This document shows positions 1 to 64,000 of a stretch of DNA of 64,000 nucleotides, piece by piece. The notes below the pieces were generated by a model that was given only the letters and a program-made list of their open reading frames with translations, did no database searches and was not told the origin of the DNA. Source of the DNA: Diphasiastrum complanatum (Eukaryota > Streptophyta > Lycopodiopsida > Lycopodiales > Lycopodiaceae); NCBI GenBank assembly GCA_029204225.1, contig CM055109.1:1500673-1564672 (forward strand), given 5' to 3'. Made by a program: the position numbers and the translations under genes. The stretch's first letter is position 1; each line of letters opens with the position of its first letter.

Positions 1-299
1 AGAAGAATCGGTAGTACAAGTTTTCAATTAGGATCTTCTCGATCTCATGTACTCCTTGTCATGTCTTTTGCTATTTTCATGCAGTACAAATAAGGGTGTT
101 TAGAGTTAACGCCATGAGATACATTTAGCATACATTTTAATGTCTTCAGATCCTGCTAAATGTCATTCAATGTTGAAAGTGCCAATTCCAAGAATATTGA
201 GTGGAACTCCCTCCATGTGATTTTTTATGGTGGCAGGATATGATGTTCTACTAAATATCTATGATAGAATGTTACGGTCTTCTTTCAGCACCTATAAGA

Positions 300-1885
300 G
301 AATACAAAAATGTGATTAGACTCATAATATTAACACAAAGAAGATTTTAGATATGAAATCCATATTCAAATGATTATTCCTATTTATTATGCGAAGGAAC
401 TGCTATACCTGAAATGCTACCAACCACCAGATATCATTTTTCGATCGAACATTGAAATTGAGGCCTTCTGAGTCTTCTGAATTTGAAAGTGCTCCATTCA
501 TGATCGTGAGACTGACTCTTTCCATTTTTTGTCCTTTTATAATTTCAGACTCATTTAACTTAAGAACAACTATCAACTTGTTATTGACATTCTCATTTGT
601 AAAACCATAAAAATTTATGATGAATGTTAATAACTGATCAATGTCAATAAATAAATTGTTGGAATTGTTATAAGCTAGACTTTCTCCTTTCGAACAATAC
701 ACTTCATTGATATGAGATGGATTACCAACTATTGTGTGCATACCATGGTTTAACATGTCTTTTTTTTTTTTAAAGATGAAATGGTCGTGGGATTGGAAAC
801 TTTTTAATATTTACCAGTGCAAATGCCTCATTTATCATCTTAAACATTGTTGCATATGCTTTCCTACTGATGCTAGAAAAGTCACATGCCTCCTGAAGCA
901 ATATAGTGTCTAATATTTTTTCAACTTCATCCATAATGCTATCAGTAACTAAAGTCTGAATCTTTTTCATTTTGTTATTATTTAACATTGATTTCATAGA
1001 TTTAGAAGTCAAGATAGAGCCTAGTGAGTTTTCAATTGAAATCTCATCAGCCAAATGATCTTCAACAACCAATGCTGATCTGCATTGCTAACCTAATGTT
1101 CATGAAAATGTTAGTAGAAATTAGGACACTCATAGTATTCACAATAGGATATAATAAACAAATCAATAGAAAGTTGAAATGAATAAATAACAAAATTAGT
1201 GATTATGAATAAATCAAAAAGTTCAAGCAATATTCAATACCAAATAAGCTATAACTTACTTGAATGCACGGATTCATCTTTTTCTATGACCTCCTCTGGA
1301 TGATAGATCAAATATATCCTTGTTTACCAGTCTTTTCCTCTTGTTGCTTCAGACCTTTCTGTTGAGCACATCCATATCTTTAACAAGAGACAAATATGAG
1401 ATATGCATGGATTGAAATGCAATTTTTATCTCATCATTACTAGTTGTATAATGATGCAAAGAAGATTTCAACCTTTGGATCTCCTCCTTGAGCATCTCAT
1501 TTTCATCCAAACAAGTTTTCATCTTTGTAGATTTTTCTTTGCACTACTTTGATATTTTCCTTGATCCCTCTTCCAAATAATGTATTCTTTGTATTGAATG
1601 TGCATTCCCATAGAGCATCAAATTCTCACACTAACCCAAAAGGCCATTTTTACCATGACACATATAGATTATTAATTGACTCACCGAATGAAAATTTGGA
1701 TGTTGCAATGAACATGGATCAATAGGATACAATGTTTCTGATGACCATAAATCTACATGTTTTAGCTTTTCCTCCCTGTATCAGACCATATCAGAAGTTG
1801 ACAATTTGGGTTACTTTGAATTTCTCGTTCTGAGCGGAGCATATTCTGGTGACAGATCCATATGAAGATGATAAAGCTTTGTCAT
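300..1885 (-). pseudogene. decayed intron-containing coiled-coil gene, family not recognised (copy 1)
   Basis: I do not recognise the family. Three coding-like blocks run on the minus strand. Block one (1885 to 1261) starts MTKLYHLHMDLS and contains a charged, coiled-coil-like stretch (EIQRLKSSLHHY), then ends at a good donor, GTAAGTTA. Block two (1079 to about 815) follows an acceptor reading TGCAG, is rich in hydrophobic heptads (DEVEKILDTILL) and is followed by GTAAAT. Block three (756 to 403) ends in NVRSKNDIWWL. Block one carries several in-frame stops, and the frames across the putative introns do not all join, so I call it a pseudogene. A partial second copy with fewer stops lies near 29 kb. 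It may be a host gene or a transposon-borne gene. The 1-300 stretch shows only short stop-broken frames. Confidence 0.45.
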
Positions 1886-2134
1886 CAGTACAGTAGTATA
1901 GTAACAAACAACACAATGACAATAACAAAGTTGGAGATGGCGCTAACAACTCTGCTGGAGATAGAGATGGCGCTAAACACTTGTTTTTGACCCTGGAGAT
2001 ACAGATGGTGTAGATTTTTTTTCAGAAATGTCAGTCCTAATTCAAATTTTTGAGTGTTCCCAACTATTGGGAGGGAATATCTCAGCATTTTGAAAAAATA
2101 TATTTTAACTGTGGTTAAACACCAGTGAAGTTTG
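978..2134 (+). repeat. direct duplicate, copy 1 (partner 28939-30086)
   Basis: This stretch is nearly identical by eye to 28939-30086 in the same orientation. Shared sequence begins at TATTATTTAACATTG and ends at GAAGTTTGA, where the copia element starts in this copy. It covers block one, the intron and most of block two of the unrecognised minus-strand gene plus about 250 bp of upstream sequence. Small indels and scattered substitutions separate the copies. Confidence 0.85.
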
Positions 2135-2329
2135 ACTTAGAATTTGCTTTGCACAGGAACACAGATCATGCTACACAGTAACACAGACAGAAAATCACTC
2201 TCCTCAGCAAGCTCACATAGCAACTGTGCTTCTGAAAATGAAATTACACTGTACATATAGTTGTTCACTCAGGCAACCCATGCATGACCTAGGTTGCCGT
2301 TGGCGGGACGCGTGTCCTGTTGACTTGCC
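2135..2329 (-). repeat. copia 3' LTR
   Basis: It matches 7671-7866 along its whole length with a few substitutions and indels. It begins ACTTAGAATTTG on the plus strand and ends GACTTGCC. It lies downstream of the RNase H end of the minus-strand pol frame, so it is the 3' LTR. Confidence 0.8.
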
Positions 2330-2463
2330 TCGTGGCGAGGCCAACTGATCCTTATCCACTGATAGGACCCACAGTACGGTAACACAATGATTCTAACTTT
2401 AATTCTAACTCTCTCTCTTAAAGTAGAGTCACTTTTTATACAGTCATATACATAGCTTTAAAG

Positions 2464-5400
2464 TCAACAAACTTTAAGTACAGAAAGCTTTGATCTAAAC
2501 TTATCAAACTTTTCTCCAGTAAGTGGCTTAGTGAAAATATCAGCCACTTGTTCTTCTGTGCTACAATGAACAACATGAATTTCACGACTCAACAACCTCT
2601 CACGTATAAAGTGATACTGAATCTCAATGTGTTTAGTTCTCGCATGGAACACTAGATTCTTTGCTAGCTGAATGCCACTCTGACTGTCGCTATGTAAAGT
2701 CGTGAGATTTTTCTGCTTCATGCCAATTTCTTCCAAGATTTGTCTTAACCATATAGCTTCTTGTGCAGCACTACACATTGCCTTATACTCTGCTTTTGTG
2801 GTGGAAAGAGCAATTGTACTTTGCTTCTTACTAGACCAAGAAAAGCAATTACCACAAAACTGGAATATATATCCTGTGGTGGATCTACAATCATCATAGT
2901 CACCTCCCCAGTCCACATCCACATAGCCACACAACTCAGGTAAACCATCATGCTTCCTGTAAATCAAGCCATACTCTGAAGTGCCTTTCACATAACGCAA
3001 AATGCGTTTAGCTGCTTTCCAATGCGTTTCCGTAGGTGCTGCCATAAACTGATTTACAATGCCAACAACATAGCATATATCTGGTCTAGTTGTGGTAAGG
3101 TAAATCAAGCTCCCTACTAACTGTCTATATAGCGTAGCATCAAATGACTGTGATTCATCAAGCTTACAAAGCTTTTTACCTGGTTCAATAGGAGTGAGGT
3201 CTTTCTTGATCATGTCTGTCATCTCTTGATTATTTCCCATAATAATCAAGTAATCAATATAAAGAGCAATCAAAGCAACCATACCATCAAAGCATAAGAC
3301 ATATAGATTTGGATCAGAATGTGTTCTCACCATCCCCTTTGAACCAAAGTAGGCATCAATCCTGCTATACCACGCACGTGGTGCTTGTTTAAGACTATAA
3401 AGTGCTTTCTTCAAACGACATACTTTTTTTTCCTGTCCGTTACAAAGCCTTCAGGTTGATCCATGAACACTTCTTCTTCTAACTCACCATTTAGAAAAGC
3501 AGATTTCACATCCATCTGATGCAAAGGCCAACCAAAATGTGAAGCTAAAGCAATAAGGAGACGTAGAGTATTCCACTTACACACCAGCGCAAAGGTCTCC
3601 TCATAGTTAGTGCCTTTATTTTGTGCGTACCCTTTGATTACCAATCTTGCTTTGTGCTTTGCTATGCTTCCATCTGCATGGTACTTAGTTCTGTATACCC
3701 ATTTGCAACCAATGGGTTTCTTGCCAACTGGTGGTTCTACTAAGTCCCATGTGTTATGCTTAGCAATTGACTCCATCTCCTCTCCCATGGCCTTGATCCA
3801 AATGTCATCATCTCTCGCTTCACCATAAGCGAAGGTTCTTTGCTTTGAATAATACTTGATAACAGAGCATAATTTGCTTCATACCTTTCAGGTAGTATCT
3901 TCTCTCTTGTTGATCTTTGTAGCTCTCCCTGGTTAGATGATCCTGGAAAGTCATCTATATCGCGGCTCTCCATCAATCTCTCAAACCACTTAGGGAGCTT
4001 TCTGTCAGGTGATCGACTTCTTGGTGAAAATGTATCCCACGGTACATCCTTCTCCTTGCGTTTGTCACCTGCAATTTCAATCCTTCTTGCACCAAAAGGT
4101 TTGTCCCTACCTCTCCAACATGTTTCTTGAGGTTGAGTAGTAGTATCTTGAGATGTGTCCTCATGTTCATCACTCGGAAGGTCAATGAATGGATCATCAT
4201 CAGGTGATATCCTCACTATACCATTTTTCCTAGTGGATGTGTCTATCTTCTCAGCATCTTCGTCTTCATACATCTTGGATTCATCAAAGATAACATCTCG
4301 GCCTATATGGATTTTGTTTTCAACTGGATCAAAACATCTATAGCCCTTCATGAGATCATCATATCCTAGGAATATGCACTTGATAGCTTTTACATCAAGT
4401 TTACGTCTCTCTTCATTAGGAATATGTACAAAGGCCTTACATCCAAAGATTCGCAAGTGGTTCACCTTTGGCTTCTTCTTTGTGAATGCTTCCTCAGGTG
4501 TTATTTTTGGTATGGCAATGGTAGGACTTCTATTTTGAAGATAGACTGTCGTGCTACATGCTTCTGACCAAAAATCTTTTGGTAATTTCATCTTAACTAG
4601 CATAGATCCGGCACTTTCCACAATCGTACGATTTTTGCGCTCAGCTACACCATTGAGAGCAGGAGTATGAGCTTGCGTAAATTGTCTTTTAATCCCACAT
4701 TGATCACAAAGATCATTGAAGTCATTAGACTTATACTCACCTCCACTATCTGATCTTAGGACTTTGATCTTCTCACCTGTCTGATTTTCGACCAAGTTTT
4801 TGAAGTTCTTGAAGTTCTCAAAAACATCTGATTTTTTCTTCAAGAAGTGAATCCACGTCTTACATGACATATCATCAATAAAGGTCATGAAATAGAAGGC
4901 TTTTCCTAAGGACATGGTCCTCATAGGCCCGCATAAATCTGTGTGGATTAAATCCAAGATGTTCTTTGCTCTTGCAACACCTCCTTTATTGAATTTCTCT
5001 CGATGCTGCTTCTCATATATACAAGATTCGCACATCGATGTCAAGTGATCTTCTATGGTAGGCAGTCCTGTTACCATCTCCAATTTTCTCATCAAACTGA
5101 GGCTTTCCAAGTTCAAGTGACCAAGCCTCTTGTGCCACAACTCAGTTTGCGAAGGAACGAATGATACAAATCCATGTTGCCCCTTGATTGTAGCATTCAA
5201 CCTGTACAATTTTGTATTGGGCTCTCTTACTCCATTCGCAATAACTTTGAACTTTTGGTTCGCATCCTTCACAAAGCAACGATCATGGACAAATTCTACT
5301 TTCAACTTTTGATCATTAATGACTCCAACAGAAAGTAGATTTTTCTTCAAACCTGGTACGTAAAGTACCTCCCTGATCATCCTGCTTTTGCCATCAAGCA

Positions 5401-6444
5401 GTTGGATTGAAACTGTGCCTATCCCCTTGATCATGCACACTTCACCATTTGCTTGTGAAACAGATATTCCATTATCCAACGCCTTCAAACTACTGAACCA
5501 GTTCTTGTTACCTGTCATGTGTCTTGTGGCTCCTGAGTCAATATACCATGCTTGATCATCTTGATTAGATGACAATGCAGATATGAAGATGCTAGAGTCT
5601 TCAATCTCACCTTCATCGACAAGGTTACCTTCTTGTTTTGGTTTTCCCTTGCCTTGTTTAGCCAGGAATTTGCGGCATTCACTCTTCCAATGGCCCTTTT
5701 TACTACAATGAAAGCACTTGTCTTTCTTCTTAGTTTTGCTGGAAGATCCCTCATCCTCCTGAGACTTGGCAAATTGCTGCTTAGTCTTCTTCTTGCCCTT
5801 GCCCTTGCCTTGTTTTTGGCGTGTTGCAAGTGCCTGATCATCAGTATTTTGACGTCTAGCTTTCACCATTTTTCGTCGTTGCTCTTCCTGCATGAAGATT
5901 CCTGTGAGCTCATCAAAGGTTGGCAATCTTTCTCTTGATGCTATTCCACTCACAAACATCTGATAGGGTTCTGCAATGTCGCATAATGCATTATGCACTA
6001 GCTCCACATCACGTATGCGCTCTCCAATAGAATGCAGTTCATCTCTCATTGTCTTGATTCTGGTCATGTACGTCTTAATGTGCTCTCCTTGCTCCATGCG
6101 GGCACTATTCAACTTTGACTTCAAAAACATGATTCTTGACGGATTTGACGTCTCAAACTGCTCCTTTAGCACATCCCATGCCTGTCTGGGTGTAATAGCA
6201 TCACAAATGTGGGTAATGATGTGGTCTTTCACTGACAAGTTAATGAAGGTCAAAGCTTTCCTCATCTTTTTGTCAAACACTTTGATGTCTGCTTCATTTG
6301 GCAGCCTTCTCTCATCACCTGTGACGACTTCCCACACATCTTTCTCCATCATATGTTTTTCATTTTGAATTTCCACACTGCATAGTTGGAAATCCCGTCC
6401 AATTTGCTACTTTCACTCAAAATGGACTCTCCCATGTTTGCCAT
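2464..6444 (-). pseudogene. Ty1-copia gag-pol, frameshifted
   Basis: Gag starts at 6444 (MANMGESILSES) and shifts frame near 6376, where a long open frame of 878 residues begins. That frame holds UBN2-type gag, a CCHC knuckle (CFHCSKKGHWKSEC, residues 221-234), the protease motif WYIDSGATRHM (about 277-287), the GAG-pre-integrase HHCC region and an integrase core with HTDLCGP, RSDSGGEY and NGVAERKNR supplying the D, D and E. A frameshift near 3790 leads into reverse transcriptase (3788-3411), and another near 3412 leads into the RT end and RNase H (to 2464). The RT catalytic motif reads YIDY at 3261-3250 instead of YVDD. A block between IKKDLT and PIEPGKKL is missing, some tens of residues compared with the family. 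It is not functional as read. Confidence 0.9.
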
Positions 6445-7658
6445 CGCAAAACTGCTTGAAACTTCTGCCTTTGGCTAAGAACAGTATGTCGAGGCCAGCA
6501 GTGATGTCAGAAGTTGAAAACAATGACCTGCACTTTTTTTCTTACTAGGCCACAAGCCGCTTTTCCACCAATTTGAAAGCCAAATCGGCATCGCCTTCCG
6601 AAATGCACTCAATCGTCAACTCCCAACAACGTGCCCAGTGCAATGGTGAAACTACTTCTGGCGTATTTCGATCACTTTTTCTGTTGCACCCACTCTGTTT
6701 TGTTGTACCGTACTTGCAGGTACAGTCTGGGTGCCCTTCATTTGGAGGTTATAGCCTTTCGTTTGGGTCAAAACGGGCAAAGGACCCAAAAAATAGGGAC
6801 TTTTCTAGCTTTTGAACTATTTCTTGACTTTGAAGAAACTTCACTCTTCACTTGTGAAGGGACCCAACTCAACTTTTCATATGAAAATTCTTAATGAAGT
6901 TGAAGGCTAGAATGCACTTCAATTCTTCAGGGCCCTGTTCAAAGCTCATCCAATGGCTGAACCAAATCTTGCGGTTCAAATTTCTCTCCCATCACAGATT
7001 CTAGACCGTTGATTCATTTGACACCTCATCTAAAGGTTCAAAGTACATCTGGGCATCGAACCAAACTTCTACAGATGCTATGATCTTTGGTACACTGAGT
7101 TCTTCATTGCGTTGGGCACACGAACTGCCCCCGACTTCCCTGCCTACGGCCGCGCCTCCCTTCTCTGAAAACTATCAGATCAAGCTCTCATGTGGATCGT
7201 TTTGAGCACAATCTGAGGCCTGGAGCAGACTCGCCCTACTGAATCCATGACTGTAGAGTGTTCAGTCAGAAAATTCCGTGGAGAAACGGTGATTTTAGCT
7301 CAACTTGACAAAGTGGCTTTTTCACCTTTTTATCGCAAATCTGCTATGTTAACTGTCTGGAGACAAATCTCTGACATAAACCTCAGAATCTCTCCATGGT
7401 TGATTGACAGTGTGATTAGCTTCCTTCCTGTCCTTACGACATCCAAAACGGTGCACAAACAGTGAAGAAATCACCAATTATGTATAAAAACCGTAACCCC
7501 AAGTCCGGTTTCAATTTTTAGCTGGCTTCGAAATTGTTAATTTTTCACCGTGCTTCTCTTTCCGTCTTCAACCCGCCGTAAAATCCTGAACTCTCAGAAG
7601 ACAGTTCTCCCGAAGCTCTCTTCAACGGCGACACTGTACTGTGTACACTCCCTGTACG
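6445..7658 (-). other. untranslated leader of the copia element
   Basis: About 1.2 kb lies between the primer-binding site and gag. No frame here resembles a known domain on either strand. Copia leaders are usually shorter, so this may include an insertion or captured sequence, but I see no boundary that proves it. Confidence 0.5.
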
Positions 7659-7670
7659 GCTCTGATACCA
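7659..7670 (-). promoter_or_regulatory. primer-binding site, initiator-Met tRNA type
   Basis: The minus strand reads TGGTATCAGAGC, the standard plant copia sequence pairing with the 3' end of initiator-Met tRNA. It directly follows the 5' LTR (7866-7671) and fixes the element's orientation. Confidence 0.85.
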
Positions 7671-7866
7671 ACTTAGAATTTGCTTTGCACAGGAACACAA
7701 ATCATGTTACACAGTAACACAGATAGAAAATCACTCTCCTCAGCAAGCTCACATAGCAACTGTACTTCTCGAAATGAAATTACACTGTACATATAGTTGT
7801 TCACTCAGGCAACCCATGCATGACCCAGGTTGCCGTTGGCGGGACGCGTGTCCCGTCGACTTGCCA
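7671..7866 (-). repeat. copia 5' LTR
   Basis: It matches 2135-2329. On the coding strand it starts TGGCAAGTCGACGGG and ends next to the primer-binding site. The 3' terminus reads TTCTAAGT rather than the usual CA end, so the exact inner border is uncertain by a few bases. Confidence 0.8.
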
Positions 7867-7876
7867 ATGTGGGTAT

Positions 7877-7976
7877 ACTATAAAGTAAGTATAATATCAT
7901 TTTCTAACTTCTTTACGCATCAGCCTGCACTACTTTCCATGTAAATGAATGCACCTTAGTTTAGTCACATCAAACA
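7877..7976 (-). repeat. inverted fragment of an LTR start (matches 30083-30172)
   Basis: The minus strand starting at 7976 reads TGTTTGATGTGACTAAACT and continues through a block that matches the plus strand from about 30083. It looks like the first ~95 bp of an LTR whose longer relative is at 30.1-31.9 kb. It joins a copia reverse-transcriptase fragment on one side and reaches nearly to the 5' LTR of the copia element on the other. Confidence 0.7.
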
Positions 7977-9960
7977 GTTAGCCACTGATCCTTATCCATG
8001 ATGTGAATCTTGAGATCATAAGCAACTTCATATGGAAATAGTAAACATAGGGGCAAATGTTTCACGACAGGAGAGAAAATGTTGATTTTCTCAACATAGT
8101 CAATATCATATCTCTGAGAAAATCCCTTCGCTACAAGTCTTGCTTTATATTTTGATATATCTTCATCTGGTCCATACTTCAACCTGTATACCCACTTGCA
8201 TTTTACAGTCTTTTGCTTATTTGGTAATGTCTACAACGTCCATACCTGGTTTTTCCTCATGGATTCCATCTCCTCATTCATGGCTTGGATCCATTTGTTC
8301 TTCTCTGGACATTCACTTGCTTTCTCGAATGTCTGTGGTTCACCACTGAATCCAAAACTCTTCTGATGTAGAAGCTGAACTGCCTGGCACAAATCTTGTT
8401 GGTGCTTTTCGTTCTCTTGTCGACCTTCTAGGAGATCCTCTTGGAACTGCAATGCTCTTGTCTTTATCTACTCCAAGACCATTTCAGTTTACAAGTATCG
8501 TAGCAGTAGGCTGTCTCGCGAATCTTTCTTCATCTGATTCGTCACTCTAATGAGATGCGAGTCGAACATATTTGTCTGAGTGTTTGTCCTCTGCTCCCTC
8601 TATCACAGTTGGCACATCATAGTATTGTCTTCCAAAGACTTCGTAACTGACAGGATCATCGTTGGCCATCGTTTTGCTCTCATCGAATTCGACATCTCTA
8701 ACAGTCTTCACTGTGTTTATCTCTGGCATATGACTCTGTAGTATGACGAATTATTGTCATATCCTACAATATATTCTTGTTTTGCTCTCTCATCAAGCTT
8801 CTTTCGAAGCTTATCAGGACCTGTGCATAAGCTGCACAACCAAAGATTCAGATGTGAGTCAGATTGGATTTTCTACCCCACCATAATTCGTGTGGTGTCG
8901 TGTGAGGAACACCAGACTTTCCTGTTCTATTCTGAATGTAAGTAGTTGTAGCTACTGCTTCAGCCCAGAGCACTCTTGGGTCCTTCGACTATGCCATCAT
9001 GCATCTGGCAGCTTCCATTAGAGTCTTGTCTTTCTTTCTGCAACACCGTTTTGCTGCGATGTGTAAGATGCAGTTCTTCTGTGAATGATTCCACGATCAT
9101 TACAAAAATCAGTGAATTGATTTGAGATGTATTTTCCACCTCGATCTGTTCTGATCTGCTTCACCTTACTTGTGCATCTTTCTGTCCAATTCACATACTC
9201 TGTGGATTTGTCAAATGTGACTGTGATTCGATATTTTTTTGTCCATCTTTGAGCTCTTTGGCTCCTCAACATAAGACGAACTATTATTGTTCTCCTCGAC
9301 AATATGTCCTTCATATTTGCATCTCACGCATGTCTTCTTGTCTCCACTTTGCTATTTTGACCTTCTTTTGTTCTTCCATTTGTCTTTGCTGGTTCGAGTT
9401 TGCTTGCTGATCACGATCCTGCTTTTGATCTGACTCCCTCTTAGGCTTGAATTGTTTTTTTTCTTCTCTGCTGTCTCCACTCTGTTGTTTCGACCTTCTT
9501 TTGTTCTTCCATTTGACTTTGTTGGTCCGAGTCTGCTTGCTAATCACGATCTTGCTTTCGATCTGAGTCCCTCTTAGGCTTGAATTGTTTCTTTGTCTTC
9601 TCCTTGTTGTTGTAGAGAGCTTGGTCAGAAGCATCCTCGTGATCAAGGTGCTCTCGAGCCTCGACTTCTTCTCAAATCTCGACAATTGCCTTTTCGAGTG
9701 TCATTGTAGGATTCTTTGCTAGCATTGTTCTGGTTGTCTGGAAGGATCTTGGTAAGGCTCTCAATAGATAAGTGAGCTGCTTCTTTGTTGACATTGCGTT
9801 TTCTACTCCAGAATTGTGTAGTGAAAGGAATATATCATTTGATCAGAGATCGTGACATCAGCAGAAGTACTCTAAAACATGGCTAATTTGCCACTCTTGT
9901 AATCCATGATTAGTTGTAGATGTCTAACCTTTCTGATCTGGAAAGTTACACAATGCGACA
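7977..9960 (-). pseudogene. second Ty1-copia remnant: gag, integrase, start of RT
   Basis: Minus-strand frames read, in order, a lysine/glutamine-rich gag tail (9685-9311) with an internal near-repeat, an integrase core (9314-9018; RTDRGGKY and NGVAERK carry the second D and the E), the post-integrase stretch with VRDVEFDESK (8729-8547), the RT N-terminus with WIQAMNEEMESM (8452-8231) and RT up to KARLVAKGFSQRYD (8182-7977). Protease is not visible, and the rest of RT and RNase H is cut at 7976. Frameshifts separate the blocks. A weak gag-like reading continues to about 9960. Confidence 0.75.
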
Positions 9961-9969
9961 CGAAAAAAA

Positions 9970-10789
9970 GTTCGCGAACTATATACTTTTTGCTTGATGC
10001 ATAAAACTATAAGACGAAAATATACAGAATATATGTCCGCTTGTGAGCAAGACAATTTTGTAAGAAGATCAGCATATCCAAAAGTCCGCTAGTAATTGAG
10101 ACATTATTTGTGAGAGAATTGTATTTCTCTCACGCCAATGCACTTTGTGGATCTGTCACACAATGCTTGAAATCAAAAGATCAATAGATAATACTGTAGC
10201 TATTATGCACATATTATCCTGAACGATTGTATGATCTTGAGTAAATATGTGTCTGCTACTATTCGTGTATCCGATTTACTTGTTTATTCAATTCCGCACA
10301 TTGATTTGATTTTTTTGAATGCTATATTAAACTATAACGTAGATCAGCAGTGTCTACATTTTGGAGGATTGTAGGAATGATACAGTCGGCAGTGACCAGC
10401 AGTCATATCTGAATTCCACACGAGCTAATTTTTGTTTGCGAATATTTTTGCTTTGTGTTTCGCTTCGCTTCGCGGTCACTTGGCTTTCAGCATAAATCAA
10501 TCTCAGAGCTCATTCAAGTTTCATTTCGCTTCGTTTCATTTCATCTAGTTTTGTTTCGTTTCGTTTCATTTTGTTACAGAGCCTGATTGATCCTTTCGCG
10601 AATTCTTCTCTTTCATCTAGTTTCGTTTTGTTTCGTTTCATTTCGTTACAGAGCTTGATTGATCTTTTCACAAATTCTTCTCGAACAAAAATTATTCGTG
10701 ATCAGAATAGTTTCGCGAATCGTTCGAGAGACTCCTATTAGTTCATTACCACAATTTTACTGGAATTTTAAATTTGCACATTCCATTAG
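9970..10789 (+). repeat. copia 5' LTR (third copia remnant)
   Basis: This AT-rich stretch lies immediately upstream of a plus-strand primer-binding site and of gag. It contains direct repeats such as TTTCATCTAGTTTTGTTTCG (twice near 10530-10630) and several TTCGCGAA-like motifs. The left border is estimated because no partner LTR is in the window. Confidence 0.55.
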
Positions 10790-10802
10790 TGGTATCAGAG
10801 CC
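10790..10802 (+). promoter_or_regulatory. primer-binding site, initiator-Met tRNA type
   Basis: TGGTATCAGAGCC on the plus strand follows the LTR-like block and precedes a gag start by about 100 bp, as in plant copia elements. Confidence 0.8.
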
Positions 10803-10902
10803 ACCCTGTCGTAGTCTGACATAGCCGAAAAGCTATCAGATCCAGGAGGCTAAGCATTCAAACAAAGAACCATTAACAAGTGAGAACACAAATTCAGGAG
10901 CA

Positions 10903-11342
10903 ATGGCGTTAATAAACAGCATTCAATCCAAGATTTGTATAGTTCTCGATTCATCAAGATGTAACTTCCTAGCATGGAAGTTTAAGACCTCGCTGATACT
11001 AAGGAAGAAGGATTATTCCCCTGGGTAGATGGCACTGAGGAGATGCCTACAACAACAGGCAAGGAGCTACGCGAATGGAAGGAGAAGAATGACAAGGCAA
11101 TAGCTTTGTTATCATCATCCATCGAAAATATCCTGACTCTTGACCTGGCTACACTCTCTAAAGCAAAAGAGATGTGGGATACTCTACTCACAAGATTTCA
11201 GACGAAATCACCCAGTCAGATAATGATGCTTGAAGATCAGCTAACAAACCTGCAGTGGGATGACAAAGATCTCACTTCATACATTTTATTTCTTCATATC
11301 AATCATCATAAATCAAAGCACAAATTTAGAATCCCAGAATAG
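10903..11342 (+). pseudogene. Ty1-copia gag fragment (UBN2 type)
   Basis: ATG at 10903 opens MALINSIQSKICIVLDSS with the tryptophan context (FLAWKFK) typical of copia gag. A one-base frameshift near 11025 leads to PTTTGKELREWKEKND and the UBN2-like stretch AKEMWDTLLTRFQTKSPSQI. The frame ends at 11342 and no protease or pol follows, so only the 5' end of the element is present. Confidence 0.75.
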
Positions 11343-13176
11343 GTGGAAAAACCAAAATATGTGAAATCAGCGACATTTTACAATATGCATTCTACTTTTG
11401 ACCATTCCTAACATCTAACACCCACAGTCTCATATAGAGATTAAAACCTTCTAGCCATTTTAAGGGCGGGCGGGGACCCATGTTGTCCCAATATTTTGTA
11501 TCAAACTTTGTAGAATTCTCTAAGATACATATGTTCACCCAATAATTCTATAACCGTTTTCCATTCAAATTAGCCTGATTTTTTGTGACAAAAATTCGGC
11601 TAACACACACAAACTACTCTTCGTTTTTCTTACTCTTGATGCAAGAGGGAATTTTTTTTTTGTAATCTTAATGCACGAGAAAAGGAATGCATACTATCAT
11701 TTGATTTTCAAGATGACCATTCCAATCTAAAACTATTTTGATTGAAACATTATCTTTAATATCATTAACAGTTGTACTTTCAATGCTCATAGGAAGAGGA
11801 CTCTTTGAGCTTGATCCCCTACAAGGCACAATTTCACAAGCATACACTTCTTTACATCTAACATATGAGTCTAAATATACTTTTCACATATTTTAAAGAT
11901 GTAATAATGATCACTCTCCTCGGGGAGTATTGAACCAAACACTTATCCTAATTTCCATATTTAAATTATAGAAGATGAATACCATATAATTGAGTTGTCT
12001 ATATAGACTGGTCAATTTGTTTTGAGAAAAATTGCTCACATATTTCTTGGTGAAAAAAATTGTTCCTTCATATGTATATTAAGTGTTTTAGTGGATATAA
12101 TTTGGAAGTATCAATAGTAATTCTTTTGAGTGAGTTCATCTTGATAAAAACATATAATAGACATGTTTGTGACTCATAAGCAGATTTCATGGCGTTCAAC
12201 CGCATATAAGAACACTCTTTTACTATCAATAACATGAATTTTCCAATTAAAAAATAACATGATTCATGATTTTCATGTTGGCACTTTTGGAATAAATCTT
12301 TTACGGAAAAAGTAGATCTTGCTTGCATGGCAAAACTTTGCTATATATTTGTATGCAAAAACTATTATCACTATAAGTAGCTTGATATACATCTAATAAC
12401 CTACATTAAGAAAAAGGTAAACTAATGAGGCTAGCTTAACAAATACTAAGGAAATAATATTGGTGTAAAATTTAAAGAAATACTTAAGTGCAAATCATTG
12501 ACCATGACACAATCTAGTAAAATTTTTGACTAGAATTGTTATATTTCAAATTGGTTTATTTGTATACATCTAAGAATAAAGATTGTTAAAAAGCTTTAGT
12601 TAATCACCAAAAACTATCACTCATCTATAAAAAGTCAAACAAGCCCATGAAATATTCGCCATCTCTAAATTTGGACCTTAACAAACTCATTTTTTACGGG
12701 CTTTGATGTGGATTGGGGTAGAAAAATTCACATGCATGGCATTTGCAAATGAAGATGAATGAGTGGACTAATTGACAAAAATAAAATGGAAGATTAGTAT
12801 TGGTAAAGGATTACTTTCTATAAGTATGAAGAGCTTTGTGGAAAAGAGCCATTATGGCAGGTCTTAAAAGCTACAGAAGGGCTCCATAAAAGTGTTAATA
12901 AAGTTTCATGAACATAGAAAAAAAAAAGAGATGGTTCTTTATTCCCTAAATAAAGGGTCGAAGGCTAGAAAAGAAATGACGTCTTTGATGCAACATCAAA
13001 TGCATGAAAAATCATAATTTATAAATAGGCATAAATCATCATATTATGAGTGAGGATTGGCGCAAGCTTTTGTTCACAAGCTTCAAATGAACGAGCTGGC
13101 GTTCCCTTGTGGGAGATGTAGATTGTTGTTTCAATAAATTCCCAAATTGGTTTAAGATGGGTCCGGCCCACTTGGG

Positions 13177-13180
<4 letters not shown>
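11343..13180. other. non-coding, AT-rich, nothing recognised
   Basis: No frame resembles a known domain. The composition is strongly AT-rich with homopolymer runs. I see no repeat shared with other parts of the window. Confidence 0.5.

Positions 13181-13240
<60 letters not shown>
13181..13240 (+). repeat. (GA)n microsatellite
   Basis: About 30 uninterrupted GA units. Translation on the minus strand gives Ser-Leu repeats, which are an artefact of the microsatellite. Confidence 0.97.
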
Positions 13241-13243
<3 letters not shown>

Positions 13244-14490
13244 TGAGTCATAGGTGGTCCCCACAAATTTGTCATTTTAGGTAGCACCACTCATTCTTTA
13301 CGCAACATTTGTTAAGAGAAAAAACATACACGTGGCATGTTGCGGTTGGTTAGGAGGAACCTAATTGCAAGCCATAGCAAGGCCTCACAAAAATTTTTAA
13401 TCTCAAGCATCCATCTGCAACTCCTACATCAAATATCCTTCATCTGATGGCTAGTTGTCTTGTAGCAAGTTTTGTTGCGCTTGTGGCTCAAAATACTACC
13501 ACTTGTAGCCAACCTTCTCACGAAAGATACCTTGTACAATGAATATCTTAGGGACCTTTCCACTAGCTTCACCATCATTCATGATTCTCCTTGTGAAAAG
13601 GTCATTGGAAATTCCAGTTTCCCATGCATAAAAGCTATAGATCTTTAGTTATGTGAAAACCAATTTTACTTCCACTAAGCCATTAAAAGATTTCAAATGC
13701 AAAATATATATGTTTTGCCAAAAGGCTAAAGTCCCTTCAAAATGGTAGAGTATTCATAAAACGGTACCATTGCTTTGGAATGCCCAATCCTATAATGCAA
13801 TGATGTTTCTTGTTTAAATTTCAAGGTTTAAGGTACCAAAAGTAGGGGCAAGCATGTGTCACATGAGAACCATATTGTTTGTCTATTCAAGGTAAAAAAT
13901 GTGGCAAACAAAGAGTGGAGACTCACACCTTTTCTATGCATATATCTTACTAAAGTTTGTTGGCTGCAGTGGCAAACATTGGAGATTCACCCCTTTTTTT
14001 TGCATGTACTATTAAAGTTTGTTGGCTAAAGAAAGTAAGCAACCAAGTAGCCTATGGCCCATGTCCCCCAACTAGTATAGTAGCTAGGCCCAGGCAGCAG
14101 TCTCCAGGTTGCAGCATCCCAAGGCCAGGACCATACCCCAGGCCTCAGAGCCTGGGGGATCAGGACCGTCGTAGAGGGTTATATAGCCTGTGTGCATTAA
14201 CTGCTGTTTATACTCCCTCAGATATGGTGTACCTGCATACTTGAGGGGTGTTGTCATATCGTATCATTTCATGGATTGAGAATTTTAGATATTAGTATAT
14301 ATAGTACTGCAATAGCCATTGATTAAGCCGGCCCATGTAGGGTTGAAGGAGTTATGGTATATATGTGTAGTACTGCCTTGCTGTATTGGCCTACTGGTAC
14401 TAGGACATATATATTGCTGCCTATTCATACATAGCTCTTGCCTAGTGTATTCTCTGGTCTGAGTCTGGTGGATTTGGAAGTTGGGTTAAG
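13241..14490. other. non-coding; GC-richer block at 14050-14200
   Basis: No gene is visible. Around 14055-14165 the composition changes to CCAGG-rich sequence with near-palindromic words (CCCCAGGCCTCAGAGCCTGGGG), followed by a TATATAG box at about 14180. This could be the end of an old LTR or a promoter remnant, but no partner copy or coding region supports it. Confidence 0.3.
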
Positions 14491-14499
14491 CCTCCTCAG

Positions 14500-15290
14500 T
14501 TGGGCGTTGCAGCTTTCCTGGCTGGTTTGCTTGAATTATCATTGGGAATGCTCTGACCACCTTTGCTCTGAACTCTTGGAGCCTGTCTTGAAATAAATGT
14601 TGAGATCTTTACAAAGCAAGTGAGAACAGATCTGTGGAGCGCCTGGAATGGGGTGGTAAGGTGGTAGCCAGCTTGCAATCCAAATCCAGTACATCGATTG
14701 ATGGTTTTGTGACACATGCTAGAAAATCAATCATGTTCAGTCAGACTTTCAATGAGGATTGTCTGAAATGAGATGCCGTCTGTATAACTCGCTTGTTAAT
14801 CGTACCTTGTAATCCAGAACCGAAATCAGGAAGGCACGTGTTATGATCTTTGTATGTCTGAAAGATTGAGAAGTTGTGATCTTGAATCATTGACATGCAT
14901 AAACGTACTATGTTTCCAAACGTAGTTCTCAAAAAGCTCTCACAAAGGATGGAAATCAAGCTGCAATACTATGAATCTCTTCGCATCACAGCCAAACGCG
15001 TTTGGTCACAACAAGGTCGCTCACCATACCACTGTTTAAAAGAAGTGAAAAGTTCCCTCTTTTCATCACTACAAGAAGTTCTTGGTATTCAACTGGGTGA
15101 TTATCAACATGAAAAGCTAGTCAACCCAGAGTCATATTTTGCGAGGATTTGCTCAGTTGTATGATTATCATTGGTCATTGCAATTTCTGGGCCCAGATAG
15201 TAAGAGATCTCAAGCGAGGTTACAGGAATTGAAATCAGTCAAGAATGCTACTGACAATGTCCTTGCAACTTGCAGCTTGAGACTTGAAAG
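14500..15290 (+). pseudogene. unrecognised coding-like remnant
   Basis: I do not recognise the product. A plus-strand segment around 14620-14760 reads RSVERLEWGGKVVASLQSKS with few stops. A second, open from 14895 to 15164, reads LQYYESLRITAKRVWSQQGR and SSLFSSLQEVLGIQLGDY. A frame change at about 15155 continues it as YDYHWSLQFLGPDSKRSQAR to about 15290. Amino-acid composition looks protein-like, unlike the surrounding AT-rich sequence. Frame breaks suggest a decayed gene or gene fragment. Confidence 0.35.
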
Positions 15291-15299
15291 TTGAGAGTA

Positions 15300-16079
15300 G
15301 GTAAACTCAGACTCCAGAGCCAAAGGCTGCAACTGGTTCTGCGTATTGCACTTGCATACAATTTGCCTCGTTACTTTTGTTTCTTTATGTTTGCCACAGT
15401 CCATAACTTTTGTTATTTTACTTCTAGAAAATGTAAACGAGGGGTTGATGCACGTGGTCAGCAGAAAATCCTATACACGATCTAGAGGATCGACTCTGAA
15501 GTCTGGAGTGGAGACTGAACTTTGAAACCTGGACCAGTCTCCCGAATCCTAGTGGGGCCCCACACCGCGGCCTTTATGCTTTTAAGTCTCTATTGACTGA
15601 TAATAGTCTCATTGAAGGAAGCGTAAAAATTTAGTATATAGAGGTTAGTAAATCGCAACAGAATATGTATATAATTGGTTTGTGCTGCGATGGGCGGTTA
15701 TCGGCCTCCACTTCCACTCAGTGAGACAGCAGTGAACCAAGTTTTCAGTTCCACTACTCCAAATTCTCAAGTATATTGTGCTTACATTTATTTCGTTGAT
15801 TTTTAAACTAAATCGAAACTTTAGAAATCACAGATCTGCTGCCCAACACATGTTTTTAAAGGTATAGTATTATGGGATTCAAGGTATGATCCGATTTCAT
15901 AAGCAAAAACAGAGTTAGTTTGAGGAAAGCCACGAAAGAAAGATTGATCCAACAAGAAAGCGGTCGAAGCATGCCCTCTTCAGTTCGTCAATACAGCGTT
16001 GTTGGGCATTACAGATGTAAATAACTACGTAGTTACATGTATTTGCAGCTGTGTCTACAATCCTCCTGTAGAACTACGT
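15300..16079. other. 3' flank of the BAHD gene
   Basis: No coding region seen. On the minus strand an AATAAA lies at 15792-15787, about 290 bp past the BAHD stop, and is a possible poly(A) signal. Confidence 0.4.
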
Positions 16080-18055
16080 CTATAAGCCTTCAAAACAGAG
16101 GCTTTCTAGTGAGACTAGCTCCGGCATGAAAAGCTCCACTACTGCGTCTATGCTTCCATCGCGCGTGTAAGATGGAAGAAGCACCACAACGCCTTCGTGG
16201 CCTTCTGCCACATTCCCAGCGAAGCACGGGCTTCCCCATCCAAAGTCTAACTCGTACAGCGGGAATCGTGCCCAGCTCGCCACCACCAGGTTGGGAGATA
16301 GCTCATGTGGCATCTGTGACTCAGTTCTGCACAGCTGAGACTCTATGAAGTCGAGCGTTGATCTTAGATAGGAGTCATCAACACCTTGGATTGCCGCATG
16401 GATGAGGCCTGCAGCGAAGGAGATGGGCTTCTCTAGCAGCTGCTTAGCTGTGGTGCAAGGGAATGGAGAGAAGGTGACATTTCCGAAGTAGCTGTCTGGA
16501 AGAGGAGGCTGAAGCCTGCGTCTTGCATCCACTGAGATCAGCAATCCAGTGTCTACATCTGCCTCAATCTTCCTTGCTTTGGAGATGCATCGCCATAGGT
16601 GGGCAGTAAGGATTTTGAATGTGCTGAAGCATTCCTCTTGCCCAGAGATGCCGTTTAGATCCACACTGCTTTTCAGCTTCCGTAGCTTATCTACGCTGAA
16701 GTGTATCTTCATAGCAGATACAGTAGGCCTGAATGGGGAGGGTCTAGGCTTATTTGCATCCGCAGCAGGGGCAACTTCCTGAAGCCCATTTGGAAAAGCG
16801 ATTTGTGCCGTTTTCGCAATCAAAGCTGAGCGATCATGAAGTTGGATACAGGAAGGGGGGAGTCCTTTAACAGCACGAACCCATTCATTCATAAACACCA
16901 TGAATCCCTGACCGTCTGCTAGTCTATGATGCCATGCTACGCCCACCGTCAATCCTTGGCACGAAAACCTCGTCAACTGCACACCGATGAAAATATTAAT
17001 TAGTTATACAGGGCACTGCATCATCTACAGCGACACTTGTCAGTTTACTTGATTTAATGCACAGTGGCATCTTACCAAAGATATTTATCTACAGGACGGA
17101 AGAGAAAATACCAGACTTGACTAAAACTCTTTTGGGCTTTTAGGAAGTAAGGCCGAGAAGAGTGACCTCAATAAGCCACATCTCTGAATACCTTATAGCC
17201 TGTTACAGAATATGCATCTATGTACAGGTTTTATGCCATTCTCAGAAACAATACGAAGGTCGAATTTAGCAAGGGTAGAATAAAGCCGTTACGGCAACAA
17301 AGTCGGTGAGAAATAGATGATTACGGACTTTGCGATTGCCTTTTTTAGCAAGTATTTGATTAGCTTCATTAAGCGAAACATTTACACCACATCTACTTAT
17401 AGCACAATATTTACACCATTCCGTTATATGTCAAAGCCAAGATTCGACACCAGGATCTCTTGTACCCGAGAAAGCAACCACTTACTTTTATTGTTTTATT
17501 CATCTCGGCTACTGCTAGGGATGCTGTTGCAACTTTCATTTGTTACACTTCCAGATAATTTTTCATGCACAACTCCCATTTTACTATAAAACATCAATCC
17601 TATATTAATGATAACAATTTCACTGTCTCGATTGAACATCACACATTAGATCAAGAATGTACCTGAATGAGCAGCAGCTCTTCAACTCCTTCTGTATCAG
17701 GAACCAAATCAAGAAGAGATGGGGAAGGGTCAAATGGCATAAGCTCCTCAACTGTACTGTCTGTAGAAGCTTCAACAACTACCACGCCTTCATCGCTGAT
17801 GCCCACAACCTCCCACCCAGAATTGTTACGTCGGATTCGGCCTGCCCATTCCCTATAGTCGCACAGCACCTTGCTTAAGCCTTCCTCCAGCCTCCACCCA
17901 ACAGGCGCAGGCGCTCGGAACGCAAAGAGAGCTTTCACATACACGCTGGGCATGGCCCGGTCGGACGTGCCAAGAGCGACTTCCGCTGGACACTCTCGAT
18001 CCTCCCGGGGCCGCTGGGGCTTCACTGTGCGACGATGCTCCTTTTGCACTCTCAT
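16080..18055 (-). CDS. BAHD-family acyltransferase, two exons
   Basis: Exon 1 is 18055-17663 (131 codons) and exon 2 is 16976-16080 (298 codons plus TAG). The junction is phase 0: ATTCAG/GTAC at the donor and GTGCAG/TTGACG at the acceptor. The joined protein is 429 residues, a usual BAHD length. HRLAD at residues 148-152 is the catalytic HXXXD motif and DFGWG at 375-379 is the family's structural motif. YFGNVTF (about 294-300) also fits. BAHD enzymes transfer an acyl group from a CoA thioester to an alcohol or amine, usually in the cytosol; many make hydroxycinnamoyl esters or amides. The substrate cannot be told from the motifs. The intron sits between the N-terminal strand and the HXXXD region, a common BAHD position. 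The start (MRVQKEHRRTVKP) gives the normal N-terminus. No frame defects are seen. Confidence 0.92.
16977..17662 (-). other. intron of the BAHD gene (686 bp)
   Basis: It is bounded by GT (17662-17661) and AG (16978-16977) on the minus strand. It is AT-rich with no coding potential. Removing it joins two frames that are each open and together give the full BAHD domain. Confidence 0.85.
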
Positions 18056-18460
18056 GATAGCTAATCACCAACAACACCCAATGCACATCCCTCAATTCAC
18101 CTTAGCGATCCACGCCCCTCCGTGGCTGCTGCTCCACGGCAGCTACCGATCTCCCCACCCCTCTATCTCTCGCGCAGCTCAGAGCCAGAGCCTAGGTAGA
18201 GCCTAAGGGCAGCAGCAGCGACGCTCCATTGCCAGCAGCAGGCTCGCTCGCTCGCTCGCTCGCTCAGTCAGTCTCTCTCCCTTTCTCTCTCTCTCGAAGT
18301 GTGTGCGTTGTTTTCGAGAAAGAAGGAAAATTACTCGTCGTCGAAGACTCGTGTACGGTTACTTTTACTGAGAGTCAGGCATATGTTACTATCATGCTCA
18401 TGGCCATGGCCCTGGGGCCTGTCCCCTTGTGATATTCACATGCCGTGAGTTATTTATGGG
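18056..18460 (-). promoter_or_regulatory. probable promoter and GA-rich 5' leader of the BAHD gene
   Basis: Upstream of the ATG, on the minus strand, lies a GA-rich tract (18265-18300) and a run of GAGC units (18241-18264). Such tracts are common in plant 5' leaders. A TATA-like CATAAATA lies near 18455-18448, about 390 bp upstream of the start. The transcription start itself cannot be read from sequence. Confidence 0.35.
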
Positions 18461-20150
18461 TACCATGGACCATGCTATTCTAATTCCCCCTCACCACCCA
18501 TTTGGGAGGTGGGTGGGGCTGAATTGACAAGCCATTTGCAACTCTAAATTGCCATGAGACGCTTCCATCTAACTCCACCTACTGCCCTTCGTTGTGACCA
18601 CAACCTTCCCTTGGCTGGCTAGCCGAGCAAGGAAATACGTCAATAATGCTCAAGCGGCTTGCCTCCGCAAGGCAAATCCAAAGAGAAACATAAACAAAAG
18701 TGTCATGGCTCGACATGACCGCCAACCAAACGACAAACTTACAATCTCCCTTATGTTTGAGAGGGAAATCTCAAAATCAACAATTCATAAGATTGACAAA
18801 ACTTTCAAAAGCTCAGGTCAAGTTATTTAACCTCATCTCACCCTCATGGAACGATCAACAATATTTAACGCATTTGGTCATGATGCTTTCATGGAGAAAA
18901 AGGTCCCTCAATTTTTGGATGAGTATGGGGCCTTGCTTGCACTCTCACATGAGTTGAGGATAAGGCTCCTCCTAAATTGCAACCACATTTTGTTCAAGAA
19001 AGTTAAAATCTTGTTATCTTTTATGTTTGAAAGATAGAACCCCAACATGCAAGCCATATGAAACTCAAAATAAAACACAACCATCAATATAAAAGGTTCA
19101 TATGCTCTTCATTTACCAAGCCTTGGGGGTTGTTGCTACATGCTAAGTATGACATGTGTAATCTAGAAGAATTTAGAAGCCTCACCAAACACTACATACT
19201 AAGTTTGATACATGTAACCCATCTAAAAGAATTTAGAAGCCTCACCAAATGGCTACTTATTAAGTCCGATACATGTAATCTATCTTAAAGAATTTAGAGG
19301 CCTCACCGAACAACATGTGAGAGGTCTTTGCCCCATAAGCAAACTAATACCTTGTTCTTTATTGTCGGTGTATGTTAGCTTCATTCTTAAGACTTGCAAA
19401 AAAGCAATCATGGCCTTCCCCAACACCCCATGCCTTTCCTTCATCACCCTAGCAAAATGTACGAGCGTTCTTCACTATAAAAAGATCATGAGAATAGAGT
19501 CTAAAAGAGGTGTCTTAAAGTCATTACGGAGGCCAAGGGCTAGAAAGAGTAGGAGAACTTGAGAGCAAACACTCAAATACTGAGGAGGTTTGAAAGGGAG
19601 ATCATGGGTTGGTGTCTTGGGACCAAGCTACTGAGTATATTGACATACACACAAGTAGGTTTGGCCTTAGTAATGAAGGAGGAGCCTTAGGCACTTCACA
19701 TAAGCTCGATAATGGATAAGAATAGGAGGCCATCGAAGTGGCTGTTTGCCCCAAAGGAGGAGGAATCCTTGAAGTCGTACCCTAAGAATTTGAGGTCAAC
19801 ATCATGATGTTGATGGGCTACCGTGAGGGAGAGGGTCTTCATCGTAGGACACCCTTAGGAGACAGAGCGAAAGACCAAAGGGAATCTTGTGAAGAGTTGG
19901 CCTTTGTAGAAGGTGCTATCAAGTTGCAACCTTAGGGTAGTACTTAGCGCCTCAATCTAGCTTAGAATCTTAGTTTTTGATCAGTTTTTTAATTTTTTTT
20001 TTAACTTTTTTTTCACTTTTTTAGAAAATATGATTATAATTTGTTTTTCTTGTTTTAATCCTGCCTTCAATGCATAACTTTTGTTTTTTATCCATTATGA
20101 CCCTCATCACAACCTCCTTCACCCTTCAAATTTGTCATTACCCTTTTTGT
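18461..20150. other. non-coding region upstream of the BAHD gene
   Basis: Apart from the short tandem repeat at 19145-19310 I see no feature. Frames are short and AT-rich, without recognisable domains. Confidence 0.45.
19145..19310 (+). repeat. three-copy tandem repeat, ~60-bp unit
   Basis: The core AAGAATTTAGAAGCCTCACC (with small changes) recurs at about 19168, 19229 and 19287, preceded each time by GA(T/C)A(C/T)ATGTAA-like sequence. Units differ at several bases, so it is an old tandem array. Confidence 0.8.
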
Positions 20151-20159
20151 AACTTTTCA

Positions 20160-21045
20160 CCACCGTAGTGCATGGAAACATTGCTGCACATATAAATTGT
20201 CAATTTACAGCAAAATGGACCAAGAATAGATCTGAATCAGATCCACAAGTGTGATTGGATGTTAGATTAGATCAACCTATCAATCTACACAAGATTAGAT
20301 AGCATCTAGATGAAGAATTCTAACAAGAACAATCATTTATGACCAAAACTTGAGCTTGCTGGTTTCACACGTGTGAAAACCTATCAGAGTATGGACAATA
20401 GGCTGAGTATGAAGTATACTAAGCTAAAAACCCAATCAATGCATAAAATAACAAGACAAATGGAGAGATTACTCAAAAAATGCACCAAAACCAAGATTTA
20501 GCTTCCATGTTCATTATGGCCAAATGAGACACTATATATACATGAAGGAGAGGTCGAGTTTTTGCTAAGTCACTGATCTGGCACATGTGAGAGTGCCTAG
20601 TCACCTAAGGATCCATCAATCAAATCAAACTTGGCACATGGTCCATGATTTCCATGATTTAAGGCACCTCCTTGATTTGGGTGATTTCCTACATTATAGG
20701 AACCTAGATAAAAATCTTCTCTCAATCCAAACTCGACTTCTACTGATCTTTCCACACATGTGAGAAAAGTGGGAGATCAATCCTAATCTAAATATCTTGC
20801 ACATTCTACCAGTAGAAAGGTGCCAAGTGGCATATGGCTCAAAAACTAGATTTTGGCCTTTTTAGTCAAAAGAATTCTAATCAAATGATATGTACATACT
20901 AGATCACTAATCTAAATAATAAATGTATTTAATTCACACGTGGGAATAGGCTCCACACATGTGTAAACATAATATGTACATGATTTTGGCCTAAATCAAG
21001 CATGATTTTGACATTTTCACATAAATATTTCCATTGGCCACCCTC
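20160..21045 (-). repeat. solo-LTR-like block with G-box palindromes
   Basis: It shares with the copia LTR at 33735-34592 the block CACACGTGGGAATAGGCTCC followed by CACACATGTG (20936-20965 here, about 34483-34512 there) and repeated CACACGTGTG or CACATGTG words (20350, 20585, 20755). It is diverged elsewhere. I infer a decayed relative of that LTR; borders are approximate. Confidence 0.45.
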
Positions 21046-21047
21046 TA

Positions 21048-21302
21048 TTGACAAATTGTGATTTTGAAGAACACACCAATGGAAAAGAAGAATATTTTAC
21101 TAGGAATGTAAAGGGAACTTATGTAATGATCTGTGCCACTAGATCTATCAAGGTTGGGGAGGAATTGTTCATCAAGTGTAGTTTCAACCTCTACCCAAAT
21201 GTTTGCAAAAGACACCAAGTCAAATGTGAATATTTAAATTTTGTTGATATGCATAGATGTATAATCCATGCATTCTTGATTTTATTTGGTTTCTGTCATT
21301 AA
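21048..21302 (+). pseudogene. SET-domain C-terminal fragment
   Basis: The frame reads TNCDFEEHTNGKEEYF and then ATRSIKVGEELFIKCSF. This resembles the SET-domain end, where a conserved Asn-Cys is followed by a strand and the (I/V)xxGEEL(F/T) motif that helps bind S-adenosylmethionine. The frame starts inside the domain and ends soon after it. A second, more decayed copy of the GEEL segment occurs at about 21542-21596. It lies about 350 bp upstream of the CACTA transposase remnant. Confidence 0.5.
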
Positions 21303-21639
21303 ATATGTCATATGTTAGGAGCATTATTCGTCAAGCATTATTCGTCATTTGCCTAGATGTTTACATAAGATAATTAGTGAAAGCTAATGTAAGTGAAATT
21401 TATAAATATGTAAATATGTAGAAGCATGCAATTCTTTGAGCTCATTGAATATTAACAAGTTGGAAAGAAGAATGGTCTAATAGATAGATTGGTATGTTCT
21501 TACTTTTTAAACAAAGAGGTAATTTATATTCATATGCAACATTTAGATCTATCAAGTATTGGGAGGAAATGTTTATCAAGCAATGTTTCAACCTAATTGT
21601 TGTTTTGGTATATAGGATTTTTCATCCTCATTTAGCGTT

Positions 21640-22960
21640 GTAGACAATAATCCTCGTAATGCCCGACGTAGACGACGAATGTCATACAACGGTCCTCATA
21701 TAAAGCGCTTACCTCGTCGTCAACGTCAAGGCTTAAAAGAGATCATGGAAATTGATGAGCGCATTAATCAAGAGACTAATGCATCTAAATCTAGCTCATC
21801 TACCTCTTCACAAACAAGAAAATGACCTTCCAATGAATAAAGAATTTGAAGCTCTGGGAGACATGTTGGATGATATGCATGAGAATAATAGTGTAGCTAG
21901 ACACTATGAACAAGATGAGGAGGTACTTTTGTCTAAAGAAGAAAAGAAATTGCGAGAAGAATCAAAGACAACAGTTTAACCTGGAGCAAAGACATATCTC
22001 TATGAAGACTTCTCTACTTCTATTAAATCTTCAAGCCAAATATAGATGGAGTGACCAAAGCCTCACATCATTATATGAGTACTTTTTTTTTCATGTACTT
22101 TTCATTTTTGCTTTGAAACAAACTTTACAATTTGGACATCTAGTGATAATTTTCTTACAATGAATTCTTTTGTCATGTACAGACTATTGAAAAACAAAAT
22201 TCTCCCAGAAGGGAATGTCATGCCTGAGACAAGAGATGAGGCACAAAAGATGTTGTCTAACATCGGGATGGGCTACAAGCAATATCATGCATGTCCAAAA
22301 GATTGTATTTTATATCGAGGAAGGTACGAATCACTCAAGAAATGTCCCACTTGTGATACTCCTTGATATAGAGATGATTTGCAAGGGGCAACCATTCTGT
22401 GCAAAGTTTTACGACATTTTCCAATAATTCCATGATTGCAATGTTTATTTTGTTGTAAATCTCTTGCACAACTTATGGACTGGCATGCACGCCATACCTC
22501 TATGGATGGGATGATGACGGTACCTTCAAATTCACCTGCATGGTAAAAACATCAACAAAGAGTATCCAAGCTTTGCCAATGAGTCAAGAAATGTGAGATT
22601 TGGTCTTGCAACAGATGGTGTGAACCCCTTTGGTGTATGAGCAACTACGTGGTCCATTTGGCCTGTGTGCTTGGTAAATTATAATATTCTTCCTTGGTTG
22701 AGTACAAAAAAATTATGTTTGCACTTCTAATTCCTGGCCAATGCAAGGTTAAGAACATGGATGTGTATCCTGAGCCGCTTATTGACAAGTTGGAAGATTT
22801 GTGGAAGGGGATAAAAGCATATGACATTTTGTGCCCCTTACATGAGAGGGAGTTTACACTACATGCCATTGTAATGTGGACAATGCACGACTATCTAGGA
22901 TTAAGTGAATGCTCAGGTAATCATTCAAACAATGTCTATCTTGTGTACATAGGAGTTTGT
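21640..22960 (+). pseudogene. CACTA (En/Spm) transposase remnant, TNP2-like
   Basis: Pieces of one protein appear in several frames. An Arg-rich start (about 21655-21830), an acidic stretch with MLDDMHENN (to 21979), PGAKTYLYEDFSTS and RWSDQSLTSLYEY (21980-22085), LPEGNVMPETRDEAQKMLS with CPKDCILYRGRYESLKKCPT (22200-22360), and YPEPLIDKLEDLWKGIKAYD with FTLHAIVMWTMHDYLGLSEC (22760-22915). The order and the CPxDC...CPxC pattern match the plant TNP2/Transposase_21 family, which cuts and pastes CACTA elements. Many frameshifts, and the C-terminal half is missing. I did not find convincing terminal repeats. Confidence 0.8.
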
Positions 22961-24200
22961 TTACAGTTACATACAACTAATTTCTGGCATTTACATAATA
23001 TACTACAATGGCTAGAATTATCAAAAAGTTGAAAAAAAAAAAACAAAAAGTGTCTCTACCTAGATGCAAAGTTGATTTCCGATACCACTGTAAATATCAC
23101 CAAGTTTAGATCATCTAGATCTTGTTGCATGCAGCAAAAGGAGTGTTGTGGAGCCAAACCACCCAACCAACTAGAAGCCGAGACTCATACCCTAATCAAC
23201 TTATCCCTTGAGCTACGATGATTGAATACAAGAGAGGAGAGGTATCTAGCAACTAGAAACCGTGATTTGGAAGTGGATAAGGACAAGTTCCTATAGGTGT
23301 ATATAGACCCCTAGAGTCTAGAAAGATTTTCTCCAGGATTTCAATTCTCATCCAATTGCTTTTGATTTTCTCTACATGCATATATAGTTGTCAATCACTA
23401 TGCGTTAGCTCCACATGTCCTAACGGGTATGCTTGAGCTCTCACAAGGTTATTAATTACATTTCTGGCCTACTCGTTTTTTGTTTTCTTGGTGGTGGGAT
23501 TGACCTCTAAATAAGCGGCTTCTTTGAATCATGATTGTTTTTAGCCTAAAGATCAATGTTATGGACGTTCTCCTTAGCCATAATAGCAAATTCTTTGATT
23601 TTTGATAATTTTTTTACTACTATTTTAGCTTGAAATTCATCGAACCTATTGTATGTAAATGATTTTCAAGATTGTACTCCTAGTTTTTAGTCATTATGAT
23701 AGGCTATAATGATTGCATGCCAATTATATGATCAATGTTGGATCGAGACTATTTTTTTTTCAAAATTTGATGATTTTGGCTAGAATCAATCCGTAAGAGA
23801 TGATATTGAGCATAATCAGAACCTCTAATACTTGCATGTGGGAAAATTATAGTATCTGGGGTTTGATTGTGCTTTCATGTGGATTTGATACCTCAGAACA
23901 TGCCAAAAAAGTCTAAATTTGATTCAAAAAACAAGTTTCTTTTATGGTACTTTTACTTTTTGGCTTGGAGATACATCCTAGCTACTGCACGTGCTCTTCA
24001 TCCACTCCTGGGTAGACTAAGTGAATGGCAAAATGGAAGCCCCACTACTATATAGGCATAGCATAGTGGTTTACCATCAAGCAGGGTCTTGCTGGTGACA
24101 CATGACCACCTAGGATGGTGACCTGTTGCACCCAAAAAATGTCGATAACGCCAGACCTACATCATGCCCCTTGCGAGGCCGTCACTGAAGGGCGTACCGT
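22961..24200. other. non-coding, nothing recognised
   Basis: AT-rich sequence between the CACTA remnant and the next gag-like fragment. No frame looks like a protein domain on either strand. Confidence 0.45.
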
Positions 24201-24209
24201 TATGGTATA

Positions 24210-25720
24210 TCACACTTGCTCGATGTGCTCATTATTGCATGTCGTAGCACTCAAGTCAAAAAAACTAGTAATGGCAATGCAAAGGTAATGCAAGATTAGC
24301 ACGAAGTGGAATTCTAGCTCAAGAGTGAGATTGTTGGTAGGTGCCATGTTTATCTGAATATATTGCTTCAAAGCATGGTACTTGACAATAACCATTTTCT
24401 CTAGAGCCGTAACCTCTTCAACTGATTCCAAAACTTGGCACGAAGATTGGTGATTTTCAGCTCATTTTGATAGAGTGCAAACTCATAGTTTTCTCCTAAG
24501 GTCACAACATTGGATTTTGATTTAGTGTATTGTGCCTTATAATGCTCTGCCCTCTTGAATTGATGAGAAGTGCTAGCGAGAGAGGTGATATCCATCTGGG
24601 CATGCATCATTGAGAGTCTCAATCGATTGAAAAAGTGTAGTCAACGAGATGAATAGATGTTGTAGTCTAGCAACCTGCTCACGCAAGTGGATCTGATTGG
24701 CCACAACAGTTTTGGATGGCTTTCTTATTGAGTTTATTTTTTAGCGCATCCAATTGATGTTGGAGGGACAAACAATATGGATGTGCGACGAGTAGCTGCT
24801 CTTGGAGGGTTCGTGCGAAGGTGGCATAGGTGGTGGAGAGCTGGCACTTAGTAGCCATGGAGTCATTGAGCTTTTGGATATGAGCGCGTAGCTTTTTTAT
24901 TTTTGTGTCCTTCTCTTTATTCATTTTTTTGTGATTTTTGTTTTCTTTCTAAAGTTTAAAATTTAGATCCTCAACGTCGTTCATCTGTTGATTCAACTGG
25001 TCAACAGTGTCGGCCTTGGCCTCTAGGGCATCATTTTGATGCATCCAATCATCACACTCTTTGATCTCGAGGATGCATTGGTTTTTCAGTTGGTTAATGG
25101 TTTGACAAACAACGTTGACTTGTTGCTAAGTTGCAAGTGCAGCTTGCATAGCATGGGAAGCATAAACATTCATGGGCTTAGATGGGACAAAAACACTCAG
25201 CTAGAGTGCATGGATGCTACTCAAAAAATTGAAAGGAAGTGTAGATGGAAAGGTAGGAGGTAGCTGGGTGGTGGTAACAGGGGTGGTGGAGGGAGAGGAA
25301 GTGGAACTTGTGGAGGTGAAGATATAAATGATGGAGGTGGAGATAGAGGAGGTGGGGAGAAATAGAGAACAAGTCGTAATAGTGGTCGTTGTGGCCATAG
25401 TATCGCAGGGTGGGGAAAAAGTGTTGAGAATATTGATGGGGGACTGTTAGGAGAGGTGGTGTCTTGGGTGGTGGTAGGCGATTGGAAAAATTGGGTAAGA
25501 GTGGCGGAGTCAATGGAGGTAGTTGGAGAGGAGACAAGTGGGAGAAGAAGGGTGGGAAAAGGGGATGGATGGGGTGTATGTGGGGGTGATAATGTAAGAG
25601 GATGGGAAGTTTGACAGGTTGGAGAGGATTGGGTAGTAGTGGTAGTGCCATGGATCAAGAATTGGGCTTGGGGAGATTAGGTGGGGCTTTGTACACTTGG
25701 TGAGGCAAGGAGGGTGGTAA
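24210..25720 (-). pseudogene. gag-like coiled-coil/proline-rich protein remnant (family copy 1)
   Basis: On the minus strand a Pro/Ser/Thr-rich stretch (25660-25215) is followed by coiled-coil-like frames (24924-24679, with LQHQLDALKNKLNKKA; then 24622-24210). The same arrangement of a Pro/Thr-rich linker and a helical region occurs on the plus strand at 27.1-28.6 kb, and the linker also occurs at 61.7-61.95 kb. I infer one retroelement-associated gag-like family, but no zinc knuckle, protease or polymerase adjoins it. The N-terminal domain of the other copies is missing here. Confidence 0.4.
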
Positions 25721-25929
25721 GGAGGGTCTATCAGACAACATCAATGTTTTTAGATTGGGATTGATCATGGAGTTGGTTCTATTGAAAATGAGGTGCGAAG
25801 TGTCCGATAGTTCGGAGTGTTGCAAAACACTATCGGTCTGTCGGTGGGCGCTTGTGGAAGACTGAGTGAAATTATATTCCCGTCCAAGAAAACTCCAATT
25901 TTTGAGTCAGACTAAGGTTCAGTGATATG

Positions 25930-26160
25930 TCATTTTGGGAACCTTCGCCGAGAACCTTAACCTCATAATGAACCTTCGCCGACCTGCTAGATGATCTTAA
26001 AATGTCAAAATTAGTTTGGCCATGGCCTTAGATCTTGGAAAAATACATTTATGATAGTATCTAGGCGAAGGACCCTCCCAGGCGAAGGTTCATCCTTCGC
26101 CAGCTCTGGAAAATGTTCGCCTGATAGGTTTTGATCCCCAGAAACCTTCGCCGAGATTTT
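25930..26160. promoter_or_regulatory. cluster of CCTTCGCC motifs between divergent gag-like fragments
   Basis: CCTTCGCC or its complement GGCGAAGG occurs about six times, including the hairpin GGCGAAGGTTCATCCTTCGC at about 26092. It lies between the minus-strand remnant (24.2-25.7 kb) and the plus-strand remnant starting at 26.37 kb, where an LTR or promoter would be expected. Its role is inference. Confidence 0.4.
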
Positions 26161-26369
26161 TATAGCCTAATATCATAGTACTGTACATGCCTGCAAATTT
26201 TTGTTCAGAACTGACTAGTATTCAATGTAATAGACCCACCAAATTCACCTATAAGTTGGCTGAATTCGATTGATTCCTCACTTGTGCTAGCGAAGCTCTT
26301 GCCCTTCCAAATTTCCTGAAACTTCTTTCTGATATACATTCACACATCTTACATTTCATTCTGGTCACC

Positions 26370-28940
26370 ATGTCTTCTAATGATACTTCCCAGTCTCCAC
26401 ATTATACTATCCATCGTGATGTCCCATCTGCAACGAACGTCATGATCCTTCCTAGCACAAGCATGGTCACTCAGTGGATGACCCTTGTAGAGCCTCTGCT
26501 CACTGCAATGGGTATTCATGAGAGAGCTTTTTATGGCAGAATCAACATAGATTTCATCACTCCTGCCTTCAGTACATGGAAGGAAGAAAAATCCAAATTT
26601 CATATTACTTTTCAGGGAGCCACACGCAAGGTGTGAGTAATTGAGGCCGCCCTTGTAGCCATAGGTATAGTGTCTAGTACATAGGCCTCAGCAATCACAA
26701 GCAGGCCAAACATGCCATCAAGCCTTACATTGACCTCACCAATGATCTGCATTGGACCAACGACGGATACCTCCTTGAAGCCATCACTGAGCCTGCCTGT
26801 CATACACGTTGTTGCCCAGCTACTGAATAACTTCCTGATGGTTGACAACCTTAGGAAAGACTGCATCACGTCACAGATCCTCTATAGGATAGTTGATTCC
26901 TACACCAAGTTGGCCAAAGCCCGTCTTGAACCATATAATTGGTTCAAGACTGTTTCTGGTGAGCTCAAACGAGCTATTAAGGGCAATACTAAGCAGCAGT
27001 TCGCTGTTGGCTCTTTGGTGTCTCTTCTAGCCACTTCTCACCTATAAAACAAAATCCATGGCTTCCACCTGAATTCTGAGCTTTCGGCCTACGAAGAAGC
27101 ACCGGCCAAGTCGTCTCACCAGGCCTCGAGTCCTCATAGTCGTCGTCGTCCACGCAGCGAGATTGTCATTCCTGACTCGCCTTCCACTTCACGACGTCGC
27201 ACTAGGCATACATCGTCAGCTGCGCTGCCAGCCCCTGCTGCTATTCGCACTGAACTTCCTATTCCCCCTGCCTTTGATGCTTCCCTCGCCTTTGTTTCTA
27301 CACAAGGATAGTTTGTGGCCATTGGGGCTACCATTCCCATCACAACTGCCCAGGCCGCCTCACCCCCGCACATCGAAGCCACTTCACCAAACACGCAATT
27401 TTTCATGGATATGTTTGATGATTCCGACCCCCTTGGGGCCACCAAAATTTTTGAAATGCCTCAGAGCCCTGCGCCCTTTGACCTCCAAGCCCCTAGAAGA
27501 GGATTTGAACAAATGATGAATCTACTGTCGGGGTTGAAGATGGCAGCCAACAACCTCACACTGAAGATAGCCCAGCCGCACTTCGGGTCGACAAAGCTGT
27601 GAAATCACCAAAGTAGTTCGACGCCACCGTGCCTGAGGGTTTTGAGGAATAAGACATTTTTGAAGAAGAAGAAGTACTGGCACCTATTCCACGCCAACCA
27701 AGGACAGTCCCATCAGGTCCTCCTGTTGCTGCCGCCTCCATGACAATCGATTCTGGTGATGCTCTCGGTTTGGTCTCAAGCCTTGCGCAAGTGATCCAGT
27801 CTATGCTGGATAAGAAGAAAGAAATGGAGTAGAGAATTTCAGATATGGGGTCCAAAAACACTCTGATCAGCTAGAAAATTCTCCAACTGGATCGAGAGTC
27901 AAAGATTGCCAAGCAGCATGAAGACAAGTCTGAAGCTAAAAAGAAACTGGCCTAGCAACAGGCTGATCGCCTGGAAGAATACCTCAGCTCCCTGCAAAAC
28001 GCCCTAACAACCGCATAGGATCAGGTGGATAAGCCGTGCAGGATGCAAAACAACAGGTGCAACTATTGAAGGGTCAATTGCAGATGGCGAAACAAGTTTG
28101 CACGTGTCTTCAAGTTGAATTGAATGCGACCACCCTTGAGTGTGATGCGTATCTTCAGACTCAAATACCAGATCATCCGGTCACACCGACGGAGATCGCG
28201 TATTTGTTTAAGAAAGTGGAAACATACAAAGTGGACCTTCAAGGATTCCAAGGCCGCTTTGACAAATTCAAAGGAGCAGCTTCAACCGAGTTGGCAAAGG
28301 CTAAAGAGACCATCATTGCCTATGACAAAGCAGCTGCTCAGGTGTTGGAAGCTGGACCACAAATCTTCGTACCGGCCATGCCGCAATTCTCCCCTACGCA
28401 CCAAGAAGTTGTACCAATGAATACAAGGCTGGATTCGAGCATGGAACAGGGGAGAGCTCCAGAACTAACAAAACCATTTTACTGGCAATGCAAGCGGGTC
28501 CCTCCTCATCAAGGACCACACCTCTATTCAGAAGGCCCATCAACGTTGAGGACCAGATTTAGACTTTCTTAAAACAACATCCGCATGAGTCCTCGCATGG
28601 TGGATGGGTTCTGAAGTTTAAGACCTTCGAGATAGAGGCCGACAAAGAGTTGGACAAAATACCTGCATTGGGAGAGTAGCCAACATGGAGAATTACAGTG
28701 TTTGAGAAAATTCCAGAATCAATCAGGAGTTACGTCGCCAGCCCTCGCCAATTGCGGGTCGATCTTTATTATGCGCCAATGCCAAGAAGAAATAAATGGA
28801 AAGATTTGGGATTGGCTATGGACAAAATCACCATCCATACACCCAATTGGCTAGTCATCCATCAACCCTACAACTGGATAATATCAATGGACTTCCATCG
28901 GGCTTTGCAAGCATACCAGAGAGAGTATGTCCACATATTA
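26370..28940 (+). pseudogene. gag-like protein remnant, longest copy of the unrecognised family (copy 2)
   Basis: ATG at 26370 opens MSSNDTSQSPHYTIHRDVPS; with frameshifts the reading continues through an N-terminal domain (AFYGRINIDFITPAFSTW, then WTNDGYLLEAITEP and LLNNFLMVDNLRKDC, about 26520-27045), a Ser/Pro-rich linker (27060-27480), a helical region (27500-28030) and a coiled coil (28036-28440, TEIAYLFKKVETYKVDLQGF). A last frame at 28698-28940 stops where the duplicated block begins. LLNNFL...LRK...SQI and the following PY(N/D)W segment recur at 61.4-61.6 kb. At least five breaks are needed to join it. I do not recognise the family; capsid-like gag of a non-autonomous retroelement is my best guess. 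Confidence 0.45.
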
Positions 28941-29847
28941 TTTAACATTGATTTCATAGACTTAGAAGTCAAGATAGAGCCTAGTGAGTTTCCAATTGAA
29001 ATCTCATCGGCCAAATGGTCTTCAACAACCAATGCTGATCTGCATTGCAAACATAATGCTCATGAAAATGTCAGTAGAAATTAGGACACTCATAGTATTC
29101 ACAGCAGTATATAATAAGCAAATCAACAGAAAGTTAAAATGAATAAATAACAAAATTAGTGATTATGAATGAATCAAAAAGTTCAAGCAATATTCAATAC
29201 CAAATAAGCTATAACTTACTTGAATGCACAGATTTGTCTTTTTCTATGACATCCTCTAGATAATAGATCAAATATATCCTTGTTTACCAGTCTTTTTTCT
29301 CTTGTTGCTTCGGACCTTTTGGTTGAGCACATCCATATCTTTAACAAGAGACAAATATGAGATATGCATGGATTGAAATGCAGTTTTTATCTCATCATTA
29401 CTAGTTGTATAATGGTGCAAAGAAGATTTCAACCTTTGGATCTCCTTCTTGAGCATCTCATTTTCATCCAAACAAGTTTTCATCTTTGTAGATTTTTCTT
29501 CGCACTCCTTTAATATTTTCCTTGATTCCTCTTCCAAATAAATGTATTCTTTGCATTGAATGTGCATTCCCATAGAGCATCAAATTCTCACAGTAACCCA
29601 AAAGGCCATTTTTACCATGACACATATAGATTATTAACTGACTCACCAAATGAAAATCTGGATGTTGCAATGAACATGGATCAATAGGATACAATGTTCC
29701 TGATGACCATAAATCTACATGCTTTAGCTTTTCCTCCCTGTATCGGACCATATCAGAAGTTGACAATTTGGGTTGCTTTGAATTTCTTATCCTGAGCGAA
29801 GCAAATTCTGTTGACAGATCCACATGAAGATGATAAAGCTTTGTCAT
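28939..29847 (-). pseudogene. unrecognised coiled-coil gene, partial copy 2
   Basis: This is the same gene as at 0.3-1.9 kb. Block one opens MTKLYHLHVDLSTEFASLRI at 29847 and stays open to 29464 in this copy; the coiled-coil part continues in another frame to 29268 (LDENEMLKKEIQRLKSSLH). The donor GTAAGTTA at 29219 is kept. Block two after the intron (SALVVEDHLADEISI) is cut at about 28939. Fewer stops than copy 1 mean this copy better shows the ancestral protein. Confidence 0.5.
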
Positions 29848-30086
29848 CAGTACAGTAGTATAGTAACAAACAACACAATGACAATAACAAAGCTGGAGAT
29901 GGTGCTAACGACTCTGTTGGAGATAGAGATGGTGCTAAACACTTGTTTTTGACCCTGGAGATTGAGATGGTGTAGGCTTTGTTTCAGAAATGTCACCCCT
30001 AAGTGTTACCGACTATTGAGAGGGAATATTTCAGCATTTTGAAAATTATATTTTAACTATGGCTAAGCACCGGTGAAGTTTGATGT
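28939..30086 (+). repeat. direct duplicate, copy 2 (partner 978-2134)
   Basis: It matches 978-2134 in the same orientation. The left border interrupts the frame ending at 28.94 kb. At the right, GAAGTTTGA continues into an LTR-like start (TGTTTGATGTGAC) instead of the copia element found in copy 1. Confidence 0.85.
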
Positions 30087-31880
30087 GACTAAACTAAGGT
30101 GCATTCATTTACATGGAAAGTAGTGCGGGCAGATGCGTAAAGAAGATAGAAAATGATATTATAATTACTTTATAGTTATTTCTCTCTCTCCTACATGGCA
30201 TTTCTTAAAGGGCCCTCTTTGGACCCATATTATCTCTAATGGTTGTCGAAGAAGTCGGGGATTTTGGACACTTCGGATGATGGACGAAGTCACACTTTGG
30301 TTCATGAATGAAGTTGAAGAAGTTGGACACTTCGACTGATGAACAAAGTTGAAGAAGTCGGACATTTCGGCTAATGAACGAAGTTGAAGTAGTCAGAGAC
30401 TTCGATGTGGAGTGACTTGATTGTCCAAGAAGTTGAGGAAGTCATACTGGATTTTTATCCTCTCCATCCCTTATCTCTTCACTAATCTAGATCCATTCAT
30501 TTACTATATGTAATTACATTGAGAAGTAGCGCAACTTGTAGAAATACAAGGAAAGTTGATGACAATATTTCCTTGATTTTCAGACATCAAAGGGTCCGAA
30601 GTGTCTGCAACGATCGTCGAAGGTCATTATTCAACATTGACATCGAAGTCTTCGACGTCGAAGTCATCAACATCTTCTCAAGAGCAAGCTCGACATCCAC
30701 ATCATTGGCATTGAAGTCTCCGACGTTGAAGTCATCGACATATTCTCAAGAGCTAGCCTGACGTCGAAGTTACCAACATCTTCTCAAAAGCTAGCCCGAC
30801 GTCAAAGTCATCGACATCTTCTCAAAAGCAACTCGACATCAAAGTCTTTGACTTCTCAACTAAATCGACTTAGCGACTGATAATAATAACATGGTGTCTT
30901 AATCCCATTTTGAAAAGTACAAACCTTAATTAGAGGTCACTAACAGAGCAAGGCGATTATGGCCCAAAGCGATGACGGTGCCTAAAGGAGGAATCACGAT
31001 TATGACTATCCATTGTCCACTAATCAGACATCACCGACTGCTCTCATGTACATCTGTCATTGTAAAATGATAAGATCCGTAGATCATAACTTAATCAAGT
31101 GTAAGATAGAGTGATAAATAATTCTAGCAAGAGCACAATAATCTTTTCTTCCTCTCTGTTATATCAGAGTATTGTTTCAAGAAGAACACGCCTTGTATCT
31201 GCATTCAGACTTGTACTATTCTACAATTATATAGTTCCTATTCCAGCAATCTGAATCGTCTAGTACTTGGTCCAATGCATTATCATTCATTTTTTATTCA
31301 TTGATTTATGCCATGCAGATAAATTATTCATAGATTAGATATTCATATGACTGATAATTTTGTGTTGTTAATAAGCTCTAGCTCTTGATCTGATAACGCT
31401 TCCGCAAAGCGCATTATTTTTGTGTTCGCCTATGGAACTTTTACTGGTAGACGTTGTGCACGCACCGATAATTCTGACACTGGTCGATTTTCAACAAGTC
31501 CAAGAAGTCAAGCAAGTCGGAGACTTCGAAGACTTGATTGTTGAAGAAGTCGAGGAGGTCGGAGACTTCGGAGATTTGATTGAAGAAGCCGAGGGCTTCA
31601 AAGGCTTCGATGTCAAGTGGCTTGTTTGTTGAAGAAGTCGAGGAAGTCCAAGAAGTCGAGAAAGTCGGAGACTTAATTGAAGAAGTCGAGGACTTCGAAG
31701 ACTTTGATGTTGAGTGACTTGTTTGTTGAAGAAGTCGAGGATGATCAGGCCTTTGATGTTCTTTATGATGCTTTGCCATTCGAATGTAGAATTAGACAAA
31801 AATGGATATCCTTTGATGTAGATTAGCCGAAAAGTCGATGAAGTCGACTTTCAAATAGTTCAACTGATTGGATTCAATTC
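30083..31880 (+). repeat. LTR-like block rich in GAAGTCGA motifs
   Basis: It begins TGTTTGATGTGAC and shares the marker TAATCTAGATCCATTCATTT plus the downstream order of motifs with the LTR at 34.6-35.7 kb. GAAGTCG, TCGAAGTC or the complement recurs dozens of times, mainly at 30240-30400, 30600-30860 and 31490-31760. The end resembling the 35.73-kb LTR terminus is absent, so it is a truncated or solo LTR. The Ser/Thr- and Asp/Leu-rich open frames here are products of the repeats. Confidence 0.55.
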
Positions 31881-32084
31881 TGTGTAAAAATTGCAAGTTG
31901 TCGAGCTGCTTGTAGAAATCCGTGTATTTTGCCAGGCATTATTCTGCACATAGAATGAGAGTAATTTAGCAAAATTAGCAAAATAGAAAACTTTGTGATT
32001 CCTGCAAGAAGAATCTGAAAAATAGAAATTGTGTTTACCAAGGTGACAACTGTGGACTTAATTTCCAATAGCCCCCCTTAAGGT

Positions 32085-33136
32085 CACGGTTGGTGCCTTG
32101 GTATCTTCGTCAGGTTCAGCATGTGACTCATCAAAAAGTACATCCTTGCCTTATGCCAAAGCTCCACTTGAGATAGCTCCGCCCTAGCCAAGTTCACACT
32201 TTCATTTGCAGCATTAGCATCCAACTTGAAAAGCCTACCTTGCTTAATGTTACTAGCTATGCACTTATCATTTTTCAAGATGGAACAAACTCCATTCTTG
32301 AAATGTACATCTAGTCCATTGTCCATTAATTGTCCTACACTAAGCAAGTTTCTTGAATGGTAGGAACATACACAACATTATCTAGATCTATCCTTTTAGA
32401 TGTGCCTAAGCAAAGAAATATAGATCCTATACCATCTATCTTGCATTCTTGATCACTAGCAGTGTATATTGACTTCTTAGAGTCATTACAAGAGAGAAGA
32501 GTAGAAAAATAATGCTTGTTAAAAGACATGTGGGAACTAGCCCCACTATCTATCCACCATGTGTCTTGACTTGAACTTGGTGTAGATGCAACCAATAAGG
32601 ACATGTTCAATGGATGGAAGAGTGTCTTGAATAGCAAATGATTAGACCAAGTTGGTGAACTCATTACCTAGGCCATTCAATATGATTTGTACTAGCTCTT
32701 GATTTTGGATCTTTTCTCCTATAGCACTCAATTCCTTGTTAAGAGATTTGATCCTAAGGACATACTCTTGTCCACTCTCTCCACTTTCTTTCATGTTTTG
32801 AAAGACTTGATTCCTTAGCATGAGGATTCTTGAAGTGTTATTGGATTCATAGATACTCTTTAATGAATCCCAAGCCTCTTTTGATGAGGCACAAGAAGAC
32901 ACCTCCTTCAAGAGGTCAATGCATACATTCAACTTTATGCAATGTAGAGCTAATCTTGCTCTCTTCTTGTATTTGGTTTGTTCTTGGGTAGCTTTAGGCT
33001 CTTTCTCAACTCCTAGAACTATGTCAAAGAGGTCATGTATCACTAGGAGTGATTCCATCCTCACTTTCCAAATGGAATAATTTGTGGAAGTGAGTCTCTC
33101 ACTTGATTCCAACAAATAACCACCCATGGATGACAT
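32085..33136 (-). pseudogene. copia gag-protease with integrase deleted
   Basis: Gag opens MSSMGGYLLESSERLTSTNY at 33136, with the UBN2 stretch SSKEAWDSLKSIYESNNTSR, and reads to 32642. Protease follows with WWIDSGASSHMSFNKHYF. The next frame has LSVGQLMDNGLDVHFKNG and reaches LWHK, where the HHCC region should start. Instead the sequence passes, with a frame change, to KDVLFDESHAEPDEDTK, which in intact copia proteins lies after the integrase core. Roughly the whole integrase is therefore missing in one deletion at about 32150. No CCHC knuckle is seen. Confidence 0.8.
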
Positions 33137-33718
33137 TGTAGAATAAATGCTCTTCTAAAATCACAAACATTTATGAATTTTAAAGATCTATGAAAGGCCT
33201 AAAGCTCACAAGATTGCCTGTAGCCTTGTCTCTATCAAACTAGCACACAAGCTTGAATGATACACAATTAGATCTTGACAAAAATTCCTAGCTTTCACTC
33301 TCACAATTTTTTTTTGCTTTACACTTTTCTTAGATGTTTCACTTCAACTAAGGATCTGAACAAATCAGCCTCTTAGATCTGATCTTTAACTCCAAAATGA
33401 AATGCTTCAATGATCCAAAACTCTATTTGGTCATAGTCATTAGCTAGAATGAATCTAGATCAATACTATGCTTCAAAAAGCACTAAATTTGGACTAGAAT
33501 TGAGATTATAGGACCAAAAAACACAAGGTAACTTGAAATGAAAGCTGTTGTATGGTTTCGCACGTGTGAAAAGTACATACATAGCCTCCAAGTCGATTTG
33601 ATCCAAATAGACACAAGCTATCACTCTAGATGAACTCGCCCTCACTAGTATTGGCCAAAAACAAATTTTGCCAATGATCTTTGCAAGTTTTATGAATCAA
33701 AAGATCACTCTCTTAATC

Positions 33719-33731
33719 GGCTCTGATACCA
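33719..33731 (-). promoter_or_regulatory. primer-binding site, initiator-Met tRNA type
   Basis: The minus strand reads TGGTATCAGAGCC three bases after the LTR end TTTCA. An identical site sits in duplication copy B at 49373-49385. Confidence 0.85.
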
Positions 33732-33734
33732 TGA

Positions 33735-34592
33735 TGAAATTTCAGTTTTAGGAAATTAATGATTGTACTTAACAATTATAGAGAGTTATTGGTTGCTTAA
33801 TCAATGGATCTATCAAGTTCTACACTTTAGATCTTGATCTAGATTCACTACACTTAGATTTAAGCAAGAGCAATGGATCAAATCTTCATAAACAAGTGAG
33901 AGCGGCCTCACACGTGTGGAGTACTGTCCACTGTACGGCCTGCACCTGAAACAACAAGTACATAGATTCTTGATAGCAATCATTCAATAAAATCACAATT
34001 CTATTGACTAGAAATCTCACAAAAGTGTAGAATGCAAAAGTCTCATCCATCTCATTAGCAAAATGATGATCCTTTTATGGATCAAGTACATCCACGAGTT
34101 TGGTACAATCCAATAGGTCTTCACACGTGTGAAGAGTGCCACATCACTCAGATCTATCCATTTGATTCATCCTTGATTCTTATCCAAAGTTGACCTTCTA
34201 GAATATGGCTAAAATCCAAAGAGCTACTCCCCTAGAATATAGGAATATTCTCTACAAAATAGGATCTAAGGAAAATGTTCAACTCTTATCTTCTAGAACT
34301 CTATACACATGTGTGAACATCCACTTGCCATGTTGGAGCATTTACTCATGCACATGCAAGGATAAGCTAACTTCTAGGTGACTAGTCAACTTGACTAAAA
34401 ACTAGTCATATTATGTTCACACTTGACTTGATTGATACAAAATCAAAGTAGATATTTACAAATATGAAAATTACTTTCTTTCACACGTGGGAACAGGCTC
34501 CACACATGTGAAATCAGATCATAAAAATTGTACTCATGATTGATCTTTATTTACAATAAAAAATGACAAGTGAGAAGTGACAATTTTCAACA
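33735..34592 (-). repeat. copia 5' LTR with G-box-like palindromes
   Basis: On the coding strand it starts TGTTGAAAATTGTCACTTC and ends CTGAAATTTCA, the canonical TG...CA, right before the primer-binding site. Length is 858 bp. It contains several CACACGTGTG or CACATGTG palindromes (about 33908, 34120, 34310, 34483, 34504). Confidence 0.85.
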
Positions 34593-34596
34593 TATC

Positions 34597-35732
34597 TCTC
34601 TCTACTAATCTAGATCCATTCATTTTGCTGCTGTAAATATTTTTACAGTCTGCAGAAATACAAGGAAAGTCGATGACAGTCTGCATCGACATGCCCAACA
34701 TCGACTTTTTTTGACAATGGTTTTGAGCCCGGCCTCGACATCGAAGTCTTCGACTTCCACGTCATCGACTTCGTCGACTTCAAAGTCTCCGACTTCGACG
34801 TCTAATGAAAGGGAAGTTACAAAGTCCTTGACTTCCTCAAGATTGAAGTCTCCGACATCTGCTCAAGGGAAGATATGAAGTCATCGACTTCCTCAACATT
34901 GAGTCTCCAACGTCTACTCACGACAAGCTACAAAGTTGTCGAGTTCATCGACATTGAAGTTTTCCAAATGTCAATGTCATCAATTTGGTGGATGACTAGT
35001 ACATTTGTCAGAGTTGGACAAAATCTCCAACTAAATCAGATATTGTCCAAGTGCAACTACCAACAACATGTAGTGCCTTAATCATGTTTGTAAATTACTC
35101 ATTAATCATTCTTTTATTCGGTTAGCCATGTGTATATATACAGCTACTTATCAGTTGCTGCGGTTAGGCTCCATGAACAACCAGAGGCTCCATCTGCTAT
35201 CTGCATGAACATTGTATCAACTCACTTGTTGACCAGTTTGGTCAAGTTGAGCTTTAGAGCATAATTGCTTTTATCTTCCTCTCTATTATCACAGAATATT
35301 GTTTCAGGAGGACCGCGACTCTGCATGCATTCCAGACTGTATATTTTTTTATGACTGAATAACTTATGTTCCAATAATCTAAGTCACATCATCTTGAATG
35401 CTTTCATTAGTTCATGTCTTATTCGTTGTTAGTAGATTAAATCATTCTTGTATGACTAATAGATCTTGTTGATTTATTGCTCCAATGTACTTCACGTGTA
35501 TGCTTCCGTAAAGCTAAATTCTATAATCAAGATAATTTGTGCATGGCTAGGGAATCGACTTAGTCGATCTAGCAACTTTGAAGCTATGATCAATCAAGTA
35601 GGACAGACTTCGAGACTTTGAAGTCGATCTGATTACTAAATTGATAGAATTAGTTTCATGCATTGAGGATTCCCTACTACTGCATTTGCTGCAACAGACA
35701 TTGTCGGTTGATCCACCAGTCGAATCCCAACA
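34597..35732 (+). repeat. copia 5' LTR, 5'-truncated (copy A)
   Basis: It ends CGAATCCCAACA directly before a primer-binding site. Its left part (TAATCTAGATCCATTCATTT onward) matches about 30480 of the related block, which has some 390 bp more on the left, so the LTR start is missing where the opposite-strand copia LTR abuts. It carries a dense set of GAAGTC/TCGACTTC motifs at 34690-34950. Confidence 0.7.
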
Positions 35733-35744
35733 TGGTATCAAAGC
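35733..35744 (+). promoter_or_regulatory. primer-binding site (TGGTATCAAAGC)
   Basis: TGGTATCAAAGC follows the LTR terminus and differs from the initiator-Met consensus by one base. It lies within the part deleted from duplication copy B. Confidence 0.75.
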
Positions 35745-35880
35745 TTTTACTCTGACCTTTGAATGCATTTAGAGCTGACATTATCAAAACGATCATTCTG
35801 ATATAGTGTAGACATTTGCTGTAATTATTTCCATTCATATTGATCTACTATCTACATTACACTCATTCTGAAATTCCAAA

Positions 35881-37560
35881 TGGATTCGCAACCACAGTCT
35901 GCTCTAATGGTAGACAAACTTGATGGTTCAAACTACCACTTGTGTAAATTCAAGATGTTGTACTGATGGCCAAGGAGCTTTGGGAAATAGTCGTTGGAAC
36001 ATAACTACTTCCCAGTGTCGATGAGCATGCCATTTCCAAATGGAAGCTCAGGGATGACAAGGCTTTTGCCTTGATCACCCTTAACATCTCCAACACACAT
36101 CTTGGCCATATCAGACAAGCCCAATCTTCGAAAGAGGTTTGGAATATATTGAGTACATTATATAAAGTGAGAGATGTCACTTCGAAGCTGCATCTGAGGA
36201 GAAAGTTCTTCTCTCTTAGAATGTCAGAGAGTGATTATGTTCAGAATCACGTTAATCAATTTAAGACTCGATTAGAGCAGATGGTTGCAATAGGTTCAGT
36301 AGTCCTCTTATAAAAGCTAAGTGATGATGATTACCAAACCTCAGATATAACATTGTCCAAAGTCTTAATCATGTTGCTGCAATAGGAAACAAGAAGGAAT
36401 GGAGCATCCTTGTCCTCCATCAATGACTCACAAGCATTGTTCATCAAGAAGAAAACAAGGAAGCAACAGAAGAAGAAAGGTGTCCGACAAATCGACGACA
36501 ATCATAAGCAGTCACAGAAGGCCCAAAATCAGCAACCTGCTCAGAACCATAAAAGACTTACTCATGCAATCGACACCAAGCAGAAGATCAAAGATGATGA
36601 TGAGCAAGAAATCTTCATTGTGAGCCATCACCATGTCAAATAGTCAGAGGAAGGGTTCCTTGATTCTGGAGCAACATAACACATGACGGGCCATCAAGAA
36701 TGGTTTATCAACTATTTAGCCTACAACACCAAGAAATTCGTTCACCTCGGAGACAACAGCTCCCACATAATTGAAGGTGAAGGTACTGCTAGGATGAATT
36801 TTCAGAATGGAATGTTGAAGCTTGTACCAAATGTATTGTATGTCCCGAATCTGACAACAAATCTACTATCAATCAGTTGAATCACAAATTAAGAACATAG
36901 GGTAGAGTTTCAGATAGATTCCTATCAAATACTTGATAAGAGTAGGAGAGTTCTTGACAAGGATATCTCTATAGGCTTAGTCATTGTAATATTATGACTG
37001 GTCATGCTTTAAGCAGTTCAATATCTATCAATAGAGAATTGATTTGGCATTATAGACTTGGTCACCTTAATTATACATCAATAGGATACATGTCTAGACA
37101 TTCTTCAATTCATGATTTAGATTATCGAATTATCGACCCTCCTGTCTGCCAAAGCTGTATCATAGGAAAATAGGCAAGAAGGCCATTTAAGTCAAATCAA
37201 GAACATATTTCCAAAGATTTGTTAGACATTTGTACATACTGATATACGTGGCCCAATGCAAACACTTGGTGCTAAATTTTTTATTACATTCATAGATGAG
37301 TATTCCAAAAGAGCTGCTATATATTTTTTGAAGCACAAATCTAAAGCCTTCCAATTCTTCAAGAAATACAAAGAAAATGCTGAGTTGCAGACAGACAAGA
37401 AGATCTTAGGAACGACAACTATGGTGAATACATATAAAATAAATTCAAAAATTATTTGTCAGCCAATGGCATTAAGCAACGGTTTGCTGCTTTCTACTCT
37501 TCACAGTCAAATGGACTGGCAGAAAGGAAGAACATGACCTTAGTCAAATCTGCCAATGAA
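35881..37560 (+). pseudogene. copia gag-protease-integrase remnant (copy A)
   Basis: Gag opens MDSQPQSALMVDKLDGSNYH at 35881, with frameshifts, through DDKAFALITLNISNTHLG and SSKEVWNILSTLYKVRDV. A Lys-rich stretch (36410-36640) follows. The protease motif reads FLDSGAT then a stop (36664-36682) and MTGHQEWFINYLAYN. Next come LYVPNLTTNLLSIS, the GAG-pre-integrase LIWHYRLGHLNYTSIGY, and integrase to SNGLAERKNMTLVK at about 37545, where the palindrome begins. RT and RNase H are absent. Many stops and frameshifts; dead. Confidence 0.8.
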
Positions 37561-37640
37561 GCATGATCACGTCAAATCTGCCAATGTCATTGGCAGATTT
37601 GACTAAGGTCATGTTCTTCCTTTCTGCCAGTCCATTCGAC
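37506..37640 (+). repeat. imperfect palindrome at the truncated end of the copia integrase (copy A)
   Basis: Arms 37506-37559 and 37587-37640 are 54 bp each with one mismatch, around a 27-bp spacer that itself repeats GTCAAATCTGCCAATG. The left arm encodes the integrase stretch with AERKN; the right arm is its inverted copy. The second duplication copy has a cleaner version (52484-52613). Confidence 0.95.
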
Positions 37641-38373
37641 TGGCAGAAAGGAACTGCAACATACGTTTTAGCAAAGCGTCATCTTCCTCTTGTAGATCAG
37701 ATATCTTAGTAGAACAACTACTGTAGCAACGATCTTTCTTTCCATCAGATTAACTTTTGATGACTCTTTAACAAAGTTCTCAACAATACTAAGTAGCGAC
37801 CTGTCACAAATGATTTTCTGTTGATAGCATGTAGTGATAGCTCTTCAAAGGTAACTAGTCCTGGCCAATGTTCCTTATTCCAACAACAATAGCTCTTCCA
37901 CAGAGATCTGGCCAGTAGTAATCTGTTTGTCCATGCAACGATCTCCATCCACGCAACGATCTCCAACTGCAATAGTGATCCGAATCACCTCCAGTGATCA
38001 ACCTTGAAGGAATCATTGTCACAGATGATACTCTTGCTACTTGCTATTGATTTAGGTGTGGTACAGATTGTGTACAACCTTCTGCCCCTCAGCACTCCTG
38101 TTGATGCAAAAGACTAATTGGATATGCCCTATTATTGTTCACTGTTATAGTTATAATTTTTATGGCCTGTCTCCCTTCGATTGCTCCAGTGACTCTAAAT
38201 TAATCTGGGCTGGACCTACAAAGCTTTGTAGTATGATGCTCCAGGTAGTTCGACGGGAAGGCTTTAATCGTTTAAGGAGTAGAGAAAAAACTTTTCACGC
38301 AATTATGCTACTTTTGCCTAGCTTCCATGCTCAAGAAGATTCAGGATTATATGAAGGGTAAGGTGCATACTCA

Positions 38374-38376
<3 letters not shown>

Positions 38377-38438
<62 letters not shown>
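38377..38438 (+). repeat. (TC)n microsatellite (copy A)
   Basis: About 31 TC units. The equivalent tract in copy B is about 96 bp. Confidence 0.97.
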
Positions 38439-38440
<2 letters not shown>

Positions 38441-38657
38441 CGCTACCTGCTACTTGTCAGAGACAAACGCATGCTATAAATCCATAACTTTCCATGGGTG
38501 TGGTGTACCCTATTTTAGCCCCCCACCATGCATGCACGCCTTCAATTTTCAACCCTCGATTCAACCTTTAACGTTCACTTTCTACCAAACTCCATTGACA
38601 GCTAACCTCAACACATAGTATTGCATTTGCAAAGCAAGGCCAAAAAGCCTCGATATT

Positions 38658-39280
38658 ATGGTCGACAATGTTCTAAAATGTCGTAGGGCTGATCCTTCAT
38701 GGCTTGATGAAAGATGTGAGACTTCAAATAATGAAAATAGTATGCATGCTAAAAATCTGCAGCAATGGCTTGAAGAGGCTCAAACAAAAACAGGAGTTCT
38801 TTCCAAACACTTGTATTTTCAAGCACAGCATAGTCATTTGCATTCTCGGAATTGCATCATGTCACAATCATCAGGTCATCAAACTAGCAATACTATTCAT
38901 GAAAACGGAGCAGGGAAGAAGGGAAAGGAAAAAGTAGGCCGTCATAAGTCCCAACAGACTTCAGCTGCTCTTATGCTTTTTAAGGAAGAAACCAATTGGG
39001 CTGCTTCGCAGCGAGATGATCGTGGCTCAAATAGTGAAGGGGATACACCAACATCTATTAGTCTTTTCATATTTCTAGATGATAATAAACTTCAACATGT
39101 TGAGAAAGTGGCTTCTAGTGCTGATTTTACACATCTTATGAAGCATTGGAGTTGCACTATGTTGGGAAGGACATTTTGAAGGATTTCATGATCTTTCGTG
39201 TTGGTGCCTCATCGTTCAAGGATGCATTAAAGCTTGGAATAGAAGTTTATCAAAATCTAAAGAGTATATATGATTAACAA
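38658..39280 (+). pseudogene. chimeric frame with enolase-like C-terminus, frameshifted (copy A)
   Basis: It starts MVDNVLKCRRADPSWLDERC at 38658. One T is missing near 39136 relative to copy B (CATCTTATG against CATCTTTATG), so the frame ends early at 39179 and the enolase-like segment (about 39173-39280) is out of frame. Otherwise the same as the 206-residue copy B frame. Confidence 0.6.
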
Positions 39281-39599
39281 TATTAAGCCATGTTGTAATT
39301 GATTCTTTTAAGTAGGATCTTGTTGTATAAGACAACACATTGGAATTATACATACTACAACAATTTTGGAGCTCTATCTCGTATGCTTCTTGGAGTGCTA
39401 GAGCTTGTATATCATGTCCTTATCCTTGGGATGTTTTGTTTATGTTTGATGATTACCAACAGATTGTCTTATCTACATAGATTAAATCTCTTTGTGAGCA
39501 CTCTGATATCTTCAATAACACTGAAACACCATAACTTATATGGTTTTTTAAGCAGAGATTAGCTGCCCCTTTCCAGATACTTTCACATAAATTTTCTCG

Positions 39600-39855
39600 T
39601 GTAGGATATAAAGGTAAGGACAATGTTGTCTTCACTCATGGCTTTCTCCCCTGATGATATCCAAGTCCCTTTCCTTTGGATCGATTCTGCATGAATTTCT
39701 TCCGTCGTTCTACATGGATGCATACGCCCTTTTGAGCTTTTCGGTCTTGGTCCTGTCCCACAGAAGAGCAATCTGCAAGAAGCTGACGGACAACATTATA
39801 CATGCGAAAGGCATATACTTGAGACCATCGCTTTTGGTTTGCGAAGAAGGCTGTA
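39600..39855 (+). pseudogene. unrecognised gene fragment (copy A)
   Basis: One plus-strand frame reads SPDDIQVPFLWIDSA, a stop, and then FELFGLGPVPQKSNLQEADG and RHILETIAFGLRRRLYT up to an (AC)n run. The composition looks protein-like and the frame is unbroken for about 55 codons. I do not recognise the product. The frame upstream, 39370-39600, has weaker protein-like stretches in shifting frames. The identical sequence is in copy B. Confidence 0.3.
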
Positions 39856-40273
39856 TACACACACACACACACACACAACAAAGTTGCTGGCTTCAAGTTT
39901 GGAGATCGTTGAAGATACGTAGATGTATGTATTGATCTTTGAAGCAGTACTTTCCTACCTCTACTTCACCTCACAGCAGCACTCGTAATATCCTGGAGTC
40001 AGCATCCATGTGAGAAGCAGAGTTGACAGGCAGCCCACGTAGGTAGTTTATCAACCTTATTCTAAACAAGATATAAAAGAAAACAGCGAGTGGTAGTTGT
40101 AAGGTGCTGCTCGTGCAGCATTCATCCAACAATTTGAGCTGAGTAGAGTAAGGAATTATCCGATGACTACGGGAAAGAACAGCCAGGCGATGGATGGAGA
40201 GAGAGAGAGAGAGAGAGAGCACGCGCGAGACCAGGAGCTAGCATCTATAGACATCGAGAGGAAAAAATTATTA

Positions 40274-40354
40274 TGGTCCATGCAGGATTCGAACCTGCTT
40301 CATCAATTCTTTGATTTTGGTGGATGATGGCTGTGCCAATTAAGCTAATGGACC
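40274..40354 (-). tRNA. tRNA-like gene, atypical anticodon arm (copy A)
   Basis: On the minus strand an 81-nt unit has a perfect 7-bp acceptor stem (GGTCCAT with ATGGACC), discriminator A, an A box TAGCTTAATTGG and a B box GGTTCGAATCC inside a 5-bp T stem (GCAGG/CCTGC). TTTTTT follows about 8 nt downstream, a Pol III terminator. The acceptor and T arm resemble plant tRNA-Ile. The anticodon arm does not fold normally: CATCA pairs with TGATG but encloses 19 nt, without a U before any plausible anticodon, and leaves a 2-nt variable loop. I cannot assign an anticodon. It may be an atypical, intron-bearing or dead tRNA. Confidence 0.55.
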
Positions 40355-40506
40355 ACCTTGATTTGGCTTATTTGTTCACTCTATTTCACATCTTTAATGA
40401 CTTCTAAAGAATGTAGGTGAACAAGCAATACATAAATCTTCTAGACTTGGCAAACACACACACACACCTCACTACACAAATAAGTGACACATGTTTAGTT
40501 CACATG

Positions 40507-40508
<2 letters not shown>

Positions 40509-40569
<61 letters not shown>
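40509..40569 (+). repeat. (AG)n microsatellite (copy A)
   Basis: About 30 AG units; shorter in copy B (55504-55557). Confidence 0.97.
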
Positions 40570-40572
<3 letters not shown>

Positions 40573-40787
40573 TGTAAAGGATACTCCTTGTAATCTATTG
40601 AAGTATGCGCTTCTAATGATGTTTTCAGATTTATTAACTTAAAATAACTTTTATCCGAACATGCAGAAAAGAGCATAAAGGTGAGAAATCCTTGGATAAG
40701 TTGCAAATGATTAAACAATCACACCAAGAAGACATACTCTGATACACATAGAGATTCAAGATATTGGAGAAAAGATTGTGAGCGCCT

Positions 40788-41030
40788 TTGCCATTTAGTA
40801 AGGAGGTTAAATATCTCAAAAATGGCCTTGATAAAGTCTTGAGAAGAGGAACCATCACAAAGAAATGTCATAGGAGCTCCAAGAATGACAAGAAAAAAAA
40901 AAAAAAAAAGACAAAAGAAAATCTTGCCATGAGCTATTCCAAGTGTGAAATGGTTTGCATAGTTTGTGGACATGGAGAGCACTTCCACGATAATTGCTCC
41001 CAAGGACCTCATGTCATTTGTGGCAACTAG
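40788..41030 (+). CDS. small zinc-knuckle frame, possible transposase C-terminus (copy A)
   Basis: An 80-residue frame contains a poly-Lys run and then CIVCGHGEHFHDNC, a perfect CX2CX4HX4C knuckle, close to its end. Zinc knuckles at the C-terminus after a basic stretch occur in Mutator-like transposases, and also in gag proteins. The preceding 40 residues are not recognised. It is identical in copy B. The frame could be a fragment of a larger gene whose upstream part is lost. Confidence 0.35.
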   Translation: MPFSKEVKYLKNGLDKVLRRGTITKKCHRSSKNDKKKKKKKTKENLAMSYSKCEMVCIVCGHGEHFHDNCSQGPHVICGN

Positions 41031-41045
41031 AACTATCTTACAACA

Positions 41046-41857
41046 AACTACAAGATATGTTGCATCTCAACAATAACCCATTAACATTTATGTAGTCCCA
41101 TTGTCACTACTAATGGTCTCAGGTTCGAGCCTCCCCTTGGAAACCAAGAAGCATTGTCACTACTAATCTCAAGTTAAGGGTGTTGGCTCAATTGGTTATC
41201 TTGACATCCAAAGTTTCTTTGGTCTCAAGTTCGAGCCTCTCCTTGGAAACCAAGAAGCATTGTCACTACTATCCCAGGTTCAAGCCCCTCTTGGTAACCA
41301 AGGTGCAATATCACTACTAAAAAAAATAATTTTTGTGACATAACATTTGTGCTTCAAAAAATGTCATGAATTGACACAGTTTGTGACTTTTTTTGTCAAA
41401 AAATAAAATTCAAATTGATGTTGCTAAGTGAGATTGCGCCCATCACAATTTGATGAAATTGTTCTATCCAATACTTGTCACGGATAGACAGATCTTGCTG
41501 ACCAACATAAAATGTCGTAGAGCAACATGTATGTAAATGTAATTTGTTAATATATATTTTTTAATATGGATTTCCTTTAAGTTTAAGTTCAATTTTTTTG
41601 AGGAGTCACTCACATCTTTTATCTCTCAATCTGAGTGTTCAATATGCATCATACTATTTTTCTTTTCAAATCTACTTAGAGATCGTTTCTCTTGTTGTAT
41701 TTTAGCAATCACAGAATGTTAGTAATTTTAATTTTACCATATACAAACATAAATCATCACAAGGAGCATAAGCAACCTCTTGAAGAAAAAGTTTATTTAT
41801 TAAAGCTAGCAACATAAACTCTTCTACCAAGTATATCTCACATCTTATACATCACAG
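41046..41857 (+). repeat. one end of a DNA-transposon family, interrupted by a tRNA-derived array (copy A)
   Basis: Starting at ATGTTGCATCTCAACAATAA it parallels the left terminal repeat of the element at 56855-61011: motif order TCACTACTA or CTACTACAAA, TTTTGTGACATAACATTTG, GGAGTCACTCACATCTTTT, AGCATAAGCAACCTCTTGAA. It is diverged and stops at 41857, where gypsy sequence begins. Confidence 0.65.
41104..41319 (+). repeat. tandem tRNA-derived SINE-like array with CACTACTA boundaries (copy A)
   Basis: Three units each start CACTACTA and carry a B-box-like AGGTTCGAGCC or close variant followed by CTTGGAAACCAAGAAGCATT (last unit shortened). The middle unit also has an A box TGGCTCAATTGG (41184-41195) 31 bp before its B box, like a complete tRNA-derived promoter. 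TCACTACTA flanks the whole array on both sides (41104 and 41311). Confidence 0.7.
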
Positions 41858-41896
41858 GTCAAGTAATGTTCTGAGTTTATTGAAACATCAAAACGA

Positions 41897-42811
41897 ATGG
41901 AAGAGTCTGAATCATCTGTCGAGTCTGAATCGGAATCCAACTCAGCAGATGAGGAAGAGTCTTCAGATTATTCGTCCTATTCTTCTTCGTCAAAAGAAGA
42001 ATCTTCTCATAGGAAATCGAAGAGTAAGAATTCAGATAGGAAAAAGAGAATGGAGAAGTCTGACAAGATGGATCCATTAAGAAAGAGTGTTGAGATATTA
42101 GCGAAGGAAATGGGCGATTTAAAAGTCATGTCCGACGTTAAGGCCAAGCACAAGAAAGTGAAATCTAACGCCAATGTTTAGTGTACCGCTTGTGGGAAGG
42201 AAGGTCACTCTAAGACTAACTGTCCCAATTTAGAAGAGGAATTATTCCTCTGTCCGGTCAATAACCATGAGGAGGTAGCTTATACTACAACTCCTTCGAA
42301 CCGAAAGAACTCTATACCAAAACCACGTACTGGTCAACAGTGCACCATTTTGCGTAGAGAAAGGACAAGAGATTCCACTCCTCCACCCAGAGTAAGGGGT
42401 TTGTGTTACAACTTCGGAGCCCCTGGTCACTATTCGTCTGATTGTCGTGAACCCAGGAGGTCAGTAGGATATGTGCCGATCTGTGCTAACTGTAAATGCA
42501 AAGGGCATGTCACTGCTAAATGACCTCAGCCACAACAGCCGCGGTCCAAACCAAGGTTTCTAAATTCGCCTAGAGAAGATGAGCTACGACCATCTAAAAC
42601 TAATACTGACATGGTAGTCCGAAGGATAGAAATAGAGTTAGAAATACAAAATCAAGACCAAGAATGGCCTGATTTAGATGTAGAAGTAAACAAATTAACT
42701 ACTAAAAGTAGTAAAGACGCTTCAACTCTTAGAGATAAGAGGAAAATCAAGAAGATGAAATCTGCGAAAAACGTGACAGATAAAGCAAAAGTCACAAAAC
42801 AGCCAGCTTAG
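41897..42811 (+). pseudogene. gypsy gag C-terminus with three zinc knuckles, two damaged
   Basis: A Ser/Glu-rich start (MEESESSVESESES) leads to a Lys-rich stretch, then CTACGKEGHSKTNC (intact CX2CX4HX4C, about 42182-42223). A second knuckle reads CYNFGAPGHYSSDC, with Phe in place of the second Cys. A third reads CANCKCKGHVTAK and then TGA (42521-42523), where the last Cys is expected, so TGC to TGA destroyed the knuckle and ends the frame. A Lys-rich frame follows to 42811. The upstream gag core is absent. Confidence 0.75.
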
Positions 42812-42998
42812 ACTTTGATAGGTCAGCTGAAAAATACTACGAGGTTGATATTAGTTCGGAAGCTAAGAAGCTTTTAGACGAAGAAACAAACAAAGTAAAA
42901 AAAGTAACGTTCTCAGACCCAGTTATAAGTAGTGAGATACCTAGAGACCCATCGTCACTTAGACATCGCTCATATGACATAGTGGAAGATTTTGGCTC

Positions 42999-43975
42999 AT
43001 GCCCAATATAACTTTTAAACAGTTAGTAGATGATAATCAGTATCATAAGAAAAAGATTAAGCAATTTTTGCAAAAGAAAAAGAAAAGGAAAGCAAAGTTG
43101 TCGCTAGTCAATGTAGGACTAATAAACCATGGTGACGAAGGTCAACTCGAGATTCAGGTAGTAATCAATGGCTGCATTTTAGATAGTGTGCCTATAGATT
43201 CTAGATCTAGTGTAAACATAATGACCGAAGAAACAACATACGAGTTAGGCATTCACCATAGAATAGCACCCACATTAAGACATTTGAGATTAGCTGATGC
43301 AACTAGAAGATCACCAATAGGAGAATTGTCTCAAGTTATAGTCTATATTGGAGATCATAAGTTTCTAGTGGACTTTATTATATTCAAGACTACATGAGAG
43401 TCATCGTTTAAAGTATTATTAGGACGACCATGGCTCTATCAAGCCGATGTCATAACTCATTGGAAGAAGAAGGAAATTACCTTCAGAGATCAGATGGAGA
43501 CATCAGCCATGGAAAAAGTCGTAAAAGAATTATTGTACCTTGGGAGAAGGACAAATATGAAGGTGAGACACCTACATCTTCCTCAAGTTATACTTCAGAG
43601 GATGAAGGAGTTCATTCTGTAAGGACTGAGGAACAAGAGAGGTTTGTCACATTATCCATACCTGCATACAACAATAGAGTAGAATATGTAGATAGAGGAG
43701 ATTGTGGAGTCCTAGAGATTAGTGCTATTATAGGAGGCCATACCATTGATAGAATTCTAGTAGACTTAGGATCTAGTATTAACTTAATGTCCGAGACAAT
43801 GGTTAAGGAGTTAGAATTAGAAAACTAGATCCGGCCTACTACTCACCATCAAATCCATTTAGCAGATGCATCTAAATGCATACTAGTAGGAGAGTTGAGG
43901 GGTATTAGCATAATTACAGAGATAGAGACGTTCGTTATGAATTTCTTTGTCATAAACCCATTAGACACATCACTG
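42999..43975 (+). pseudogene. gypsy protease region with two retropepsin-like domains
   Basis: First unit: VPIDSRSSVNIMTEETTY (about 43190-43240), then a stop and VLLGRPWLYQADVITHWK. Second unit: ILVDLGSSINLMSETMVKEL (43754-43815), also followed by a strand-rich stretch (VGELRGISIITEIETFV). Both resemble the retropepsin D(S/T)G(S/A) region; the catalytic motif is DSR in the first and DLG in the second, so neither matches the DSG or DTG consensus fully. Two such domains in series is unusual. Confidence 0.65.
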
Positions 43976-43988
43976 TACTCAATATTAT

Positions 43989-45654
43989 TTGCATTCTCAC
44001 AGCCACAGTCCAATAGTGGGTCACCTTATGAGATGGGGTGAGGAGGTTGGAGGACCTACTAAATCATGGATCAGTTTCATAGAATGCTATGAGATTGATG
44101 ACGAAGAAAAAATGGAACTACCAACAACATCCGAGACGAGGGAAGTTTTGGGTGGAAACAGAGCAAGCTTGACTGAGAGAATGGTTGATAAGAATGATTT
44201 TATAGAAATAGAAATTAGTAAAGGTAAAATTTTGAATTTATATAAATACCAATCAGACCAAGAGCGTGAAGAGTACATACTACTTCTTCAGAAATATCAA
44301 AATGTGTTTGCTTGGTCGATGGATGATTTGACAGGAATACCGGCTAAATGGGGAGAACATAGAATAGATCTCATTAATGGAGCAATACCTGTAAGGCAGA
44401 GACAATACAGGTTGAATCCGAAGTATTCTTTGTTAGTAAAAGACAAATTAGATAGATGCTTAGAGCGGGTCATATATCATGTTCTAAGAAGTGAATGGGT
44501 ATCACCAATAGTCATAGTACCTAAGAAGAAAACAAATAAGATTAGAGTCTGCGAAGACTTTAGGAAACTAAATGCTACTGCTATAGCAAAGGATTATCAT
44601 CCTCTGCCTTATACAGATACCATTCTTGACCAGGTAGCTGGTCATAAACGTTATAGTTTTTTAGATGGTTTCTCAGGTTACAATCAAGTTTTTATTAAAG
44701 CGGAAGATAGATTCAAGACCACTTTTACCACTGATTGGGAGACGTACGCTTACACGCGAATGCCGTTTGGTCTTTGTAATGCACCCACCACATTTCAACG
44801 TATGATGACAAAGATTTTCCAAAAAAATTTATGTAAGTTTTTAGAAATTTTTATGGACAACTTTTGTGTCTATTTGTCAACTAAAGATCTTTTAGATGCA
44901 TTAGAAAAGACCTTGAGAAGATGTCAAGAGACATCTCTTAAATTGCATCCAGCCAAGTGTTACTTCTGGATGAGGGAAGGCATCCTGTTAGGCGATAAAA
45001 TTTCGAAGGACAACATTCAAACCGACATCGAAAAAGTAAAAATGATTTTAGAATTATTAGAACCAACCAATTTACGAGAGCTCAGAGGATTTCTAGGACA
45101 TGTAGGACATTATCATAGGATAATTAAGGCCTATGCAATAGTAACTCCCTTAACAAGTTTATTAAAGAAATTTGTTGAGTATCATTGGTCTACAAGAACA
45201 TCAGCAAGCTTTTGAAAAGCTAAAGCAGTCATTAGTAGAAGCGACCCTAGTTAGATCTCCAAATTGGACCAACAAGTTCTATGTATATGTGAATACTTCA
45301 TCATTTGCAATAGGTGTAGTACTTAGTCAGAAAGATGACCAAAATATAGATTACCCAATTTATTATGCAGGTAGACAACTTGCAGCATCAGAAAAGAATT
45401 ATTCTGCTACAGAGCGTGAAGCATTAGGAATGATTTATTCAGTTAAGAAATTTAGACATTATCTTTTAGAATACCCTTTTGTTTTTCATGTAGATCACTA
45501 TGCATTAAAATATTTAGTGAATAAACCTTATCTTTTTGGTAGGATAGCTAGATGGGTATTGTTATTAGATGAGTTTAATTATGAAGCAGAGTTAAGGAGA
45601 GGCAAGGATCATCAAAATATTGATTATATATCATGCCTCCAAACCAAAAATTAG
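43989..45654 (+). pseudogene. gypsy reverse transcriptase and RNase H
   Basis: RT (43989-45215) has WVSPIVIVPKKKTNKIRVCE, FRKLNATAIAKDYHPLPY, FGLCNAPTTFQRMM and the catalytic box FMDN at 44850-44861, where FMDD or YVDD is expected. The thumb reads LRELRGFLGHVGHYHRII. RNase H follows with a frame change near 45190: NTSSFAIGVVLSQKDD has Asn where the first catalytic Asp normally sits (DAS), then SATEREALGMIYSVKKFRHY and FHVDHYALKYL. The frame ends at 45654. Both enzymes appear inactive. Confidence 0.85.
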
Positions 45655-45693
45655 TTTAATCCTATTTTTGATGAATTTCCGGATGAACATATA

Positions 45694-46940
45694 ATGTGGA
45701 TCCAATCTAAAATATCAATTGATATGGATATTATTAACTTTTTAAAGGATCATATTTATCCTGATCATTTTAATAAACAGCAAAAAATTGTTTTTCTTTC
45801 AAAAGTAGGACCCTATATGATTATAAATAAAATATTGTATAAATTAGGAGCCGACAATAATCTTCGTCGTTGTTTAGAACACACCGAAACCGTCACTATA
45901 ATACGTGTGCTTCATGAAGAAGATTCGGGAGGTCACTATGCTCTTAAAAATACTGCAAGAAAGATCCTTAATGCCAAGTATTGGTGGCCTACCGTCTATA
46001 GAGATGTTAAATCATTTATTAAAAAATGTGATGCATGTTAGAGGATGGGGAAATCCAGCTTCACGACACATTGGCCACTTACACCGATTATTCCCTTACC
46101 ACCTTTTGAGAAGTGGGGGATAGACTTTGTAGGGCCTATCAAACCGACCACTCGTAAAACCCGTCGACGTTACATCTTTGTTGCTAAAGATTATGCTACC
46201 AGAATGGTAGAGGCCGAAGCCACAGTTAAAAACGATGTTAAGACTGTAGCAAAGTTTTTCTTCCAAAACATTATCACACGTTATGGATGTCCCTTAGAAC
46301 TCATTAGTGATAGGGAAACCCACTTCCTTAACTAGACCCTTGAGCTATATTATCATATTTTTCCATCACACATCGTTAAACCACTCCATATAATCCTAAA
46401 GTGAATGGACTTATTGAGCGAGCAAATGAATTTTGTGCAACATTCTGAATAAAGTGACAGAAGCACATTCTTTTAATTGGAATCAAAAGTTACTATCTGT
46501 TTTATGGGCATATAGAACTGCCGAGAAGATCACAACTAGGCAAACTCCATATCGTGTATGGAATGCATCCCATATTACCAATAGAATTCGAAGTTCTGAC
46601 ATTCCACATTAGCAATGAGGAAGGAATGGATGAACACGATAGTCTCTAGGAGCGGATGATAGATTTGACGCAACTGGGGGAGGATTGTTATCTTTCATTA
46701 ATTGAGACTGAACGATCAGTCTACTAAATAAATAAAAATTAAACGACGAGACTATGTGCTTCTATATGACAACAGACACATGTTGTTTCCTGAGAAATTA
46801 CATACCAGATGGATGGGACCTTACAAAGTCATAGAAGTTCCTAATAATGGATCGTTACAGTTAGCCGATCTCAAAGGACATTTACTTGATACTCGAGTAA
46901 ATGGATCAAGAGTGAAACACTACTATTTTTATGACTAATT
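45694..46940 (+). pseudogene. gypsy integrase, broken by stops
   Basis: The zinc-binding H2C2 region reads LHEEDSGGHYALKNT...FIKKCDAC, followed by TAG at 46039. The core continues with FEKWGIDFVGPIKPTT (first Asp), ELISDRETHFLN (second Asp) and TAG at 46333. A weak reading NGLIERAN (Glu) lies near 46405. The C-terminal part (46756-46938) has WMGPYKVIEVPNNGSLQLAD and ends HYYFYD. No chromodomain follows. Confidence 0.8.
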
Positions 46941-47734
46941 CCTGATATATATGACGAAGCTCAATTTTTGCGAAATTTGCGACACTGTTCCCATTTCATC
47001 CAACTCGCTAATTCTAGTTTTGAAACTTCGAAAAACCCAACACTTTTCTTCCATCCTTTACCTTCGAAAAATTTGCAAAAAAAAAACCAAAATGTTCGCT
47101 AGTACGTTGCACATTTATTTGCCACATCAAATTTTTTCCACCATGTTGTCAGCATATGAGAAATACGTGAAAAACTCGACATCTTCGCTTCATCAATAAG
47201 TCACTGTTTTTGTGAAAGCAAAAATTTCGACTCTTAAACCTTCGCATTTTTCGGGATTCCTTTTGGCACTTTACTTGCTTGAATTCATTTCCCATTCATG
47301 ATTATTTTCACGAAAATGCCGACACGTCAGCCTTTGCAAATTTCGCTCATATATTTCAACAAAAAAAATGACAATCTTCATTGCCAATATCATATACATT
47401 GTTTCATAGATTGTTTGTACTATTTATTTTCGCAGTCCAATACTCAAGAATACCGAGCTGAACTTTTGCAAACTGAGCGAGGCATTTATGTATTTTATTA
47501 ACTTATTTTATTTATTTTTAATTTTTTTTAGGACTAGATACTTTGGTCTTGAGCTTGTACCTTCAAAATAAGGACACACTTTCATTAAATACTTGTCTAA
47601 TCTGTCGATATATCATCAATACACCAAATACCTTAAACACTTCTGTTTTTCGTTTTCCTCTTCCATCACTCTTTGCTTCCCATTTTCGCAATTCTTATGA
47701 TCGGGCTCTTTTTCGCCATTGCTAGCTCACTAAT
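46941..47734. other. gypsy 3' flank, possible LTR or UTR remnant
   Basis: AT-rich, with recurrent TTGCGAAATTT, TTCGCAAAA and CTTCGAAAA words. No matching block occurs upstream of the gypsy gag, so I cannot call an LTR. No coding region. Confidence 0.35.
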
Positions 47735-48372
47735 ACTACTGCCATGGCCATTATTTTCAAATCGCATCTCGGCAGTTCTATATGCCCATAAAATAGATGG
47801 TAACTTCTGATTCCAATCAAAAGAATGTGCTTCTATCACTTTATTCAAAATTTTGCACAAAATTCCATTTGCTCTCTCAATAAGTCCATTCGCTGTAGGA
47901 TTATATGGAGTGGTTTAACGATGTGTGACGGAAAAATATGATAATATAGCCTCAATGGTCTGGTTAAGGAAGTGGGTTCCCATGTCACTAACGAGTTCTA
48001 AGGGACATCCATAATGTGTGATAATATTTTGGAATAAAAACTTTGCTACAATCTTAGCATCATTTTTAACTGTGGCTTCGGCCTCCACCATTTTGGTAGC
48101 ATAGTCCGTAGCAACAAGGATGTAACGTCGACGGGTACGAGTGGTTGGTTTGATTGGCTCTGCAAAGTCTATCCCCCACTTCTCAAAAGGTGCCAAGGGA
48201 ATAATCCGTGTAAATGGCCAATGTGTCACGCAGCTGGCTTTCCCCACATTCTATGGCACACATCACATTTTTGAATAAACAATTTGACATCTCTATAGAC
48301 GTAGGCCACCAATACTTAGCGTTAAGGATCTTTCTTGCAGTATTTTTAAGAGCATAGTGACCCCCCGGTTTC
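47735..48372 (-). pseudogene. inverted gypsy integrase fragment
   Basis: The minus strand repeats the integrase of the plus-strand element: GGHYALKNTARKILNAKYWW, FEKWGIDFAEPIKPTTRT, NDAKIVAKFLFQNIITHYGC and FDWNQKLPSILWAYRTAE. It ends at about 47770, where the match with the plus-strand copy stops. It lies tail to tail with the plus-strand element. Confidence 0.8.
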
Positions 48373-48489
48373 CTCCTGCACAATCAAGACTCCAGGATGC
48401 ATACATAAAATTTCAAACTGTAATCTGAGCCTTGAATATTGTTGATCTTTTATCAATTTATAGAATTGCTTGAAAGCAATCTGTCATAT

Positions 48490-48895
48490 GCTCACCGTTT
48501 AAGGCTCTCATATCTCACTTTTTTGCTAGAAATGATATACTCTTGCTCCGGTAAGAAGATTGAAGCAAGAGCAAAGCGAATGAAACTCTTGAGATTTGGG
48601 TCTCTGATATAAGACAGCTTATATCCCCTCTTCTCAAGGTATGCTTCCTCTTGAAAAGCTCCGCTTCTAGTAATGTAGTCGGGCCTCGTAACTGGAATTG
48701 TGCCGTCAATAGGCAAGCCTAATGCACGACAAACAAATTTTCAGAAATAACAATCTCCTGATTGCGGATGATACTATGAACATGTCCGTCATCAATTTCA
48801 TTAATATTTCTAATGAATTCATGACAAAGTTCCATTAGAATGACTGAAGGATCAAATTGGAGTAATCTATCAATCCGAGCTCTAACAGCAAAGTG
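48490..48895 (-). pseudogene. unrecognised reading frame beside the inverted gypsy fragment
   Basis: Minus-strand translation, with one frame change near 48720, reads FAVRARIDRLLQFDPSVILM, MELCHEFIRNINEIDDG, then LGLPIDGTIPVTRPDYITRS and NLKSFIRFALASIFLPEQEY. It looks like a real protein with hydrophobic spacing. It resembles, in style only, plant-retroelement ORFs of unknown function. It ends shortly before the gypsy integrase fragment (48372), so it might be part of the same element or captured. Confidence 0.4.
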
Positions 48896-48910
48896 TTGTA
48901 AAACTAGTAA

Positions 48911-48960
48911 AAAAAAATTAAACGAGGAGACTATTTGCTTCTATATGACAACAGACACAA
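48911..48960 (+). repeat. short direct copy of gypsy sequence at the border of duplication B
   Basis: AAATTAAACGAGGAGACTAT and the next bases, ending ACAACAGACACA, match the plus-strand gypsy at 46737-46783. It sits exactly at the left edge of duplication copy B. Confidence 0.8.
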
Positions 48961-49388
48961 TTTCTTTTTACTTTACACTTTTCTTAGATGTTTCACTTCA
49001 ACTAAGGATCTAAACAAATCAGCCTCTTAGATCTGATCTTAAACTCCAAAATGAAATGCTTCAATGATCCAAAACTCTATTTGGTCATAGTCATTAGCTA
49101 GAATGAATCTAGATCAATACTATGCTTCAAAAAGCACTAAATTTGGACTAGAATTGAGATTATAGGACCAAAAAACACAAGGTAACTTGAAATGAAAGCT
49201 GCTGTATGGTTTCGCATGTGTGAAAAGTACATACATAGCCTCCAAGTCGATTTGATCCAAATAGACACAAGCTATCACTCTAGATGAACTCGCCCTCACT
49301 AGTATTGGCCAAAAACAAATTTTGCCAATGATCTTTGCAAGTTTTATGAATCAAAAGATCACTCTCTTAATCGGCTCTGATACCATGA

Positions 49389-50232
49389 TGAAATTTCAGT
49401 TTTAGGACATTAATGATTGTAATTAACAATCATAGAGAGTTATTGGTTGCTGAATCAATGGATCTATCAAGTTCTACACTTTAGATCTTGATCTAGATTC
49501 ACTACACTTAGATTTAAGCAAGAGCAATGGATCAAATCTTCATAAACAAGTGAGAGCGGCCTCACATGTGTGGAGTACTGTCCACTGTACGGCCTGCACC
49601 TAAAACAACAAGTACATAGATTCTTGATAGCAATCATTCAATAAAATCACAATTCTATTGACTAGAAATCTCACAAAAGTGTAGAATGCAAAAGTCTCAT
49701 CCATCTCATTAGCAAAATGATGATCCTTTTATGGATCAAGTACATCCACAAGTTTGGTACAATCCAATAGGTCTTCACACGTGTGAAGAGTGCCACATCA
49801 CTCAGATCTATCCATTCGATCCATCCTTGATTCTTATCCAAAGTTGACCTTCTAGAATATGGCTGAAATCCAAAGAGCTACTCCCCTAGAATATAGGAAT
49901 ATTCTCTACAAAATAGGATCTAAGGAAAATGTTCAACTCTTATCTTCTAGAACTCTATACACATGTGTGAACATCCACTTGCCATGTTGGAGCATTTACT
50001 CATGCACATGCAAGGATAAGCTAACTTAACTTGACTAAAAACTAGTCATATTATGTTCACACTTGACTTGATTGATACAAAATCAAAGTAGATATTTACA
50101 AATATGAAAATTACTTTCTTTCACACGTGGGAAAAGGCTCCACACATGTGAAATTAGATCATGAAAATTGTACTCATGATTGATCTTTATTTACAATAAA
50201 AAATGACAAGTGAGAAGTGACAATTTTCAACA
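49389..50232 (-). repeat. copia LTR of the minus-strand element (copy B)
   Basis: The counterpart of 33735-34592, with the same TGTTG start and TTTCA end and the same primer-binding site (49373-49385). It is 844 bp; an 18-bp stretch between two AACTT words is missing. The gag of this element is absent on the left because the duplication starts in its leader. Confidence 0.85.
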
Positions 50233-50236
50233 TATC

Positions 50237-51343
50237 TCTCTCTACTAATCTAGATCCAATCATTTTGTTGTTGTAAATATTTTTACAGTCTGCAGAAATA
50301 CAAGGAAAGTTGATGACAGTCTGCATCGACATGCCCAACATCGACTTTTTTTGACAATGGTTTTGAGCCCGGCCTCGACATCGAAGTCTTCGACTTCCAC
50401 GTCATCGACTTCGTCAACTTCAAAGTCTCCGACTTCGACGTCTAATGAAAGGGAAGTTACAAAGTCCTTGACTTCCTCAAGATTGAAGTCCCCGACATCT
50501 GCTCAAGGGAGGATACGAAGTCATCGACTTCCTCAACATCGGAGTCTCCAACGTCTACTCACGGCAAGCTACAAAGTCGTCGAGTTCATCGACATTGAAG
50601 TTTTCCAAACGTCAATGTCATCAATTTGGTGGATGACTAGTACATTTGTCAGAGTTGGACAAAATCTCCAACTAAATCAGATATTGTCCAAGTGCAACTA
50701 CCAACAACATGTAGTGCCTTAATCATGTTTGTAAATTACTCATTAATCATTCTTTTAATCGATTAGCCATGTCTATATATACAGCTACTTATCAGTTGCT
50801 GCGGTTAAGCTCCATGAACAACCAGAGGCTCCATCTGCTATCTGCATGAACATTGTATCAACTCACTTGTTGACCAGTTTGGTCAAGTTGAGCTTTAGAG
50901 CGTCATTGCTTTTATCTTCCTCTCTATTATCGCAGAATATTGTTTCAGGAGGACCGCGACTCTGCATGCATTCCAGACTGTATATTTTTTTTATGACTGT
51001 ATAACTTATGTTCCAATAATCTAAGTCACATCATCTTGAATGCTTTCATTAGTTCATGTTTTGGTTATTCGTTGTTAGTAGATTAAATCGTTCTTGTATG
51101 ACTAATAGATCTTGTTGATTTATTGCTCCAATGTACTTCACCTATATACTTCCGTAAAGCTAAATTCTATAATCAAGATAATTTGTGCATGGCTAGGGAA
51201 TCGACTTAGTCGATCTAGCAACTTTGAAGCTATGATCAATCAAGTAGGACAGACTTCGAGACTTTGAAGTCGATCTGATTACTAAATTGATAGAATTAGT
51301 TTCATGGACTGAGGATTCCCTACTACTGCATTTGCTGCAACAG
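50237..51343 (+). repeat. copia LTR, truncated at both ends (copy B)
   Basis: The counterpart of 34597-35732, but the last part of the LTR, the primer-binding site and the gag start are gone. The junction at 51341-51344 retains CAGA, which occurs at both edges of the missing stretch in copy A. Confidence 0.75.
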
Positions 51344-52546
51344 ATATAACATTGTCCAAAGTCTTAATCATGTTGCTGCAATAGGAAACAAGAAGGAATG
51401 GAGCATCCTTGTCCTCCATCAATGACTCACAAGCATTGTTCATCAAGAAGAAAACAAGGAAGCAACAGAAGAAGAAAGGTGTCCGACAAATCGACAACAA
51501 TCATAAGCAGTCACAGAAGGCCCAAAATCAGCAACCTGCTCAGAACCATAAAACTTACTCATGCAATCGACACCAAGCAGAAGATCAAAGATGATGATGA
51601 GCAAGAAGTCTTCATTGTGAGCCATCACCATGTCAAATAGTCAGAGGAAGGGTTCCTTGATTCTGGAGCAACATAACACATGACGGGCCATCAAGAATGG
51701 TTTATCAACTATTTAGCCTACAACACCAAGAAATTCGTTCACCTCGGAGACAACAGCTCCCACATAATTGAAGGTGAAGGTACTGCTAGGATGAATTTTC
51801 AGAATGGAATGTTGAAGCTTGTACCAAATGTATTGTATGTCCCGAATCTGACAACAAATCTACTATCAATCAGTTGAATCACAAATTAAGAACATAGATA
51901 TCTATCAAATACTTGATAAGAGTAGGAGAGTTCTTGACAAGAATATCTCTATAGGCTTAGTCATTGTAATATTATGACTGTTCATGCTTTAAGTAGTTCA
52001 ATATCTATCAATAGAGAATTGATTTGGCATTACAGACTTGGTCACCTTAATTATACATCAATAGGATACATGTCTAGACATTCTTCAATTCATGATTTAG
52101 ATTATCGAATTATCGACCCTCCTGTCTGCCAAAGCTGTATCATAGGAAAGTAGGCAAGAAGGCCATTTAAGTCAAATCAGGAACATATTTCCAAAGATTT
52201 GTTAGACATTTGTACATACTGATATACGTGGCCCAATGCAAACACTTGGTGCTAAATTTTTTATTACATTCATAGATGAGTATTCCAAAAGAGCTGCTAT
52301 ATATTTTTTGAAGCACAAATCTAAAGCCTTCCAATTCTTCAAGAAATACAAAGAAAATGCTGAGTTGAAGACAGACAAGAAGATCTTAGGAACGACAACT
52401 ATGGTGAATACATATAAAATAAATTCAAAAATTATTGCTCAGCCAATGGCATTAAGCAACGGTTTGCTGCTTTCTACTCTCCACAGTCGAATGGACTGGC
52501 AGAAAGGAAGAACATGAGCTTAGTCAAATCTGCCAATGAAGCATGA
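51344..52546 (+). pseudogene. copia protease-integrase remnant (copy B)
   Basis: The counterpart of 36346-37560 with the same stops, including the stop within the protease motif (DSGAT then TAA) and the truncated integrase end AERKNMSLVKSANEA. Differences from copy A are a 3-bp deletion near 51550, a short deletion near 51898 and single-base changes. Confidence 0.8.
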
Positions 52547-52613
52547 GTGATCATGCTTCATTGGCAGATTTGACTAAGCTCATGTTCTTCCTTTCTGCCA
52601 GTCCATTCGACTG
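52484..52613 (+). repeat. perfect long palindrome (copy B)
   Basis: Arms 52484-52546 and 52551-52613 are exact inverted copies of 63 bp around the loop GTGA. The left arm is the end of the copia integrase reading. Single-stranded DNA or RNA of this stretch would form a very stable hairpin. Confidence 0.97.
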
Positions 52614-53333
52614 GCAGAAAGGAACTGCAACATACGTTTTAGCAAAGCGTCATCTTCCTCTTGTAGATCAGATATCTTAGTAGAACAACTACTGTAGCAA
52701 CGATCTTTCTTTCCATCAGATTAACTTTTGATGACTCTTTAACAAAGTTCTCAACAATACTGAGTAGCGACCTGTCACAAATGATTTTCTGTTGATAGCA
52801 TGTAGTGATAGCTCTTCAAAGGTAACTAGTCCTGGCCAATGTTCCTTATTCCAACAACAATAGCTCTTCCACAGAGATCTGGCCAGTAGTAATCTGTTTG
52901 TCCATGCAACGATCTCCATCCACGCAACGATCTCCAACTGGAATAGTGATCCGAATCACCTCCAGTGATCAACCTTGAAGGAATCATTGTCACAGATGAT
53001 ACTCTTGCTACTTGCTATTGATTTAGGTGTGGTACAGATTGTGTACAACCTTCTGCCCCTCAGCACTCCTGTTGATGCAAAAGACTAATTGGATATGCCC
53101 TATTGTTCACTGTTATAGTTTATGGCCTGTCTCCCTTCGATTGCTCCAGTGACTCTAAATTAATCTGGGCTGGACCTACAAAGCTTTGTAGTATGATGCT
53201 CCAGGTAGTTCGACGGGAAGGCTCTCATCGTTTAAGGAGTAGAGAAAAAACTTTTCACGCAATTATGCTACTCCTGCCTAGCTTCCATGCTCAAGAAGAT
53301 TCAGGATTATATGAAGGGTAAGGTGCATACTCA

Positions 53334-53434
<101 letters not shown>

Positions 53435-53651
53435 CGCTACCTGCTACTTGTCAGAGACAAACGCATGCTATAAATCCATAACTTTCCATGGGTGTGGTGT
53501 ACCCTATTTTAGCCCCCCACCATGCATGCACGCCTTCAATTTTCAACCCTCGATTCAACCTTTAACGTTCACTTTCTACCAAACTCCATTGACAGCTAAC
53601 CTCAACACATAGTATTGCATTTGCAAAGCAAGGCCAAAAAGCCTCGATATT

Positions 53652-54272
53652 ATGGTCGACAATGTTCTAAAATGTCGTAGGGCTGATCCTTCATGGCTTG
53701 ATGAAAGATGTGAGACTTCAAATAATGAAAATAGTATGCATGCTAAAAATCTGCAGCAATGGCTTGAAGAGGCTCAAACAAAAACAGGAGTTCTTTCCAA
53801 ACACTTGTATTTTCAAGCACAGCATAGTCATTTGCATTCTCGGAATTGCATCATGTCACAATCATCAGGTCATCAAACTAGCAATACTATTCATGAAAAC
53901 GGAGCCGGGAAGAAGGGAAAGGGAAAACTAGGCCGTCATAAGTCCCAACAGACTTCAGCTGCTCTTATGCTTTTTAAGGAAGAAACCAATTGGGCTGCTT
54001 CGCAGCGAGATGATCGTGGCTCAAATAGTGAAGGGGATACACTAACATCTATTGGTCTTTTCATATTTCTAGATGATAATAAACTTCAACATGTTGAGAA
54101 AGTGGCTTCTAGTGCTGATTTTACACATCTTTATGAAGCATTGGAGTTGCACTATGTTGGGAAGGACATTTTGAAGGATTTCATGATCTTTCGTGTTGGT
54201 GCCTCATCGTTCAAGGATGCATTAAAGCTTGGAATAGAAGTTTATCAAAATCTAAAGAGTATATATGATTAA
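53652..54272 (+). CDS. chimeric 206-residue frame with enolase-like C-terminus (copy B)
   Basis: An open frame from MVDNVLKCRRADPSWLDERC to SIYD. The first ~170 residues are not recognised; they are polar with a Lys/Gly stretch (AGKKGKGKLGRHKSQQ). The last ~32 residues read KDFMIFRVGASSFKDALKLG and then IEVYQNLKSIYD, closely resembling the conserved enolase segment (Q)EFMILPVGA(S/T)SF...G.EVYH.LK. Only this piece of enolase is present, so no enolase activity is expected. It looks like a captured exon joined to other sequence, or a retained gene fragment. Copy A has a frameshift. Whether it is transcribed is unknown. Confidence 0.5.
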   Translation: MVDNVLKCRRADPSWLDERCETSNNENSMHAKNLQQWLEEAQTKTGVLSKHLYFQAQHSHLHSRNCIMSQSSGHQTSNTIHENGAGKKGKGKLGRHKSQQTSAALMLFKEETNWAASQRDDRGSNSEGDTLTSIGLFIFLDDNKLQHVEKVASSADFTHLYEALELHYVGKDILKDFMIFRVGASSFKDALKLGIEVYQNLKSIYD

Positions 54273-54594
54273 CAATATTAAGCCATGTTGTAATTGATTC
54301 TTTTAAGTAGGATCTTGTTGTATAAGACAACACATTGGAATTATACATACTACAACAATTTTGGAGCTCTATCTCGTATGCTTCTTGGAGTGCTAGAGCT
54401 TGTATATCATGTCCTTATCCTTGGGATGTTTTGTTTATGTTTGATGATTACCAACAGATTGTCTTATCTACATAGATTAAATCTCTTTGTGAGCACTCTG
54501 ATATCTTCAATAACACTGAAACACCATAACTTATATGGTTTTTTAAGCAGAGATTAGCTGCCCCTTTCCAGATACTTTCACATAAATTTTCTCG

Positions 54595-54850
54595 TGTAGG
54601 ATATAAAGGTAAGGACAATGTTGTCTTCACTCATGGCTTTCTCCCCTGATGATATCCAAGTCCCTTTCCTTTGGATCGATTCTGCATGAATTTCTTCCGT
54701 CGTTCTACATGGATGCATACGCCCTTTTGAGCTTTTCGGTCTTGGTCCTGTCCCACAGAAGAGCAATCTGCAAGAAGCTGACGGACAACATTATACATGC
54801 GAAAGGCATATACTTGAGACCATCGCTTTTGGTTTGCGAAGAAGGCTGTA
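54595..54850 (+). pseudogene. unrecognised gene fragment (copy B)
   Basis: The same frame as at 39600-39855 (FELFGLGPVPQKSNLQEADG), with the same internal TGA. Unrecognised. Confidence 0.3.
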
Positions 54851-55268
54851 TACACACACACACACACACACAACAAAGTTGCTGGCTTCAAGTTTGGAGA
54901 TCGTTGAAGATACGTAGATGTATGTATTGATCTTTGAAGCAGTACTTTCCTACCTCTACTTCACCTCACAGCAGCACTCGTAATATCCTGGAGTCAGCAT
55001 CCATGTGAGAAGCAGAGTTGACAGGCAGCCCACGTAGGTAGTTTATCAACCTTATTCTAAACAAGATATAAAAGAAAACAGCGAGTGGTAGTTGTAAGGT
55101 GCTGCTCGTGCAGCATTCATCCAACAATTTGAGCTGAGTAGAGTAAGGAATTATCCGATGACTACGGGAAAGAACAGCCAGGCGATGGATGGAGAGAGAG
55201 AGAGAGAGAGAGAGCACGCGCGAGACCAGGAGCTAGCATCTATAGACATCGAGAGGAAAAAATTATTA

Positions 55269-55349
55269 TGGTCCATGCAGGATTCGAACCTGCTTCATCA
55301 ATTCTTTGATTTTGGTGGATGATGGCTGTGCCAATTAAGCTAATGGACC
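55269..55349 (-). tRNA. tRNA-like gene, atypical anticodon arm (copy B)
   Basis: Identical over all 81 nt to the copy A gene, including acceptor stem, A box, B box and the downstream T6 terminator. The anticodon arm has the same non-canonical form. Confidence 0.55.
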
Positions 55350-55501
55350 ACCTTGATTTGGCTTATTTGTTCACTCTATTTCACATCTTTAATGACTTCT
55401 AAAGAATGTAGGTGAACAAGCAATACATAAATCTTCTAGACTTGGCAAACACACACACACACCTCACTACACAAATAAGTGACACATGTTTAGTTCACAT
55501 G

Positions 55502-55503
<2 letters not shown>

Positions 55504-55557
<54 letters not shown>
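55504..55557 (+). repeat. (AG)n microsatellite (copy B)
   Basis: About 26 AG units, a few fewer than in copy A. Confidence 0.97.
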
Positions 55558-55559
<2 letters not shown>

Positions 55560-55774
55560 TGTAAAGGATACTCCTTGTAATCTATTGAAGTATGCGCTTC
55601 TAATGATGTTTTCAGATTTATTAACTTAAAATAACTTTTATCCGAACATGCAGAAAAGAGCATAAAGGTGAGAAATCCTTGGATAAGTTGCAAATGATTA
55701 AACAATCACACCAAGAAGACATACTCTGATACACATAGAGATTCAAGATATTGGAGAAAAGATTGTGAGCGCCT

Positions 55775-56017
55775 TTGCCATTTAGTAAGGAGGTTAAATA
55801 TCTCAAAAATGGCCTTGATAAAGTCTTGAGAAGAGGAACCATCACAAAGAAATGTCATAGGAGCTCCAAGAATGACAAGAAAAAAAAAAAAAAAAAGACA
55901 AAAGAAAATCTTGCCATGAGCTATTCCAAGTGTGAAATGGTTTGCATAGTTTGTGGACATGGAGAGCACTTCCACGATAATTGCTCCCAAGGACCTCATG
56001 TCATTTGTGGCAACTAG
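55775..56017 (+). CDS. small zinc-knuckle frame (copy B)
   Basis: Same 80-residue frame as in copy A with CIVCGHGEHFHDNC. No change in the knuckle. Confidence 0.35.
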   Translation: MPFSKEVKYLKNGLDKVLRRGTITKKCHRSSKNDKKKKKKKTKENLAMSYSKCEMVCIVCGHGEHFHDNCSQGPHVICGN

Positions 56018-56032
56018 AACTATCTTACAACA

Positions 56033-56846
56033 AACTACAAGATATGTTGCATCTCAACAATAACCCATTAACATTTATGTAGTCCCATTGTCACTACTAA
56101 TGGTCTCAGGTTCGAGCCTCCCCTTGGAAACCAAGAAGCATTGTCACTACTAATCTCAAGTTAAGGGTGTTGGCTCAATTGGTTATCTTGACATCCAAAG
56201 TTTCTTTGGTCTCAAGTTCGAGCCTCTCCTTGGAAACCAAGAAGCATTGTCACTACTATCCCAGGTTCAAGCCCCTCTTGGTAACCAAGGTGCAATATCA
56301 CTACTAAAAAAAATAATTTTTGTGACATAACATTTGTGCTTCAAAAAATGTCATGAATTGACACAGTTTGTGACTTTTTTTGTCAAAAAATAAAATTCAA
56401 ATTGATGTTGCTAAGTGAGATTGCGCCCATCACAATTTGATGAAATTGTTCTATCCAATACTTGTCACGGATAGACAGATCTTGCTGACCAACATAAAAT
56501 GTCGTAGAGCAACATGTATGTAAATGTAATTTGTTAATATATATTTTTTAATATGGATTTCCTTTAAGTTTAAGTTCAATTTTTTTGAGGAGTCACTCAC
56601 ATCTTTTATCTCTCAATCTGAGTGTTCAATATTCATCATACTATTTTTCTTTTCAAATCTACTTAGAGATCGTTTCTCTTGTTGTATTTTAGCAATCACA
56701 GAATGTTAGTAATTTTAATTTTACCATATACAAACATAAATCATCACAAGGAGCATAAGCAACCTCTTGAAGAAAAAATTTATTTATTAAAGCTAGCAAC
56801 ATAAACTCTTCTACCAAGTATATCTCACATCTTATACATCACAAAA
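56033..56846 (+). repeat. one end of a DNA-transposon family (copy B)
   Basis: The counterpart of 41046-41857. It stops at 56846 and is followed at once by the left terminal repeat of a fuller relative (56855 onward), so two members of the family abut in the same orientation. Confidence 0.65.
56091..56306 (+). repeat. tandem tRNA-derived SINE-like array (copy B)
   Basis: Same three-unit array as 41104-41319, with TCACTACTA at both edges and the A-box/B-box pair in the middle unit. Confidence 0.7.
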
Positions 56847-56854
56847 AATGTTAC

Positions 56855-57720
56855 ATCTCAATAATAGCTTGTCAACCTGTATGCATTCCCGTTACCGCTA
56901 CTACAAATGTTCATTTTTGTGACGTAACATTTGTTCGTAAAAAATTGTCGTTGCACGACATAGTTCGTGACATTGTTTTGTGGTCAAAATGTACAAACAC
57001 AAGTGATGTCAATAAGTGTCGTTGTAAAATTTTGACAAAACTATCAAAAGTCATTAACCAATACTTTTGACAAATAGACAAGTGTTGCTTGCCAGCATGA
57101 AAGAGCAATGTCGAAATGTAAGGCTTTAGTATATTTTTCAATTTTATTTCTTTGATTTTTTTTAGTTCTTAAACTTTTTTTATGTACTTCTATTTGTGTA
57201 TGAAGAGTCACTCACATATTTTATCTCTCAAACTGATTGTTTAGTATTCAAGCCCACAACTACTCATACTATTTGTGTTTTCAAATGTACTTGGAAATCA
57301 TTTTTGTTGTTGGCTTTTAGCAATCACAAAATGTTAGAGTGATATCTTAGTGATTTATTCAACAGTATACAAACATTAATCACCACAAGGAGCATAAGCA
57401 ACCTCTTGAAGAAAAAAAACTCTTTTTTATTAAAGCTAAAAACATAAACTCTTGTACCAAGTATCACTCACATATTATACATCACAAGTTAAAGAACACA
57501 TATAATTTTCATTACTATTAAGAAATTGTGACTCATTCAGAAGTTTGTCAAGATAACTCAAATGACATCTCCATTAATTGTTTAGCTTGTATTTTTATAT
57601 GGATCGTTTAGATATCAGTCCTCTAAGATCAACTATGAATGTCACACAATTTGTCTATTGATATTGATTGATGTTGTTGGAGATCACAGTATGTAATTTG
57701 CATCCTCATCAATATCATCT
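56855..57720 (+). repeat. left terminal inverted repeat
   Basis: It pairs with 60173-61011. Landmarks in order are CTACTACAAA, AACACAAGTGATGTCAATAA, TTTTGACAAATAGACAA, ACACATATAATTT and TGATGTTGTTGGAGATC. Confidence 0.85.
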
Positions 57721-58277
57721 ATCCTAGAGAGCTCAATTGGATACCAAATCATAATAGTTCCAAGAATGGCACCTAAACTTTTGGAATTCAGCAAAATTTA
57801 GGTCGGACATATACTCCAATATTCCTTAATGATTAAATATGGTTTTGGATTTCAGTGAATTATGATTGACGGATCATAATAATATAACTATTTGTGCTTG
57901 ATGGATCACGAACAGATACTTAATTATTATCAGTAAATAATTTTTGATCTATTAAACGAGTTGGGATTACTCCAGTATTTTACTGAGACCTATGGATCTC
58001 ATAGACATTTCTCGTAAATTAGATTGTTTTTCCGTATGAAAAATTTTACTTACATTAGTGGATGGTATCTGCTACATATTTTAGTCTATATTTGTGCTTG
58101 TATTTGAGGTTCATTCTAGATCTCCAGATTTATAAGAGACTGATAAATCTATTGCGATTCAGATGGATTGTTGATCTCTTGCATGAGATGCTAGAAATGG
58201 GACTTTTAACTCATTAGAGTAAGTATAGTACTCTAGAATGAGTAATAATTGTTTGAGGCAACTCATCTCCCAAGAGT

Positions 58278-58919
58278 TTGCATGAAAATACCAACCTAAG
58301 GAGCACGACTGATACATCCTACCCAACTTGGATCACTGCAAGACTCACAAGGAAGCCGTTATGCTCTTGGATCCGCAACCTGCCTGGCGACACCAACTCT
58401 TTTTGCAAAGCAAAACATCCATGGAGCGATATCTCGAAGCCCCGACATACATGCGCATCAACCCATATTATTACCTAGTGGCATGTAGAGAACCATTTTC
58501 TACCACAAAGCGGAAAAACAAGATTTATTGGCCCAAGCTAACTGGTGTACATACCGGCAATCCCGTAGATGACATGATTACCAATTGTCATGTCTTTCAC
58601 CAGAAACATCATGGCAACCCGGATCGTAATGTGCGCTACTTTGTAGATAATTGCGGCCTAGTTGCTTTCTTGACAGAACTCAATGGCTATTGGGATAGAG
58701 GCCTCCTACCAATCGCCCTTGCAGACAGAAATAGATCACATCAACGTGGCCCACCTTTATTTCCGTGCTGCCCTCACTTTCACGTTGCACATCGATATGG
58801 TAGAACTCTGGAATATCCACGGCTTCTTGCAAGACATGCTGCATTACTACAAACAACTACCCTTCCTCAATAAATTGCGTTGGCAAATGATGGAAGGCAT
58901 TGGCAATAAAATCTATTAG
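58278..58919 (+). pseudogene. unrecognised protein inside the inverted-repeat element
   Basis: A plus-strand frame (58328-58873) reads LFLQSKTSMERYLEAPTYMR, NPYYYLVACREPFSTTKRKN and FHQKHHGNPDRNVRYFVDNC up to LTELNGYWDRG. There the protein-like reading moves to another frame: INVAHLYFRAALTFTLHIDM and LHYYKQLPFLNKLRWQMMEG, ending at 58919. One frameshift near 58720 would join them into about 190 residues. Tyr- and aromatic-rich composition, no known catalytic motif. I do not recognise it. The sequences on either side (57721-58277 and 58920-60172) show no gene. Confidence 0.4.
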
Positions 58920-59938
58920 ATCAACCAATAACACTCTCGCACGCCAATGTTGGAAGTAAATCTTGGCCAGATCTACTCATGATGTGGTGTAGTATAGAGA
59001 GCATCGTCCACTTTCTAAGTTTCTACAACAAGCTTCAACGGAAATATGAAAATAGTCAACAAAGATGAGCACTAAGGCTTACCCAACTAGTGCCCGAAAC
59101 GAAAATAAAGCTAACTAGAAACAACAATAAAATCCTTGCTAAGGCAAACCCAACTAGCAAGGCTGCTAAACTAGGACCTAAATTAACACCCAAAGGGAAT
59201 TAGAATGGAAGATTGCGGCTAACTAATAATCAATCAACAAAACACATGCCACAGTACAAACCAATGAGAAGGACGCAAGAGGAGGCCCGAGCACCTTCCC
59301 TCAAGCTATGCACCTTCCCAAAGGGAACAAATATGAAATAGAGAGATAATCTCAAAAATAGAAAACTTGATAACTTAATCTCAAAAGTGTTATTTATAAG
59401 GCAAATACCTCTCCTTTTATGGCAAGGAGGGTCTTCCATAAGTATCCACTAACTTATGGGACTAATCTATTTCTAGCCTTTCTAGAACTTCTAACTTAGG
59501 ATTTAGAACTTCAAAGTTTCTTAACTTAAGAAAAACTTAAGACAAAATATTTCTAATCTTAAGTTTCCTAAGTCTAAGTTCTAAATCTAAGTTTAAGCTA
59601 TTTTATTATTATTTAAACTTCTACTCATGGGCTTACAAAACACATGCCATGGCGGAATTTTATTAATAGACACTCATACATGGGCTTACAAAACACATGC
59701 CACGGAGTTTTATTTCTCTCTTTTTATTTTTTTCTGTGTTAGCACAGATGCTAACAAGAAGCTTCAAATGGTCAATATCAATCAACAATAAGATGGCAAT
59801 TCAAATGTATCAATGGCTACACAACAGCCTTATATAAATGCATGAACCATTTATCGAAATTCAAAATGATTAGCCTAGTTTAAAAGTTTGAAATTTGGTT
59901 CATAAAGTGAGAAACATATTTGAATTTGAATTTAGAAT

Positions 59939-60008
59939 GTGTGTGTGTGTGTGTGCGCGCGCGTGCGTGCGTGTGCGCATGCGGGCGTGCGTGCATGCTT
60001 GTGTGTGT
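59939..60008 (+). repeat. alternating purine-pyrimidine (GT/GC)n tract
   Basis: More than 40 bases alternate G with T or C (with one AT) before the first break near 59984, and the pattern resumes afterwards. Such tracts can form Z-DNA. Confidence 0.9.
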
Positions 60009-60172
60009 CTATTTTGATAGCCCATTAGCTGCTTGTATACATTAGCCATCACCCTAAACCTTGACTGAGGGTCATTAGAGCCTGCATGACCTGAAGTTGA
60101 ATGTAAGCTTGTGGGACCATATATTAACTTTCTACTTCATACCATATTGGATTTGATTATTTTGAAGTTTTA

Positions 60173-61011
60173 ATATTGTTGAGGATGCAAATTACATACC
60201 ACGATCTCCAACAACATCAACCAATATGGCAATAGACAAATTGTGATATATTCATAGTTGATCTTAGAGGACTCATAGCTAAATGATCCATATAAAAATA
60301 CAAACTAAACAATTTATGGAGATGCCATTTGAGCTATCTTGAGAAACTTTTGAATAAGTCACAATTTATTCATAGTGATTCAAATTATATGTGTTCTCTA
60401 ACTTGTGATGTATAAGATGTGAGTGATACTTGGTACAAGAGTTTATGCTTTTTTCTTCAAGAGGTTTCTTATGCTCCTTGTGGTGATTTATGTTTGTATA
60501 TCGTGAAATTAAAATTACTAAGCTATCAATCTAACATGTTGTGATTGCTAAAAGCCAACAAGAGAAATGATTTCTAATTATATTTGAAAACACAACTAGT
60601 ATGAGTACTTGTGGGCTAGAATACTAAACGATTAGTTTGAGTGATAAAAGATGTGAGTGACTCTTCATACACAAATAGAAGTTCGTAAAAAAAAAAAAAC
60701 TAAAAAATTTAAAGAAATAAAATTGAAAAATATATTAGAAAAACTTACATTTAGACATTGCTCTATCATGCTGGCAAGCAACATTTGTCTATCTGTCAAA
60801 AGTATTGGTTAATGATGTTTAATAGTTTTGTCAAAATTTTACAACGTTGCTTATTGACATCACTTGTGTTTGTACTTTTTGACCAAAAATCAATGTCACA
60901 AACTATGTCGTGCGGCGACAATTTTTGACGCACAAATGTTGCGTCACAAAATTGAACCTTTGTAGTAGCGGTAATGGGATTGCATACATGTTGACAAGCT
61001 ATTGTTGAGAT
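60173..61011 (-). repeat. right terminal inverted repeat
   Basis: Reverse complement of the left repeat. Just outside it, 61012-61055 is the reverse complement of 41451-41494, a piece of the related terminal sequence in duplication copy A, so fragments of a second family member border it. Confidence 0.85.
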
Positions 61012-61349
61012 ATCTGTCTATCCGTGACAAGTATTGGATAGAACAATTTTTCATATCTCCTTGAATCCAGAAAAATGTCAATTTTGGGTTACACATGGGT
61101 CCAAGCAACTGTTCCTCTCCTGCAAGTAATGGGTAACCCAAAATGTCAATCTTGGGTTACCCATCGCTATTCTCTGCCGCCCTAACATGCCACTCGTCCT
61201 CATGGCCTATGCCATGTGGGACAAGAAGAAAAGTCGTTTCTACATTCAATAACATGACAGACTTTAAAGTGTGTGTGTCAACACTGCCTCACTGACAACA
61301 ATAGGAATTGTTATTGGTAACCGCCAAAAACCCTCTCATCGTAGTGCCC

Positions 61350-62014
61350 CTGCCCTCCTCCAGCCGTTTTTTACTCCACTCAATCTTGACACCTAGCTAA
61401 AGACTAACAATGGTTATTTGATAGAGGCTATCAATAAACCCATCGTTCAATTCGCCTATCTTCTAAATAACTTCCTAGTCATTTCCAGCTTGCGCAAGGA
61501 GCGCATACAATCTAACCTCATGAGCCAAATCGTGGAATCCTATATGGAATTCCTTAACCCCTCTGTGCTTCCCTATGACTGGTCCACCTTTGTCCTTAAA
61601 CTGAGACTAGCCGTTAAACCCAACTCGCATGACCGAATAGCCGCCAGGCCCATTCTGTCCAACCTTGCCCGTACCCCTTCTAGTATCCTTTCCATTGTCA
61701 TTCCACAAGTTAACCTCTATCCCCCTTCCACTACTACTACCTCCACTCACTCCACTGCAACTAACACACCCGTCAAACGTATGCGTGGTGCCGCCTCTAC
61801 CTCCTCTAGCCCTCCTCCCACAAGACAACTCGTTAACCCTCAATCACGTCTTGATACCACCCCTTCCACTTCCACTACTATTGTTTCCTCACAACCATCC
61901 ACTACTGTCATCAATATTGTTCTTATCGTTCCCATTTTTCCACCTTCCTGTAGAACACCTGATCAGAGAGATCTTGATTCTACTAACAAAGTGCCCAATT
62001 TACTTGACAAAGGA
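61350..62014 (+). pseudogene. gag-like protein remnant (family copy 3)
   Basis: The frame opened at 61418 reads LLNNFLVISSLRKERIQSNL and SQIVESYMEFLNPSVLPYDW, matching the 26.8-27.0 kb copy (LLNNFL...LRK...SQI...PYNW), and then a Ser/Thr/Pro-rich linker (61690-61910). NNGYLIEAINKP, just before the first motif, parallels NDGYLLEAITEP. It ends at 62014 without the coiled coil; the LTR of the next element begins soon after. About 340 bp upstream, 61012-61350, shows no gene. Confidence 0.45.
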
Positions 62015-62044
62015 TGAGAAAGAAATGAATGCAAAATCGAAATA

Positions 62045-62872
62045 TTTCTATTCATGGTCAATCTTGAAGGATTCGTGAAATTTTATCTTGCTTGATACTC
62101 AAAAGATTCGCGAAACAATTTCTTGTAGAAACTCGTGGTTTCTTATTGAAGCTCGAAAGATTTGCGAACATAATCTTGTTGTGAAATATTTTGTTTCTTG
62201 TTCAAACCTCAGATGTCACGAAATTGTCACGAACAATTTGCAAAATCTTCTGAATTTTTCTTCAAGCTCAAAGATTGTCATTTGTCGCGAACAATTTGCG
62301 AAAGACGAAAATGTCGCAAAGAGACAAGTGTCGCGCACAATTCACGAAACACGAAGCTATAACGAAGAGACAGACTGTCGCGAAATATTCACGAACAAAA
62401 ATTATTTAACCCTGGAAATTGAGCATTTATTTGAATATAAACAATCGTAAACGGTTAGATCTACTGTTACAGAATTAAAAGACCAAAAGACCTATAAATA
62501 AAAGGCCAAGAGACTTGTCCTGTAGCAATATAAATACATGTGCACTACTCGTTATAACTAACTCAAACTGAAGAGACTCTCAGACTCATTCAATCAGAGA
62601 CACAATAACAAGATAAGACAACATGATATGTCTACTGATTCAGATTCATAATTATATATTCATTTTTGATCAACAGTTTCTGTTTGTCTACAATTGTCTT
62701 AAGTTGTCTCTTAATTCCACATATTATTTCTGCACGCTAATTCAATCAAGGCAAATACTGTTCTATTAGTATATAGACCAGAAACAGAACCGATTGAAGA
62801 CACTGATATTGGTTTGATTTATTCAAACTTTCATCGTATTTTCTGTGGAAGAATTATTACTATTTTTCCTAC
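62045..62872 (+). repeat. copia 5' LTR with TCGCGAA-type motifs (left border estimated)
   Basis: It directly precedes a primer-binding site. It has repeated TTCGCGAA, TGTCGCGAA and TTCACGAA words (62105, 62285, 62330, 62385). A TATAAATA box lies near 62493 and a second, ATATAAATAC, near 62529. The left border is uncertain. Confidence 0.55.
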
Positions 62873-62982
62873 AGTGGTATCAAAGCGAATTAGAACTGAT
62901 AGTGGTATCAGAGCTTACAAGATCAGAACTGATACAGTGGTATGAGAGCGTACGAGTCAAGTTGATACAGCGGTATCATCGC
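62873..62982 (+). promoter_or_regulatory. primer-binding site repeated in tandem
   Basis: GTGGTATCAAAGC (62874), GTGGTATCAGAGC (62902), GTGGTATGAGAGC (62937) and GCGGTATCATCGC (62970) recur 28-35 bp apart, linked by GAACTGATA-like spacers. The second fits the initiator-Met consensus best. Normally a copia element has only one. Confidence 0.75.
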
Positions 62983-62989
62983 ACCTCTC

Positions 62990-64000
62990 TCAACATTCTT
63001 CATACATCCATCAGCAAGCCGCTACTTGGAGACAATTCTAAGCATGTAGTTGATGGAACTGGTGTACTATGGTTGGACATGAATCATGGTGACAAGAAAT
63101 TGGAGGAAGTTCTCTATGTCCCTACTCTTGACAAAGATCTTCTATTCGTAGCTAAGATAGTTGATATAGGCATGTCAGTAACCTTCACAAAGAACTCTTA
63201 TAAATTGTTCGATGAAGATTCTGATAACCTGGTTGCTAATGACAACAGAGAAAAAAATTTGTATCACTTGAACATTCGAACTAGAATCAAACAAGCAAAT
63301 CAAACTCAGGAATCAACAAATATTATGTGGCACAAGAGGCTATGTCACATGAACATGGAAGCCTTGTACCAAGCCAACAAAAGTCAGAGAATTGAAGGAG
63401 TCGAAATCAAAAGTAGAGATATTCGAACTACCTACGAATCCTGTCTTAAAGACAAGATGACTAGAACACCTTTCAATAAGGATGTTTAAAGAAACTAAGG
63501 TACTTGAAATTGTGCATTCAAATATTTGTAGACCATTCGGAATATTGTCATTGGGTAATTCAAAGTACTTCATTGCATTCATTTATGACTTCAACAAATT
63601 CGTTGTAGTATACTTTATACGTACAAAATCTGAAGCTTTCGAGTATACGAATTGGGCTTAGAAGCAGACAGGCAATAAGCTGAAGCAGATTCACACAGAT
63701 TGTGGAGGTGAGTACATTTCCAAGGAATTCAAAGCTTACTGTACTGATCGAGATATTATGCATACAAAGACTGCATCATAAACACCTCAGCACAATGGAA
63801 TAGTTGAACAAAGAAATTGTACATTGATGGAAGTTGTTAGGTGTATGATGGCTCATGCAAAAGCACCAAAACAGTTGTGGGCAGAAGCAGTGGCTACATC
63901 AAATTATCTTCAGAATCGTATTCTCAAATCTTGAATACCGGATAAAACTCCTCATGAGATATGGTGAAAATCGAAGCCAAATCTAGCACATGTTTGGACA
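62990..64000 (+). pseudogene. copia protease end and integrase, cut by the window edge
   Basis: After the primer-binding array the reading goes straight to the region after protease (LLGDNSKHVVDGTG), so gag and the protease active site are missing. LYVPTLDKDLLFVAKIVDIG, IMWHKRLCHMNMEALYQANK and YESCLKDKMTRTPF form the GAG-pre-integrase region. After a stop at 63487 the integrase core continues with stops and frame changes: IHTDCGGEYISKEFKAY and PQHNGIVEQRNCTL carry the second Asp and the Glu. It runs into the end of the window, so the 3' half is unseen. Confidence 0.8.

Follow-up and report, generated by a model that had tools for sequence, protein, structure and literature searches.

The duplicated region and its contents

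The window, i.e. the whole stretch of 64,000 nucleotides analysed here, corresponds to positions 1500673-1564672 of contig C18 in the 1.74-Gb genome of Diphasiastrum complanatum and is free of N. Comparison of the window with itself revealed a direct duplication of 8.5 kb with copy A at 33302..41856 and copy B at 48956..56843; these copies, the copia fragment, the palindrome parts and the adjoining repeat described below are on the plus strand. The copies lie about 15 kb apart and are separated by 7.1 kb of other sequence. Outside the palindrome that each of them carries, 71 of 5170 aligned sites differ before position 39302, while 2 of 2547 differ beyond it (39302-41856 versus 54297-56843). 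To judge from this alignment, the last 2.5 kb are so similar as to suggest that the copies exchanged sequence or that the assembly was smoothed. About 647 bases of copy A (35695-36341) are missing from copy B, and as much of this segment aligns with other copia copies, a deletion in copy B is likely. We rejected the idea that two haplotypes had been assembled end to end because of the sequence lying between the copies and because their flanks showed no reported similarity in the self-comparison.

Both palindromes sit in a truncated Ty1-copia element, inside its predicted integrase region. In copy A the Ty1-copia-like fragment at 36102..37570, which is part of a longer copia-like stretch, was delimited by Pfam searches with stops read as X and by alignment to genomic copies. 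It comprises Pol_BBD, GAG-pre-integrase and the integrase region and runs into the palindrome, and the motif around the left arm is one that we take to belong to the integrase. Across the window, the reading frames that we picked out by eye are presumably copia- and gypsy-like, with Pfam backing some of them. Other copia copies in the genome align to the window as far as the centre of the palindrome (37570-37574 in copy A); alignments of the right arm to copia copies are in the opposite orientation. A genome-wide search for a 24-base pattern taken from the inner arm, with up to 3 mismatches allowed, gave three matches, namely in the left arm of A and in the left and right arms of B. The arms were also considered as terminal inverted repeats of a DNA transposon, a view that we rejected since they consist of sequence from the copia integrase and the inner arm occurs only at this locus.

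Several other features were noted. The last part of an open frame in copy B (53613-54272) matches the enolase C-terminal domain over 32 residues (E 1e-6) and is possibly a captured gene fragment; the shorter frame in copy A (38619-39179) gave no match. Both duplicates contain an Rfam tRNA match of 40.7 bits on the minus strand (40274-40354 and 55269-55349), which was not found by ARAGORN and is perhaps a relic. The acyltransferase family PF02458 is represented by two pieces on the minus strand, 16080-17003 and 17651-18064, which probably belong to a single gene with two exons or to a broken copy. Two inverted repeats with wide spacers, 45926-48367 (arms about 90% identical, 605 aligned bases) and 56855-61011 (about 87% over 867 aligned bases), are probably DNA transposons. 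The arms of both have drifted, in contrast to those of the short-looped palindrome.

Structure of the two palindromes

The palindrome of copy B (52484-52613) consists of a left arm of 63 bp (52484..52546), the loop GTGA (52547..52550) and a right arm of 63 bp (52551..52613). The arms are exact reverse complements, which agrees with the preliminary description of a perfect palindrome with a 4-nt loop. In copy A (37504-37642) the comparison of the arms yielded a left arm of 56 bp (37504..37559), a centre of 27 nt (37560..37586) and a right arm of 56 bp (37587..37642) with one mismatch, C at 37637 facing A at 37509. Self-complementarity, which had been claimed for each copy, is therefore perfect in copy B and interrupted at this pair in copy A. 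The right end of the region had been placed exactly at 52613, while the left end, given as 37506, lies 2 bases inside the palindrome. The centre of copy A had been called disturbed, and we found it to be rebuilt: it consists of the old arm end, the loop TCAC (37567-37570), to which the loop of copy B is inverted, and an extra arm segment (37571-37586). This segment is a second copy of the arm letters 37543-37558 and ends one base before its reverse complement, 37588-37603.

The copies are separated by a single paired change, located 34 bases from the outer arm edge in each of them. Positions 37538/37608 are C/G in copy A and the pairing positions 52518/52579 are G/C in copy B, which confirms that a complementary change affected both arms of a duplicated palindrome. 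Folding as single-stranded DNA gave -81.4 kcal/mol for B and -65 kcal/mol for A, and 0 of 200 shuffles were as good for either.

Polarity of the paired change and signs of copying between arms

As outgroups we used 39 distinct copia stretches from elsewhere in the same genome, keeping one of each set of identical stretches and excluding the loci of the window itself. They derive from three genome searches, each of which scored 40 candidates (of 805, 497 and 637) and from which 8 of 78, 30 of 44 and 30 of 42 matches were cut out. The stretches, a sample of a larger family with five near-duplicate pairs among them, share 83-87% identity with the locus across the 131-base query. The palindrome was present in none of the 39. 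Aligned together with the two left arms, they showed C at the paired site in 38 cases, T in one and G in none. This count was preferred over an earlier one by text pattern (C 35, T 1, G 1, unplaced 2), whose stray G we think is a wrongly anchored match. Accordingly, C is the ancestral state, kept by copy A, and both arms of copy B have changed to the derived G/C pair (G at 52518). The mismatch in copy A has a different history, as 37509 is a change in one arm; the G state is present in both arms of B and in the right arm of A, and the outgroups have 26 G, 12 A and one gap. Since the mismatch has been kept, homogenisation has not reached this outer base.

Traces of copying were also seen in the left arm, at the loop and in the centre. 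C[CT]AAATG occurs in 38 of the 39 outgroups, and both palindromes carry CCAATGAAG instead. CCAATGAAG, CATTGGCAG and GGAACTGC were found in 0 of the 39 stretches, so we rejected the idea that the copia family carries such a palindrome natively. The reverse complement of GAAGCATGA lies to the right of the hairpin in 16 of 39 outgroups; that of the longer CCAATGAAGCATG occurs in one. The left arm was thus rewritten from the other side; both copies share the rewritten letters, and the rewriting would most simply have preceded the duplication. Here an arm carries the other arm's reverse complement at places where this is not so in unaffected relatives, which is the pattern of template switching or quasi-palindrome correction. 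Independent origins of the two palindromes were rejected, as they have both the outer junction and the rewritten arm in common. Among the 39 outgroups the loop reads TAAC 16 times and TCAC 11 times, with other letters in 7 and 5 unplaced; GTGA after GCATGA was found in none of the 39, and GCATGAGTGA was likewise absent from all of them. At the centre of copy B a 19-mer on the opposite strand is exact in 3 outgroups, compared with 11 nt on the same strand. For the centre of copy A the same length test gave 10 nt forward (11 copies) and 11 nt reverse (4 copies), values that indicate no orientation.

Taken as signs in the sequence, the rewritten left arm, the mutually inverted loops and the repeated arm segment in A support the copying of arm from arm. 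Together with the polarity of the paired site, they support the earlier proposal of hairpin-templated repair or arm-to-arm conversion after the duplication. This timing would apply to the change in copy B, but on the simplest reading the process was at work before the duplication too. The routes of copying, namely synthesis on a hairpin template, switching to the sister strand or conversion by recombination, cannot be told apart with certainty.

Proposed formation of the palindromes and alternative explanations

The best explanation in our view is a fold-back at a short natural hairpin followed by repeated template switching, to which we assign a probability of about 0.83. Against it stand the mismatch left in the arms of A, the fact that a single paired change sets the copies apart, and the weakness of the parental hairpin. 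The palindrome would have arisen by fold-back copying at the GCATGA-loop-TCATGC hairpin in the Ty1-copia integrase region. GCATGA-N4-TCATGC is intact in 17 of the 39 outgroups, or in 29 if the second half may start with A. The parental hairpin is weak, with -5.2 kcal/mol for a typed 39-base composite (z -1.31, 23 of 200 shuffles as good). At the outer switch point (37628..37650) the inverted arm stops at CAGTCCATTCGACTG, a 5-bp inverted repeat of the form CAGTC-N5-GACTG that is found in 24 of 39 outgroups. Beyond it forward copia letters resume and lead, via a common GAA, into an unrelated repeat (37651..38646). L074-L076 are other copies of this repeat that run into different sequence at the junction, with L074 and L075 identical around it. 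Each junction has a short inverted repeat or microhomology, as foldback inversions are expected to have, namely the 6-bp stem, CAGTC-N5-GACTG and GAA. A fold-back, a return switch and a microhomology jump would describe the three junctions, and the same rearrangement would have cut off the copia element and joined it to the unrelated repeat. A snap-back during reverse transcription, possible as an origin as well, was set aside.

In the fold-back scenario the left arm would next have been corrected to match the right arm and the duplication would have followed; a later exchange between the duplicates is possible instead and could have spread the rewritten arm to both. In copy B the C-to-G change in one arm would then have been copied to the other by a template switch within the palindrome, leaving in the inner part of the mutated arm and returning in the outer part of the other. 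The arm transfer and the loop inversion in B could be one event, with the polarity of the loop depending on the loop at birth. Alternatively, the palindrome may have been born with the loop GTGA, in which case B would have undergone arm copying only and A would have been inverted when its centre was rebuilt. The orientation at birth depends on the strand that folded, so that either the loop of A or that of B may be the inverted one. On both readings, copies A and B differ by a single loop inversion plus a single arm transfer. A further switch in copy A would have rebuilt the centre with the extra arm segment.

Among the rival explanations, independent point mutations that happen to match in the two arms of copy B are extremely improbable; the preliminary description had called them unlikely. 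Such an explanation profits from the fact that one paired site is involved, but the expected number of independent complementary paired changes is 0.0017, 0.0036 and 0.0081 at 1.4, 2 and 3% divergence, as calculated, not simulated, for 54 pairs with uniform target bases. C<->G changes between the duplicates number 6 over 2893 G+C sites, so that the expectation is still lower for this type of change. Moreover, independent mutations leave the rewritten arm, the loop inversion and the centre of A unexplained. Paired compensatory changes are usually taken as a mark of selected RNA structure, and selection on a transcribed hairpin, with a compensatory second mutation that keeps the pairing, has the stable predicted fold in its favour, albeit with DNA parameters. 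We consider it very improbable, because the palindrome sits in a broken retrotransposon, copy A has kept a mismatch in its arms and had its centre rebuilt, and Rfam at gathering thresholds gave no match at the palindrome.

Recombinational gene conversion between arms or sister copies, without a polymerase switch in a hairpin, would yield the same product, with arms alike and the base derived in both, and the duplicates seem to have exchanged sequence beyond 39302. However, with 56-63 bp the arms are probably rather short for homologous recombination, and strand switching typically leaves traces such as the extra arm segment in A and the inverted loop. We therefore regard conversion as improbable, although large palindromes are known to convert (PMC3723533). 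An artefact of assembly or polishing, in which the reads of one arm corrected the other or the duplicate was misbuilt, has to be weighed since the analysis covered a single assembly and the last 2.5 kb of the duplication are nearly identical. We judge it quite improbable, as homogenising of arms alone would not create a base found in 0 of 39 outgroups, the copies have sharp and different flanks, 7.1 kb between them and no N, and the rewritten arm is common to both.

Template-switch or quasi-palindrome mutation is a known class (PMC8604942, PMC8794818, PMC3820800). In Saccharomyces cerevisiae a template switch between the arms of an inverted repeat homogenises the arms and inverts spacers (PMC8604942). 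Of ten spacer inversions, one (REG2) was accompanied by homogenisation, perhaps as in copy B. The yeast cases are short repeats in coding genes and were recognised by comparing strains, whereas our locus has 56-63-bp arms in a broken retrotransposon and two paralogous copies. Similarly, compensatory double changes in the stems of RNA hairpins have been attributed to copying one side from the other (PMC8794818), but these lie in RNA genes, whereas an RNA function of our locus would be hypothetical. Foldback inversions in yeast resemble the proposed birth in that a short single-strand hairpin primes an inverted copy that a further rearrangement stabilises (PMC7467729); unlike these, the inverted copy here is about 63 bp and is deduced from an old scar. 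The arms of sex-chromosome palindromes also change yet stay alike, but these palindromes are far larger and their similarity is attributed to gene conversion (PMC3723533, PMC8981503). A small literature search, thin on subscription journals, found no plant palindrome that is duplicated and has a paired change of known polarity. The pair is a new, well-polarised and unusually clear case of a known mutation class, and the palindrome is best read as a mutational scar.

The position of the locus in a broken retrotransposon suggests that the mechanics of mutation alone can keep arms complementary. As two paralogous copies and dozens of palindrome-free copies exist in the same genome, birth, correction and later switches can be partly ordered. 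A more far-reaching and rather doubtful reading is that the palindrome of about 130 bp is a self-templating unit, which would have undergone three or more arm-templated events around a single duplication whose divergence is only about 1-2%. The events would be the arm correction, the arm conversion in B, probably with the loop inversion, and the rebuilding of the centre in A. If true, template switching would run ahead of point mutation at sites of this kind, and arms would stay alike without selection. Besides, the copia stretch L037 departs from the family sequence just past TTCATTGG, near the position of the palindrome centre, and may represent another break at the same hairpin.
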